Shown here: piece by piece, positions 1-49,592 of the stretch
Layout: every line of letters begins with the position of its first letter
How positions within the stretch are numbered: position 1 is the stretch's first letter
Virus record (IMG/VR): IMGVR_UViG_3300033145_000244
Location: 1 to 49,592 of that record
Length of the DNA stretch: 49,592 nucleotides
From: a virus
Reading direction: 5' to 3' (one strand)
Program-made: the position numbers and the translations under genes
The notes under the pieces: model-generated
The model's database searches: none
Seen by the model: the letters and a program-made list of their open reading frames with translations, nothing else
Told to the model about the DNA's origin: nothing

Positions 1-38
1 TAGGTTCTGCGTCCCTTGTGTAACTGAGAGGAGATGGA

Positions 39-101
39 ATGATACCAAGGAAAATAAAAATATATGACAATGGTGTATGGGTAGAAGTTTATAGAGGGTA
101 A
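39..101 (+). CDS. Possible 20-residue peptide
   Basis: An ATG at 39 opens a 20-codon frame (MIPRKIKIYDNGVWVEVYRG) preceded by GAGAGGAG, though the spacing to the ATG is short. The sequence looks protein-like (IYDNGVWVEVY), but the peptide is very short and nothing can be said about its function. It would be the first gene of the plus-strand early block in this window. Confidence 0.25.
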   Translation: MIPRKIKIYDNGVWVEVYRG

Positions 102-405
102 TTATTAGGAGAGTTGCTGAAACCGTGAGGACAGCAAAGGGCGTGGATGCCTAAGGAGAGCTCTCCTTCACCCACATGCTTAATTTGGTATAAGTTTGCC
201 TTATGCGAGCCTCTGTGGGGTTGATAATTGACCGAGCATCGAGGGCAGTGCGTCACTAAGACGTAATGAGGGATAGTGCAGGATGTGGCTGCGATGGGTA
301 ATACCAAAAACAAGCGTAGTATCTCATAGCTGAACGACCTGGACTCGGTCATCATTACTAAGGAGGACACATGACAGGCTGAAGCATTTATGAAGGAGGT
401 TGAGG
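102..405 (+). other. Structured non-coding leader
   Basis: About 300 bases without a convincing gene lie upstream of the early gene run. Visible hairpins are TTGCTG/CAGCAA (around 113-136), the palindrome AAGGAGAG/CTCTCCTT at 153-168, CCCACA/TGTGGG enclosing a smaller stem (around 171-220), GCAG/CTGC near 272-286 and GACC/GGTC near 339-353. A perfect AAGGAGG at 360-366 precedes a three-codon frame (ATG ACA GGC TGA, 371-382), and an 8-codon frame (390-416) overlaps the start of the next gene. The region may be a structured 5' leader or a small RNA. I match it to no known RNA family, and the minus-strand frame covering it has no gene-like properties. Confidence 0.4.
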
Positions 406-708
406 ATGAAGATTGATGTGCTACACACTGTAATAAAAACAATGAATGATGAGAAAGAAAGAAATAATCCTGGTTCTCTTGGTCATCAATATAATGAGAT
501 TTGTTCTTGCGGTACTTGCCATATGGGTTTTAAGATTGCCTCCGCCATCATAGACCATGTGGTTGAGGTGCTTGGCGGGATAGAGGAAAAACAATGTTCA
601 TATTGTGGCGGGCTTGACTCAACTTATTATGCGTCATGCTCAACAGATTGTGATGATTACAATGATTTAATCACCGACATCATAACCATGTTCAAGGAGT
701 CAAAATGA
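406..708 (+). CDS. Small Cys-rich protein, unknown
   Basis: A 100-residue protein with two Cys clusters: C-x-C-x2-C near residues 33-38 (CSCGTC) and CSYCGG near 64-69, followed by CSTDCDD. A small zinc-binding fold is plausible. The ATG at 406 is chosen because AAGGAGG at 393-399 is correctly spaced; an in-frame TTG lies 6 bases upstream. Its stop overlaps the next possible start (ATGA at 705). Nothing in the sequence names a function. It is the first well-supported gene of the early block. Confidence 0.75.
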   Translation: MKIDVLHTVIKTMNDEKERNNPGSLGHQYNEICSCGTCHMGFKIASAIIDHVVEVLGGIEEKQCSYCGGLDSTYYASCSTDCDDYNDLITDIITMFKESK

Positions 709-779
709 GTTTACACAGGTGCGATGCCAACAGAAAGGGTCATATCATGGGGAGTAGTATAACGGGAGAGGGGGATGGG

Positions 780-1460
780 ATGAGTGAACTTAAGAAAGAT
801 ATAAAAGGAAAATGTTTATGTAAGAACTGTAATGGTCATGGTTGGGTTGGCTGTCCAAGAGGTGACGCAGAAGAGGAGGTCGTTCGGCTCAAAGCTGAAA
901 TCACAGACAGAGAAGCACTCCGCAGACATGAGGAGGTAAAGGTTGAGGGGCTTGAGGCTGAGGTCAAGGAGCTGAAGAAAGGATGCCACGAAGAAAAAGC
1001 TGAGATGTGCAGAGCTATGGTATGTATGGAAAATGAACCATTAAAAACAATCTATGATATTACTGAGAGAAATAAGAAACTTGGAACTGAACTTATAAAG
1101 GCAAAAGAAGATGCAATAGATTGGAGAAAGAATTGTGGACTTAGTTATGAGCATATTGTGAGGCTTGAGGCTGAGGTCAAGGAGCTGAAGAAAGCAGGTT
1201 CTCCATTATATGGTGAGGCTCGCAGTAGAATACTTAAAGAATGTAATAATGCAAGAACAATCAATGAAGGAATAGCTTATATTAAACAACTGAAGGACAA
1301 GGCTGTGATGGATGAGAAGGAGTTGGTGAAGGTGATCCGCGGGATATTGATAGATAATAATGTGGATTTATATTGTTACACAAGAACATTAGCAAACGCA
1401 ATCGCAGACGCTATTGAAAGGAAGAACCCAATAATTAACGAGTCAAAGACTCAGGAATGA
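780..1460 (+). CDS. Zinc-motif coiled-coil protein, unknown
   Basis: A 226-residue protein with an N-terminal CLCKNCNGHGWVGC segment, which resembles one DnaJ-type zinc repeat, followed by a long Glu/Lys-rich coiled coil. Inside the coiled coil a 31-base stretch is repeated exactly (951-981 and 1164-1194), encoding LEAEVKELKK twice, which indicates internal duplication. I chose the ATG at 780 because GGGAGAGGGGG lies just upstream and because the 13-base AGTATAACGGGAG element before it recurs before the gene at 1991. An alternative ATG at 705, overlapping the previous stop and with its own AAGGAG, would add 25 residues. A scaffolding or DNA-associated role is possible but not shown. Confidence 0.75.
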   Translation: MSELKKDIKGKCLCKNCNGHGWVGCPRGDAEEEVVRLKAEITDREALRRHEEVKVEGLEAEVKELKKGCHEEKAEMCRAMVCMENEPLKTIYDITERNKKLGTELIKAKEDAIDWRKNCGLSYEHIVRLEAEVKELKKAGSPLYGEARSRILKECNNARTINEGIAYIKQLKDKAVMDEKELVKVIRGILIDNNVDLYCYTRTLANAIADAIERKNPIINESKTQE

Positions 1461-1467
1461 GGAGGAT

Positions 1468-1605
1468 ATGAAACCAACAAAAGAACAATTACAAGAGATT
1501 GCATTTAAGGTTCGGCATGGTAGAGAACTTACCGACAAGGAAGAGAGTATTGCAATTGCAGAGGACGTGTTCTGCGCTGAACAGATAAGGCAGGAGGGGG
1601 TATGA
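1468..1605 (+). CDS. Small unknown protein (45 aa)
   Basis: The frame starts at ATG 1468 (MKPTKEQLQEIAFKVRHGRE...) after GAGGAGGAT and ends in TGA at 1603-1605, overlapping the next ATG at 1602 by ATGA. It is soluble and alpha-helical in appearance, with KEQLQEIAFKVRHGRELTDKE resembling a helical hairpin. The strong ribosome binding site and the overlap support a real gene. Function is unknown. Confidence 0.65.
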   Translation: MKPTKEQLQEIAFKVRHGRELTDKEESIAIAEDVFCAEQIRQEGV

Positions 1606-1974
1606 ACACAGAACACCATACAAGTTTAGAGTTGAGTCTGCGGTTGAAGGATGCAGGGCTTAGGCAAGATGGGTGGAGTGGGTATTGGGTGCAGGAAAAA
1701 AAGAATTACCCTTATGTGTTGGTCAGTTTACAAAATGGAACCATGCATGATGTTTTTTATGATGTTATTGCTGCCCCCCAACGGTCTTGAGCTTGCGGAG
1801 GTTTTGCCTGAGAATTTCTATGTCATACAAAAATATGACAAAAAATTCAACATTAGAGAACTTAATGACGTTAGGCATCTTGGTATTTTGGGTGGAGACT
1901 CACTCACCGAAGCACTAGGGTTGTGCTTAGAAGAACTGGGGAAACAGGGGATTATTAACCTATCAAAAGTATAA
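1602..1974 (+). CDS. Small phage protein split by a frameshift
   Basis: Two overlapping frames together spell one plausible protein. The first (1602-1790, MNTEHHTSLELSLRLKDAG...) runs to VFYDVIAAP. The remainder (NGLELAEVLPENFYVI...SLTEALGLCLEELGKQGI), ending at 1974, lies in the +1 frame. The break is at a run of six C (1774-1779); with five C the frame would read straight through as IAAPNGLELAEVLP. The joined product resembles a widespread class of small phage and prophage proteins with an N-terminal 'SLELSxxLxxAG' and a C-terminal 'SLxEALGxxLxxL...QG' segment. It may be a true one-base insertion, a programmed shift, or a homopolymer sequencing error. The start overlaps the previous stop and has GGAGGGGG upstream. 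Confidence 0.65.
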
Positions 1975-1990
1975 CGGGAGGAGAAGAGGG

Positions 1991-2275
1991 ATGAGTAAGA
2001 CAGTAAAAGGTAATCACCCATTGGCAGAATTACTCGCCAAGAAACTATTTGGCATTGAAATAGTGGGTAAAGATGAGCAAGTTGAAATGGTACGCAGGGC
2101 AATAAAAGCAGCTGTTATATGGAATGAGTCATACATCGACACCTTGTTGCCAGAGCTAATAGAGGGGCATCCAATAGTAGCTTCCTCAAGTATTAAAAGT
2201 GGAAGAGAAAGCGATGCTTATATTGAGGGAAATAATGATTGCCTAGACCATATCCAGAAAGAGAGGGCTAAATGA
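1991..2275 (+). CDS. Unknown early protein (94 aa)
   Basis: A 94-residue soluble protein (MSKTVKGNHPLAELLAKKLFG...) with a predicted helical N-terminal half. The start has a GGGAGGAGAAGAGGG purine tract, and the 13-base AGTATAACGGGAG element (1968-1980) lies just upstream, identical to that before the gene at 780. The stop overlaps the next ATG at 2272. No recognised domain. Confidence 0.7.
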   Translation: MSKTVKGNHPLAELLAKKLFGIEIVGKDEQVEMVRRAIKAAVIWNESYIDTLLPELIEGHPIVASSSIKSGRESDAYIEGNNDCLDHIQKERAK

Positions 2276-2463
2276 GGCGGTGCAAAGATTGTCCCAAGGT
2301 ATTTTGGCTAGTAACACATGACCGCGGGTTTAGAGATGGTTGTTGGGCTTGTAAGGCAACAGAAACGCATCCAGGAATATATGGGAATCCCAAGATATTA
2401 AACAAGGATGGGGATTGCCAATATTACAAACGTAAATGGTGGAAGATATGGAGGGCTAAATGA
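2272..2463 (+). CDS. Small Cys-rich protein (63 aa)
   Basis: A 63-residue basic protein with C-x2-C near the N-terminus (CKDC), C-x2-C in the middle (CWAC) and one more Cys near the C-terminus, consistent with a small zinc ribbon. It starts in an ATGA overlap with the preceding gene and ends in an ATGA overlap with the next, so all three are probably translationally coupled. No function can be assigned. Confidence 0.65.
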   Translation: MRRCKDCPKVFWLVTHDRGFRDGCWACKATETHPGIYGNPKILNKDGDCQYYKRKWWKIWRAK

Positions 2464-2570
2464 TAATGCTACAAACAATATGCGTGATAATAGGATGGGT
2501 GATGGTGGTAGGGCTTGGGTTTACGGGTGCGTGGGTAGCGTGGTGTTTATTATGGAGGGATGGGAGATGA
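2460..2570 (+). CDS. Small membrane protein (36 aa)
   Basis: ATG at 2460 opens 36 codons (MIMLQTICVIIGWVMVVGLG...) forming essentially one transmembrane helix with a basic C-terminus (LLWRDGR). It overlaps its neighbours by ATGA at both ends (2460-2463 and 2567-2570), the usual arrangement of coupled phage genes. Such single-span peptides can be holin-like, superinfection-exclusion or host-takeover proteins, but nothing here distinguishes them. Confidence 0.55.
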   Translation: MIMLQTICVIIGWVMVVGLGFTGAWVAWCLLWRDGR

Positions 2571-2893
2571 GTGATAAATTGAAACCATGTCCGTTTTGTG
2601 GAGGAGAAGCAGTATTCTATAATAATGAACCATTAGCCCAAATAAGATGTAGAAAGGACATATCTTGTAGGTTCCGTAGTATGGTGTATCTAACAAATGA
2701 AGAAGCTACTATTGTATGGAACACAAGAATAATTGAAGATGAATTAGAAGCTGAACACTACCGTAAACACGTAGTAATGTATCAGGTGCAGATGGCTATG
2801 GAGAAGAAGATCAAGAAACTGGAGGCACAGGCTGAGAGTTGGTTTGAACATATGCTAGTAAAGGAGGATAAAGATGAGGAAGGCCACGAATAA
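2567..2893 (+). CDS. Lar-like restriction alleviation protein
   Basis: A 108-residue protein beginning MSDKLKPCPFCGGEAVF, followed by an IRCRKDISC segment and then EEATIVWNTR. The order 'LKPCPFCGG...C...C...A...WN.R' is the hallmark of the Lar/restriction-alleviation zinc-ribbon family common in phages, where Lar of the Rac prophage modulates type I restriction. The C-terminal half is a charged helix (MEKKIKKLEAQAESW). I chose ATG 2567 (ATGA overlap, GGAGGGATGGGAG upstream) over far-upstream in-frame starts because the conserved domain begins there. Family assignment is good; an anti-restriction role in this phage is inferred. Confidence 0.8.
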   Translation: MSDKLKPCPFCGGEAVFYNNEPLAQIRCRKDISCRFRSMVYLTNEEATIVWNTRIIEDELEAEHYRKHVVMYQVQMAMEKKIKKLEAQAESWFEHMLVKEDKDEEGHE

Positions 2894-3038
2894 ATTATTA
2901 ATCAGGATACGTGATAAACTATTAAAAGAAGCACGTACCAGCAATGATATAAGTAATAAAACTGACTATGTAAATGGTGTACTGGACATGCACAATGAAC
3001 TAATTGTGGAACTTGACGCACTCCTGGCGGGGAGATAA
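2874..3038 (+). CDS. Small unknown protein (54 aa)
   Basis: ATG 2874 follows AAGGAGG (2861-2867) at good spacing, inside the 3' end of the Lar-like gene. It encodes 54 residues (MRKATNKLLIRIRDKLL...), basic at the N-terminus and helical, ending ELDALLAGR. No family recognised. Confidence 0.6.
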   Translation: MRKATNKLLIRIRDKLLKEARTSNDISNKTDYVNGVLDMHNELIVELDALLAGR

Positions 3039-3095
3039 ATTTCCGGAAGACCGGACACTTGTTTTATCGTATCGGGAACCTTAAGGATAAATATA

Positions 3096-3233
3096 ATGAT
3101 CAAAAACACGTGGAATACAATTGTCTTTATATGTTGGGGTATGTATCACACACTATTATTTGTGGCCCTTGTGTCGATCCTAATGCATGGTGTAGTAGTA
3201 TGTATTAAACAATTAATTGGTATTTATCAGTAA
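3096..3233 (+). CDS. Small membrane protein (45 aa)
   Basis: A 45-residue frame (MIKNTWNTIVFICWGMYHTL...) with a hydrophobic core of about 25-30 residues (roughly residues 8-40, possibly one long helix) and a short polar tail. The ribosome binding site is weak and distant (TTAAGGATAAATATA). It stands alone in the gap between 3038 and 3272. Membrane location is likely; function is unknown. Confidence 0.45.
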   Translation: MIKNTWNTIVFICWGMYHTLLFVALVSILMHGVVVCIKQLIGIYQ

Positions 3234-3271
3234 CTATTTAAAAACGATAAAGAGGAAAGAAGGAGGTAAAC

Positions 3272-3745
3272 ATGACAGAATTAATATTATTAGTGGGTAA
3301 TATCGGTAGTGGGAAGGGAAGGTTGGCAGAGCAATACCATGAGAAGGGCTATTTAATATTGAACAAGGATGCAATACGCAGTATGATTGGAGCTGGTAAG
3401 TACATATTTGACCCCAAGATTGAGCCAATACTTGCGCATATAGAGGGCGCACTAGCTGGTTCCATGCTTAGTGCTGGGTATAATATCGTAGTTGATTCAT
3501 GCAATGTAACAATTGGTAGACGCATGGAGTATAAGCAAATTGCAGAGATGTTTAAGGCCAAAATCATAGTACATGAATTACCAAGGGAGTTAATGTCCTT
3601 ATGTATTGAACGTAGGATGAATGATGCACGTGGTGTCTCGAAGGAAACATGGGAAGAGGTATGGATGAAATTTGACAGTAAGTATTTTTCTCCCATAGAG
3701 GAGGAAGGATACGCAGAGATAAGGAGGGGTGCTGATGTTAATTGA
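3272..3745 (+). CDS. P-loop NTPase/kinase, polynucleotide kinase-like
   Basis: A 157-residue protein with an N-terminal Walker A motif (VGNIGSGKG, about residues 8-16), a DAIR segment after beta2 (LNKDAIRSMIG), a 'NIVVDSCNVT' segment as the second acidic strand, and 'CIERRMNDARG' as the LID-like arginine region. This order matches the AAA_33/zeta-toxin/T4 polynucleotide kinase 5'-kinase group, which phosphorylates nucleic acid ends or small substrates. The kinase core is complete but there is no phosphatase domain. AAGGAGG precedes the start. It overlaps the downstream nuclease, suggesting a role in DNA-end processing, but the substrate is not evident. Confidence 0.75.
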   Translation: MTELILLVGNIGSGKGRLAEQYHEKGYLILNKDAIRSMIGAGKYIFDPKIEPILAHIEGALAGSMLSAGYNIVVDSCNVTIGRRMEYKQIAEMFKAKIIVHELPRELMSLCIERRMNDARGVSKETWEEVWMKFDSKYFSPIEEEGYAEIRRGADVN

Positions 3746-4580
3746 GAGAGTAAATGATTATATTTGTAATCCGCATATTTCATCTGATAGGGGTAGAAAG
3801 GGATATTACCCATCAGAGGCAAGTGCTATTGATCGTAATACTGGTGTATGCCTTGGTAAGTGTTTGCGTGCGGCGTATTATTCATGGTCTAATGTTGAGA
3901 AGACCAACCCAGTAGATGCACGTGGCAATTGGACCTTCGCATTCGGTAGTGCGATTGAACACCTATATACGCAATTCTTTAAGGAGATTGGTATATGGCG
4001 TGGCAATAATGTAAAATTCTATGATCGGGTGCGCAACATTAGTGGTGAGGTTGATATCTTTGTTGTGAATCTAGAGGGTAGTATTATTGGTGTGGAAATA
4101 AAGACCGCATATGGATACGGGTTTCAAAAGAACATTAAAGTCGCGCCAAAACCAGAGAACCTGATGCAGGTTGGCCTATACCTTGATAACTTTCCAGATA
4201 TTAAGTATTGGATATTAATTTACCATTCAAGGGACACACAAGAACAGGTTGAGTACCATGTTAGTCGTGGCCCAAATAATAATCTCATTATAAATCATGC
4301 CATACCAATTAATAATTGGACGATGGATGATGTGTACGTTAGATATGATCAACTTGGGCAAGCATTGATGACAAAAACTGAGCCTAAACAGGATTTTACC
4401 TATATGTATACAATGGAAGAATCAGTAAAAAGATTTGCCATGGGTACAATAAGCAAAACAAAAATGGGGAAGGTAGAGAAGAAGACCGAGACTGACAGTG
4501 ACTGGCACTGCTTGTATTGTGGATATTTAGACCATTGTTGGAAAGAAAAAAGGGCTAGTATAAAATTGAAGGGGGTTTGA
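3735..4580 (+). CDS. Cas4/RecB-like PD-(D/E)xK nuclease
   Basis: A 281-residue protein with a RecB/Cas4-type nuclease core: H76 (GSAIEHL), D107 (GEVDIFV) and E121-x-K123 (IGVEIKT), then a Q-containing helix (PENLMQVGLYL). It also carries the Fe-S arrangement of Cas4 and AddB: Cys at 39/43 (GVCLGKCLRA) and a C-terminal trio C259, C262 and C268 (CLYCGYLDHC). This predicts an iron-sulphur-stabilised DNA exonuclease acting in recombination, end resection or host DNA degradation. ATG 3735 is chosen because AAGGAGGGG is 6-7 bases upstream; an in-frame GTG at 3729 is less likely. It overlaps the kinase gene and no cas1 is nearby, so this is a phage recombination nuclease rather than a CRISPR component. 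Confidence 0.88.
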   Translation: MLIERVNDYICNPHISSDRGRKGYYPSEASAIDRNTGVCLGKCLRAAYYSWSNVEKTNPVDARGNWTFAFGSAIEHLYTQFFKEIGIWRGNNVKFYDRVRNISGEVDIFVVNLEGSIIGVEIKTAYGYGFQKNIKVAPKPENLMQVGLYLDNFPDIKYWILIYHSRDTQEQVEYHVSRGPNNNLIINHAIPINNWTMDDVYVRYDQLGQALMTKTEPKQDFTYMYTMEESVKRFAMGTISKTKMGKVEKKTETDSDWHCLYCGYLDHCWKEKRASIKLKGV

Positions 4581-4581
4581 T

Positions 4582-5013
4582 ATGTTTAAATTATTTAGAT
4601 CAAAAATGGCTGAAAATTTATTTGATATGGAAATTAGAGTAAAAATACTTACCGATGAAAAAGAAAGATTAACTGAAGAACTTGAATTATTAAAAATGAG
4701 AAAGAGGATTGAGCAGGAAGAATTAAAGCATATGATTAAGATCACAGAAGAAAAGAATGAACTGCGTCTTAAGGAGAAGGAATTGATGCTTGAGAAGGAA
4801 AAGCAAGAAGTTATTACAAGGTTGAAGGAAGAGAATAAAGATATTCTTACGGAAGCACTAGAAAAACATCACGGCAAATTAGAATCTAGATTTGCTGAGG
4901 AATTGTCTTCCCTAAAGGAAGTATATGCACTATTAATGGAGAGATTGCCAAATGTAAATCTTGATATAAGCCGCCACTATGGCGATCCCAAAATCAAACA
5001 GGTTGAAAAATGA
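4582..5013 (+). CDS. Coiled-coil protein, unknown
   Basis: A 143-residue, highly charged protein, nearly all coiled coil from about residue 15 to 110 (TDEKERLTEELELLKMRKR...), with a short C-terminal non-helical tail (LPNVNLDISRHYGDP). The start follows GGGGG directly after the nuclease stop, so it is co-transcribed and possibly coupled to the nuclease. It could be an accessory oligomerising partner of the nuclease. No family identified. Confidence 0.7.
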   Translation: MFKLFRSKMAENLFDMEIRVKILTDEKERLTEELELLKMRKRIEQEELKHMIKITEEKNELRLKEKELMLEKEKQEVITRLKEENKDILTEALEKHHGKLESRFAEELSSLKEVYALLMERLPNVNLDISRHYGDPKIKQVEK

Positions 5014-5261
5014 AGATAATATTTCCAGCACTAAATACCGTGCATACTATATGTGAACTTGAATCACGATCAGCGTTGGATGCTCTCAGGATAGAGGTTG
5101 CGTTGTGGCTTGGTACTGCTCAATGGGAATTTGATAACAGGGATAGACATGCTGAAATATGGCAGGAGAAGAGGGTACCACAGACTGAACAAAAGGTATT
5201 AGTAGATACGGAAATTGGTAGATTATCACAACTATCACAAGCTGCATTTCGACCTGGGTAA
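5010..5261 (+). CDS. Unknown protein (83 aa)
   Basis: An 83-residue protein starting in an ATGA overlap with the coiled-coil gene (MKIIFPALNTVHTICELESR...). It is mostly helical with a Trp-containing central region (ALWLGTAQWEFDNRDRHAEIW). No domain recognised. The 99 bases that follow (5262-5360) contain no convincing gene. Confidence 0.6.
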   Translation: MKIIFPALNTVHTICELESRSALDALRIEVALWLGTAQWEFDNRDRHAEIWQEKRVPQTEQKVLVDTEIGRLSQLSQAAFRPG

Positions 5262-5360
5262 ATTACATCTGCCACACCTACACTAGGCGGGATACAAATG
5301 ATGGGCCATAGCGCATTAAGTGATAAATATATAAATTTTACTACCGCATAGGGGGGTAAT

Positions 5361-5747
5361 ATGGATGCATATGAAAATGATATAACATATGATGAGCTAG
5401 AGAAGAAGATAGTCAATACATTAAACACCGTTGAGGGCAAGATGGGACACATGATACGTGATGTAATACATCGTAATACTAATATGTACTACTACCTACT
5501 TATAAGTCCATGTGCGATTAATGGTAGTATTCGTATAATGAAGCACCATGGACAACGAGACAACAATCGCACATTTGTCGAGGTTGAACGGTTTAGATAC
5601 TATGATTGGAATATGAAGGTTAATGCATATAAGAAAGCACTATTGTGGTTGCTTAGTAAAAGTAAAATCGGATCTATGGTTGGTAGAGAAGCGGTAATGA
5701 CATTAAGCAATAAGGTATATAAGGTAAAAATAATAGAGGAGGTATAG
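5361..5747 (+). CDS. Unknown protein (128 aa)
   Basis: A 128-residue protein (MDAYENDITYDELEKKIVNT...) with mixed alpha/beta character and a basic C-terminal half (KKALLWLLSKSKIG). A GGGGGG tract precedes the ATG. Its stop overlaps the next gene's GTG start by one base. It lies just upstream of the zinc-ribbon and PurZ genes, in the same transcript direction. Function not recognised. Confidence 0.7.
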   Translation: MDAYENDITYDELEKKIVNTLNTVEGKMGHMIRDVIHRNTNMYYYLLISPCAINGSIRIMKHHGQRDNNRTFVEVERFRYYDWNMKVNAYKKALLWLLSKSKIGSMVGREAVMTLSNKVYKVKIIEEV

Positions 5748-5953
5748 TGACTACTGCGTATTGCCTGATATGTAAAGATGTAACAGATGTAGTTGATTCA
5801 AGCGTTGACTATTATAAAAATGGAACGCCAGTAATCAAGGGTAAGTGTATTAAGTGTGGTAAGAGGATAACAAGGATCATGAAGAGGGATGAACGCGTGC
5901 TATTAAAGGAAAAACAATATAGTTCAATTAGAAAGGAGATAGAGGATGCCTAA
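5747..5953 (+). CDS. DUF5679-like zinc-ribbon protein
   Basis: A 68-residue protein with YCLICKD near the N-terminus, a KNGTPVIKGKC segment and CIKCGKR, i.e. two C-x2-C knuckles. The pattern 'AYCxxCK...KNGxPxxxGxCxxCG' is typical of the small DUF5679 zinc ribbon often found in phage and archaeal-virus genomes. The start is GTG 5747, with AGAGGAGG upstream. Its last codons overlap the purZ-like start (5946-5953), so translation is probably coupled. The molecular role is unknown. Confidence 0.75.
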   Translation: MTTAYCLICKDVTDVVDSSVDYYKNGTPVIKGKCIKCGKRITRIMKRDERVLLKEKQYSSIRKEIEDA

Positions 5954-7019
5954 AGTAACATGTATTATAGACGGCCAGTATGGTAGCTGTGGTAAGGGTG
6001 CCATATGTGGACATCTAGCTAATGAATTTGATGTTGCAGTACGTGTCGGCGCACCAAATGCTGGTCATACATTGAAGATTGATAGGCGTATATGGAAATT
6101 CCAGCAAATACCAGTAGCGGCACTTATAAATAAGGATATGCGAGTATGTATTGGTGCGGCTGGTCTCATAAATGAAGAGGTATTAAGACGTGAAATGAAC
6201 GAGATTGAGAACACGCATAGGCTTATGATTGATAGAAATGCTGGCATACTTGAACCACGGCACAAGGAACAAGAAGAGGCTGAGAAGATGTTTGAGGGTA
6301 TAGGCTCTACGTGTGAAGGTGTTGGCGCGGCAAGACGTGATAAGATTAAGAGGGATAAGAAATTCAGGACCGCGGGTAAGACTGAATGGTTACGTGAGTA
6401 CATAACAAATGTTGCCATTTATTTGAACACGTGTAGTGACGATACAAAGGTTATGATAGAAGGAACGCAAGGATATGGATTGAGCATGAATCACGGACAA
6501 TATCCATATACCACGTCATGTGATGTACTTGCATCATCCTTACTATCAGATGTTGGCCTAGCACCGCAGACGCTTGAGCATACGATCATGGTAATAAGGA
6601 CATACCCAATTAGGGTATTTGGCAATAGTGGCCCCATGTGTGGTAAGGAGTTATCATGGGATGATATAACCAAGAGGTCTGGTGCACCAAAGCCCATAGT
6701 TGAGCGCACAACAGTCACTAATAGGGTACGCAGGGTATGTGAATTTGATATAGACATGGTAAGGGAGGCATGCCTACTAAATAGACCGACGCAACTAGCA
6801 GTAACATTTATGGATTATATTGATCATAAGGATTACGGCAAGACAGAGTATAATGCCCTAAGTGAGAAGTCAAGAGCATTCACAACGATGATATATGATA
6901 AACTTGGAATACCAGTTACACTAATCAAAACTGGGCCAGATAATAAACATATCATTGATCTAAGAGGTAAGTATACATTAACCAAAAATTTAGCCTTTGA
7001 TGAGGGTAATAACATTTAA
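5946..7019 (+). CDS. purZ: PurZ-like adenylosuccinate synthetase homologue
   Basis: A 357-residue PurA-family enzyme. The N-terminal loop reads DGQYGSCGKG (residues 9-18), so the catalytic Asp of cellular PurA (E. coli D13, GDEGKG) is Ser14, while the catalytic His is kept (H41 in APNAGHT). Also visible are EGTQGYGLSMNHGQYPYTTS, the ERTTVTNRVRRV loop and a C-terminal TGPDNKH. Asp-to-Ser with retained His is, from established work on phages S-2L and PhiVC8, the PurZ signature. PurZ condenses dGMP with aspartate to form N6-succino-2-amino-dAMP, the precursor of dZMP, so that Z replaces A in phage DNA. The length is shorter than bacterial PurA (about 430) and close to archaeal PurA and PurZ. Whether ATP or GTP is the phosphate donor (PurZ versus PurZ0) cannot be read by eye. 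It is coupled to the zinc-ribbon gene. Confidence 0.9.
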   Translation: MPKVTCIIDGQYGSCGKGAICGHLANEFDVAVRVGAPNAGHTLKIDRRIWKFQQIPVAALINKDMRVCIGAAGLINEEVLRREMNEIENTHRLMIDRNAGILEPRHKEQEEAEKMFEGIGSTCEGVGAARRDKIKRDKKFRTAGKTEWLREYITNVAIYLNTCSDDTKVMIEGTQGYGLSMNHGQYPYTTSCDVLASSLLSDVGLAPQTLEHTIMVIRTYPIRVFGNSGPMCGKELSWDDITKRSGAPKPIVERTTVTNRVRRVCEFDIDMVREACLLNRPTQLAVTFMDYIDHKDYGKTEYNALSEKSRAFTTMIYDKLGIPVTLIKTGPDNKHIIDLRGKYTLTKNLAFDEGNNI

Positions 7020-7032
7020 GGAGGTGATTGAA

Positions 7033-7212
7033 GTGGGGGTAATAAATTCATGTGATAGGTGTGAGCGTTCACCAGTACCTGCTGAGGAGCTACATAGGGT
7101 AGAGATCAAGTGTGTTAATAATGACAAGCCATCAATGAAATCTATTGAGGTTTGTGTGTTCTGTAAGGAAGCACTTATACCATTGATAAGGGAGGTACAG
7201 GAGAATGAGTAA
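7033..7212 (+). CDS. Small zinc-ribbon-like protein (59 aa)
   Basis: A GTG start at 7033 follows AAGGAGG (7019-7025) at ideal spacing. An in-frame upstream ATG inside purZ lacks such a site. The 59 residues contain CDRC and CVFC, i.e. two C-x2-C pairs separated by about 30 residues, consistent with a single zinc ribbon. It overlaps the next small zinc-ribbon gene. Function unknown. Confidence 0.65.
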   Translation: MGVINSCDRCERSPVPAEELHRVEIKCVNNDKPSMKSIEVCVFCKEALIPLIREVQENE

Positions 7213-7360
7213 GCCATTAATATCATTTAGGTATTTTAAGTGTGAGAAGTGTGAAGGTGATATCAACGCAGAAGAGGAGTTTAAGTTTTTTGATGATAGA
7301 AAGATTTGTATGGACTGTTGGGGTAAATTATTAATGTATTTTGAAAATGAACTAGATTAA
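7205..7360 (+). CDS. Small zinc-ribbon-like protein (51 aa)
   Basis: ATG 7205, with GGGAGG and AGGAG upstream, encodes 51 residues (MSKPLISFRYFKCEKCEGDI...) with two C-x2-C pairs (CEKC and CMDC) about 25 residues apart. It overlaps the previous gene by 8 bases and ends ten bases before the ssDNA-binding-like gene. No specific role visible. Confidence 0.65.
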   Translation: MSKPLISFRYFKCEKCEGDINAEEEFKFFDDRKICMDCWGKLLMYFENELD

Positions 7361-7369
7361 GGAGGATTT

Positions 7370-8680
7370 ATGGGATGGGGAGCAGTAGACGGTCAAGGCT
7401 CAAGTGGTGGTGGGGTAGCAAAAGAAAATAAACTTGAATTAGTGCCAGGCACATCAAAAAAGGTTAGATTCTTATTGCCCAATAACTCAGAGCCATATAG
7501 CGTATGGACGCATTATATACCAAATTTTAATCCTGGTGTAAAGGCCAAGGGCAAGATAGTATATTGTCCTGGTATGGGTGTATGCCCAGCTTGTGGAAAC
7601 CCAGAATTCCGTACAAGGTTGACACATATAGTAAATGTATTTGATTATAGCACAAATAGTGTAAAGATTCTTGAAACTGGCAATATGATAATGAAACAGG
7701 CAAAGATGTTAAAAGATCAATTTGGCACGCTTGATGCTGTTGATATTGTGATTAATAGAACTGGTGCTGGTACTAATACATCATATACCATTATCACACT
7801 TCCAGTTACAGCAAATCTACCACCAGATATACAATTATTTGATTTACCGTCTATGTATGTTACAACGTCGGTAGAAGAGGTTACTAAAACGATGTCTGAT
7901 TTTGGACATCTTTCAGCACCAGTATCAGCGCAGGGTGCGGTACCAATTGCCAGTGCGCCAATGCAACAAGTGATACAGAAAGTTATGCCGCCAGTGCCAG
8001 TTGCACCACCACCAACCATGGCACCAGTGGTTACGAATGTGCCACCGCCAGTAACTAACATACCTGTACCCGTTACCAATATACCAGTTCCAGTAACGGT
8101 AGCACCAATTCCTGTACCACCACAGGTAGTAAATACACCGCCTGCGACAGCGGCACCTGTGGGTGCACCGACTACAGAGCAAACAAACATTGTTGATTTT
8201 GGTAAATACAAGGGTAAGACCCTAGATGAGGTCGCAACGATGGATATTGAATATCTTGATTGGGTGGCCAATAATGTACCAAAATTCAAGGATGCGGCAC
8301 GCAAACTGTATATTGCCACTAAGGCAATGGGTGTACAAGAAGCAGTGGCACAACCTGCACCAGCGGCAGTGCCACAGCCATTTATACAGGAATTAGAATC
8401 AGAAAAGGCGGCCGCAAATTACAAGCAACAAATGGCTAGTAATACAGCTGTTAGTCCTCAAGTAGTAAACAACATAGCAGACAATATTGAGATACAGGTA
8501 ATACGTATACAGAAGTTAATATCTGCAAAATTTGCTGGTAATTTTCAACGCGTGGCAGAGATTATGTCCACATGTAGTAAATCACCAACACACCCAAATG
8601 GTAAGATTGCCCTGGCTGAATTTAGCCCAGTGGAGCTTACACAACTTGAGTTTCACCTAAATGAGGAAGGCAAAGCATAG
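7370..8680 (+). CDS. ssDNA-binding-like protein with ExoX-like C-terminal domain
   Basis: A 436-residue protein. Residues about 20-180 resemble phage gp32-type single-strand binding proteins: KKVRFLLP, then a zinc-type cluster C66, C72, C75 (YCPGMGVCPAC) and beta-rich segments. Residues about 190-265 are a long Pro/Val/Ala-rich linker (repeated PVTNIPVPV). Residues about 274-320 read VDFGKYKGKTLDEV...YLDWV, matching the ExoX-like C-terminal domain found after DnaQ-type exonucleases. A helical tail follows. AAGGAGG lies 5 bases before the start. Its place between PurZ and the polymerase fits coating of replicating phage DNA. The SSB call rests on the fold pattern and context. Confidence 0.7.
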   Translation: MGWGAVDGQGSSGGGVAKENKLELVPGTSKKVRFLLPNNSEPYSVWTHYIPNFNPGVKAKGKIVYCPGMGVCPACGNPEFRTRLTHIVNVFDYSTNSVKILETGNMIMKQAKMLKDQFGTLDAVDIVINRTGAGTNTSYTIITLPVTANLPPDIQLFDLPSMYVTTSVEEVTKTMSDFGHLSAPVSAQGAVPIASAPMQQVIQKVMPPVPVAPPPTMAPVVTNVPPPVTNIPVPVTNIPVPVTVAPIPVPPQVVNTPPATAAPVGAPTTEQTNIVDFGKYKGKTLDEVATMDIEYLDWVANNVPKFKDAARKLYIATKAMGVQEAVAQPAPAAVPQPFIQELESEKAAANYKQQMASNTAVSPQVVNNIADNIEIQVIRIQKLISAKFAGNFQRVAEIMSTCSKSPTHPNGKIALAEFSPVELTQLEFHLNEEGKA

Positions 8681-8681
8681 C

Positions 8682-9020
8682 ATGTCAAGATTTAAGCTGG
8701 ACCCAGACAAAAAGGTTGTACACCATATAGTATATGACTATAACGGTAACTCGCATAAGCAAAAAGAGATAACGAAGTTAGTCTATTATGCTGAGCATGA
8801 TATTATTACCAGAATGCAGAGACGAGGTAAGTATATAAGCCAAGGATTCATAGATCATTTGAAGTATTTTATATGGAGATGTGAATGTCTGGGTCTGGCT
8901 ATAAATCTAGATGAGCTAGATCAGAAGAAGCGCGGTATTGTTAGTGGCCCAACAGAGGGCGAGATGTATGATATAATAAAGGAAGTAAAGGATAGGAGAG
9001 GGGAAAATGGCGGGGTGTAA
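8682..9020 (+). CDS. Unknown early protein (112 aa)
   Basis: A 112-residue, basic protein (MSRFKLDPDKKVVHHIVYDY...). ATG 8682 is chosen because AGGAAGG (8665-8671) is well spaced and the frame begins directly after the ssDNA-binding gene's stop. An in-frame start at 8661 would overlap that gene. The WRCECLGLAINLDEL segment is helical. Its gene neighbourhood suggests a replication accessory role, but no domain is recognised. Confidence 0.65.
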   Translation: MSRFKLDPDKKVVHHIVYDYNGNSHKQKEITKLVYYAEHDIITRMQRRGKYISQGFIDHLKYFIWRCECLGLAINLDELDQKKRGIVSGPTEGEMYDIIKEVKDRRGENGGV

Positions 9021-9306
9021 TATTGTACTAGCATACTATACTACAAAGCACAAAGAAGTTATAGGTGCTCCATACATGCCAATGTGGGGTAAGGATCTTA
9101 AGCTATTAAAAATGATAGTTGCGGTATACGGGGTAGAATATACCCACAAATTAATTGATGCCTTCTTTGATTATGGGCTAACTGATGATTGGATTAAGGA
9201 TAGGGGATTTACCATAGGTATCTTCCACTCGCAGATAAATAAGTTATTGATAGTTGTAAGAAACAAGAAGATAGAAGAAAAGGATGAGGAAGTAGGTACA
9301 TTATGA
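9007..9306 (+). CDS. Small protein, possible replication accessory
   Basis: A 99-residue protein with WGKDLKLLKMIVAVYGVEYTH...FFDYGLTDDWIKDRG followed by FTIGIFHSQINKLL. The order 'GKDLKLLK...YG...LID.FF...G.tIG.F..qiN.L' recurs, to my knowledge, in phage replication-organiser or helicase-loader-type proteins and in small stand-alone phage proteins. It overlaps the genes on both sides (9007-9020 and 9303-9306). The assignment is a pattern impression only. Confidence 0.55.
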   Translation: MAGCNIVLAYYTTKHKEVIGAPYMPMWGKDLKLLKMIVAVYGVEYTHKLIDAFFDYGLTDDWIKDRGFTIGIFHSQINKLLIVVRNKKIEEKDEEVGTL

Positions 9307-9695
9307 TTAATAGCTATGAATGGATACAAGAGCCAGGTGAGCAGGGTGATGCATTTATTGCTAGGAATAGATTACAACTGCAACAATTCTCAGATATGGT
9401 AAATAGACGTGGATTGTGTTATGTTGTTAAATTATGCGATGGTAGTATACGCGCCATGTGGGAAGATGAAATAAACATCAGCAAGCTTAAAGAAGAAGTC
9501 AGTGTGCCATTTGGCGCGGCATCAAGCTGTCCATTGTGCCAGCCATACGATTCAGAGGGCAATAGAAGGATGTTTATGGCAAGGATAATAGACCCCAGAT
9601 ATCCCAATGGATTTATTGATACTGATGGCATTGCAACAAAATGTGTATGTATATATAAAGGTGTTAAACGTGAACGACTAAAATTCATAAGCTAG
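9303..9695 (+). CDS. Unknown Cys-containing protein (130 aa)
   Basis: A 130-residue protein (MINSYEWIQEPGEQGDAFIA...) with CPLC in the middle and CVC near the C-terminus, which could form a zinc site. It starts in an ATGA overlap with the upstream gene and is followed by the NMP kinase gene after 8 bases. No domain is recognised. The context is nucleotide metabolism and replication. Confidence 0.6.
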   Translation: MINSYEWIQEPGEQGDAFIARNRLQLQQFSDMVNRRGLCYVVKLCDGSIRAMWEDEINISKLKEEVSVPFGAASSCPLCQPYDSEGNRRMFMARIIDPRYPNGFIDTDGIATKCVCIYKGVKRERLKFIS

Positions 9696-9703
9696 GAGCT
9701 ACA

Positions 9704-10279
9704 ATGCGTGTATCACTTATCGGATTACCTGGATCTGGCAAGACCACACTAGGTAAATTAATGGCAGATGTGCTAAACATAATGTACGTTAGTAGTGGTG
9801 ACCTAGCACGTGCACATGGATTCTCAGGATCAAAAGAAGAAGCTACTGGCCAACTGGCCAAGAATGAAGGCATAATACGTAAATTAATAATGTCTGTATT
9901 AGAAGATAGTGATGCGTATATTCTAGATGGATTCCCAAGGACAATTGAGCAGGTTAAAGAAGTTGATATCAAATTTGATGCCATTCTATATCTAGGCACC
10001 CCAGATCGCATCGCATATGGCAGACTAATAGAAAGAGGCAGAGATGATGATGTACCAGAGATAATAGATAGTAGATTTAAATTGTACCGTGAGATAACAC
10101 ACCCACTAGTGTGGCATTGGGAGCAAGAGAGGATACTAATAAAGCTAAATGCAAGTAAATCACCGCATGAATTACTTGGTGAGGCAGTAAATAAATTAGG
10201 CAAGGCCAAGATATTAATACCTAACAAATATATTAACACAATACTAAGAAGGTTAAAACGTGGACTACTTAATAACTAG
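9704..10279 (+). CDS. Adenylate kinase-family NMP kinase
   Basis: A 191-residue protein with the full Adk core: P-loop GLPGSGKT (residues 7-14), SSGDLAR (NMP-binding helix), DGFPRT, RGRDDD, and RFKLYREITHPLV matching 'RlxxYxxxTxPL'. It is a short-LID form without the zinc LID of Gram-positive enzymes. Adk transfers phosphate from ATP to AMP. Here, beside a PurZ homologue, it could phosphorylate dZMP, dAMP or another purine dNMP; that is inference. In described Z-phages host kinases are thought to do this step. The last 20 bases overlap the sigma-like gene. Confidence 0.85.
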   Translation: MRVSLIGLPGSGKTTLGKLMADVLNIMYVSSGDLARAHGFSGSKEEATGQLAKNEGIIRKLIMSVLEDSDAYILDGFPRTIEQVKEVDIKFDAILYLGTPDRIAYGRLIERGRDDDVPEIIDSRFKLYREITHPLVWHWEQERILIKLNASKSPHELLGEAVNKLGKAKILIPNKYINTILRRLKRGLLNN

Positions 10280-10832
10280 TGCAAGAGCTGGCAATACGTA
10301 CGCAATTCCAAAGTTAATGTATACATATAACAGCATTATAGAATCAACGATATATAGAGTATACACGACATTTGGTAAAACAATACCTGTTGTAGATATA
10401 TCAGACAGGGCAAGACAGATATTCAGGGCCTTTGTATTGGGAGAATATGAATTAGACGGTAGAGCAAAATTTAAATATTTCCTGTCTAAGATGTTATATG
10501 CAAAGTTAATACATGAATTTAGGCCCCTACACAGGAAGAAGAAGGTATTAGTACCACTTGAGTATCATAGTCTTGAACTAAGTGTACCGCCCAAAGTATG
10601 GCAACGTGAGCGTGCCAATATTATATATAAATTACTTAAGTTTGCCGAGAAGACCTTTACCAGGCAAGAAAATGCATTTATAGATAGATGTATACTAGGT
10701 GGTGAATCGCAGGCAGACCTGGCACGTGAATATAGGATAAGTAGGGCGCGTGCATCACAAATATATGGTCAAGCAATTGAAAAATTACGTGAAAAATTAC
10801 GCAGTATAGGAATAAAGAAGGGGGACCTATGA
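10260..10832 (+). CDS. Sigma-70-like transcription factor
   Basis: A 190-residue protein with an N-terminal helical region (YAIPKLMYTYNSIIESTIYR) reminiscent of sigma region 2, and a C-terminal helix-turn-helix typical of region 4: FTRQENAFIDRCILGGESQADLA, then EYRISRARASQIYGQAIEKLREKL. It starts at GTG 10260 within the kinase gene. The length and two-part layout resemble small ECF-like phage sigma factors. The likely role is redirecting host RNA polymerase to middle or late phage promoters; no classical late promoter is obvious in front of the terminase genes, which fits. Region 2 is divergent, so a transcription regulator is the alternative. Confidence 0.65.
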   Translation: MDYLITSARAGNTYAIPKLMYTYNSIIESTIYRVYTTFGKTIPVVDISDRARQIFRAFVLGEYELDGRAKFKYFLSKMLYAKLIHEFRPLHRKKKVLVPLEYHSLELSVPPKVWQRERANIIYKLLKFAEKTFTRQENAFIDRCILGGESQADLAREYRISRARASQIYGQAIEKLREKLRSIGIKKGDL

Positions 10833-11014
10833 GGGATTTTGCATACGCCATCATTAATAAAAATAATAGTAAAATATGTGAATATTTACCACACACTGGA
10901 TTAAGTATATACGAGTTTAGATACGATGCAGAAAAATTAGTAAAGAGATGGAATCGTATAACACATAGTCACCCATATATTGTAATAAAAGTCAGGATAG
11001 TAAAGGTAAAATAA
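10829..11014 (+). CDS. Small unknown protein (61 aa)
   Basis: A 61-residue basic protein (MRDFAYAIINKNNSKICEYL...) starting in an ATGA overlap with the sigma-like gene and sharing its final base with the polymerase ATG (TAATG at 11012-11016). The GGGGGACCT before the ATG is an adequate ribosome binding site. No domain seen. Confidence 0.6.
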   Translation: MRDFAYAIINKNNSKICEYLPHTGLSIYEFRYDAEKLVKRWNRITHSHPYIVIKVRIVKVK

Positions 11015-13581
11015 TGTTTACACATCTACATGTACATTCCCACTACAGTATGCTTGATGGACTACCATCACCAGAGCAGATAGTACTACGCGCCAAGGAA
11101 TTAGGACAGAGTGCTGTTGCCCTGACTGACCATGGTAATATGTGTGGTATATTTGAGTTCTATAAGAAGGGTATAGAGCATGGCATTAAGCCAATACTTG
11201 GGTATGAGGCGTATGTTGCCGCTGGCAATGATCGCTTCTTTAAGAGTGCAAAGAAGGGTGAGAAAAGCTCATACCATATTACCCTACTAGCGAAGAATAA
11301 CATCGGGTATCAAAACCTTATTAAGCTATCAACATTGGCCTATACGGAAGGATTCTATTATAAACCACGCATAGATTACAAACTACTAGGACAACACAGT
11401 GAGGGTATTATATGTATGTCCTCATGTATGTCTGGTGAAATACCACAATGCATACTAAATAATTGTGCCATCGGCGCACAGAGCATAATACAATGGCTAT
11501 CTGACTGTTTTAAGGGTGATTTCTACTTAGAGGTACAGGATCATGGTATACCAGAACAAAAGACCATAAATAATTGGATATACGATTGGACAAAGAATAA
11601 TATAGTTGCCACTAATGATACCCATTATTGTAATGCATCAGACGCGAAGGCGCATGAGATAATGCTTGCCATAAGTGTGAATAAACACATCTACCGCCCA
11701 GACGCATTCAGATTTTCAACCAACGAATTTTATATGAAGAGTGAGCCTGAGATGCTACAGTTATTCCCACGGCACGCAATAGAGACAACGCAAGAGATTG
11801 TCGACAAGTGCAATGTTACGCTTGAAATGGGCAAGAAGCATCCCATCGTTTCGCAAGAGGATGCCTTCTCTTACCTTAAAAATAGGTGTGAAAGCCAAAT
11901 ATACAGATTTCCTTCAAGCTACGAAGAAAGATACCTACATGAGATGGAGGCAATACGTAAAACAGGGTATGCTGAGTATTTATATGTGGTGGCTGACTTC
12001 ATATCATACGCTAAGGCGATGGGTATACCAGTAGGTGCTGGACGTGGTAGTAGTGCGGGTAGTCTAGTATGTTACCTACTAGGTATAACAGAAATAGATC
12101 CGATAGAATATGGTCTCTTATTTGAAAGGTTTATTAACATAGAAAGGATAGCACCACCAGATATAGATGTTGATGTGTGCCAGCTACGTAGGGGTGAGAT
12201 AATAGACTACCTAAAGGCAGCATATGGGGATGATAATGTTGCACAGCTTATAACATTTGGCACACTTAAAGCAAAGGCAGCAGTAAAGGATCTATGCAGG
12301 GCACTAAACGTATCATTTGATGCAGCTAGTAAATTGACAAAGATAATAGGCAACCACTTTGAGGGTGATGTTGCTGAATTAATGGGGAATAGGGCCTTTA
12401 TTAAGGGACTAGAGGGGATGCTTAATACACAACAATATAATGATTTTATGTATGCCCTGCCACGCATAGAAGGCAAATTACGTACAAGTTCAACACATGC
12501 CGCTGGCGTAGTAATAGCACGTGAGAAATTAATAAATATATTGCCTCTACAGAAGAAGGTTACATCTGATGATATACTAACACAGTATGATATGAATTGT
12601 GTAGAGGATATAGGATTATTAAAATTTGATGTACTTGGTCTACGTACACTAACTATCATACAGGATACATGTAATGCAATAGATATACGCCCACAAGAGA
12701 TAACACTTGAGGACACATATACGTATGAGATGTTACGTAGAGGTGAAACATTTGGTGTCTTCCAGTATGAGGGGTGGGGGTATACAAAATTTATTAAGCG
12801 TATACAGCCAACTGAATTTGCCCACCTAATCGATCTCGGCGCACTCTTTAGACCAGGACCCCTGAATTCGGGGATGGCAGAGACGTACATAGCTAGAATG
12901 CGTAGCGGTGAGCGCGATTATGATGTTAAATTAAGTGAAATATTGATAGATACATATGGTGTTATCTTATACCAAGAACAAGTTATGATGATATGTCAAA
13001 AGATTGCAGGCTTTACCATGAATGAAGCTGACGCCATGCGCAAAGCGATAGGTAAGAAGGATAAATCCTTAATGGATGAGGTCATAGCGCAATTCAAATT
13101 TAGTGCCATTAATATGATGGGCAATAGTGTTGAATACGTTGAAGACCTGGTTGGTAGACTGGTAACCTTTGCCAGATACGGATGGAATAAAGCACATGCT
13201 GTTAGTTATGCACTATTATCATACCAGACCGCATATCTTAAATATAATCATTGTACACCGTATTTTTGTTCCCTGGCCAATGCTTATATCGCAGATAATG
13301 ATAGACTTAGTAAGATATATAAAGAGGCTGGTAGATATGGAGTAATATTACAATCAGCTAACGTAAATATTAGTGAGGTACAACATGTAGTACACAATGG
13401 TACAATATATAGGGGATTACGGTCACTAAAGGGAATAGGGTCTAAGTCATGTGAGGCTATAATATTGGAACGCAATGCCAATGGTGAATTCACGAGTGTA
13501 GAGGATTTTAGGTCGCGCATAGCACCAAAGTTGGTAAATAAATGTGCATTTCAAACATTAATAGATGGGGGTGCATTCTAA
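11014..13581 (+). CDS. dnaE: DNA polymerase III alpha subunit (DnaE-type)
   Basis: An 855-residue C-family polymerase. The N-terminal PHP domain is clear (FTHLHVHSHYSMLDG, LTDHGNMCG, ISCMSG-type loop). The palm carries the catalytic aspartates D383 and D385 (PPDIDVDV) and D539 (LKFDVLGLRTL), with ITFGTLKAKAAVKD and GRGSSAGSLVCYLLGIT nearby. The fingers follow (RPGPLNSGM, YQEQVMMI, RKAIGKKD, NKAHAVSYALLSYQTAYLK), then a helix-hairpin-helix region (LRSLKGIGSKSCEAI). It is shorter than E. coli DnaE (1160) because the OB-fold and tau-binding C-terminus is missing. It is presumably the phage replicase. If the DNA contains Z, this enzyme rather than a PolA-type DpoZ would have to accept dZTP. Confidence 0.95.
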   Translation: MFTHLHVHSHYSMLDGLPSPEQIVLRAKELGQSAVALTDHGNMCGIFEFYKKGIEHGIKPILGYEAYVAAGNDRFFKSAKKGEKSSYHITLLAKNNIGYQNLIKLSTLAYTEGFYYKPRIDYKLLGQHSEGIICMSSCMSGEIPQCILNNCAIGAQSIIQWLSDCFKGDFYLEVQDHGIPEQKTINNWIYDWTKNNIVATNDTHYCNASDAKAHEIMLAISVNKHIYRPDAFRFSTNEFYMKSEPEMLQLFPRHAIETTQEIVDKCNVTLEMGKKHPIVSQEDAFSYLKNRCESQIYRFPSSYEERYLHEMEAIRKTGYAEYLYVVADFISYAKAMGIPVGAGRGSSAGSLVCYLLGITEIDPIEYGLLFERFINIERIAPPDIDVDVCQLRRGEIIDYLKAAYGDDNVAQLITFGTLKAKAAVKDLCRALNVSFDAASKLTKIIGNHFEGDVAELMGNRAFIKGLEGMLNTQQYNDFMYALPRIEGKLRTSSTHAAGVVIAREKLINILPLQKKVTSDDILTQYDMNCVEDIGLLKFDVLGLRTLTIIQDTCNAIDIRPQEITLEDTYTYEMLRRGETFGVFQYEGWGYTKFIKRIQPTEFAHLIDLGALFRPGPLNSGMAETYIARMRSGERDYDVKLSEILIDTYGVILYQEQVMMICQKIAGFTMNEADAMRKAIGKKDKSLMDEVIAQFKFSAINMMGNSVEYVEDLVGRLVTFARYGWNKAHAVSYALLSYQTAYLKYNHCTPYFCSLANAYIADNDRLSKIYKEAGRYGVILQSANVNISEVQHVVHNGTIYRGLRSLKGIGSKSCEAIILERNANGEFTSVEDFRSRIAPKLVNKCAFQTLIDGGAF

Positions 13582-13757
13582 TGGATAAAATAAAGATTAC
13601 TATTAGTATAGATATCGGTATGGATGTCTATGGGGCTTGCTGTACTATGTATGGTAGCCAAGGAGATCACATGCTAGAAAAACGCTGTGAACAATTAAAG
13701 GTGAGTATTTTAAGAACGATTAAATTGATAAAGGAGGGATCATGCCAAAAGAACTAA
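13581..13757 (+). CDS. Small unknown protein (58 aa)
   Basis: ATG 13581 shares one base with the polymerase stop (TAATG), with GGGGG about 9 bases upstream. This is preferred over an in-frame start inside the polymerase gene. The 58 residues (MDKIKITISIDIGMDVYGAC...) begin with a beta-strand pair and contain three Cys. The end overlaps the next gene. Unknown function. Confidence 0.55.
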   Translation: MDKIKITISIDIGMDVYGACCTMYGSQGDHMLEKRCEQLKVSILRTIKLIKEGSCQKN

Positions 13758-13933
13758 AGACAACAAGATTTCATAATGTAGTAGCAAGAGCAGATGCATT
13801 GCATCAACAATTGATACTGGGAACAGCAAAATACTGTGGTAAACTACCAGTAGAATACAAACTAAAACACCTTAAGCTAGGCGAGGTAGCAACCATAATG
13901 GCAATATGTGAAGACTTAGATAGGGAGGTATAA
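13742..13933 (+). CDS. Small unknown protein (63 aa)
   Basis: A 63-residue, basic helical protein (MPKELKTTRFHNVVARADAL...) with a good AAAGGAGGGATC ribosome binding site. It lies in the short run of small overlapping genes between polymerase and ribonucleotide reductase. No recognised family. Confidence 0.6.
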   Translation: MPKELKTTRFHNVVARADALHQQLILGTAKYCGKLPVEYKLKHLKLGEVATIMAICEDLDREV

Positions 13934-14046
13934 TGTGTATAAGGATTACTGACTTACATACAGCACCATGGGTAATGTATGGCTGGTCTGTGTGTATATC
14001 AATTGGCAAATGTAAATTAATAATTGAACTACAATGGGGGGAATAA
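13933..14046 (+). CDS. Small unknown protein (37 aa)
   Basis: ATG 13933 overlaps the previous stop (TAATG) and follows GGGAGGTA. It encodes 37 residues (MCIRITDLHTAPWVMYGWSV...) ending IIELQWGE directly before the ribonucleotide reductase ATG. The beta-rich, Trp-containing sequence and tight packing suggest a real small gene. Confidence 0.5.
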   Translation: MCIRITDLHTAPWVMYGWSVCISIGKCKLIIELQWGE

Positions 14047-15723
14047 ATGTTCCAACTTTCAGACAATGCTGTTGCCGTACTAGAGAAGAGATACCTAATA
14101 AAGAATAAAGATGGCAAGGTGATAGAGACACCAGAACAGATGTTCCAACGTGTAGCAAGGTCAATAGCTGGGGCAGAGATTCATGATAGTAGTGAAGTGT
14201 GGGAGGAGCGATTCTTCAAGATAATGTCTAATCTTGAGTTCCTACCCAACTCACCAACCCTAATCAATGCTGGACGCGAGCTGGGGCAACTATCAGCATG
14301 CTTTGTCCTTCCACTAGAAGATAGTATGGACTCTATCTTTACTACACTACGCGATGCAGTATTAATACAAAAAAGTGGTGGCGGTACTGGCTTCTCATTT
14401 TCTAGCCTAAGACCAAAGGGTGGGTTGGTAAAGAGTACACAGAAATGTGCTGGTGGCCCAGTAGCATTTATGCGGGTATTTGATGGCGCGATGTCTGTTA
14501 TTACACAGGGCGGCGCACGCAGGGGTGCCAATATGGGTATATTACGTGTAGATCATCCAGATATTATAGACTTTATATACTGTAAATCAGTGGAGGGTGA
14601 CTTAGTTAATTTTAACATATCAATTGGTATTACTGATGAATTTATGGCCGCAGTAAAGCATAATACCACATATGATTTAATTAACCCAGTAAATGGAATG
14701 ATAACAAGCACTCAAAGCGCAAGAAGTATATTTGAGATGATAGTCGAGGCGGCATGGACTAACGGTGAGCCTGGGTTAATCTTCTTAGACGAGATTAATA
14801 GATATAATGCAGTGCATCATCTAGGTGAAATAACAGCATGTAACCCATGTGGGGAACAACCACTACTACCATATGAGTCATGTAATCTTGGTTCATTAAA
14901 TCTGGGTAGATTTGTTAAGGGTAGTGAGATAGACTGGAATAGGCTTAAATATGTTACACAGACCGCAGTACGATTTTTAGATAATGTGATAGACATGAAT
15001 AAATACCCGACATCCCAGATAGAAACACGCACAAAGTCTACACGTAAAATAGGTCTTGGTATAATGGGATTTGCTGACCTACTTATAAAGATGGATATTA
15101 AGTATGACACACAAGAAGCAGTAAGCACAGCAACACAGGTGTGGAAATTTATACACGATGAAGCAAGACTGGCATCAATAGACCTGGCAGAAATACGTGG
15201 TGTCTTCCCCGCATTTAGGGGTAGTACATGGTATCATGCTGGTACGCGTGCACGCAATGCGGCACTTACTACTATTGCACCTACTGGTACGCTATCTATT
15301 ATAGGTAACTGTAGTAGTGGTATAGAGCCATACTTCAGTAAATCGACTAAGAAGAAGATACTAAATACCATACTAGAAGAGGAGATAGAATATGCAAAAG
15401 AAGATTGCTTCATTACCGCTCATAATATTGAACCAGAATGGCATGTTAAAATTCAGGCCGCGTTCCAGCGTTATAGCGACAGCGCTGTGTCAAAAACCAT
15501 CAACTTCCCCAATCTCGCTACTAAAGCAGATGTTTATAACGCTTATATGCTGGCTCATCGCCTTAAATGTAAAGGCATTACTATCTACAGGGATAATAGT
15601 AGAAGCGAACAAGTGTTAAATGCGGTGGAGAAGTGCCCTGATTGTGGGGCAGATATTATCAATGAGGGTGGGTGCCAGACATGTGGTGCTAAATGTGGGT
15701 GGTCAGCCTGTAGGATTTCGTGA
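14047..15723 (+). CDS. nrdJ: Class II ribonucleotide reductase (adenosylcobalamin-dependent)
   Basis: A 558-residue NrdJ-type enzyme, which reduces ribonucleotides to deoxyribonucleotides using a B12-derived radical. Visible are the redox Cys C85 (LSACFVLP), GGGTGFSFSSLRP, GGARRGANMGIL, the active-site triad N266, C268 and E270 in NPCGE, the partner Cys C279 (ESCNLGSLNL), GLGIMGFADLL, and APTGTLSIIGNCSSGIEP. The C-terminus carries a Cys-rich redox tail (CPDCGADI...CQTCGAKCG). There is no ATP-cone. No NrdB or NrdG is nearby, as expected for class II. The host therefore probably has B12 available. It supplies dNTP precursors, including the dGMP pool a PurZ pathway would draw on. Confidence 0.93.
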   Translation: MFQLSDNAVAVLEKRYLIKNKDGKVIETPEQMFQRVARSIAGAEIHDSSEVWEERFFKIMSNLEFLPNSPTLINAGRELGQLSACFVLPLEDSMDSIFTTLRDAVLIQKSGGGTGFSFSSLRPKGGLVKSTQKCAGGPVAFMRVFDGAMSVITQGGARRGANMGILRVDHPDIIDFIYCKSVEGDLVNFNISIGITDEFMAAVKHNTTYDLINPVNGMITSTQSARSIFEMIVEAAWTNGEPGLIFLDEINRYNAVHHLGEITACNPCGEQPLLPYESCNLGSLNLGRFVKGSEIDWNRLKYVTQTAVRFLDNVIDMNKYPTSQIETRTKSTRKIGLGIMGFADLLIKMDIKYDTQEAVSTATQVWKFIHDEARLASIDLAEIRGVFPAFRGSTWYHAGTRARNAALTTIAPTGTLSIIGNCSSGIEPYFSKSTKKKILNTILEEEIEYAKEDCFITAHNIEPEWHVKIQAAFQRYSDSAVSKTINFPNLATKADVYNAYMLAHRLKCKGITIYRDNSRSEQVLNAVEKCPDCGADIINEGGCQTCGAKCGWSACRIS

Positions 15724-15731
15724 GGAGTGAT

Positions 15732-15941
15732 ATGACAATCAGAATAACACGTGAAAAATTTGATCAGTTTAAAGGAGTACATGCAAGCGGGCTAGTAATG
15801 ATGGGTATAGTAGGTATGATCGTAGCAAATACATTCCTTACTAAGGCAGAGGCATTAGAACTAATGCAAAATCGTAAGAAGTATGAGGATATGTATAGTA
15901 ATAAGATTGTAACACCAGATAAGGGCATAATAAAACCATGA
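15732..15941 (+). CDS. Small unknown protein (69 aa)
   Basis: ATG 15732 (MTIRITREKFDQFKGVHASG...) follows GAGGAG (15722-15727); an in-frame GTG at 15720 is less likely. The first half contains a weakly hydrophobic helix (GLVMMGIVGMIVANTF) that could touch the membrane. The second half is charged. The stop overlaps the next ATG. Function unknown. Confidence 0.6.
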   Translation: MTIRITREKFDQFKGVHASGLVMMGIVGMIVANTFLTKAEALELMQNRKKYEDMYSNKIVTPDKGIIKP

Positions 15942-16174
15942 TTGACCTATCACTAGTACCAATGGAAGAATTAATTGATGAAATAGAAAGACGGCATAAG
16001 TACTATATTATTGGTGTATGCAGATACGAGGAAGGAAACCAGCCAATAGTTAGGACGTACTGGCCGATTAATAATTGGGTTAACTGTGTTGGCCTAGCTA
16101 GCATAGTATTAAATGATGTAATAACAAAGTATGATTGCCCCAATGACGATGATGAGGAAGACACCACACAATAA
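15938..16174 (+). CDS. Small acidic unknown protein (78 aa)
   Basis: A 78-residue protein (MIDLSLVPMEELIDEIERRH...) with an N-terminal amphipathic helix 'MEELIDEIERR', often seen in small phage proteins, and a very acidic C-terminus (NDDDEEDTTQ). It starts in an ATGA overlap with the previous gene. No function assigned. Confidence 0.65.
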   Translation: MIDLSLVPMEELIDEIERRHKYYIIGVCRYEEGNQPIVRTYWPINNWVNCVGLASIVLNDVITKYDCPNDDDEEDTTQ

Positions 16175-16385
16175 GAAGACCGATATCGCCGCATACACCA
16201 TTGTAAAAGATGATGTAGACTTTGTCACGGACGACGATTTGGCGTTAGAGATAATACTTAGGCGCAAGCGGATTGTGCGTGCGGGTCAACAATGGGTGTC
16301 TGGCGGTAAGGGCAAGGGATCATGGCGATCTAAAATCCTCGAAAGGATTCCAGTAAATTACGCGGTTTACGTTCTTTCCCCTTAA
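16131..16385 (+). CDS. Small unknown protein ending in antisense overlap with the late operon
   Basis: An 84-residue frame (start could also be ATG 16143, 16146 or 16149; no good ribosome binding site is visible) encoding KKTDIAAYTIVKDDVDFV, then LALEIILRRKRIVRAGQQWV. Its middle part lies outside other genes and looks protein-like. The C-terminal 56 bases run antisense to the end of the giant virion gene (16330), so the two convergent transcription units overlap with no terminator between them. Confidence 0.45.
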   Translation: MIAPMTMMRKTPHNKKTDIAAYTIVKDDVDFVTDDDLALEIILRRKRIVRAGQQWVSGGKGKGSWRSKILERIPVNYAVYVLSP

Positions 16386-19300
16386 ATGTGTGGCCAGTTG
16401 GTAATTGTGGGCCACGTCCAGGTAGGGATCTTCTCAATCTTTCATGTGCATCAGTCTCTTGGCGTTGTTTATATGCTAGTACATCCTCCATAGTCACTGG
16501 CTGTAATTCCTTCGCGAAATAATCTCTCATATCCTGGCTATACTTATTTAGCATATCATTATTTAATTTCCCAGCCTTTTCACTGTCACCATCAAGTATA
16601 GCCTGTGATACCTTATCCCGCATAGCCGATATATCATTCTTCATCTGCCCCATACGTTGCATATCGGCCCTACGCTTAGACGATTCCAGTGACCTAGTAA
16701 ACATATTAACCATCTGCTCATTGGGATTACTCTTATATATTAATTGGCCATTATGCTCACGTACATTCCAATCATCCTGCCATGCACGCATAAAATTCAT
16801 GCCCTTACTGACATATCTATTACCAAATCCCTGCCATGTATTTATCACACGTTCCTTCGCACGCTCATCACCGTCAAGCATCTGGCCGATATCGTATAAC
16901 TCACTAACCGCTGGTATCATATCAGTCGGTGATGAAATACCACGTACAGCAAAAGACCATATAGCACTCAAATGACTACCAAGATCAACTCCAACAGCTT
17001 GGGCACCCTTATATAGCATATACTCCTGCATAGCAAGATTAAATACAGCTTCATTTTGGCCATCACGTACCCACTGTCTTATCATCTCAACTTTAGCCAT
17101 CGGCCACTTTTTAAACATAACAAATCGCCACATAGGATTGGCCATATCTACCAGCATTGAGTCTGCCTTAGTATTACCAGTGATAAATATCTTGCCATTT
17201 CTTCTAGCAACCCACGTACCATTATCTACCACTGGGCACCAGATCTCACCACTATAGTCAATAATTTCCCTTTTACATTTACCAACTGTCGTATTCTGTG
17301 TGCGCTTAGACGCAAACGCAATAAAAAACACACCACTATCATCTTTACGCTCTTTATATAGTGTACATGTATATCCAGCTAGGTATGCTAGTATCTGCCA
17401 ATTGGTAATATTCTCTTTCTTCCTTAAACTTTGCGTAAAAAATATGCCATTATTTGACTTACTCCTCCACCCATCACCATCTACCATTACCTGCAACAAT
17501 ATTTCACATTGACGCTTGCTTAGTTTCATAATAAATTCAGTAGTTAATCTATTAGACGGGGCCAACGAATATAAATCATCAGACAGTGGCTTGCGCAATG
17601 ACCACATCACTGAAATTTTATTGTCTCTTATTCTAGTAGACACGTTATAGTGACCACCAAGTCTATTAAGTAATTGTTCAATCTCTACTGTATGTGCTTG
17701 ATTCTGTGAAAATGATTGATATAGTCTAAAATTTCTAGCTGTCTTACAGTTCCTAAACTTAGTTAATTGCCCCTCGGTGACAGACCAACCAACTAAACGT
17801 ACCATGTCATCACTAATTATTTCATCTACACCAATATAGTCGGCAACCCTTGCTAGTCTATGTGAGTATACCAATTTATCAGCCCGCACTATTTTATTTT
17901 TATCATTCCTACTTCGTACAACGCACCTATGATTTGGTGTCATAACCTTATCAATGCTTTGATTATTAATGTGTACCATATTGCCAGAATAATTAAATAC
18001 ACCAAGCTCTTTTATCGGCTCAATTTCAAGTATGTTACTACCCATATTAAGTGTAAATATACTGTCACCAATATTTAGCTCATTATAGCTCTTCCACCCA
18101 CTTATTGTCAAACATTCAGTATCTGGCGTAACACAATAGCCAAATTGAGTCTCATGACTACCCTTTTGTGCTTCACGTATGGCCTGTTGTGGCATCATAC
18201 CTTTGTCTATGGCACTATAATATGCGGCTAGACCAGAGATATTACGGTTATTCTTATCAAACTGTGACCATAAGAAGTAACTAGCTTCCTCTATATGTGA
18301 TAATTTAACTACCTTATTAGACTCGGCAATAAAGTGACCACCACGCTTAATGCCCTCACTATGCAAATCTGCCGCTTCTATAATCCCCTTACCCTCTTCT
18401 GTAAACTGCCTATACGTAGCCTTAGCTGTATTCTTTACCCCATATCTAGCCATGGCATGTTGCCACTGTATACTATTCTTCAATGAGGTGTCAATAGCAA
18501 GGCCAATATATCTCCAGTAATAAACCCTAGCTATGGGTGATGTAATACGTGATACTGGGTAGGCTGGTGCCACTGATGCCCGTAATTTTGCGGCCCCACT
18601 CTTCATGCCAACTTTCTGCATCATACCAGCTAGTGTTTGATTTATCCCCTGCCATGTCTCCTGTAGGGCTTTATCTACATGGGTAGGTTGTCCACGCATT
18701 GATCTTATGTATACCTTAGCCATTTCCTGACGCATGCCCTTATACTGCTTTGCGTATTCCAATGATACCCTATTTGCATCTTTTAATGCCAAGTACTTCT
18801 CAACACCATTTATATATGCAGTGTCTGATTCTATGGCACTATGCCTATAATCCTTGCCGCCAGTACGTTTACGTAGTGCACCAGCAACAGGCATGGCACC
18901 AGGCATCCATATGTCTTCTATAGCGAATCCCTTATCAAAAATACTAGTAATAGCACTATCAAAAATCCTATGATAATAAGGCTTTCTTGATCCATCTTTG
19001 AAAAATACCTGACCCTTTTTTATTAATCCATCGGCTAATAATCTATCTGCATATTCATTATACAATGTACGTCTTTCAACAGCAATCTCCCTTATTCCCT
19101 CTGGTAGTTGCTCAAGTTTTAGTATGCCATCAGCGAATGCAGCCAGCTGTTTATCTGCTTTACTACCACGTTTAATCTTACCACCATATATGGAATTTAA
19201 CCTATTAAACTGAGTAGTACGTATAGCCTGTAATCGTTGATATGCTGGCTTAAATTGATCATATATGGGACGTATTGCTATCCTGCCTGACTGTAACCAA

Positions 19301-22300
19301 TCAAATATATTGCCCTTCCTACCAAAATACTTATCAAAGTACTCAACTGGTAACATTTCATTTACACGTGGTATAACTATATTACCCCTAGGGCCAGGCA
19401 CTAATTGCTGCATAAATTGCTTGGCTTCTTCAATTTGTGGCTTGGTGAGGCTCTTTACTTCCTTAAGTGGTATATTATAATATGTAGATAGGAACTTAGT
19501 TATATTGCGTGTAACTTCCTTATTATTCTTACTCTTGTAGAGAAGACCTACATGTTTAGCCATCCTTTTGAGTGATGTAATATCCTTACCAGTTGCCATC
19601 TCAGCACGCAGATCACCCTCTTGCCTTTGGAATGCAGGGAAAGACCATGATAATTCTGGTGCCTCCTTACCAGCTCTTGATATAGCAAAATCATTAGACC
19701 TTACATCTATTGTGTATTCAAATTTTTTCTGCTGTTGTGGTGTGCCGAGTACTGTGGCAACTGCCTGACCTGGCACCTCCTTCCCATCCATATAAAACTT
19801 CGCACCAAATTTATTTGCTAGTTCGTATCCTTCTCTACTAGCGGTAATACCAGTAACCTTCTCTAAGTTTGGATTCTGTTTAACACCCTCATCTATCAAC
19901 TGTCGTAGTACACGCGATCCAGCACCCTTGCGCCTAAAATCAGGCTGTGTCTCCATGAAGCCAATATTCATGGTATTATCCTTCATATTACCCATACCAC
20001 TAGATACAATATTACCACCATATCGTACTTGGGCGCGTACTTCATATGTCCTACTAGTAGCAACGGGTGGGACTTCAATTGGAGATTTAACCTCTCTATT
20101 AAATCCAACTTCTGTAAATGCAACACTAGATGGTTTACCGCCAACCAATTCAGCAAATTTATCAAATGCAGTCTTGGCTTTACGCAACTCATTTGGCCCA
20201 CTAGTAAATACGCCAGGTAAACTTATATCACTAGTTGTCTCTTTCCCGCCGACCCCATGTTTTTGTATTTTTACGGTTAAACCAGATTCTTTAGCCGCGG
20301 CTAATTCTGCATCTGTCAATTTACCGCTAACTCGTATCATGAACTTTGGTTTTGGTTTTAATCCAGACATGAATCCAGATGCAAACGTACGTGGATACAA
20401 TACTGACACTGCACCACGTACAGTCTCTTCTACATTCGGCAATAATTGTTCAAGTGATGTAGCCTTATCAGCGGCCCGCGTACGTATCTTGTTCTCTTCA
20501 CCCACTGGAACTGCTTCTACGCCAGGCGGTTTTGCCAATACATTTTTATTTAATACCATATACTGAGTCTTATTCAATATATCTTCATTTGTGAATTTTA
20601 TGACATCTACCCTACCACGTGCGGCGGCATGCTTTGCAACTGCAAGTTGCGTTTCAAGGAAATTTTGATTTTGTTCACCTGGAAGATCACCAACATTATC
20701 CCATAGATCATTTAATGTTTTAAACTTTTTACCATATTTTCTTGTTAATCCTGGCATCGGTTTATTTAATAGACCATTGTTCTCGGCATATGAGTATGAA
20801 CTTTCCATTTCTTTAATCTTTGCTGTATTCTTTATCATCATGGTGGATATTGATTCACCAAACTCATGTGTCGATTCACCACGTGGAGCGTAGAATGCGC
20901 CAGTAGGATCACCACGCCTTTCTACTAGTATCCCACCAGTTTTAGCTGTTAAATCAACCTGCTCACCCTTCCTAGCCACAGCCCGTTCAGTACGTAATTC
21001 TTCTGCCCTTAATTTCCTAGCTTCACCCAATGATTTGCGTGCCTGAGTTGCAGCATCCCTATGTATGCCCCATAGGTGATCCATCTCATTGCGCATCTTC
21101 TTATAATCTTTATCCTTGGCAAACCAACGCTTAAACCCAGCCTCACTCATTAGACTCTTCTTCTCATACCACTTGGCATTACTATACTCAAGTATCTGCT
21201 GTGCCTTATTTGCCCACTCACGTGATGCCTCATTTGAGATACCACGCATGTTGTTTATCTCTGCGCCTATCTGCTGTGCTGTGATAGCACCCTTAGCAAG
21301 GTGGCCACGTGCCTCTGCTACTGGCCTTATATCAACAGGTAACTGAATCTCGCGCATTAATGTATTAACCTGCTCTGTAGTAGGCTTGCTACCAAGCATC
21401 CTATCAAATGCTATCTCTGCATCAACCTTAAATTTAGTTAAGAAGTCAAACTTCTCACGTACCACAGGTGCATTGTGCTTAAGTACGTGGTCAAATATGT
21501 AATCAGTTGATCCGATGTTACTAGTAACTTGCCCATTATTCAATGCTTTCTCGTATGCCCCTGGATTAGTAATACGTAATTGTTCATTCTTCATCATATC
21601 GCCAGAGTTTTGATATGTTGGTTTGATCCTACCATTTGTAGCTTTAATAATATACGCCCATTTAATATCACTAGGTATTTCATCATATGAATTATACTGA
21701 CGTATAGACTCACCTAATTCAGTAGGTGTCATCTTATTAAGTTTATATTTATGCTGGACAGCCTTATTAAATTCAGCCTCTAGGCGCAAGGGATTATTAG
21801 ACAGGGAGAACATAATACCAAGACCCACCTCATATACGAGCTTTGGTATACTGCCCTCACCACGTTGTAATTCTTTAAATGATTGATATCCAGTAAAGTA
21901 CTCATTAATTCCAAGCCTAGTAGCAAAAGCAGTAAGATGTGTAGCAGGGTCAGTAATCTTAAGCCCCATCCTACTAGCCCCCCTCTTTACTAGATCGCCA
22001 GTAATACCATGCGCCATACTAAATGCGGCACCCATACCAGCACCAACCATACCAGACCCACCACGCATCTTAATGTTATCCATAAATGACTTACCGCCAT
22101 GTGTAGACAGGACTGAATAGGTGCCTAGTTTAAACCCACCAGCGATCATACGCTTGGCTAATACACCCTGTGCCGTAGTAGGTCTTAACCTAGACAGGGC
22201 GGCAACGGGTTTAAGCTTACTTATCAACTTTAATGGGCCGCTTAATCCTATTAATGATGCGATAGAATTAGTAACACCACTAATATCATTATCTGGTGTC

Positions 22301-22716
22301 ATTACACCCTTGGCTACCTGTATTGCAGTAGACGGATCTTTATGGATGAAATCTGCGGTAAGTAATTGTGGCAGGCCAAAAGTCATTGAACTAGTATAGC
22401 CTATTGCCGCCTGTATCGGTATATCTATAATATCTTCACCAAGATCACTCTTCATAAAGGTATCAAATCTACCACCAGTGGCAATGTTCAATGCCTTCTG
22501 TATGTCTGGTCGTATCAGCGCATCACGTTTAACCGTGTGTGCCATTTCATATATACTTTTATCCCCCTCCTCTGCGGCTAAATTAACAGGGGCACGCGTA
22601 AATTCTGCGATGAGGTTCCTTGGATTCTTCTTCTGACCATCCGTTTCTTGTATCACGCCTGGCCGTCCTGGTACACTCCCCGCTTTACCGAATTTTTCCA
22701 AGACATTAATAGGCAT
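16330..22716 (-). CDS. Giant internal virion protein with intein and GNAT-like domain
   Basis: A 2128-residue protein, the last gene of the late block. ATG 22716 (MPINVLEKFGKAGSV) has AGGAG upstream; longer in-frame extension into the neighbouring gene is rejected. Residues about 220-240 are Gly/Ala-rich (MVGAGMGAAFSMAHG), about 560-585 form a coiled coil, and about 880-985 look like a GNAT acyltransferase (MNIGFMETQPDFRRKGAGSRVL, then REGYELANKFGAKFY). Residues about 1330-1530 resemble the large polyvalent protein found in podovirus internal virion proteins. An intein occupies residues 1528-1848; spliced, the protein would have 1807 residues. Proteins of this size at this place in podovirus-like phages are ejected with the DNA. 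The role as ejection protein is inferred from size, position and neighbours. Confidence 0.8.
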   Translation of the reverse strand: MPINVLEKFGKAGSVPGRPGVIQETDGQKKNPRNLIAEFTRAPVNLAAEEGDKSIYEMAHTVKRDALIRPDIQKALNIATGGRFDTFMKSDLGEDIIDIPIQAAIGYTSSMTFGLPQLLTADFIHKDPSTAIQVAKGVMTPDNDISGVTNSIASLIGLSGPLKLISKLKPVAALSRLRPTTAQGVLAKRMIAGGFKLGTYSVLSTHGGKSFMDNIKMRGGSGMVGAGMGAAFSMAHGITGDLVKRGASRMGLKITDPATHLTAFATRLGINEYFTGYQSFKELQRGEGSIPKLVYEVGLGIMFSLSNNPLRLEAEFNKAVQHKYKLNKMTPTELGESIRQYNSYDEIPSDIKWAYIIKATNGRIKPTYQNSGDMMKNEQLRITNPGAYEKALNNGQVTSNIGSTDYIFDHVLKHNAPVVREKFDFLTKFKVDAEIAFDRMLGSKPTTEQVNTLMREIQLPVDIRPVAEARGHLAKGAITAQQIGAEINNMRGISNEASREWANKAQQILEYSNAKWYEKKSLMSEAGFKRWFAKDKDYKKMRNEMDHLWGIHRDAATQARKSLGEARKLRAEELRTERAVARKGEQVDLTAKTGGILVERRGDPTGAFYAPRGESTHEFGESISTMMIKNTAKIKEMESSYSYAENNGLLNKPMPGLTRKYGKKFKTLNDLWDNVGDLPGEQNQNFLETQLAVAKHAAARGRVDVIKFTNEDILNKTQYMVLNKNVLAKPPGVEAVPVGEENKIRTRAADKATSLEQLLPNVEETVRGAVSVLYPRTFASGFMSGLKPKPKFMIRVSGKLTDAELAAAKESGLTVKIQKHGVGGKETTSDISLPGVFTSGPNELRKAKTAFDKFAELVGGKPSSVAFTEVGFNREVKSPIEVPPVATSRTYEVRAQVRYGGNIVSSGMGNMKDNTMNIGFMETQPDFRRKGAGSRVLRQLIDEGVKQNPNLEKVTGITASREGYELANKFGAKFYMDGKEVPGQAVATVLGTPQQQKKFEYTIDVRSNDFAISRAGKEAPELSWSFPAFQRQEGDLRAEMATGKDITSLKRMAKHVGLLYKSKNNKEVTRNITKFLSTYYNIPLKEVKSLTKPQIEEAKQFMQQLVPGPRGNIVIPRVNEMLPVEYFDKYFGRKGNIFDWLQSGRIAIRPIYDQFKPAYQRLQAIRTTQFNRLNSIYGGKIKRGSKADKQLAAFADGILKLEQLPEGIREIAVERRTLYNEYADRLLADGLIKKGQVFFKDGSRKPYYHRIFDSAITSIFDKGFAIEDIWMPGAMPVAGALRKRTGGKDYRHSAIESDTAYINGVEKYLALKDANRVSLEYAKQYKGMRQEMAKVYIRSMRGQPTHVDKALQETWQGINQTLAGMMQKVGMKSGAAKLRASVAPAYPVSRITSPIARVYYWRYIGLAIDTSLKNSIQWQHAMARYGVKNTAKATYRQFTEEGKGIIEAADLHSEGIKRGGHFIAESNKVVKLSHIEEASYFLWSQFDKNNRNISGLAAYYSAIDKGMMPQQAIREAQKGSHETQFGYCVTPDTECLTISGWKSYNELNIGDSIFTLNMGSNILEIEPIKELGVFNYSGNMVHINNQSIDKVMTPNHRCVVRSRNDKNKIVRADKLVYSHRLARVADYIGVDEIISDDMVRLVGWSVTEGQLTKFRNCKTARNFRLYQSFSQNQAHTVEIEQLLNRLGGHYNVSTRIRDNKISVMWSLRKPLSDDLYSLAPSNRLTTEFIMKLSKRQCEILLQVMVDGDGWRSKSNNGIFFTQSLRKKENITNWQILAYLAGYTCTLYKERKDDSGVFFIAFASKRTQNTTVGKCKREIIDYSGEIWCPVVDNGTWVARRNGKIFITGNTKADSMLVDMANPMWRFVMFKKWPMAKVEMIRQWVRDGQNEAVFNLAMQEYMLYKGAQAVGVDLGSHLSAIWSFAVRGISSPTDMIPAVSELYDIGQMLDGDERAKERVINTWQGFGNRYVSKGMNFMRAWQDDWNVREHNGQLIYKSNPNEQMVNMFTRSLESSKRRADMQRMGQMKNDISAMRDKVSQAILDGDSEKAGKLNNDMLNKYSQDMRDYFAKELQPVTMEDVLAYKQRQETDAHERLRRSLPGRGPQLPTGHTFKGKERKPRNLLESFRGF
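17173..18135 (-). mobile_element. Intein with LAGLIDADG homing endonuclease
   Basis: A 321-residue in-frame insertion. Block A begins at Cys1 (CVTPDTECLTISGW...NIGDSIFTLN). Block B carries TPNH (KVMTPNHRCVV). Block F/G is WVARRNGKIFITGN, ending in Asn with Thr as the +1 extein residue. The penultimate residue is Gly rather than the more usual His. Between the splicing blocks lie two LAGLIDADG-type helices (LVGWSVTEG and LLQVMVDGDG), so the intein is probably a homing element. The extein junction is ETQFGY/TKADSM, inside a conserved-looking segment of the virion protein. All splice-critical residues appear present, so splicing should be active; endonuclease activity is less certain. Confidence 0.92.
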
Positions 22717-22720
22717 CTTT

Positions 22721-23350
22721 TTATGCTCCTGTAAGCTGAGAACGTAAGAATGCAATGACCTGCTCTCTAGCCATACCACTCTGTTGCATAGTAAACTCAA
22801 TATCTTCCTCTGTAACACCAAGTGCCTGCAATATCTGGTCTTCACTCTGTGACGTAATACCCACATCACTACCACCAATGCCAAACCTAGATTTAAACTC
22901 TTCAAATGTAGGTTTCTCTACTGGACTAAAATCTGGTAGTAGTGCATACATAGAATTAGTCTTATCAACCTCAGTCGTATAATCATTATACATCTTGGCA
23001 AGTGTGGCCTCAGACAACTCTTCACCATACTGGTATGATACCTGCCCATCCTCACCGACTGTGGCCTGCTTCATCCTAAAACCCTCTGGTAACTCTGGTG
23101 CACCAGCTGACTCAGGTACAGTGATACCAGCATGCTCAGCGGCAACATCAGGATACCTACTAAATGCAGCCTGTGCCGCAGTACCCCTAACTACAGCGGT
23201 CTCCTTGCGCAACTCTGCCTTCTTATCTAGCCCAGTTTGCATTGCTGTCTTCACCAGGGTACTAAATGCATCACCACCAGGATTCACTGAACGTCTTTGC
23301 CTATCAACTTCCACTTGACTAGCAACTAATTGCTGCCATGCATTGGCCAT
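22721..23350 (-). CDS. Probable internal virion protein (209 aa)
   Basis: A 209-residue soluble, Ala/Gln/Glu-rich protein (MANAWQQLVASQVEVDRQRR...). The second half is acidic and ends in two helices (EEDIEFTMQQSGMAREQVIAFLRSQ) resembling UBA-like or helical-hairpin ends. GGGAGG precedes the start. It sits between the 558-residue Gly/Ala-rich protein and the giant protein, the usual place for the second podovirus ejection protein. The functional call comes from context only. Confidence 0.6.
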   Translation of the reverse strand: MANAWQQLVASQVEVDRQRRSVNPGGDAFSTLVKTAMQTGLDKKAELRKETAVVRGTAAQAAFSRYPDVAAEHAGITVPESAGAPELPEGFRMKQATVGEDGQVSYQYGEELSEATLAKMYNDYTTEVDKTNSMYALLPDFSPVEKPTFEEFKSRFGIGGSDVGITSQSEDQILQALGVTEEDIEFTMQQSGMAREQVIAFLRSQLTGA

Positions 23351-23362
23351 ATTACCACCTCC

Positions 23363-25039
23363 CTATATCATACCAGTACCCTGAGCAAGTAAATATAGCC
23401 CAGCATCTGAAGCCATTTTTCTAAAATTTAATACATCCTCTTGATCTGCATTATATCTTGACATTACAGTGGCAAGATCAGCATATAAATAGTCACGTTT
23501 AACTGCCTCGTCAACCTCCCATGCAGTCATTACATACTCAAATTGACTCTTTGCATGCTGTTGTTGAGCATTGGCCATTAATTCAACTTCTACTCTACCC
23601 TTTTCTTCTTCCTGATCCTGCATCAACCTACGTTGCATCTCTAATCTTTCGCCAGATGTCATCCAATTTTGGTTACTGGCAGCACCCATCCTATCCATAT
23701 CCTTTGATCTTCGTGCGTATGATTTATCTATGTCCTTATGGATAGTATCAATTAATGCAACAGTCTCACCACTGGGTACAAAATCACCACCATATCTACC
23801 CTCAAGAACATCCTTAGCAGCAGCACCAGATTTAGTAATAGCTTCTGGTGTTAGCCACTTTGATGTAATTTCACCAATGTTAGGTACTTCTGTCTTAGTC
23901 GGCATCGAGCCTAGTGCCATAGCACCCAATCCAAGCATTGTCATCGGATTAGTTAACCCCTTCTTCGCAGTACCAAGAAGTGATGAGCCAGCACCAGTGG
24001 GTGATGTCCCACCAAGCCCAAACAATTTACCAGAGGTAAGACCGCTACCCAATGAAAGTACCTTATCCTTCGCACCAGACAGCATGCCACCAACATTAGA
24101 TATGGCATTACTAGCACCACCAGCTATTGCACTACCTATACCACTAGAAGCACCAGCCCCAAGACTAGGGGCAGCTGTGCCAAGTATTGATCCAGCACCG
24201 ATTGCGCCAGTGGCACTACCTAGAAGAGACCCAAGACTTTGTGTCGTAACTGGTGCCAATGCTGACCCAAGTGCAGATCCACTACTAGCGGCAAGTGATG
24301 CACCAAATGCACCAGTACCAGCGGCACCAGCAGTAGACCCAACAGAGGCCGCAGTTAATGGTGCAACAGTACTACCAGCGGCTTCACCAGCCGCGCCACC
24401 AGCGGCACCACCAAGTACACTACCTACTAACTTACCACCAATTTGTGCTGTGGTACCTGATATCGCGCCCTTAATGGCCCCACTTGCGATACTACTACCA
24501 ACAGCACGCTCACCCTCCATAACGCCCTGTAATCCAGCTGATGTGGCACCCTCTACTGCTCCACCAACTATATTGCCTGTTCCGCCAACAAGACCACTAA
24601 GCCCACCAGCGACACCACCAGCTATAGCTTTCTTACCGATGGCACGTTCTTGACGTATGGTAGCACCAAGTGCACTGCCTGCGGCACCGCCGACTGCACC
24701 AACAACTGGCCCTAGTGCAGAAGTAACTACAGAGACCAGCCCCTGTACTAAATTACCAGCAAAATCTCTGCCACTTTTATATCTAATACCATCTTCATCC
24801 TCATGGTCAGAATGCTTAGATACAAGCTCTTCCATCTCATGCTCAAGTGTAGATGTATCTATTAACTTGCTAATTGCGTCATGCCCAGTACGCCTAATAT
24901 ATGCAGTCTTAGTCTTTGGATTGGCGCATCCCAATGAATCCTTCACATTCTTAAATGGCAAGGCATCAAACTCTTTGTCATTTAATATGTGTACAGCATA
25001 CTTCTTCTTATTACTACCTAATACTTTTACTGTAGACAT
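23363..25039 (-). CDS. Gly/Ala-rich internal virion (ejection-type) protein
   Basis: A 558-residue protein. ATG 25039 (MSTVKVLGSNKKKY) is chosen for its GGGGGGTG ribosome binding site; an in-frame start 15 codons earlier lies deep in the previous gene. Residues 48-88 contain H67-E68-x2-E71 with H76 and H79 (TLEHEMEELVSKHSDHEDEDG), a possible metal site. Residues about 95-410 are extremely Gly/Ala/Ser-rich with GxxxG-like repeats (VVGAVGGAAGSALGATI), resembling membrane-inserting or channel-forming segments. The C-terminal 150 residues are helical and charged. Such a layout fits a podovirus DNA-ejection protein that forms a conduit in the envelope. Protease activity is not claimed. Confidence 0.65.
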   Translation of the reverse strand: MSTVKVLGSNKKKYAVHILNDKEFDALPFKNVKDSLGCANPKTKTAYIRRTGHDAISKLIDTSTLEHEMEELVSKHSDHEDEDGIRYKSGRDFAGNLVQGLVSVVTSALGPVVGAVGGAAGSALGATIRQERAIGKKAIAGGVAGGLSGLVGGTGNIVGGAVEGATSAGLQGVMEGERAVGSSIASGAIKGAISGTTAQIGGKLVGSVLGGAAGGAAGEAAGSTVAPLTAASVGSTAGAAGTGAFGASLAASSGSALGSALAPVTTQSLGSLLGSATGAIGAGSILGTAAPSLGAGASSGIGSAIAGGASNAISNVGGMLSGAKDKVLSLGSGLTSGKLFGLGGTSPTGAGSSLLGTAKKGLTNPMTMLGLGAMALGSMPTKTEVPNIGEITSKWLTPEAITKSGAAAKDVLEGRYGGDFVPSGETVALIDTIHKDIDKSYARRSKDMDRMGAASNQNWMTSGERLEMQRRLMQDQEEEKGRVEVELMANAQQQHAKSQFEYVMTAWEVDEAVKRDYLYADLATVMSRYNADQEDVLNFRKMASDAGLYLLAQGTGMI

Positions 25040-25364
25040 GTACCACACCCCCCTTATACCTATTCCAGGTGATCTGTTTAACATCCTTATATTTATTTAA
25101 TATATGATCAACTAACATACCCCATACCTTCTTAGAATATGTATGATTATCCTCTTTATCAGTTATCATTTGGTCAACATAGCAAACGCTACCATCAACA
25201 TTATCAGGAACAATAGTCCAGGGTTCCTTATTAACAAATCTATTACGATCATACAGCATACCTATAAAATATGTGATAATACACTTAACACCATCCTCAT
25301 ACTTAAATACCATTGCACGATCACCTGCCATCATAGTATTATAGTATGCATTCTTATCAGTCAC
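25014..25364 (-). CDS. Unknown late protein (116 aa), acetyltransferase-like size
   Basis: A 116-residue protein (MTDKNAYYNTMMAGDRAMVF...) with alternating beta strands and one helix (SKKVWGMLVDHILNKYKDVKQI) before a final strand (GGVVHVYSK). Short phage proteins of this design placed before the internal virion proteins are sometimes degenerate acyltransferases, but no acetyl-CoA motif is visible. It overlaps the following gene by 26 bases and the previous gene by one base. Confidence 0.6.
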   Translation of the reverse strand: MTDKNAYYNTMMAGDRAMVFKYEDGVKCIITYFIGMLYDRNRFVNKEPWTIVPDNVDGSVCYVDQMITDKEDNHTYSKKVWGMLVDHILNKYKDVKQITWNRYKGGVVHVYSKSIR

Positions 25365-25576
25365 TACTTTTCCTTCTTAATCTTGAATTTATCACCAAGA
25401 AACACCTTTAACTCTTTACGTGATTTTTTATTCAATTCCTCACTAAATCTACCGTCAATATGTGTCTCTGCTACCTTGATAGCATGTTGTGGTAATGCAA
25501 TAGTAATATCATCCGTATTTAGCATATCTTCCCATGCAGCTGCTTGATCCTCAGTTAATGTAATCGTAATATCCAT
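25364..25576 (-). CDS. Small unknown late protein (70 aa)
   Basis: A 70-residue protein (MDITITLTEDQAAAWEDMLN...) with a beta strand and a helix (the 'ITLTEDQAAAWEDML' pattern is typical of small tail-associated proteins) and a basic C-terminus (FKIKKEK). GGAGATATA precedes the ATG. It follows the fibre-like 315-residue gene. Function not known. Confidence 0.6.
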   Translation of the reverse strand: MDITITLTEDQAAAWEDMLNTDDITIALPQHAIKVAETHIDGRFSEELNKKSRKELKVFLGDKFKIKKEK

Positions 25577-25585
25577 TATATCTCC

Positions 25586-26533
25586 TTATGACCATGTAAA
25601 AGTTTTAGTTGCTGCTCCAACACGCATTTTTAAATTTGTACCATCAAACCACATCTCTCCATCTGCTGGTGACGCAACTGTTGGATCACCAGTAAATATA
25701 ATATGTGCACCATTACCAGAACAACTAATATTTATACCAGCTCCAGTACCAGCATTATTTATGACCATAACACCAGAAGTAGCATTACCAGTGTGTGCAA
25801 GTGTCAAAGCTGGCTGTGTAGAGCTTGCACTATTTTGAGTGAGATATGCAAGTGTCTGAGTCACTTGAGCAGCATTACTAAATACATGTAGCGCATATTG
25901 TCCAGATGTCTGAACTCCAACTTGCTGAATGACAGCACCAGGACCTGTACCATCTTGTATAACCTCTAATGCAGGTTCAGTACTTGCTGCGTTGTCCATG
26001 TGTATTTTACATAAGGCAGAATCTGCACTCACTATGGCAGCACCAGAGTGACCTAATATATATAATCCATGTTTAAGCGTTGCATTTGCTGTATTCTGTA
26101 CAATATATAACCCATGACCAGTACCAGCATTACTTATAATCGCCGCACTAGCAATACTCGCAGCATTGTTTTGACCAACAGCAAAGAGAAAGGAGCTTAC
26201 ATCTGTTTGGTTGGCGGAAGATACCACACCAAGGCCATAAAGGCCAGCAGACAGTAGGCCATTTTGGACAACATATAGACCATGTGTAGCATATGGATTT
26301 GTTATGGTATTTGTAAATTCTACAGCGTCAGATGTTGTATTTACAACACAGAACCTAGCAGCCTTACTCGTATATGCCGCTGGTGTATCAGACATCGCCA
26401 GGAAGGTATCAAGCCCAGATGTATGTGAATGTGAATCAATGTCACTCTGTATACTGCCTAAGTCAGCACCGCCTAGTACTGTACCGTCATCACTTGCTGA
26501 CCATACTTTAGTCCATGATATAACTATAGCCAT
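25586..26533 (-). CDS. Tail fibre/spike-like repeat protein
   Basis: A 315-residue beta-rich protein made of repeated GLYxxQN, ANATLKHGLYIxGHSGAAIV and TQPALTLAHTGNAT-type segments, which suggests a trimeric beta-structured fibre shaft. It ends PADGEMWFDGTNLKMRVGAATKTF, the common C-terminal 'DGTxWFDGTxLKxRxG' ending of tail fibre and appendage proteins. Its N-terminus (WTKVWSASDDGTVLGGADLG) closely matches that of the protein at 26935-27267, so both probably attach to the same virion site. Late-block position agrees with a tail appendage. Confidence 0.7.
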   Translation of the reverse strand: MAIVISWTKVWSASDDGTVLGGADLGSIQSDIDSHSHTSGLDTFLAMSDTPAAYTSKAARFCVVNTTSDAVEFTNTITNPYATHGLYVVQNGLLSAGLYGLGVVSSANQTDVSSFLFAVGQNNAASIASAAIISNAGTGHGLYIVQNTANATLKHGLYILGHSGAAIVSADSALCKIHMDNAASTEPALEVIQDGTGPGAVIQQVGVQTSGQYALHVFSNAAQVTQTLAYLTQNSASSTQPALTLAHTGNATSGVMVINNAGTGAGINISCSGNGAHIIFTGDPTVASPADGEMWFDGTNLKMRVGAATKTFTWS

Positions 26534-26541
26534 AGTATCTC

Positions 26542-26925
26542 CTAATATAAAGTACCATATACATATACAGTATTATCAGTACCACCATCTGCATCAGCTG
26601 TGGTAACGTCAGCCTCAATAACAGTACCAGCAGCATACGATTTAGTCTTTACTGGCGTAGCATGTGGTATTGGCGCACATATAACAGTATCATACTGTGC
26701 AGCAAGATTAGTCATAGTCTGGGCACCCAAAAAATCTGTAGCCGCGCCATTTTGACCAAATGTAACAACAGCCGTTGGGCTAGCAGTAGCACCAGATACA
26801 ATCTTAATATGATCCAATATACATCTTTTACCTACTGGTACGGTATAAATTGTAGTCTGTGCGGTCCCAGTAACATCAAGCGTCGCTGTGCCCAATAATG
26901 TAACAGCACCCTCTTTTAAATTCAT
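26542..26925 (-). CDS. Small beta-rich virion protein (127 aa)
   Basis: A 127-residue, Thr/Ala/Val-rich beta protein (MNLKEGAVTLLGTATLDVTG...) containing TTIYTVPVGKRCILDHIKIV, a segment typical of phage appendage or decoration proteins with a jelly-roll-like fold. It lies between two fibre-type genes. AGGAGGTAT precedes the start. Role inferred from context. Confidence 0.6.
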   Translation of the reverse strand: MNLKEGAVTLLGTATLDVTGTAQTTIYTVPVGKRCILDHIKIVSGATASPTAVVTFGQNGAATDFLGAQTMTNLAAQYDTVICAPIPHATPVKTKSYAAGTVIEADVTTADADGGTDNTVYVYGTLY

Positions 26926-26934
26926 AATACCTCC

Positions 26935-27267
26935 TTATATATAATATACAATATCATCCTCATAACATGCAACATCACCTTCATAGCATACAGCCTCTCC
27001 AGAACTTAATACCTGAGTAGTAATACCACTAAGATATGGTAGTTCATCGGTTAAATCAGTTGACCCAATAACAATAGTGTCACTAAATGTATTTGACCCA
27101 CTAAATGTATTCGTGCCACTAAATGTCTTATTACCAGTAACAGTCTGTGATCCAGTAAGCTGCAATGTAGCACTTTCTATATCAGACTGCAACACACCGA
27201 GATCATTACCACCCAGTATAGTGCCATCATCACTAGCCGACCACGTTTTGGTCCATGGTATTGTCAT
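26935..27267 (-). CDS. Fibre N-terminal module protein (110 aa)
   Basis: A 110-residue protein. ATG 27267 (MTIPWTKTWSASDDGTILGG) has AAGGAG upstream and is preferred over an in-frame start 16 codons earlier. Residues 1-30 are a paralogue of the N-terminus of the fibre at 25586-26533. Residues about 38-65 are a short fibre-like repeat (GNKTFSGTNTFSGSNTFSD), and the end is acidic with paired 'CYEGD/CYEDD'. It looks like a short appendage or a truncated fibre sharing the same attachment module. Confidence 0.65.
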   Translation of the reverse strand: MTIPWTKTWSASDDGTILGGNDLGVLQSDIESATLQLTGSQTVTGNKTFSGTNTFSGSNTFSDTIVIGSTDLTDELPYLSGITTQVLSSGEAVCYEGDVACYEDDIVYYI

Positions 27268-27466
27268 TATTAAACTCCTTACCGTATATATCTTTATACC
27301 TACCAAGAAATTCATGCCTACGCTTCATCATGCCATTAATAAAATTCAATGAAATTAATCCTGGATAATCAGCACGAGTATGTTCTGGTCTAAGTTTAAA
27401 CACAGCCAGATATAGGGTAACAAATTTCTCTTGCTCATCAGTTAAATCTATATAATATCTACCCAT
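27233..27466 (-). CDS. Small unknown tail-region protein (77 aa)
   Basis: A 77-residue helical protein (MGRYYIDLTDEQEKFVTLYL...) ending in a polar tail. It overlaps the next gene by 35 bases, and its start shares one base with the upstream stop. The size and location between tail genes suggest a tail accessory factor, but no family is recognised. Confidence 0.55.
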   Translation of the reverse strand: MGRYYIDLTDEQEKFVTLYLAVFKLRPEHTRADYPGLISLNFINGMMKRRHEFLGRYKDIYGKEFNNDNTMDQNVVG

Positions 27467-27705
27467 TACAATGCCTCCATCGGTATCTTTTTCCAGGTAT
27501 CAGTACTATCAACATATACATATAAATACCAAGTGATGCCATCTTTTGCATAAACATGTTCACCTTCTTGGCCACCAGTATTTGCAGTTGGTATCTGTCC
27601 ACGTTTCATTTGATATAGTCCTTGATTTAATAGATCAGTAACATCACTAATCCACTCAACTAGATTTGGTGGTAACCCAGTAAATGTGTAGTCTTCTATC
27701 CTCAT
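27466..27705 (-). CDS. Small unknown tail-region protein (79 aa)
   Basis: A 79-residue protein (MRIEDYTFTGLPPNLVEWIS...) with an N-terminal helix and a beta-rich C-terminal half (WYLYVYVDSTDTWKKIPM). The 'YTFTGLPPNLVEWI' opening and the 'DxWKKIP' ending resemble small tail or baseplate connector proteins found beside propeller-like tail proteins. The start overlaps the propeller gene stop. Confidence 0.55.
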   Translation of the reverse strand: MRIEDYTFTGLPPNLVEWISDVTDLLNQGLYQMKRGQIPTANTGGQEGEHVYAKDGITWYLYVYVDSTDTWKKIPMEAL

Positions 27706-29261
27706 ACCTCAGCCTCTGTAAATGATTGTCCATATCCAATACCTTTAACTACCATATTAGCACCATAAATAACCCATGATGTATTTGAATTACTACTATA
27801 AAATCTAAACTGCTCCATGTGACTTAAATATGGCATATCAACTGTCCTATGTACCGCAGCCGCGCCGCCCAATAAACCAGTACCAAGCGCAGAAGTACCA
27901 AGTACAAAGCCACTACCATCTAGGTCAAGAAATGCAATGTCTGCCCATGCCGCGGTCCAATCACTCCTATGATAAAATGATAGTGTACTTGACGGTATAT
28001 TCTTAGCATATACATCAAAATATTTGTTTGCTTTTAACGCTGGGTATATACCAGAAGTAAATTTAGCCGTATAATAATTAGCAGTAATAGTACGTACAGT
28101 AGTTGCGGCATAATCAGCCTCTTTTACCAGGCCATCATCACCAACAAAATACGCCTTATTGGTGCCACCATCCCTACCAATTACACAAGACCTAGCACTC
28201 ATCGTATCACAGGGCCAAAATGCGCCAGTATAATAATTATACAATAGGCACCAATTATTTACTGATGATACTGGAACCCAACACATATACCAATGTCTTA
28301 CATCATTATTAAGGGCACAAGCTGAGGATATTGAGTCACCGTTTAATTTCGCAAGACTAAATTCAGATACATCATTGTCATATTCAATCTTTGCTGATAG
28401 TGGATGAACCTCAGAACCATCAAATGCATAAATGCGCTTATCTGGTGCTAAAAATACTAATACCTCACCAAGTTTTGGGTGTGAGATTCTGACGATTGAC
28501 TTAGATGATACTGCACCAATACTTGCGGCATCCTTTACACCAAATAATGGTGTCCCACCAAAATATGTCCATCTATGTATACTATTATTCTTAAATGTAT
28601 AAAGTCTTCCCTTAAGTATCGCTTGCCCAGTAACAATATCACCATCACTAGTAAAGATATCCTGATAATCAAGAGCTGTCCATGCTGTGGCAGTTGTCAT
28701 TACAGTGGCAATATCATTATACGATGTCCTAGACTCATTGCCTTCCATGTTCGCACAAAACAGATACCCACGCCATGGTGTGATAAATTTTGGCTTTGGC
28801 GTATCAGCATCCGCAGATAAATCTGTAACAGTGGTGCCATCATATTTCTGTAGTGTATCACGTGCATGTGTTGCCATCACTAAGTACTCTGTGCCGCCCT
28901 CATTAATCTGGGCAAACTCCATAGCGGCATTACTCATATTGGTAGCAAAGGCAATGCTGTCAAGTGTACCATCATATGAATTATCAACACTATCTATCTT
29001 ATATAACTCATCATCAAGGTAAACTATTAATTTCTGTACAGTACTACTTTGATTAAATTTGAATATACCATTACCAGTAGTGCCACTAGCTGAAGTAGCC
29101 AACACCCTATAGTCATTAATACGCTGTAATATATTAGATAGCCCACTATACACATTTTTGCAATTTGGACTACTATTACTTGGTGTATTCAATATGCCTG
29201 GTGTCGTATCAAGTCCGCCACCAAACTCAACAGTAATTGGTGTTAATTTATCTCCAAACAT
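27702..29261 (-). CDS. Beta-propeller-like tail/stabilization protein
   Basis: A 519-residue, beta-rich protein with repeated blades such as GNGIFKFNQSSTVQKLIVYLDD, EYLVMATHARDTLQKYDG, GRLYTFKNNSIHRWTYFGG, VLVFLAPDKRIYAFDGSEV and NWCLLYNYYTGAFWPCD. This matches phage proteins of the P22 gp10 packaged-DNA stabilization or tail tubular B type, which form part of the podovirus tail tube. The N-terminus 'GGLDTTPG...NC(K)NVYSG' is also typical. It overlaps the upstream adaptor gene by one base. Structural role confident at class level. Confidence 0.75.
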   Translation of the reverse strand: MFGDKLTPITVEFGGGLDTTPGILNTPSNSSPNCKNVYSGLSNILQRINDYRVLATSASGTTGNGIFKFNQSSTVQKLIVYLDDELYKIDSVDNSYDGTLDSIAFATNMSNAAMEFAQINEGGTEYLVMATHARDTLQKYDGTTVTDLSADADTPKPKFITPWRGYLFCANMEGNESRTSYNDIATVMTTATAWTALDYQDIFTSDGDIVTGQAILKGRLYTFKNNSIHRWTYFGGTPLFGVKDAASIGAVSSKSIVRISHPKLGEVLVFLAPDKRIYAFDGSEVHPLSAKIEYDNDVSEFSLAKLNGDSISSACALNNDVRHWYMCWVPVSSVNNWCLLYNYYTGAFWPCDTMSARSCVIGRDGGTNKAYFVGDDGLVKEADYAATTVRTITANYYTAKFTSGIYPALKANKYFDVYAKNIPSSTLSFYHRSDWTAAWADIAFLDLDGSGFVLGTSALGTGLLGGAAAVHRTVDMPYLSHMEQFRFYSSNSNTSWVIYGANMVVKGIGYGQSFTEAEV

Positions 29262-30394
29262 TAGCGTCTAACCCCTGGCCTCTCATATATCGTCCCTACG
29301 CGTTTTTGCCCATAATTCTTTTTACCCTTAATGGCCCTATACTGTGCAAGTAATTTTGCATATAGGCCAGACCAACTAGCAATCTGTTTCTCATTTGTCT
29401 GATCAATAGCACTTATCACAGCGGCACCATATAATATACCAAGATCAAGTCCATGCGGTAAATTTGATGCCATAGCAATACTATATGGCACACTAGTAGT
29501 TATTGACGTACCAAGGTAATTACTAGCTAGTGTTATGCCAGTAGCACTATCAACGCTAAGGATCTTGTACCACTTAGATGCCGCACCAGTACCATCACTA
29601 TCAATACGTAGATAGTACACATGCGTTGATGTATCAACAATATTTACAGCCCATGCGGTGCCAGTACCAGTTACAGCGGCAGATCCATTGGCCAATGTTA
29701 GGATACCACCAGTTGTATAGTCAAACATATGTTTTAATGTTGGTATATATACATAATATAATGTCCTAGTCTCATAGTCTGGGGGATCAATAAATATATA
29801 TGCATCACCATTAACCCATTTAATGGTATAATACGATGGTGTATTAGAATTTACAACCTGTATATCCTCAAATTCATCTGGTTCTCTGTATTTAAGATAA
29901 ACACGCCTACCATCCTCCCAATAGTATACACTTTTATGCGGATCCAATATCATTCTATCAAAATCACTGGCTAGCGCATATCTATCTTGTACTAATGAAT
30001 ATTGTGTATCTGTTGTTATGGCGGCTTCTACCCATGCCCTATCAATAGTAAGTGATGTACCACTGACATATGTACACCTATACACTTCATCCTTACCAGT
30101 AACTTTTAAATTTAGGTCATTTGAATTGGCAGATGTCCATACTGTACTATCACCAGTAACAGTGGTGGCACCAGCTGTAATGGCAGATATATTACCAGTG
30201 GTATACTCAGCCACTGTGGTAACGGAACCAATCTTACGCAAGTGCCGCCAGTCTATCTGTGATGGTATATCATCTGCATAGATATCATTAATCCTGCCAC
30301 CATACTTATCAGGAGACGCTGAATTATCACGGACTAATTCCTTTTGTAGTCTTTCTACTAATTCTGTATATGGTATACGTCTTATGTCTGACAT
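29261..30394 (-). CDS. Head-tail adaptor/tail tubular protein
   Basis: A 377-residue protein. The N-terminal region (YTELVERLQKELVRD) and C-terminal region (PHGLDLGILYGAAVISAIDQ, then LYAKLLAQYRAIKGKK) are helical and typical of podovirus head-to-tail adaptor or tail tubular A proteins. The centre holds two similar beta insertions (GNISAITAGATTVTGDSTVW and TGGILTLANGSAAVTGTGTAW), an Ig-like repeated element often inserted in such proteins. GGGGGG precedes the start. It lies directly upstream of the propeller protein, as expected for a short-tail assembly module. Confidence 0.7.
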   Translation of the reverse strand: MSDIRRIPYTELVERLQKELVRDNSASPDKYGGRINDIYADDIPSQIDWRHLRKIGSVTTVAEYTTGNISAITAGATTVTGDSTVWTSANSNDLNLKVTGKDEVYRCTYVSGTSLTIDRAWVEAAITTDTQYSLVQDRYALASDFDRMILDPHKSVYYWEDGRRVYLKYREPDEFEDIQVVNSNTPSYYTIKWVNGDAYIFIDPPDYETRTLYYVYIPTLKHMFDYTTGGILTLANGSAAVTGTGTAWAVNIVDTSTHVYYLRIDSDGTGAASKWYKILSVDSATGITLASNYLGTSITTSVPYSIAMASNLPHGLDLGILYGAAVISAIDQTNEKQIASWSGLYAKLLAQYRAIKGKKNYGQKRVGTIYERPGVRR

Positions 30395-30428
30395 TACTAT
30401 CCCCCCAGACTATTTTACAACTGGTTTC

Positions 30429-30863
30429 TCAATTGTGATTTCTTTTTTTGTTAATCCAAACATATGGACGACTTTCAATATCGAATTGTTTTATCAGATC
30501 TTCTTTGGAGCGTTCCCTTGTTGCGAAATGAAAACCTCCAAGATTTTTTGTGCCGCCAAATTCTCTTACAGCACTGTAATATTTAAGTGCCATGTTTCTA
30601 TAAAACATCCTGAATAACACGAATCGTCTTTTACCGTTCTTTTTCCGTTCAGCTGCATCAAGCATGTTTGCAAGGAATTTTCTGTCTGCTGTGAATCTAT
30701 CGTTCTTCGTACAACCATGCCAGTAATCAAAATCATGTTCATTTGCCGCTTCTTTAAATACAAAGTCTGGAATCAATCGACCCCATATTCCCGCTCTGCC
30801 CGCTCCATTACATAATTTCTTTTTCTGTGATTTTGAAAGTTGAGCGTATGTAATGCTGTGCAT
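30429..30863 (-). CDS. HD-motif protein, possible phospholipase A2/DUF1353-like
   Basis: A 144-residue basic protein. The core reads CNGAGRAGIWGRLIPDF, then EAANEHDFDYWHG and RFTADRKFLANML. The order 'IPdF.f..A...HD..Y..G....R...AD..F' resembles both phospholipase A2-type phage proteins (HD catalytic pair) and the DUF1353 family. It forms a cluster with the holin-like gene upstream, so a lysis or membrane-entry role is possible. A clear calcium-binding loop is not visible. AAAGGA precedes the ATG. Base and codon use from here to about 32500 look different from flanking structural genes. Confidence 0.5.
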   Translation of the reverse strand: MHSITYAQLSKSQKKKLCNGAGRAGIWGRLIPDFVFKEAANEHDFDYWHGCTKNDRFTADRKFLANMLDAAERKKNGKRRFVLFRMFYRNMALKYYSAVREFGGTKNLGGFHFATRERSKEDLIKQFDIESRPYVWINKKRNHN

Positions 30864-30872
30864 GATTGTCCT

Positions 30873-31040
30873 TTATACTGGATGGTCCATTAATGGACCA
30901 TCATTTTTATCTTTAGGTTGTTCCTTGTATTTATCCAATGCGTAATGAGCGATGAAATGCCATATGTCTTTTATCGGAGCATCTTCTAACTTTCGCATCT
31001 TTCCTTCAAGGAGTACAATCGCTCGTTCAAGGTTTGTCAT
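30873..31040 (-). CDS. Small unknown protein (55 aa)
   Basis: ATG 31040 follows GAAAGG. It encodes 55 residues (MTNLERAIVLLEGKMRKLED...) with an N-terminal coiled-coil helix, a DIWHFIAHYAL segment and a polar tail. The end of the gene contains a perfect 22-base palindrome (30881-30902). It lies between the holin-like and HD-motif genes. No family assigned. Confidence 0.6.
   Translation of the reverse strand: MTNLERAIVLLEGKMRKLEDAPIKDIWHFIAHYALDKYKEQPKDKNDGPLMDHPV
30881..30902. repeat. Perfect inverted repeat
   Basis: The arms GATGGTCCATT and AATGGACCATC are perfectly self-complementary over 22 bases. The element lies inside the last codons of the 55-residue gene (encoding DGPLMDH). Read on the plus strand it is followed by ATTTTTATC, so it could act as a weak terminator for antisense transcription. 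On the minus strand it may be an mRNA hairpin just upstream of the next gene's ribosome binding site. Confidence 0.7.
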
Positions 31041-31053
31041 TATGATAACCTTT

Positions 31054-31299
31054 CTATTTCAAAAGTGTTCTTATCGCAACACCAATTGTCGCTGCATACA
31101 GAACACCAATACCCCATTGAGCAGATTTACGAAAACCAGTATTTGTCTTAACACAATCACGGACAGATACTGATGATTTAACATGTTCTCTGAAGAATGT
31201 TAATGCTTCATCAACTTTTTCGTTCTGAGCTATAAGTCTTTCTTCAATGCGTATAACAGTATTGTTTAACTCAAGATGTTGTGTGCATGTGTCTGGCAT
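31054..31299 (-). CDS. Holin-like protein (XhlA-type)
   Basis: An 81-residue protein with an N-terminal amphipathic coiled coil (VIRIEERLIAQNEKVDEALTFF) and one C-terminal transmembrane helix (WGIGVLYAATIGVAIRTLL), the layout of XhlA-type holin-associated proteins. GGAGAAGAC-type ribosome binding site. It is grouped with the HD-motif protein (30429) in a possible lysis cassette. No canonical endolysin sits next to it, so the lysis call is tentative. Confidence 0.55.
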   Translation of the reverse strand: MPDTCTQHLELNNTVIRIEERLIAQNEKVDEALTFFREHVKSSVSVRDCVKTNTGFRKSAQWGIGVLYAATIGVAIRTLLK

Positions 31300-31310
31300 G
31301 TCTTCTCCTG

Positions 31311-31427
31311 TTATTTTCTCGGTTGTTTTTTTGTACCAAAATTCCCTCGACCACCGCCACTGCCATCACGTCTTCTTGTGCTTCCACATGCTCCTCTTTT
31401 TCCTCTACCTGCGTTTCCTCTAGCCAT
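31311..31427 (-). CDS. Tiny Arg/Gly-rich basic protein (38 aa)
   Basis: ATG 31427 with AGGAG at good spacing opens 38 codons (MARGNAGRGKRGACGSTRRR...), of which more than half are Gly, Arg or Lys; it ends KKQPRK. The composition suggests nucleic-acid or polyanion binding. It lies between the LamG-like gene and the holin-like gene. Supported by its ribosome binding site and tight packing; no homologue recalled. Confidence 0.5.
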   Translation of the reverse strand: MARGNAGRGKRGACGSTRRRDGSGGGRGNFGTKKQPRK

Positions 31428-31442
31428 GTCTTCTCCTGTTGT

Positions 31443-32225
31443 TTATACTCCCATTAAAAATGAATCTCTCACTCCAAAATTGCCACCATTACCACCATCA
31501 TTCACATCTCCATGATGATTATTACCGCTCATATCAGGAATCCATGTTCCAGTGTTGCTAACATCTGGTATCATGTTGAAAAAGGATATATGGCATCTAA
31601 GATTCTCTCTATATCTATCAAGATAGATGTTTTTTGTGCCTGTGATTTTTGCATTTGTGGCAATTTGAGACACTGGATTACATGCAAGCATTTTTATGAT
31701 TTCATGCGGTAAAACAGTGTTATAAAATCTAATGTCCCATATCCATCCATCAAATGATTCAGAAGTAGTTGTGCCTCTGTATCCTATCCTTATACCGTTG
31801 AGTCCAACACTCATTGTTCCAGAATCATTTTTCCCATCCCAAAAACCATTGAAGAAAAAGTTCGTGTTCCCACCACCTGTATTATCGTGCGATATTGCAA
31901 CGCAAATAGGTATGCCGTTAGTAATTGTCCCATCACTTGTAGCAATGCCAGCTTGTCCCTGGTCAACCAATCCCAATCTTTCATTAGCTTCGACTCTGAA
32001 TTGAATTCCGTCTGTTCCTGTTCGATTCCCGAAAATCGTTCTTTCATCACCAGTATCTTCAGTTGGATGAGTCATTATCCAAGCTATAACTGTAAAATTA
32101 ACTCCGATGTCAGTAGAGGCAGCAGCATCAAGGTCAACAAGGTCAGCACCGTCAAAGAACAAGCCGTTCGCTGATGCACTTACAGAATAGATCAATAATA
32201 ATAAACTAAACCAAAAGGTCTTCAA
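31443..32225 (-). CDS. Secreted LamG/concanavalin-like protein
   Basis: A 260-residue protein. The best start is TTG 32225: AGGAG lies just upstream, and it gives a clean signal peptide (MKTFWFSLLLLIYSVSASA, cleavage before NG). Longer in-frame starts would put 26 odd residues before it. The mature part is a LamG-type beta-sandwich: GLFFDGADLVDLDAAASTDI, FTVIAWIMTHP, GIPICVAISHDNTGGGNTNFF and DGWIWDIRFYNTVLPHEII. These domains bind glycans. It overlaps the upstream secreted small protein by 20 bases. A phage late protein with a Sec signal is unusual; it may be a surface-displayed or periplasmic adhesin. Confidence 0.75.
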   Translation of the reverse strand: MKTFWFSLLLLIYSVSASANGLFFDGADLVDLDAAASTDIGVNFTVIAWIMTHPTEDTGDERTIFGNRTGTDGIQFRVEANERLGLVDQGQAGIATSDGTITNGIPICVAISHDNTGGGNTNFFFNGFWDGKNDSGTMSVGLNGIRIGYRGTTTSESFDGWIWDIRFYNTVLPHEIIKMLACNPVSQIATNAKITGTKNIYLDRYRENLRCHISFFNMIPDVSNTGTWIPDMSGNNHHGDVNDGGNGGNFGVRDSFLMGV

Positions 32226-32511
32226 GTTCCTGCTCCTTTGCAATGATACTTGCCTTGATGGTTGCAATCTGTGGGTCGTACAAGTCTCTAACCGCATCAA
32301 CATTTGCTTGATATGCCGTGTTTACCGCACCTAGTTCACCGTTCATTGTATCAGATAAATCTTTATCATCTTTCTGTAACATATCAAGTTGATATTCAAT
32401 GAGATATTTGTTCGCTACTGCTTTCAAAATAGTCTCTTGCTGAGTAGTAAAATCAGCAAAACATACTGGCGTTAAAAACAAACAGAGTAATAATACTGTG
32501 ATAATTTTCAT
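32206..32511 (-). CDS. Secreted coiled-coil protein (101 aa)
   Basis: A 101-residue protein with a textbook signal peptide (MKIITVLLLCLFLTPVCFA, cleavage before DFTT) followed by a helical coiled coil (QETILKAVANKYLIEYQLDM, then ATIKASIIAKEQELEDLLV). GGAGAAGTT precedes the ATG. It lies directly after the secreted fibre and overlaps the secreted LamG-like gene. A periplasmic or surface partner of those proteins is plausible. Confidence 0.7.
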   Translation of the reverse strand: MKIITVLLLCLFLTPVCFADFTTQQETILKAVANKYLIEYQLDMLQKDDKDLSDTMNGELGAVNTAYQANVDAVRDLYDPQIATIKASIIAKEQELEDLLV

Positions 32512-32519
32512 AACTTCTC

Positions 32520-35500
32520 CTATTCTCTTATAACTACATTAGTTACTAATGCGAATCCAACGGCATCATCATTTGTACCGTCTGTTGCGTCACGGCTTAA
32601 TTGGAGCCTGAGTATATCACCAGCTGCAAGGCTGTCATCATTTGAAAGAGTGATTATCTGTTTGTATAAACGTCCAGCAGTTGCCGCTACCGTTGTTGCT
32701 GCCCCTTCATTAGCCGTATCAAATGAATCAGTGTCAAAATCAGCTGAATCAGTGCCAGGAGTATACGCCATTATCTCCATGGTGAATTGAACTTCATTTG
32801 CTTCAGCAATGTCCATATGGAAGAATACATCAGCATAAAGAGTACCAGCCCCATAATCATCATCGAGGTTTTTTGTCCAGCGACATGATTGTATGACGTT
32901 CGGGTCAAATACCAATGTGTTAGATTTGCCCGATGTGTCATACCAGCAGTTTGCAGTAACACCGTCTACTGATATGAATTGAGCAAGTTCAACGTCTAGT
33001 TCCATGTAAATTTCACTGCCACCTGAAGGTAGACCAGTAATATTTGACCCATCACCATAGAGAGTTGTTGAATATAGATTGTGTGTTCTTATATCACCAT
33101 TAACAGATAAATCCCCACTAACAGTCAAGTCATAAAGTGCGTTGTTTCCATCAGCGGTGTCAATCATATTGGTAAGTCCGCCGCCAACAGCGTTTAATGT
33201 GCCACCAGTTATTAAAAGACCAGTACCTTCTAAATCAGTACACGTTGTCGCATCAGTTACCGCACTCACACCTGCACCAAAGAAATCAACCGCTGCATCA
33301 CCTGATGTCGCAACGGTGTTGTCACCAGAGTTTGTTCCGCTCAAGTTATCAAGGTCAGTAATGTGTTGACTGGTAATGCTGTTTGCATCACTGGCAACGA
33401 AGATTCCATCTGACTCACTCGCATTCTTGATGAACCCAAAGTCATTGATGTCAGTGTCAGCGAGTTGAGTGTTGGTGTCTGTGTAGTTATCAGAATGAAT
33501 CGTACCAACTGAAGCTGTCCAATCATAGTGTTCCTTTGCAACATAGTCACTAAAATTATCGTGCAAAAGTTCCGCCTCAAGTTCAACAGACGTTGATACA
33601 TCAGCATCAAGGTAATATATTGAATGATCATCATCTGAAAGTCCACCTAATGCGCCATGGTCAGTTACACCAGCTCCATTAAAGAACTCTTTTGTTACTC
33701 CATCAACTAACGCAAAACTAGAGCCATTTCTTTCAACGGTTACTCTTGCTATCAATAAAGCAAAATCACCTACTACCGTTGGCAAAGATGAAGGGCTTGT
33801 AGCTTCTTGTGCTTGAGCTAATTTATAACTATCCTGTCCATAAACAACAAGTACATGGTCATCACCTGGATGAATGTAAATCCAATGAACACCGTATTCA
33901 TTAGTGGTTACTGCCTTTAGTGCACCAGACCCATCATCATAATATGTATTATCGATTACTGTATTGCCAGATGTCGAAAGCCACTCACTTAGGACAGCAC
34001 TACGATAAAAATATCTAAACGTATCCGTATCCGATGAATCAAAATCCCCACCGCTGAAAGGGGTAATACGATGAAGCCCTTGATACACAACACCGTTATC
34101 AATAGTAAGATTAAGGCTAAGCCCATCGTTAGCTACAACACATGCATTTGACCCCATCTCCATACCTCGCAAACTGGCTGCACGTTGTTGCAGTTTGTTG
34201 ACACCATCTTGTGATCGTTCACCAGCATTATTGAAATGCACTTCAAGGCTATCAGCTTCTTTCATACACGTACCGATACCAATCTCATGTGTTCGAGAAA
34301 AATTCCCTGCTTGCACTGTTGTCTGTGGGGAACCATTATTATACTCTACCCCAACGTGATATTTTGTATCGTATGCCCCGATAGCAATGTTATCTGTTTC
34401 TGCTACAGAAATATGTACTAGCTCTCCTGTTGTGCTATCAGTTGTTCTTACAAGAGCCGTTAGTGCAGTAACCTTAAGAGTCTCTGCATTCGTGCCTTCT
34501 GATAATATACCACCTGTAAGAAGCATAGGAGAAAGAGCACCGTTTATAGCATATTCTCTTAAGTCAAATCCATCATCACCTAAATATATTTTATCATTAA
34601 GCGTAACATCATTACTTACACTTAAATCACCATTTATTTGAAGTGTTGAAGTTGGCGAGGTTGTGCCAATGCCTACGTTACCTTCCTTAGTTAATCTCAT
34701 TCTTTCAGCCTGATTGCCATAAAATCGAAGCCCAAGATTCGCAGCATTTGCATTGCCAATCTCAAAGAATCCAGCCCCATCATTACCAAGACCCTCAACT
34801 GACCCGACATACACACCGTCACTTCTGATGCTTGTATTGCCAACCGCCCACTGATCTGATGCTGTGCCAATGCCAGTGACTTCTAACGCTGTCGAGGGGG
34901 TGGTTGTGCCAATGCCCACATCTCCATTATCCTCAATATAAAGAACATTACCCATCGATATGTTATTTCCAACGCCTGTTGCATTCGGTTGGAGATCACC
35001 ATCAACTTCCCATAATGTATCACCACCTCCACCACCACTACTAGTACCACTACCAATATCAGCCCATGTCCCACCATTATCTTCAGAGAATTGAGCATTG
35101 CCACTATCACTTCGGTATACAACGTCAGGGTCAAGATATAAATAATTACTAATCGTTACGTTTCCATCAATGGTGACGCTCCCTTGCAGTGTGAGGTCTT
35201 GGGATGTTGTACGACCTCTTTCAGTCACCGTGGCAAGCGTATCTGCTTCCGTTGTGGTAATGTTGATTAATTGACTACCATCACCATATATTAAACCACC
35301 AACAGTAAGATCACCGTCAACACTTAGGAATCCAGTTAGTGACATATCACCAGTAGCTTGTAATCCATCAGCGGTATCAATAATATTGTCTGGGCCACCA
35401 GTAAATGGTACACCATTATCATATAATGTACCACCAAAATATATATTCCCCCATTGTTTTGTAGGGGATCCGAGATCATATACTGCATCGGCGGCAGGCT

Positions 35501-35609
35501 TTGTATCACTACGTATCCTCTTCATCATCCGCTCAAACTCACCATGCTGAGCGAACACACTACCACAGATAGCAAGTAACACAAATATAATGGAAAATTT
35601 CTTAATCAC
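32520..35609 (-). CDS. Large fibre protein with signal peptide
   Basis: A 1029-residue protein starting at GTG 35609 with a signal-like N-terminus (MIKKFSIIFVLLAICGSVFA, before QHGEFE). After it come fibre hallmarks: AVYDLGSPTKQWGNIYFGG (the 'LGSxxxxWxxIY' tail-fibre motif), several GDLTVGGLIYGDGSQLxxI repeats, and DVGIGTTTPSTALEV / NVGIGTTSPTSTLQI repeats. The C-terminal 150 residues form a beta-sandwich-like unit (AQFISVDGVTANCWY...LRLQLSRDATDG). There is no obvious S74 chaperone domain. The fibre class is clear; the signal peptide is the anomaly. Confidence 0.8.
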   Translation of the reverse strand: MIKKFSIIFVLLAICGSVFAQHGEFERMMKRIRSDTKPAADAVYDLGSPTKQWGNIYFGGTLYDNGVPFTGGPDNIIDTADGLQATGDMSLTGFLSVDGDLTVGGLIYGDGSQLINITTTEADTLATVTERGRTTSQDLTLQGSVTIDGNVTISNYLYLDPDVVYRSDSGNAQFSEDNGGTWADIGSGTSSGGGGGDTLWEVDGDLQPNATGVGNNISMGNVLYIEDNGDVGIGTTTPSTALEVTGIGTASDQWAVGNTSIRSDGVYVGSVEGLGNDGAGFFEIGNANAANLGLRFYGNQAERMRLTKEGNVGIGTTSPTSTLQINGDLSVSNDVTLNDKIYLGDDGFDLREYAINGALSPMLLTGGILSEGTNAETLKVTALTALVRTTDSTTGELVHISVAETDNIAIGAYDTKYHVGVEYNNGSPQTTVQAGNFSRTHEIGIGTCMKEADSLEVHFNNAGERSQDGVNKLQQRAASLRGMEMGSNACVVANDGLSLNLTIDNGVVYQGLHRITPFSGGDFDSSDTDTFRYFYRSAVLSEWLSTSGNTVIDNTYYDDGSGALKAVTTNEYGVHWIYIHPGDDHVLVVYGQDSYKLAQAQEATSPSSLPTVVGDFALLIARVTVERNGSSFALVDGVTKEFFNGAGVTDHGALGGLSDDDHSIYYLDADVSTSVELEAELLHDNFSDYVAKEHYDWTASVGTIHSDNYTDTNTQLADTDINDFGFIKNASESDGIFVASDANSITSQHITDLDNLSGTNSGDNTVATSGDAAVDFFGAGVSAVTDATTCTDLEGTGLLITGGTLNAVGGGLTNMIDTADGNNALYDLTVSGDLSVNGDIRTHNLYSTTLYGDGSNITGLPSGGSEIYMELDVELAQFISVDGVTANCWYDTSGKSNTLVFDPNVIQSCRWTKNLDDDYGAGTLYADVFFHMDIAEANEVQFTMEIMAYTPGTDSADFDTDSFDTANEGAATTVAATAGRLYKQIITLSNDDSLAAGDILRLQLSRDATDGTNDDAVGFALVTNVVIRE

Positions 35610-35989
35610 TATACTATAGTCTCCTTGTGGCCATATTCTACAGATACCGTACTATTCGCATCAGGATCAATTAAAAATCGTATAAATTTACTAATAACTG
35701 GTTCAAATACAAGCCATCTTGATGATGTTAATGCAGTGATTATAGTACCAACATTATTGCCATCAAGATCATACGGTGGATACCATCTATTGCCGTCTGG
35801 CGATACCTCATAGGAGATATCAACGTCAGGTGTATCGGCGAGAACAACATTCAAATATGCATACCCATCATTAAAATGATTATTTATGGCCTTTGAATAT
35901 ACTGGTGTTCCATTAATTAACGCCGCTGCATTGATATCAGTGTCATCTGCCGCATCCTGTAAGTATTGATGATGAATTAAACTTGGCAC
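35609..35989 (-). CDS. Beta-rich virion protein (126 aa)
   Basis: A 126-residue protein with GTG start 35989 (AAGGAGG six bases upstream). It contains YLNVVLADTPDVDISYEVSP and SKFIRFLIDPDANSTVSVEY, a beta-sandwich of the carbohydrate-binding or appendage type. It precedes the large fibre gene and shares one base with it. Probably an appendage component; no family assigned. Confidence 0.6.
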   Translation of the reverse strand: MPSLIHHQYLQDAADDTDINAAALINGTPVYSKAINNHFNDGYAYLNVVLADTPDVDISYEVSPDGNRWYPPYDLDGNNVGTIITALTSSRWLVFEPVISKFIRFLIDPDANSTVSVEYGHKETIV

Positions 35990-35990
35990 A

Positions 35991-36524
35991 TTATACCTCC
36001 TTAATTTTATCTTCTATGATACTGATTATCTCTTGTACCTTACACATTTTATTAATAACAGTAGTCTCATTAACTGTAACAATCTGCTCTCTGATGGCTA
36101 GTGCCCTAGTAAGCTTATCCACACGCAATACCTCTACATCAACACTATCTAATTTCTCATTTATCGCGGCAAGCGTACTATCATTTGCCCTTGACTCCCC
36201 TGCAATCTTGGCTTGTACCTCAAGTATATGCGCTTCCTTATCCGTAATATTCTTTAGTACCAAACTATTCTTTTTATACTCAGTGGCTAGTGCAGCATTC
36301 CTATTATCAATTATCGCAACACCTTCACATATTGAGACCTTATGTACATTATATACATCAGCAAGTCGTCCCTTCTCGGCTATAATCTGTGCCTCAAGAT
36401 CAGCTACTTCAATACGTAACTGCTCCCTAGCCTGTGTACGTTTATATATATCATGAGAACTTATTATTCTCAGTATATCCTCATTACGAGTTATCGCGGC
36501 ATTTATTTCTTCTAACCTATCCAT
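35991..36524 (-). CDS. Coiled-coil late protein (177 aa)
   Basis: A 177-residue protein that is coiled coil for nearly all its length (MDRLEEINAAITRNEDILRI, then LRIEVADLEAQIIAEKGRL). AGGAGG-like signals lie at its junctions. It is in the structural block between small zinc-ribbon proteins and the fibre cluster. It could be a fibre chaperone or a tail rod; nothing is decisive. Confidence 0.65.
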   Translation of the reverse strand: MDRLEEINAAITRNEDILRIISSHDIYKRTQAREQLRIEVADLEAQIIAEKGRLADVYNVHKVSICEGVAIIDNRNAALATEYKKNSLVLKNITDKEAHILEVQAKIAGESRANDSTLAAINEKLDSVDVEVLRVDKLTRALAIREQIVTVNETTVINKMCKVQEIISIIEDKIKEV

Positions 36525-36525
36525 A

Positions 36526-36807
36526 TTAACGTCTCCGTAATCTCTCTACATCACGATCATCAGGTCCAGCACCAAGATTACCCATTAAACTATCAAATCT
36601 TCTCTTCATGTTATCAGCGGTAAATTCCTTACGTTGCATCAGGTCTACATTCTCCTTATTAGGTTTCCAACACTGGCTTCTAGTAAGTTGCCTACCCCTA
36701 ATCTTCTCTTTAAGTTCCTTTGATTCCCTATACATTTTATTCTGCATATATATACTAATCTTAATTGGGTTACCACACTCATCTACAGCTTTAAATTCAT
36801 CACTCAT
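36526..36807 (-). CDS. Small basic unknown protein (93 aa)
   Basis: A 93-residue protein from ATG 36807 (MSDEFKAVDECGNPIKISIY...), preferred over a start 66 codons upstream because the extension is antisense-like hydrophobic sequence lying over the neighbouring zinc-ribbon gene. It ends in an Arg-rich tail (RDVERLRRR). It overlaps the upstream gene by 8 bases. Function unknown. Confidence 0.6.
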   Translation of the reverse strand: MSDEFKAVDECGNPIKISIYMQNKMYRESKELKEKIRGRQLTRSQCWKPNKENVDLMQRKEFTADNMKRRFDSLMGNLGAGPDDRDVERLRRR

Positions 36808-37105
36808 ATTCAGAACTCCCACAAAATGGGCACCCCCCACTAACAACGGGGCTATATTTAACAACATCAGTATCAAGTCCAGTAATAGCGGTGCCCAGTA
36901 CTTCATTACCGTATCCACTACCCTTACTATCGCGCTCCCTATCAACCATGAAACCACACTGCTTACACCTAACAAAATCCTTATCAGTGCCGACATCTGG
37001 ATCATACTCTTCAGACTTAAACTGCCTACCAGCTGTCATAGTCGGATGCACATCTTTAAACCTAACACCAGGTGCTCTAGTAATAAATTGTCCAGTTCTA
37101 CTCAT
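36800..37105 (-). CDS. Zinc-ribbon protein (101 aa)
   Basis: A 101-residue protein with CKQCGF in the middle and CPFCGSS at the C-terminus, i.e. one zinc ribbon formed over about 45 residues. The N-terminal part (RAPGVRFKDVHP) is basic. Such proteins occur among small head genes in environmental phages; no function is known to me. It overlaps the next gene by 8 bases. Confidence 0.65.
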   Translation of the reverse strand: MSRTGQFITRAPGVRFKDVHPTMTAGRQFKSEEYDPDVGTDKDFVRCKQCGFMVDRERDSKGSGYGNEVLGTAITGLDTDVVKYSPVVSGGCPFCGSSEYE

Positions 37106-37112
37106 TATTCAC

Positions 37113-37343
37113 CTATTGTATATTATTGGTTATATTGCTAGGTGCTGGGCCTGACAGTGGTATCGTACTAGGATTTATTGCTGGTGCTGGTGCTGGTGCT
37201 GGTGCTGGTGCTGGTGCTGGTGCTGGTGCTGGTGCTGGTGCTGTAATTACAGGTGCTGGTTCAATTTGAATCTCACATTTGGTACACATGCCATCATCAA
37301 TCTCTGCAATGTTACCACAATTCGTACATTTTTTCTTTACCAT
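37113..37343 (-). CDS. Zinc ribbon with Ala-Pro repeat (76 aa)
   Basis: A 76-residue protein with an N-terminal zinc ribbon (KKKCTNCG...MCTKCE) followed by an Ala-Pro repeat of about 11 units and a Pro/Ser-rich tail ending ITNNIQ. The repeat is encoded by 10 tandem GGTGCT hexamers on the plus strand. Rigid Ala-Pro stalks act as spacers, so this may hold the ribbon away from a surface. It directly follows a strong intergenic hairpin. Confidence 0.65.
   Translation of the reverse strand: MVKKKCTNCGNIAEIDDGMCTKCEIQIEPAPVITAPAPAPAPAPAPAPAPAPAPAINPSTIPLSGPAPSNITNNIQ
37183..37242. repeat. Hexanucleotide tandem repeat, 10 copies
   Basis: GGTGCT (AGCACC on the coding strand) is repeated ten times without variation, encoding the Ala-Pro run. 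Perfect repeats of this length are prone to copy-number change without breaking frame, because the unit is two codons. Confidence 0.9.
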
Positions 37344-37365
37344 TTCATTACTCCATGGTATGGAT

Positions 37366-37386
37366 GGGGCGGTATTTAGCCGCCCC
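37366..37386 (-). promoter_or_regulatory. Strong intergenic hairpin
   Basis: GGGGCGG and CCGCCCC form a perfect 7-bp GC stem with a 7-base loop (TATTTAG) in the 56-base gap between the beta-helix gene and the zinc-ribbon gene. No U-tract follows on the minus strand, so it is not a classical terminator. It could be an mRNA stability or processing element that separates highly expressed capsid-side genes from downstream ones. Confidence 0.6.
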
Positions 37387-37399
37387 GATCCTGTTAGTA

Positions 37400-38404
37400 T
37401 TACGTTAATCCACTCGTATCAAATCCAGTAGTACAGCCAAAAGCATAATTATTATCTCCTGACGCAACAAGACCAGAAGGCGTAAGGTCTGCAGTACCAT
37501 ACCCATGTGCTGCAACATCAGTCCCAGACTCAGCCAACAATGCACCAAACAACGTGGCACGATTATTGTCAAGAATCAACGTATCCGTTGCTGTAATACC
37601 AGTAACAAAGACAAAAGCACCAGCGCTGGCCCCAGTGTCATCATCACCTATTGCAATGTTATTAGATACAACTAACCCATCAGCGTCATCATGAATGATA
37701 CCATCTGAATTAGCATCAACCTTAAACTCATTCCCTGTAACAACACAGTTGTCACTTCCTGATAAGTTAACACAAGCACCATCTGTCACATCATCAAGAG
37801 TAAGAAACTCATTCATTCCAATAAACATATCAGAACAATCAAATGCTTCAACATGATACTCGTTGCCAGAAAATTGACACCCAATAACTTTAACACCACT
37901 CGTGGCGGTGCCGACAGTACCAACTTTAATCAATGAAATATCTGAACCAGTATCATATCCATCAAATTGAATCCCCTTAATAACTACCTCATTACCAGTA
38001 ATGACAAGTACATCAGTCGCATCAGTTGCCCCGATAACAATAGTATCAGAAACAGACTGACCAATGATAGTAATATCATCTTTAGTAATGGTTAAGTTCT
38101 CAGTATACGACCCGTTTTGAACATAAATTCTATCCCCCTTGCCAGTTGTACAAGCATTAATCGCAGCCTGAATAGTAAGAAAGGGGATGTCTCTTGACGT
38201 ACCCTTATTACCATTACTAGCAATACTTGTATCAGTACTAACAAAATACGCAGTACCCCATACATCACCATTCTCATCTGGTAAAACTGGCGCACCGAAA
38301 CTAGTAATACCATTTGGATAATTAGTCATTTTTGCATCAATATTTGCAGCAAATAGCATTAATACAACTAAACCAACTACCCCTAACATCATCTTGATCT
38401 TCAT
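37400..38404 (-). CDS. Secreted right-handed beta-helix protein
   Basis: A 334-residue protein with a signal peptide (MKIKMMLGVVGLVVLMLFAANIDA, before KMTN) and then a parallel beta-helix: FLTIQAAINACTTGKGDRIYV, NLTITKDDITIIGQS, VLVITGNEVVIKGIQFDG, MFIGMNEFLTLDDVTDG and DGLVVSNNIAIG. Such folds occur in pectate lyases and phage tailspikes that degrade surface polysaccharides; I cannot point to catalytic residues. AGGAGGATAGT precedes the ATG. It sits immediately after the major capsid gene, an unusual place for a spike. Confidence 0.75.
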   Translation of the reverse strand: MKIKMMLGVVGLVVLMLFAANIDAKMTNYPNGITSFGAPVLPDENGDVWGTAYFVSTDTSIASNGNKGTSRDIPFLTIQAAINACTTGKGDRIYVQNGSYTENLTITKDDITIIGQSVSDTIVIGATDATDVLVITGNEVVIKGIQFDGYDTGSDISLIKVGTVGTATSGVKVIGCQFSGNEYHVEAFDCSDMFIGMNEFLTLDDVTDGACVNLSGSDNCVVTGNEFKVDANSDGIIHDDADGLVVSNNIAIGDDDTGASAGAFVFVTGITATDTLILDNNRATLFGALLAESGTDVAAHGYGTADLTPSGLVASGDNNYAFGCTTGFDTSGLT

Positions 38405-38434
38405 ACTATCCTCCTAATCGGGTATGTTGATTAA

Positions 38435-39355
38435 TTACGCTACGTTATGACCATAAATCCATCTCCAATCAGACCAACCATACCCGTACCGCTCATATGC
38501 GCTATATTTTGCGATATAAGTATCAAATGATTTATCCTGATTAAATTCCAATGAAACACGCGTATACCACATTAAAAACTGCTTCATAAGTGCCATATCG
38601 AGCATAAACCAACTCTTTGCACTCGTCAGGTAATCCCATACAATGAGATTATATTTTCCCTGATGGAAGTTACGGTTATTATTGGCGGTACCAACTTCTG
38701 CCACTGTCTTGATAATAATCCATGCTTCCTCTTCAAGTTCAAGCGGAACAAGAAGTGTATCATACAACGATGGTGCATAATCATCTCTATCCTGCAGTAT
38801 CTGCCTACCAGCCTGACGAGTTGCCTCAATCGAAGTAGGAGAAAATGATGACGTACCACTATTACTTTGCGTGGTACTAGTAGCAGTTGATGTATGATTA
38901 CCATTACACAGTGATAATCCTTCTGTGTTATTTAATACCTGTAATCCACTGATCGTAATAGTACCAGACCCAGTAAATGCACCATTAAATGGACTAGCTG
39001 CATACTTCTCTTTTGTTCTCTTTGCTGATATTGACAGTCCCGCTGGTTTACGATTAATAACATTATACATATCATCATCATACAATGTACGTTCAATCTT
39101 AAACCCCTTTGCAAATTCTTTAAACTGATACTTCACATCATAACCCTGATAAACATCATCATAGCTAATAGTACCTTCAAACGGAGCCATGTCACCAAAT
39201 GCACCAACGCTACTATCCTTCTCGTATGGTTTATCTGTTGACATGTAGTTATAAAGCAATGGACCAACTTCATCCATTGTATTATACTGGTCACTAAAAA
39301 TTTTACGTAACCCAGGCTCTAATAGATCCCCAAAATTTTCGCTAATCTGTTCCAT
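38435..39355 (-). CDS. Major capsid protein
   Basis: A 306-residue protein with the order seen in HK97-fold capsids of the Mu gpT-like group: FKEFAKGFKIERTLYDDDMY, SISAKRTKEKYAASPFNGAF, LSLCNGNH (the 'lfs..H' segment), TSIEATRQAGRQI, TLLVPLELEEEAWIII, and a C-terminal SAYERYGYGWSDWRWIYGHN ('RyGvGwtDWRwvyG'). It follows the scaffold-like and decoration-like genes and has a normal ribosome binding site. It should form the icosahedral shell. No separate prohead protease is seen in the window. Confidence 0.85.
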   Translation of the reverse strand: MEQISENFGDLLEPGLRKIFSDQYNTMDEVGPLLYNYMSTDKPYEKDSSVGAFGDMAPFEGTISYDDVYQGYDVKYQFKEFAKGFKIERTLYDDDMYNVINRKPAGLSISAKRTKEKYAASPFNGAFTGSGTITISGLQVLNNTEGLSLCNGNHTSTATSTTQSNSGTSSFSPTSIEATRQAGRQILQDRDDYAPSLYDTLLVPLELEEEAWIIIKTVAEVGTANNNRNFHQGKYNLIVWDYLTSAKSWFMLDMALMKQFLMWYTRVSLEFNQDKSFDTYIAKYSAYERYGYGWSDWRWIYGHNVA

Positions 39356-39373
39356 ATCTACTCCTTATCTAAT

Positions 39374-40123
39374 TTATGTCTGTGAGCCAGCCATGAAAAC
39401 ATTATCCTGGAACTGAATATCAGAATAAAATTTTGCATTCCTGTTGTTTAAATTACTTAATGCGTGATGCTGTCTTGGACGTAATGGTGCAAATGGAATA
39501 GTAACTGCAGCAATATAATTCTCTAGTACAATAATCGCCCCAGTTTCATCTTCATCCGATAGTAATTTATCAAATGTGGCATTTAAATCCCTACCGCCAT
39601 CTGCAGGTGCACGCCAAGGTCTCCTGATTAACAATACATCTGAAGTATTATCAGGCGCAGTACCAAATGCAGTTGTAGTATCCAATGTCATAACAGTAGT
39701 AGTTGCAGCCCCAATATATCCAAGCTGGCCAACACCAGTACCACTATTAACATAAATCCAACTACCATCCATATCATCGTCACATGTACCCAATGTAATG
39801 GCAGTTGTCGTACCACTAATAACATCAACATCACTGCCTACTGCTGGATCACATTCTGCCAGATAAATAGCATCTGGGTTTAATATGGTCTTAGCATATA
39901 CTATGGTACCAGTAGTAAGATCAGTAGTACTAGCATTAATCAATTCATTGGAAACACCAACAAAATCAGCAGCCTGAGCTGTACAATCAATTAATACGGC
40001 ACCACGTGTATTGGCCCCATATGTCAATCCCTGACCCTTAATAATAGTACTAGCATCATATACGGGACAATCCCTTACTAGTGGACCACTTTCTTGCGCA
40101 ATCAAATTATAATGATGTCTCAT
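39374..40123 (-). CDS. Head decoration/structural protein
   Basis: A 249-residue beta-rich protein (MRHHYNLIAQESGPLVRDCP...) with repeated Ala/Thr-rich strands (GLTYGANTRGAVLIDCTAQA, GSWIYVNSGTGVGQLGYIGA) directly upstream of the capsid gene. Proteins of this kind and position usually decorate or stabilise the head. It ends with NAKFYSDIQFQDNVFMAGS. Class inferred from composition and order. Confidence 0.6.
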   Translation of the reverse strand: MRHHYNLIAQESGPLVRDCPVYDASTIIKGQGLTYGANTRGAVLIDCTAQAADFVGVSNELINASTTDLTTGTIVYAKTILNPDAIYLAECDPAVGSDVDVISGTTTAITLGTCDDDMDGSWIYVNSGTGVGQLGYIGAATTTVMTLDTTTAFGTAPDNTSDVLLIRRPWRAPADGGRDLNATFDKLLSDEDETGAIIVLENYIAAVTIPFAPLRPRQHHALSNLNNRNAKFYSDIQFQDNVFMAGSQT

Positions 40124-40169
40124 TTTAATCTCCTGTATGCCCCCTATATACTTACTGGTATGGTAAGCG

Positions 40170-40469
40170 TTAATGAGGTCTTATTTTAAAAGTACCTAGT
40201 CCTGGTATCCTAGCAAATCTAGGCATACCACATTTAATATGCTTGTATGGATGCTCTTCATCAGTCTTTATCCTATCTGGACTGTCTACTGGCATCGGAG
40301 TTGTAACATACGTCAACTTCTTGCCACAATCCTTACACTGATAAACATCCCTATCTGGTGGATAATGATCAATCTTCTTCAACTTAATAGAATCACACCA
40401 TGCACATTCTAGTGACCCACCAGTTTTAGACGATCTAGTCCTTAATCCACTCGGCAATACCCACATCAT
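40170..40469 (-). CDS. Zinc-ribbon protein (99 aa)
   Basis: A 99-residue basic protein. ATG 40469 is in ATGA overlap with the scaffold-like gene; an in-frame TTG at 40478 is less likely. It has CAWC near residue 20 and CKDCGKK near residue 46, which form a zinc ribbon, and a C-terminal HIKCGMPRFARIPGLGTFKI segment. The role among head genes is unknown. Confidence 0.6.
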   Translation of the reverse strand: MMWVLPSGLRTRSSKTGGSLECAWCDSIKLKKIDHYPPDRDVYQCKDCGKKLTYVTTPMPVDSPDRIKTDEEHPYKHIKCGMPRFARIPGLGTFKIRPH

Positions 40470-41209
40470 GCGCCCCAATTTTTTTGTACTATCTTATTGG
40501 ACCCCTTATGCTTTAGATATTCTGCCTCACTTATACCCTGTTTATGAGCAATACGTTTTTCTACATCTACAAGCGTACCGCGGTTTACGGGTAATGTATT
40601 TGGGGAAGCTGTTGTTGATGATGCTGGCGTACCATCTACCGTAGACTGTACCTGATTCGCCTCATCAACCCTTCCCTTTTTATAGCTAATCCCTAGACGT
40701 TTTTCAACAATAGCCTCTGCAACTGCTGGGCCATCTGGCTGGTCTAGGAGATATGGTTTTTCTCTGCCAACTTTTATATACTCTACTAAAAATGGATCAC
40801 TCATATTAAATGAACCATCAGTGTTTAATGCTGTTGGGTGCTTTGTAAATACCTGCCTCTCAGCCACCTTAAATGTTACATCCGCATCGCGGACATCGAG
40901 CATCTTCTTAATCTCTTCTTTTGTTACCGCCACTGGCTCATCATCTGACGGCACAGCAGGTGTACTCACAGACGCTGGCCTTGCATCCTCTAACTTAGAA
41001 TACATTAAATCAATACGACGTTGAATCTCCTCGCCAGACAATTGCTCAGGTACTACTACTGCTTCCTGTTCAGGTACTACAGGAGTAACTGGTACTGCAG
41101 GTACTGCAGGTACTACTGGTGTAACGGGTACTGCAGGTACTGCAGGTACTACTGGTGTAACGGCTGCCGCATCAGGGGTCTGAGTTTGGCCATTGGTTAC
41201 ATTATCCAT
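40466..41209 (-). CDS. Scaffolding-like protein
   Basis: A 247-residue hydrophilic protein upstream of the capsid gene. The N-terminal 50 residues are a low-complexity Pro/Val/Ala region (PVVPAVPAVPVTP repeats), then helical charged segments (EEIQRRIDLMYSKLEDARP and KEEIKKMLDVRDADVTFKVA), and a basic C-terminus. Phage scaffolds typically have such an organisation. The position between portal and capsid agrees. The repeat is coded by an exact 36-base tandem duplication. Confidence 0.65.
   Translation of the reverse strand: MDNVTNGQTQTPDAAAVTPVVPAVPAVPVTPVVPAVPAVPVTPVVPEQEAVVVPEQLSGEEIQRRIDLMYSKLEDARPASVSTPAVPSDDEPVAVTKEEIKKMLDVRDADVTFKVAERQVFTKHPTALNTDGSFNMSDPFLVEYIKVGREKPYLLDQPDGPAVAEAIVEKRLGISYKKGRVDEANQVQSTVDGTPASSTTASPNTLPVNRGTLVDVEKRIAHKQGISEAEYLKHKGSNKIVQKNWGA
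41091..41162. repeat. 36-bp exact tandem duplication
   Basis: A 36-base unit beginning GGTACTGCAGGTACTGCAGG occurs twice without mismatch, with a degenerate partial copy at about 41071-41090. It encodes the PVVPAVPAVPVT repeat at the N-terminus of the scaffold-like protein and keeps the frame. Confidence 0.9.
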
Positions 41210-41447
41210 GATCTAATCTCCCTTCATTCGCATCTTTTGGTAGCTTCTCAACTACTATTATTATTTCATTAATTCCCTCAGCTTTTGCTGACATTCTTGT
41301 TGCTTTATTGTGATCACCATCCCTAAGTGCAGCATTTGTTCCAGTATAAAATGTACTCTGTTGTTGTAGTAACCTATTCTTAATAATGGCCCATACATTT
41401 CCACCAACAAACTCAACAAGGATATCTACTAATTGACTATTATGCAC
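41202..41447 (-). CDS. Small late protein (81 aa), unknown
   Basis: An 81-residue helical protein (MHNSQLVDILVEFVGGNVWA...) with a central segment FYTGTNAALRDGDHNKATRMSA. It overlaps the portal stop and the scaffold-like start by 8 bases each, so it is clearly part of the head operon. Its position resembles small portal-associated or scaffold-helper genes. No family name recognised. Confidence 0.65.
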   Translation of the reverse strand: MHNSQLVDILVEFVGGNVWAIIKNRLLQQQSTFYTGTNAALRDGDHNKATRMSAKAEGINEIIIVVEKLPKDANEGRLDHG

Positions 41448-43302
41448 CTGGTGCTCCTCCTGGGTTTAATACATTTGAAATATTTGGAGACAACATACCA
41501 CCCTGACCACCAGCCTGTGCCTGTGGCTCTGGACCAAGATACCTCTCAATATCTATCTTCCCAACACTGATTAGTAGATCTTTAGCTATCCTATATCCAC
41601 GAGGATCCTGCGCAAGGGCTATTAATCTCTCAGCACTATCAAAAAGCAATTTATTGACTTGCTGTTCCATTCCTTTATTGCCAGCTACGGCATCAAGTGT
41701 CATATAGGCATCATACCCGCCATCAATTTCCTCTGGTGTTAATCCCTCTGGAAATAATAATTCACCAGCATCATCAACTATTCTTTCAGCAAATCCAGCG
41801 GGCATAAAGCACTGGTACAATTGCAATATCTTCGTAAGGACTTTAGATATTACCCTTTGGCATCTCGTGCCCAAAAGCGTGTATGCTTGTTCTCCTTGAG
41901 ATATTAATGCAAGAGTACCAGTGGCAGTTGCCCTACTCTTCACCACATCACTTTCTCTCCCCATCTGATATGATGACGTTGTAGTTAATTTTTCAATATA
42001 TCCGATAATAATATTCTCTTCCTGATAGGAAGCAACTAAATTACTAGGAAATTGTGCCAATTTTACATCGGCAATATCATCAACTGGGATCATAACCCCA
42101 GGACCGATTTGTATCTTTTCTGGATCATATGAAGATGCTGCCCTATACCAACCAAAGGGTGCAATACTAACAGTACCAGCATCAATACGCTGATTATGTA
42201 TAGCGTCAAGTTCCTTCGCCAAGCCACGCATAAGCTCAGGTAAACCAATACCATATGGTCTATGTGGGTGTCTAATAAATGGCTCAATTACCCATGGTCT
42301 ACGACCAGTCGGTGCGACTGCCGTAAGCGGTTTACCACTAATATATACACCAGATTTGTGATCAATAACAAAAACAGACTCAAGCATCTCATCATCAATC
42401 ATCCATGGCATATATATTTCTATCAACCTACAAGGAGCGTCACCATGTTCTTCTATACCCTCATCCTCTGCCTTCTGCTTAACAGTGCCTTCCTCTTCCC
42501 ATAACCTCTCACCCTTTTCAATATTGGTAATATCTTCATCTGATAGTGTACCATATATTCCACGATTAGAAAAATCCTGTATATGGTCAACATATTGCCA
42601 TACATTCTGCCCTATATACTCACTATCATCTACCCCACGCCACAAATACGGCAAGAAGACATCATCAATTGGTATCTTCTCTGGAATACCACGTTGTGTC
42701 ACAACTCTCTTATACTTGCCATATCCAGCATCCTTATCCCTAACATGCCTATACTTAACTTCCCATCTAGTCTTAATAGCGATAGTACCATCATTAATGT
42801 AATCATTAACTATATCATCAACCACCTCATCCATTTTAAGTTCATTAAAGATCAACCAACCAGCAAATTTACGTACTGCATCAATCTTATCGATATCATC
42901 CTTACTTACTGCCTTCCAATGAACAAGATTCTGATTCCATACTGCTGGCATTAACTTCGCATGCATCAATCTTGAATGTGTGGCAATGGCCATAACAGAA
43001 ATATTAGAACAACCAACCCATGGAACACTTTTTGGTTCACGTATGCCATCTAATAATCTTAAACACTCAAGTCTAGTATCAAACCAATCTGACCTAGCAG
43101 CCTCGCAATCATCAATATACTTTATAATACGCTTAGATATTTCAGTCTTTTCTTCGGCTGGTAAATCATACTGCATACTACGGCCCTTTTCTTCTTCCTT
43201 CTCGACCTCAGTTGCAGTGGGTGCAACATATTCCTCTGATGGTCCCTCTATCCCAAGCGCATCAGTAACCTCACTAATTAATTCTTTAATCTCATCAGCC
43301 AT
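41440..43302 (-). CDS. Portal protein
   Basis: A 620-residue protein. The pattern is that of podovirus portals: an N-terminal acidic helical region, WVGCSNISVMAIATHSRLMHAKLMP, a mid-section with FIRHPHRPYGIGLPELMRGLAKELDAIHNQRID (the conserved portal clip/stem helix region), and C-terminal helices (EQAYTLLGTRCQRVISKVLTKILQL) with a Gly/Gln-rich tail. It would form the dodecameric ring that takes DNA from the terminase into the head. It overlaps the upstream transglycosylase-like gene by 8 bases. Confidence 0.8.
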   Translation of the reverse strand: MADEIKELISEVTDALGIEGPSEEYVAPTATEVEKEEEKGRSMQYDLPAEEKTEISKRIIKYIDDCEAARSDWFDTRLECLRLLDGIREPKSVPWVGCSNISVMAIATHSRLMHAKLMPAVWNQNLVHWKAVSKDDIDKIDAVRKFAGWLIFNELKMDEVVDDIVNDYINDGTIAIKTRWEVKYRHVRDKDAGYGKYKRVVTQRGIPEKIPIDDVFLPYLWRGVDDSEYIGQNVWQYVDHIQDFSNRGIYGTLSDEDITNIEKGERLWEEEGTVKQKAEDEGIEEHGDAPCRLIEIYMPWMIDDEMLESVFVIDHKSGVYISGKPLTAVAPTGRRPWVIEPFIRHPHRPYGIGLPELMRGLAKELDAIHNQRIDAGTVSIAPFGWYRAASSYDPEKIQIGPGVMIPVDDIADVKLAQFPSNLVASYQEENIIIGYIEKLTTTSSYQMGRESDVVKSRATATGTLALISQGEQAYTLLGTRCQRVISKVLTKILQLYQCFMPAGFAERIVDDAGELLFPEGLTPEEIDGGYDAYMTLDAVAGNKGMEQQVNKLLFDSAERLIALAQDPRGYRIAKDLLISVGKIDIERYLGPEPQAQAGGQGGMLSPNISNVLNPGGAPGA

Positions 43303-43738
43303 TGTCAGCTCCCTGCGTTGTCGCCAAATAAGACGTTAAATTTTTAAATCTATCCTGCATATTTACCTTGCCAGCCTTACCTGCAACACCTTTATATGTA
43401 TCTGGTATACTCTCCACATTACCCTTAATCCCTTTTCTATTATACCACCCTGGCCGCCAACTCCACAGAGCCGCTTCCTCCACAGTTGGTATTTTATGTG
43501 TCTGCATTAAATCTGATATATAGCCAAGTGCAACCTCGTCATATAGGCTACCATTACCGATCAGGTCCTTAAATTTAACATCAGCACGTATCTTCTTCCG
43601 TTTTTGAAGATCCTTAAATGTACTTTCCTCTAGCTGTAGCCAGTCACCACTGATATCGCCAGATGTTTCCATGCTGGCAAATAATCCCTTAACATAATCA
43701 TTCAGGCCAAGCGCACTACCTCTTCTTTCGTCTGCCAC
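43295..43738 (-). CDS. Lytic transglycosylase-like protein (147 aa)
   Basis: A 147-residue protein. METSGDISGDWLQLEESTFKDL resembles the catalytic block of SLT lytic transglycosylases (ES-G...G...Q-x4-T...L), with E28 or thereabouts in the catalytic position. SLYDEVALGYISDLM resembles the following 'p..Ai..ga.yL..l' helix, and EEAALWSWRPGWYNRKG the 'alaaYNaGpg' block. The domain is shorter than usual. If real, it would cut peptidoglycan during entry or lysis. It lies just upstream of the portal. This is an alignment by eye only. Confidence 0.45.
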   Translation of the reverse strand: MADERRGSALGLNDYVKGLFASMETSGDISGDWLQLEESTFKDLQKRKKIRADVKFKDLIGNGSLYDEVALGYISDLMQTHKIPTVEEAALWSWRPGWYNRKGIKGNVESIPDTYKGVAGKAGKVNMQDRFKNLTSYLATTQGADNG

Positions 43739-43746
43739 ATATCCCC

Positions 43747-43935
43747 CTATAGTAGATCAGTTGCCATCTGCTTGGCTACCTTCTTATCCTTAGCAATAAA
43801 TCTCTTATGTTTATCATTGGCCCATAGTGACACTACGAATCCATTATTAACACGCTCGATGGATACTTCTTTACGCATACTACGCATTGGTGCCTCAATT
43901 GGTGTGACACTATTCTTCTTCCTCTTCTTGGCCAT
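43747..43935 (-). CDS. Small basic protein (62 aa)
   Basis: A 62-residue protein (MAKKRKKNSVTPIEAPMRSM...) with a Lys/Arg-rich start and a small beta-then-helix unit (NGFVVSLWANDKHKRFIAKD, then KKVAKQMATDL). GGAGTAATT precedes the ATG. It may be a head or DNA-binding accessory protein; no family recognised. Confidence 0.6.
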   Translation of the reverse strand: MAKKRKKNSVTPIEAPMRSMRKEVSIERVNNGFVVSLWANDKHKRFIAKDKKVAKQMATDLL

Positions 43936-43937
43936 AA

Positions 43938-44480
43938 TTACTCCTTCAATGTTATATTTAACTGAGCAAGGGCAGCATTACCTGACTCATTTTCAAGGTA
44001 TATGGCATATCTTGTATCCCTAGCCAGTCTGTGTTTAATGGGCTGTGCACGATCTGTAACCGCAGATTCAAAGATTGTGGTACCATTATTGGCTAATGTG
44101 CCGCCAGTAGCTGCAACAGCGTCAGCAGTATTACTAGAGTCTCTATTGTAGTTTAATGGCGTATAATAAGTACCACCAGCACCAGTAACATCCTCTGATA
44201 TCTTTAATATGCCACAAGCTGTGGTGTCACCAGTAATTACCGCATCAATCTCAACATATGTACTATTAGATGTTGTTAATATTGTAACAATGGTTGCGTC
44301 ATCAGCCAGGGCAAGATCAGTCTGATCTATATGATATAAATCACCACTCTTCAATGCCTTTTCAAACATACTACCAGTTGTGAAGTGCTGTGCCTCCGCA
44401 GTTATTGCGATCAAGAGAGCTAATAAAAGGAACCCGTACGTACGCGTGCGTTTTTTTTGTTTTTTCTTTACTGTCGGCAT
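43938..44480 (-). CDS. Membrane-anchored or secreted beta-rich protein (180 aa)
   Basis: A 180-residue protein with a basic N-terminus (MPTVKKKQKKRTRT), a hydrophobic helix (YGFLLLALLIAITAEA) and a cleavage-like site before QHFTT. The rest is a Thr/Ala-rich beta protein (ATIVTILTTSNSTYVEIDAV...YAIYLENESGNAALAQL). It resembles the other signal-peptide-bearing late proteins of this phage. GGAGGGTTAC precedes the ATG. It lies between the HNH gene and small head genes. Possibly a decoration protein with a signal sequence. Confidence 0.65.
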   Translation of the reverse strand: MPTVKKKQKKRTRTYGFLLLALLIAITAEAQHFTTGSMFEKALKSGDLYHIDQTDLALADDATIVTILTTSNSTYVEIDAVITGDTTACGILKISEDVTGAGGTYYTPLNYNRDSSNTADAVAATGGTLANNGTTIFESAVTDRAQPIKHRLARDTRYAIYLENESGNAALAQLNITLKE

Positions 44481-44513
44481 GTAACCCTCCTGTGTAATTA
44501 TTAGTAACCTGTA

Positions 44514-44897
44514 CTACTTATCCTTACAAATTACCTTTCTGTGAACCTCAATCCCATCTTTGGCATTACATTCTGGATGCGCCAAACAATAATTATCAAG
44601 TCTACATTTTCCACCAAATGCCATTGCCAGTTTGTGTGCCAAATGTAAATTATCAATATCAACTGGCTTACCACAATACAAACAGTCTATCCCATCACGA
44701 TCAATAAGATAATATATAACTGCTTCACGTAATTCAACATGTCTATTCTTACCCCTATATCTACCACGTGATAATTGCCTTTTTTCTGGTGATTGTTTCG
44801 CACGCCATGCTTTTACTTTTGTGCGATTATATTCTGCACCTTCTTTAGTCGCATTTTTCTTTTTCATATAATTACGTTTATATTCAAGATTGTCCAT
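44514..44897 (-). CDS. HNH endonuclease
   Basis: A 127-residue protein from ATG 44897 (MDNLEYKRNYMKKKNATKEG...; GGCGGGG upstream; a GTG at 44927 is an alternative). The N-terminus is basic and helical. The C-terminus is an HNH unit: CLYCGKPVDIDNLHLAHKLA, then GGKCRLDNYCLAHPECNAKDG, with two zinc knuckles and catalytic His/Asn. It may be a free-standing homing enzyme or, since it is next to the terminase, a packaging-assisting HNH as known in cos phages. It overlaps the 3' end of the TerL gene by 34 bases. Confidence 0.85.
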   Translation of the reverse strand: MDNLEYKRNYMKKKNATKEGAEYNRTKVKAWRAKQSPEKRQLSRGRYRGKNRHVELREAVIYYLIDRDGIDCLYCGKPVDIDNLHLAHKLAMAFGGKCRLDNYCLAHPECNAKDGIEVHRKVICKDK

Positions 44898-46378
44898 ATT
44901 ATCCCCGCCATTGGTATTAATAGCCACATATATCCTGTATCGTTATCAGCACTACCACGATCTGGCCTGTAAACTTTAGGCAGATCATATTTAGGTTTAC
45001 TCATACATATATAGCCAAGATTGTCCATGGCATGATCCCTCTTCTTCTTTGGCTTCTCTTTGGGATCCTTGTAATCCTTACCAATCTTGTAATCATCCCA
45101 TGCATAATGTCGTAATTCCCACATTGTCTTAGGTACTAACTCACTCATAAAGAAGAGGGATGGACCCTTCAACTTAGCACGTACAGCAAAGATTCTATTT
45201 GGTATGTCCTTCTGTGCTAGTATTGTACGTATCCCATACTTCTCAAATTCACGCTTAATTGTAGTACCAAGTATGGGATCTGGTGTATTTGCACTATTAT
45301 CAATGAGCCTATAAACTATCCTAGCATCCTTGCCCTCTTTAGCATGCATTAATTCAGCAGTCTCACTTATAAGGAGGGACTCATCAGGATATACTTCATC
45401 ATATACTATGTAAACATCACCTTCTGGTAGGTTCTCAGGTATCTTAATATTATTCTTATAGCACTCAGCAATAAAATAACTAACAGGAGCAACAGCAACG
45501 TATACGGCAACAGTCGGTATTCTAGGATGCGGATCAATTGACTGTACACGTGGCCAGTGTTTTGGTATCGGGAAGGCACCAATGTTGTGTATCTCTGGAT
45601 TATACTCCTTATAGATAAGACCACTCATCTGAACAAACTTACCACCAATGCGGGCTTCCTTCTCCTGCGAGTCTAGGCCATCAACTAGGTCATCAAGTGC
45701 TTCATTGTCAACGTATGGATTATCATATGTATCTAATACAAAGATCTCAATATTCTTCTTTATACCAGCCTGCTCATATATCTCATCATATACCCATGTC
45801 ATACCCTTAATAGGTGTCATGGTAAGCCAGGCATCACCTCTAGTATCTAGGAGCCGTACTTGATTAGCCTTCCATATACCATGTGGTGGTTCCTCATCAT
45901 GCCATATCCAGTGCCTACTAGCTGACTCAAATTTATCAATATCCTGATCATATGACATAAACTCAATAGTAGAGCCATTAATTAATGTCAGTGTCTTATT
46001 CTCTTTACTAAAGGCCTTATCCCAAGAGCCACCCACTAGCATACTCTTAGGCATAAACTTCTTTATCTCTGGGAGGATAACACGTTCTATGCCATTAACA
46101 AAGTCAGTACCAACTATACGGCCAAAATTTGGTACTGGCATGTCCTTATAGGGATGGGTACCAGTACTATACCATACGGCCTCGGTAGCACCAGCTACAG
46201 TCTTACCCGACCTATTACCACCAAAGATAGCACGTATCCTCTTAGTGCTAAGATGGAAGGGCATCTGCTGCACTTGTGGTATATAATACCTGATGCCGTT
46301 GTCTCGCATACGTCGCTTCTTCTCCTCTAATAATCGAAGAGTAGCTATACGTATGTCTCTATCAGTCGCTACTAGCAC
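44864..46378 (-). CDS. terL: Terminase large subunit
   Basis: A 504-residue packaging motor. Walker A is GGNRSGKT (53-60), Walker B IWHDEE (D161, catalytic E162), and the coupling motif is LTMTP (about 185-189). Nuclease-domain acidic residues are D282 (SIDPHP), D360 (RLIDNSA) and D448/D452 (RDHAMDNL). The last about 22 residues (GYMWLLIPMAGIIWTILNINVII) form an unexpected hydrophobic helix. It overlaps TerS by 17 bases. Packaging strategy (headful or cos) cannot be decided from sequence alone. Confidence 0.93.
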   Translation of the reverse strand: MLVATDRDIRIATLRLLEEKKRRMRDNGIRYYIPQVQQMPFHLSTKRIRAIFGGNRSGKTVAGATEAVWYSTGTHPYKDMPVPNFGRIVGTDFVNGIERVILPEIKKFMPKSMLVGGSWDKAFSKENKTLTLINGSTIEFMSYDQDIDKFESASRHWIWHDEEPPHGIWKANQVRLLDTRGDAWLTMTPIKGMTWVYDEIYEQAGIKKNIEIFVLDTYDNPYVDNEALDDLVDGLDSQEKEARIGGKFVQMSGLIYKEYNPEIHNIGAFPIPKHWPRVQSIDPHPRIPTVAVYVAVAPVSYFIAECYKNNIKIPENLPEGDVYIVYDEVYPDESLLISETAELMHAKEGKDARIVYRLIDNSANTPDPILGTTIKREFEKYGIRTILAQKDIPNRIFAVRAKLKGPSLFFMSELVPKTMWELRHYAWDDYKIGKDYKDPKEKPKKKRDHAMDNLGYICMSKPKYDLPKVYRPDRGSADNDTGYMWLLIPMAGIIWTILNINVII

Positions 46379-46835
46379 CCTGTATCCTATCTTTTATCAT
46401 ATTCTGACCCTGTTCAATCATATTATCAATCTGCTCATCGGGTAGATCAGCAAAGTCACCCTTCTTACCTACCTCATGTCTCTCGACGAACTTACCCTTA
46501 GCCTGCCATAACATGCGAGCAGCCTGTAGGGCATTATTATCTACAGTAGTCTGATTACTCGTCTCGTTGCCACTCTTATCAAACTTAGATTCCTTCCTAC
46601 GGGTAAGTACATCTTTTACACGCTCAGCAATCTTCTCATCAGTAAGATCAGCATTATCAAGGATTGTCTCAAGTGCTATAGCTACATGAGGCCGCGTCAG
46701 TATATTCTGACTTACCTTACTATTAGGGTCATACTTACCATCCATAACACCACGAACCCTTTCTCTTTCATGTATATTCAGTGTTTTTACTATCATATTT
46801 TCAAGACCATGTATAATTTTTGGTGTATACACCAT
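46362..46835 (-). CDS. terS: Terminase small subunit
   Basis: A 157-residue protein directly upstream of TerL and overlapping it. RERVRGVMDGKYDPNSKVSQ and the following helices form a DNA-binding-like N-terminus; KIAERVKDVLTRRKESKFDK and ALQAARMLWQAKGKF continue as an oligomerisation region. The 'KIAERVKDVL...NALQAARML...G' order fits terminase small subunits. No good Shine-Dalgarno precedes ATG 46835 or the alternative ATG 46796. The first bases overlap a 14-base palindrome, suggesting control at this start. Confidence 0.75.
   Translation of the reverse strand: MVYTPKIIHGLENMIVKTLNIHERERVRGVMDGKYDPNSKVSQNILTRPHVAIALETILDNADLTDEKIAERVKDVLTRRKESKFDKSGNETSNQTTVDNNALQAARMLWQAKGKFVERHEVGKKGDFADLPDEQIDNMIEQGQNMIKDRIQGASSD
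46821..46834. promoter_or_regulatory. Palindrome at the terS start
   Basis: TGGTGTATACACCA is a perfect 14-base palindrome overlapping the first codons of terS. Its core GTGTATACAC recurs at 47128-47137 in the same control region. It may be an operator for autoregulation or a recognition site for packaging. Confidence 0.55.
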
Positions 46836-47040
46836 AAGGTTATTATAATATCACGTTTTCCTTTTCTTTATTACTTGTAATGCTTTTGCATATCGTGATA
46901 CTATGTAGTTTATAGTATTACCAGTAAATAATTTATCTCTATAAATTAGTTGATGTAGCTTTTATCTTTTGTTTTTATTGTTTCTTATGAAAATATTCAT
47001 ATTTTACGATAGAATATGTTAATATAAGCTGTTCTGAGTC

Positions 47041-47056
47041 TATCGTTGTTACGATA
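47041..47056. promoter_or_regulatory. Inverted repeat TATCGT-N4-ACGATA
   Basis: TATCGT and ACGATA form a 6-bp perfect inverted repeat with a TGTT spacer. TTACGATA also occurs 45 bases to the left (47004-47011), and TATCGTGATA at 46891. The recurrence suggests a protein-binding operator. Confidence 0.5.
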
Positions 47057-47126
47057 AGTTCAAAAAAGGGAGCGGAGAGAATTTTTCTAAAGGTGAGAGT
47101 TAAAAAATGGGTCCCCATTTGCTTTA

Positions 47127-47148
47127 TGTGTATACACACCATTGGTGT
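47127..47148. promoter_or_regulatory. Two overlapping palindromes
   Basis: TGTGTATACACA (47127-47138) overlaps ACACCA-T-TGGTGT (47136-47148). The first shares the GTGTATACAC core with the palindrome at the start of terS. The overlapping design could allow alternative binding or hairpin forms. Confidence 0.55.
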
Positions 47149-47202
47149 CATTAAGATACTATGTATAATTCACTTAAATACCGTATATAATATATTATAG
47201 AG

Positions 47203-47248
47203 CTAGAGAAGTAATATGTATAGTATATTCTCTTTCTAGAGAAGTAAT
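47203..47248. repeat. 13-bp direct repeat pair
   Basis: CTAGAGAAGTAAT occurs at 47203-47215 and 47236-47248, with starts 33 bases apart, i.e. about three helical turns, placing the copies on one DNA face. TCTCT/AGAGA (about 47230-47243) forms a local inverted repeat with the second copy. Confidence 0.7.
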
Positions 47249-47299
47249 TTTTTACAATACTCGCACCCAGTATGCCCCTTCTGGGGGGGGGGTGCCATA

Positions 47300-47329
47300 T
47301 TGACACGAAATGCCTCTCTGTGATACAAT
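47300..47329 (+). promoter_or_regulatory. Strong sigma70-type promoter
   Basis: TTGACA (47300-47305), an 18-base spacer and TACAAT (47324-47329), with an extended -10 TGn at 47321-47323. Transcription would start near 47336 and read rightward through the small early genes, leaving a 180-base leader. Confidence 0.8.
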
Positions 47330-47514
47330 GGTGCAAGTCGAAAAAGCACGCAACGGCGTGCAGGGCAGGTCGACCTTGACAACCGCAACACGCAACCAAG
47401 CGCATCACAAGCGCAAGTTGCACATATGCGCACTTGTGGGCCCCATCGCCCCGCTCCGCACATCGGGCAGTGTGGGCAGGGGGGCAAGCAGGTCGCACAG
47501 AGAAGGAGCGAGAC
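47330..47514 (+). other. GC-rich untranslated leader
   Basis: About 180 bases between promoter and first gene, clearly more GC-rich than the rest of the window. It contains a perfect hairpin GCACGC-AACG-GCGTGC (47346-47361), the palindrome GGTCGACC and a longer imperfect inverted repeat CACAAG...CTTGTG around 47405-47438. Open frames here look like composition artefacts. Confidence 0.5.
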
Positions 47515-47739
47515 ATGGGACAGGCACACAAGCACGTGTACGAGGTCGTAGCCGTCGGGCTGGTCTGCGACGGCATCGAGGACGAGAGCCACGGCTACTG
47601 GAGCACAAGAGGCAAGGCAGAGCTGGATATGCGGACACGCGCAAAGATGGACGCAAAAACAGGCATCGAGGACGGGTATGAAGCGACATGGCAGGAGTAC
47701 GCAGAGGACTACGCAATCCGCAGGCACGAGGTTCGGTAG
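47515..47739 (+). CDS. Small early protein (74 aa)
   Basis: ATG 47515 follows AAGGAG at good spacing; longer in-frame starts are rejected. The 74 residues (MGQAHKHVYEVVAVGLVCDG...) look like a small alpha/beta protein with GYWSTRGKAEL and ATWQEYAEDYAIRRH segments. It is the first gene after the strong promoter and more GC-rich than the main block, which may mean separate origin. Function unknown. Confidence 0.65.
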   Translation: MGQAHKHVYEVVAVGLVCDGIEDESHGYWSTRGKAELDMRTRAKMDAKTGIEDGYEATWQEYAEDYAIRRHEVR

Positions 47740-47758
47740 GAGCACGCAAGTTAACAAG

Positions 47759-47785
47759 GGCAGAAGACTGCCACAACAAAGGAGG
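47759..47785 (+). promoter_or_regulatory. Hairpin plus ACAAC-AAAGGAGG leader
   Basis: GGCAG-AAGA-CTGCC forms a 5-bp stem directly followed by ACAACAAAGGAGG, the ribosome binding site of the next gene. It corresponds to the second half of the two larger leaders at 48032 and 48335 and seems a reduced copy. Confidence 0.6.
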
Positions 47786-47789
47786 ACGC

Positions 47790-48017
47790 ATGACAAAGAC
47801 CACAAAGCATCACAAGGAGCTTGACAAGCAGGCACGAATGCAGCTACTCATGGAAGCAGAAGAGCATCTGTACGACGTACTCTCAGAGGTTAGCCTACCA
47901 GATATGCGACTGCTGGTGATAGACATGCTGATGAAAGGCAAGGCGCCACACAAAGCGATACTGAGCATGACAAGCACAGAACTAACCTCTTTTATCGATA
48001 CAGAGCAACAATACTGA
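47790..48017 (+). CDS. Small early protein (75 aa)
   Basis: ATG 47790 after AAAGGAGG (47778-47785). The 75 residues (MTKTTKHHKELDKQARMQLL...) are helical and acidic in the second half, with a LYDVLSEVSLPDMRLLVIDML segment. Upstream in-frame codons lie over the previous gene and are rejected. Unknown function; probably host takeover. Confidence 0.65.
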   Translation: MTKTTKHHKELDKQARMQLLMEAEEHLYDVLSEVSLPDMRLLVIDMLMKGKAPHKAILSMTSTELTSFIDTEQQY

Positions 48018-48031
48018 GGCGATGGGCACGC

Positions 48032-48101
48032 TGGAGCAGGTAACACGCTCCACGTGTTAAACCACAGGCCACGTCCAAAGTCGTGGCACAACCAAAGGAG
48101 G
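48032..48101 (+). ncRNA. Two-hairpin leader RNA, copy A
   Basis: Stem 1 is TGGAGC/GCTCCA (48032-48052) with TAACAC in the loop. Then comes TTAAACCACAG, and stem 2 is GCCACG/CGTGGC (48068-48087) with an 8-base loop, followed by ACAACCAAAGGAGG. The same order with different, compensating stem bases occurs at 48335-48400. This indicates a conserved cis-acting RNA in front of small early genes. Confidence 0.7.
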
Positions 48102-48105
48102 CAAG

Positions 48106-48318
48106 ATGAGACACGCGACACAAGTAGCGATAGCAAGTGCACTACGAGCACAGATAGAGTGTAGTGTTGGTGAGGATGAGTACGCAAAGGGGCTAGAGAC
48201 TGCAGTCTTTGCTATAGGGCAGAGGATGAAGCTTGAAGACCCGCGCTTTGATACGGGCATCTGGATTGAAGCATGCGGGGTTAAGAAGAGTGATAGAAGC
48301 GACATCTGGAGGATGTAG
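48106..48318 (+). CDS. Small early protein (70 aa)
   Basis: A 70-residue protein (MRHATQVAIASALRAQIECS...) with an amphipathic N-terminal helix and a C-terminal FDTGIWIEACGVKKS segment. It is translated from the AAAGGAGG at the end of leader copy A. The 'ATQVAIASALR...F..A...FDtgiWie.cG' wording suggests a small host-takeover protein family, but I cannot name one. Confidence 0.65.
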   Translation: MRHATQVAIASALRAQIECSVGEDEYAKGLETAVFAIGQRMKLEDPRFDTGIWIEACGVKKSDRSDIWRM

Positions 48319-48334
48319 GGTGAGTGATGGCTTT

Positions 48335-48400
48335 GGTCGATAACACGACCCGCCATTAAACCGCAGGCAGGTCACAAGCCCTGCACAACACACAAGGAGG
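48335..48400 (+). ncRNA. Two-hairpin leader RNA, copy B
   Basis: Stem 1 is GGTCG/CGACC (48335-48350) around ATAACA. Then comes TTAAACCGCAG, and stem 2 is GCAGG/CCTGC (48367-48384) with an 8-base loop, followed by ACAACACACAAGGAGG. Stems differ from copy A but both strands change together, while TAACAC, TTAAACC-CAGG and ACAAC are kept. Confidence 0.7.
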
Positions 48401-48404
48401 AGAT

Positions 48405-48587
48405 ATGAAGATGAGCATTTGGACTGTACTAGGCAGAATTGAACGCATTGGTAGACAGGCAACAGATAAAAAGCTAGCTGTGTTGAAGCATAAGCGCATA
48501 CGCAACCTTGAACGCAGGATAGCAAAGACTAGCGACCTGACTATACGCGCTAGACTTATTAACAAGCTTCAGTACCTTAAGTCATAA
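48405..48587 (+). CDS. Small basic protein (60 aa)
   Basis: A 60-residue, strongly basic helical protein (MKMSIWTVLGRIERIGRQAT...) ending LINKLQYLKS. AAGGAGG precedes the ATG at ideal spacing, at the end of leader copy B. The composition suggests nucleic-acid binding. Unknown function. Confidence 0.65.
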   Translation: MKMSIWTVLGRIERIGRQATDKKLAVLKHKRIRNLERRIAKTSDLTIRARLINKLQYLKS

Positions 48588-48588
48588 C

Positions 48589-48603
48589 CCGCGTCACACG
48601 CGG
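48589..48603 (+). terminator. GC hairpin after gene, possible terminator
   Basis: CCGCG-TCACA-CGCGG forms a perfect 5-bp GC stem just after the stop at 48587, but no T-run follows (CTTGTGG). It lies between this gene and a new promoter, so it may be a weak terminator or an mRNA 3'-end stabiliser. Confidence 0.4.
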
Positions 48604-48616
48604 CTTGTGGAGATAC

Positions 48617-48646
48617 TTGACAAGAATACAGCATCTGTGTTATAAT
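48617..48646 (+). promoter_or_regulatory. Consensus sigma70 promoter
   Basis: TTGACA (48617-48622), 18 bases, then TATAAT (48641-48646), with TGT at 48638-48640 as extended -10. It has the same 18-base spacer and TGn as the promoter at 47300. It drives the final three small genes, starting near 48653. Confidence 0.88.
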
Positions 48647-48681
48647 GTTTGCATCAGTCAACCAACAACAAAGGAGGCATG

Positions 48682-48837
48682 ATGAAGACAATAGCTTTAA
48701 CAGACTACATACGCAAAAAAATGGGTATTAAACTTGTAAAGGGTGAGATAGTTGACAAGTATGGTCGCATATTAGAAGTGTATACAAACGACAAAGGCAA
48801 TGAAGACCTAAGACCAACAGGGCGGGTGTCAAGATGA
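48682..48837 (+). CDS. Small early protein (51 aa)
   Basis: ATG 48682 is chosen because AAGGAGG (48671-48677) is too close to the ATG at 48679; a start at 48649 would lie in the promoter region. The 51 residues (MKTIALTDYIRKKMGIKLVK...) include EIVDKYGRILEVYTND, a beta hairpin. It is the first gene after the consensus promoter, overlapping the next by ATGA. Confidence 0.6.
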   Translation: MKTIALTDYIRKKMGIKLVKGEIVDKYGRILEVYTNDKGNEDLRPTGRVSR

Positions 48838-49016
48838 TTACTGGAGCACCACTTACTAAGCTATATATTGCCTACTGCTCATTACATGGGTATGTAGCTA
48901 ATGAAGTAGGCTTCCTAGATTGGTTGAGCGACATATGCCTAGGCTTAACTATTTATGGAGTAGGTATCAATGACGATATAAAGGATGAACAGGTAATAAC
49001 AACAACTAACCAGTAA
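48834..49016 (+). CDS. Small early protein (60 aa)
   Basis: A 60-residue protein (MITGAPLTKLYIAYCSLHGY...) starting in an ATGA overlap. FLDWLSDICLGLTIYGVGI is moderately hydrophobic but more likely a soluble core than a membrane helix. Unknown function. Confidence 0.6.
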   Translation: MITGAPLTKLYIAYCSLHGYVANEVGFLDWLSDICLGLTIYGVGINDDIKDEQVITTTNQ

Positions 49017-49030
49017 CACAAGGAGGCATG

Positions 49031-49477
49031 ATGACAGAACAAGCAGAAGGACAAGCAGTACAGGCTAAACCTGAAAAGATTACCGTTATTGCGGCAGATG
49101 TCGCTAATGGTAAGAACAAGCGTAAACATTACGCATCAATCGCACATGCAAGAGGCTTTGCTATTGAAAAGCTTGGCGGCGATGGCAATTACGTAATCAA
49201 GGAAAGGTATGCAGAGAGTACAGTTAATGACACACTAATCATGGTCAAGAATAGCACACTGCAGGCTGTGCTTGTTGACCCACTTCCTGCAGGTTCGCCT
49301 ACTGTGGGTAAGAAGGCAAGTAAGAGCAAGTCACGTGAGGAGATACTTGAACTTATGGGTATCTACATCACAGAACCTGCGCAATGTGAAGAACTGATGT
49401 ACCAGCTAGAAGATGTCTTTGTCTTCTATAAGAAAAAGATTAAAGAAGATGCACCAGAAGAAGCCGTAGTAGCATAA
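49031..49477 (+). CDS. Early protein with basic linker (148 aa)
   Basis: A 148-residue protein. ATG 49031 is preferred over 49028, which is only one base from AAGGAGG. Residues about 15-70 form a small beta-alpha unit (KITVIAADVANGKNKRKHYA...ERYAESTVND). A Ser/Lys-rich linker (VGKKASKSKSREE) follows, then a helical end (ELMYQLEDVFVFYKKKIKED). The KHYASIAHARGFAIEKL segment suggests nucleic-acid binding. No family recognised. Confidence 0.65.
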   Translation: MTEQAEGQAVQAKPEKITVIAADVANGKNKRKHYASIAHARGFAIEKLGGDGNYVIKERYAESTVNDTLIMVKNSTLQAVLVDPLPAGSPTVGKKASKSKSREEILELMGIYITEPAQCEELMYQLEDVFVFYKKKIKEDAPEEAVVA

Positions 49478-49488
49478 GTTGCACAATC

Positions 49489-49531
49489 GGTGAGTTGGTT
49501 ACTTGATGTGACAGTTGAGTGCCAACTCACC
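49489..49531. terminator. Inverted repeat after the last gene
   Basis: GGTGAGTTGG (49489-49498) and CCAACTCACC (49522-49531) are perfect 10-base arms around a 23-base loop, downstream of the last stop (49477). No strong T-tract follows, so it could be a terminator, an RNA-stabilising structure or a protein-binding site near the sequence end. The rest of 49478-49592 shows no gene. Confidence 0.5.
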
Positions 49532-49592
49532 CCTACCAACTAATAATCACAAAATACATCTTGTAATATCTTGAAATGACACAGCTATCTTA

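Follow-up and report, generated by a model that had tools for sequence, protein, structure and literature searches.

We found that a viral DNA of 49,592 nucleotides (IMG/VR record IMGVR_UViG_3300033145_000244, the whole of which is here called the window) carries a purZ-like gene in one replication block with an adenylate-kinase-like kinase and a DnaE-type DNA polymerase III alpha (Pol III alpha), and that the combination of this polymerase with purZ occurs in at least six phage records on at least four branches of PurZ. The window most likely represents a phage with 2-aminoadenine (Z) in its DNA and a third replication architecture. We consider it probable that the explanation holds as a whole, with a PurZ-type enzyme of a third phage lineage, dZTP supplied by way of the phage kinase and Z placed by Pol III alpha. 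That this is an independently assembled third way to replicate Z-DNA, in which a family C replicase replaces DpoZ and an ADK-like phage enzyme serves as dZMP kinase, seems to us about evenly balanced. The support comes from active-site state, tree position, gene content and recurring module linkage, with all catalytic steps deduced from sequence. The family C polymerase and the kinase are the more novel part, missed by a preliminary description that had centred on the PurZ-like enzyme.

The purZ-like gene (positions 5946..7019, plus strand, ATG start) encodes a 357-aa product of the PurA/PurZ family, a predicted (d)GMP-aspartate ligase, which matched Pfam PF00709 (E=6.6e-48) and PHROG 1211 ('2-aminooxy adenylosuccinate synthetase', the phage PurZ family; E=6.6e-69). 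As the preliminary description had held, alignment with E. coli PurA placed Ser14 (codon at 5985..5987, plus strand) on the catalytic Asp14 (Asp13 without Met1) and the kept His41 on His42, and column counts agreed. These counts were taken from an alignment of 88 non-redundant homologues (70 Ser-clade, 15 archaeal PurA and 3 bacterial PurA sequences), in which the catalytic-Asp column held Ser in 70/70 Ser-clade members and Asp in 15/15 archaeal and 3/3 bacterial PurA; with Ser fixed in all sampled members, Ser14 is thus a clade-wide state and not due to chance. The next residue is Cys15 in the window protein, Glu in nearly all relatives and Thr in classical PurZ. The window protein also has the PurZ-type insertion after PIRV (PIRVxGNSG, here PIRVFGNSGPM..SW, including Ser228) and the TTVT substrate loop (Thr-Thr-Val-Thr), with Thr255 where PurA has Gly; the insertion with Ser228 and Thr255 are Ser-clade states that the window protein shares and that are absent from PurA. 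Its Asp290 aligns with PurA Asp333, which binds the guanine of GTP, and this column held Asn/Gln in sampled classical PurZ and in Bacillus phage vB_BpsS-140, whereas PurZ0-type, chromosomal and PurA sequences had Asp there. The Asn/Gln mark of ATP-type PurZ was accordingly not seen at this position in the window protein, and Asp290 predicts that the enzyme would use GTP. The PurA state is likewise kept at Arg260, which aligns with PurA Arg303 and counts against a Z-DNA reading; Arg303 contacts the ribose of IMP (PMC8342488), and a preference for dGMP over GMP is therefore not readable from that site.

In three trees the window protein fell inside the Ser clade, which was set apart from all Asp-bearing PurA at 100/100. 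There it formed a lineage of its own with the IMG/VR contig L004 (50% identity, support 100/97), and in the best tree it belonged to neither known phage subgroup, PurZ or PurZ0. AU tests rejected none of the alternative placements, giving p-AU 0.28 when it was joined to PurZ, 0.47 for PurZ0 and 0.29 for all phage PurZ. The phylogeny of PurA, PurZ and PurZ0 that had been proposed as a check thus bore out a position outside Asp-bearing PurA, and in its best tree showed a separate lineage in place of either phage subgroup. The score with the NCBIfam PurZ model NF038379 was 233.3 bits, under the cut-off of 300, which counts against a Z-DNA reading. The PurZ-like identity first proposed therefore stands as regards the Ser/His pair, the insertion and the TTVT loop, and does not extend, by the best tree and the curated PurZ cut-off, to membership of PurZ or PurZ0. 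A scan of IMG/VR for close relatives gave no match with the single window protein as query, an alignment query being needed, and a narrower PurZ scan returned L004 as its sole match. This nearest purZ relative has PolA and no Pol III, which counts against our preferred explanation. L004 also encodes, 3.5 kb downstream of its purZ (L004:14517-15026), a 169-aa protein resembling, by eye, a nucleoside 2-deoxyribosyltransferase, which had no match in an NCBIfam search.

The location in a replication block, also part of the preliminary description, was confirmed by the neighbouring replication and nucleotide genes, all on the plus strand. An SSB-like protein whose C-terminal part has an ExoX-like motif (7370..8680; PF20600 6.5e-11, PHROG SSB 2.8e-7, and synteny) has a homologue in vB_BpsS-140 that is encoded immediately after purZ, and similar proteins occur in the IMG/VR contigs G067 (by eye) and G075. 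Further on come the adenylate-kinase-like kinase of 191 aa (9704..10279; PF00406 1.5e-18), a candidate dZMP kinase whose nearest solved structures are adenylate kinases, and a sigma-70-like gene (10260..10832; PF04545 2e-5, TIGR02937 1.2e-7) that lies between kinase and polymerase here as in vB_BpsS-140. The DnaE-type Pol III alpha of 855 aa (11014..13581; PF07733 4.3e-82, PF02811 3.5e-54, PF17657 1.5e-45) comprises PHP, palm, finger and HhH parts with a PDIDVD motif. An adenosylcobalamin-dependent (class II, NrdJ) ribonucleotide reductase of 558 aa is encoded beyond it (14047..15723; PF02867 3.8e-120; TIGR02504 661.6 bits, cut-off 400), having homologues on two further purZ contigs, L007 and L066. 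Upstream of purZ lie a P-loop (polynucleotide) kinase-like gene (3272..3745; PF13671 3.4e-14, PHROG 505 1.6e-15) and a Cas4-like nuclease gene (3729..4580; PHROG 2.8e-15), the latter with a weak homologue (28% identity, 76.6 bits in L276/L277) that in G067 also lies next to the module. Elsewhere in the window, a Lar-type restriction-alleviation motif (PF14354, 4.4e-8) was seen in the early region (2408-2893, plus strand), and a 2191-aa virion-side protein (16330-22905, minus strand) had a match of 25% identity on L060, a purZ contig of 312 kb.

When 64 purZ-bearing records were searched in two panels (34 + 30), PolA was found in 42, Pol III alpha in 6, both in 0 and neither in 16, many of these last being fragments. 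The non-overlap of the two polymerases would have P=0.001 if records were independent, a figure that overstates the case as the records are related. The six with Pol III alpha are the window, vB_BpsS-140 and the four IMG/VR contigs G067, G075, G096 and G100; G068 is a near-identical copy of G067 (99.99% over the shared locus), and G076, a record that is cut at its end and has a weak Pol III alpha match, may be a seventh. They occupied at least four places in the PurZ tree, namely the window, G067 with G075, vB_BpsS-140, and G096 with G100, the last two at the base of the ATP-type PurZ clade, and an AU test of a single clade for the purZ-linked Pol III alphas gave p-AU 0.12, which neither establishes nor rejects such a clade and counts as a point against our preferred explanation. 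Among general relatives of the polymerase, purZ was found in the flanks of 0 of 80 and in 0 of 29 whole records, so that the polymerase family is in itself no marker of Z.

The order purZ-SSB-...-kinase-...-Pol III alpha was common to four of the six, recurring in unrelated phages. In the window it reads purZ and SSB and, further on, adk, sigma and Pol III alpha; in vB_BpsS-140, purZ, SSB, recA, helicase, dnaG, adk, dut, sigma and Pol III alpha; in G067, purZ, a product in which an ExoX-like motif was seen by eye (no match in a Pfam search), recA, a YfbR/DatZ-type HD protein, dnaG, adk, dut and Pol III alpha; and in G075, purZ, SSB, recA, helicase, dnaG and adk, with Pol III alpha further on. 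In G096 and G100, no kinase match was present within the regions read. The polymerase of vB_BpsS-140 (L001:31811-35418) is split over two overlapping ORFs, a PHP part and a polymerase part, which may be real or a sequencing frameshift.

The kinase of the window is rare, with matches in 16 of 50,697 phage records, vB_BpsS-140 being the best, and a scan of 2.9 million viral contigs with a kinase alignment gave 19 loci. The top two, L276 and L277, are duplicates of a single virus, and purZ is present in each. Within the first panel of 34 records, PF00406 scored above its cut-off only in the window, vB_BpsS-140 and the phage contig G027/L073. This last belongs to another purZ lineage and has its kinase between purZ and a gene for a protein with a dUTPase domain at its end. 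Its locus (L073:9977-13052) reads purZ, a 121-aa ORF, the ADK-like kinase and a gene for an N-terminal NDT/DmtZ-like part (by eye) with the C-terminal dUTPase; a search of this contig for PolA found none.

Earlier accounts link replication of Z-DNA to the PolA-type polymerases DpoZ-1 and DpoZ-2 or the PrimPol of S-2L and leave the conversion of dSMP to dZTP to host enzymes (PMC12884076, PMC8342488, PMC8065100, PMC8599892). In the open-licence literature, supplements aside, we found no mention of PurZ together with Pol III alpha or of a phage dZMP kinase. In the route that we propose, the window enzyme would join dGMP and Asp at the expense of GTP, substrate and donor being predicted, to give N6-succino-2-amino-dAMP (dSMP), which host PurB would presumably convert to dZMP. 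The phage adenylate-kinase-like kinase may then form dZDP, an ADK-type enzyme being reasonable as dZMP kinase because the N6-amino face is common to adenine and Z, and host NDK would be expected to produce dZTP. Finally, the phage Pol III alpha, in place of a PolA-type DpoZ, would insert Z opposite T, giving virion DNA with Z.

Evidence on virion DNA came from the relative vB_BpsS-140. According to the sections of PMC6483233 considered here, DraI digested every phage DNA of that study except that of vB_BpsS-140, and EcoRI cut all; in those sections the authors draw no link between the DraI result and purZ. We counted 21 DraI sites (TTTAAA) and 24 EcoRI sites in its genome. The DraI resistance is as expected from modified A or T, and other modifications may also produce it; the cutting by EcoRI, the site of which contains A, counts against a Z-DNA reading.

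As for the known partners of Z phages, the window record had no match to PolA-type polymerase (DpoZ; PF00476), to the YfbR-like DatZ type (PF12917) or to dUTPase/DutZ (PF00692). Reference proteins of MazZ, DUF5664 and DmtZ gave no tblastn match in the window, a search weaker than a six-frame profile search, and ten small unassigned ORFs, in which these three were sought, had no match in Pfam. No dATP-removing enzyme of a known family was thus recognised in the window, which counts against a Z-DNA reading, and replacement of A could accordingly be complete or partial. The claim of a Z genome made at first is therefore upheld in part, by the DraI resistance of the relative and the linkage of purZ, kinase and Pol III alpha, and left without support from DpoZ, DatZ, MazZ, DutZ or DmtZ.

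A mixed A/Z genome, with the aminoadenine nucleotide only partly used in DNA by a phage that lacks a dATP-removing enzyme and has a polymerase that may not discriminate, would agree with the missing DatZ, MazZ, DutZ and DmtZ matches, with Pol III alpha being a general replicase, and with vB_BpsS-140 DNA being cut by EcoRI and not by DraI. However, the window is one contig in which no end repeats were found, its unassigned genes could include a dATP remover, and G067 has the DatZ-type HD protein within the same module; we regard such a mixed genome as rather unlikely.

Bacterial and archaeal genomes, when searched, yielded many chromosomal proteins that likewise have Ser at the catalytic-Asp site, including two bacterial-chromosome clades (A and B), often within a conserved operon. 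Clade A (25 sequences, SH-aLRT 100) usually has its gene between those of an M78-peptidase protein and a DUF7002 protein, and one of two M78-peptidase proteins checked (L106) had a weak macro-domain match. The M78-peptidase/Ser-type PurZ-like/DUF7002 operon was seen in L106, L110-L113, L121, L134, L135, L145 and others, with hosts of clade A-type operons among Pseudomonadota, Chloroflexota, Acidobacteriota and Actinomycetota. PADLOC gave CapP and DarG matches in this operon for its first (M78-peptidase) protein only, and none for the purZ-like protein of the window. Clade B genes lie near DCD-like, deoxynucleoside-kinase and other genes (L122, L130, L132, L153, L174 and L175, with RNase-H-like/AAA neighbours in L132). 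A Ser-type PurZ-like gene (L105) was also observed on a contig of a Nanoarchaeota MAG, the genes of which look cellular (G033 contig 28; L191:3628-4662 and 5418-6137), where a nearby 239-aa protein resembles, by eye, the c3 family found beside bacterial chromosomal homologues.

Full-length PurA was also encoded in four of four bacterial genomes checked (two per clade). Since Ser-type homologues thus occur on chromosomes beside a normal PurA, Ser14 is not specific to Z-DNA and the residue alone is insufficient; the Ser/His combination, put forward at first as a PurZ-specific mark of Z-DNA, cannot serve as such, and Z-DNA is the best inference, not one implied by Ser14. It would also be conceivable that the window enzyme shares the job of these homologues, unrelated to genomic DNA, for instance by producing, from (d)GMP, an aminoadenine nucleotide that acts as a signal or as a metabolite in defence. 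The conserved operons of the chromosomal Ser clades (M78-peptidase/macro with DUF7002, or DCD-like, dNK and others) speak for this, as do trees that do not settle the branch order inside the Ser clade. Against it, a search of the window for the chromosomal operon partners found none, the window gene lies in a replication module common to other phages, and the virion DNA of vB_BpsS-140 resists DraI, making a role of this kind improbable in our view.

An AlphaFold model of the purZ-like protein (pLDDT 93.9) had the PurA/PurZ fold, matching Pyrococcus PurA 5k7x (TMq 0.88), PurZ0 7VF6 (0.83) and phiVC8 PurZ (0.80), a comparison that did not tell PurA from PurZ. The curated archaeal PurA model NF003295 gave the best NCBIfam score of the window protein, 315.2 bits, under its cut-off of 368. 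An ordinary phage-borne PurA raising the adenine supply from IMP would fit this nearest structure and best score, Arg260 and the C-terminal nucleotide-binding KTGPD motif, kept as in PurA, but is highly improbable given a catalytic Asp replaced throughout the clade, a PurA score under the cut-off and the 100/100 split from PurA.

The window can be compared with several known systems. With classical PurZ (phiVC8 DgsS 6FKO/6FM1, S-2L 7ODX and the SH-Ab 15497 group) the enzyme shares the fold, Ser at the Asp site with His kept, the insertion after PIRV, the TTVT loop and a gene in a replication block, whereas it differs in the GTP-type Asp290, in clade, in scoring under the NCBIfam cut-off, and in a neighbourhood where no DatZ, MazZ or DpoZ-2 was found. 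PurZ0 (Gordonia phage Archimedes 7VF6; Wayne and Ghobes) likewise has Ser at the Asp site and a GTP-associated Asp, but the window lies outside its clade in the best tree (joining: p-AU 0.47) and is without matches to DutZ, DmtZ, DUF5664 and DpoZ-1. Archaeal PurA (Pyrococcus horikoshii 5K7X) is closest by sequence (208 bits) and fold and has the same C-terminal nucleotide-binding motif, while lacking the Ser, the insertion and the TTVT loop of the window protein. The phage vB_BpsS-140 (MH884512) matches the window in the order of purZ, SSB/ExoX, adk, sigma and Pol III alpha and in having no PolA, yet its PurZ groups as sister of the classical ATP-type clade, with Asn at the Asp290 site, and it also has dut, recA, dnaG, thyX and the divided polymerase. 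The replication modules of known Z phages (DpoZ-1, DpoZ-2 and S-2L PrimPol) also link purZ to a phage DNA polymerase, with PolA or PrimPol in the place of the DnaE-type family C enzyme of the window.

The presence of Ser-type homologues on many bacterial chromosomes prompts one to ask what purpose such an enzyme serves in cells. The relative vB_BpsS-140, which shares the module of the window, has been cultured and is deposited as DSM 29700. If our preferred explanation is true, the dZMP-kinase step of dZTP supply would be freed from host kinases, and a family C polymerase copying Z-DNA together with a phage dZMP kinase would widen the picture of how such genomes are replicated and provide new means of producing Z-DNA.
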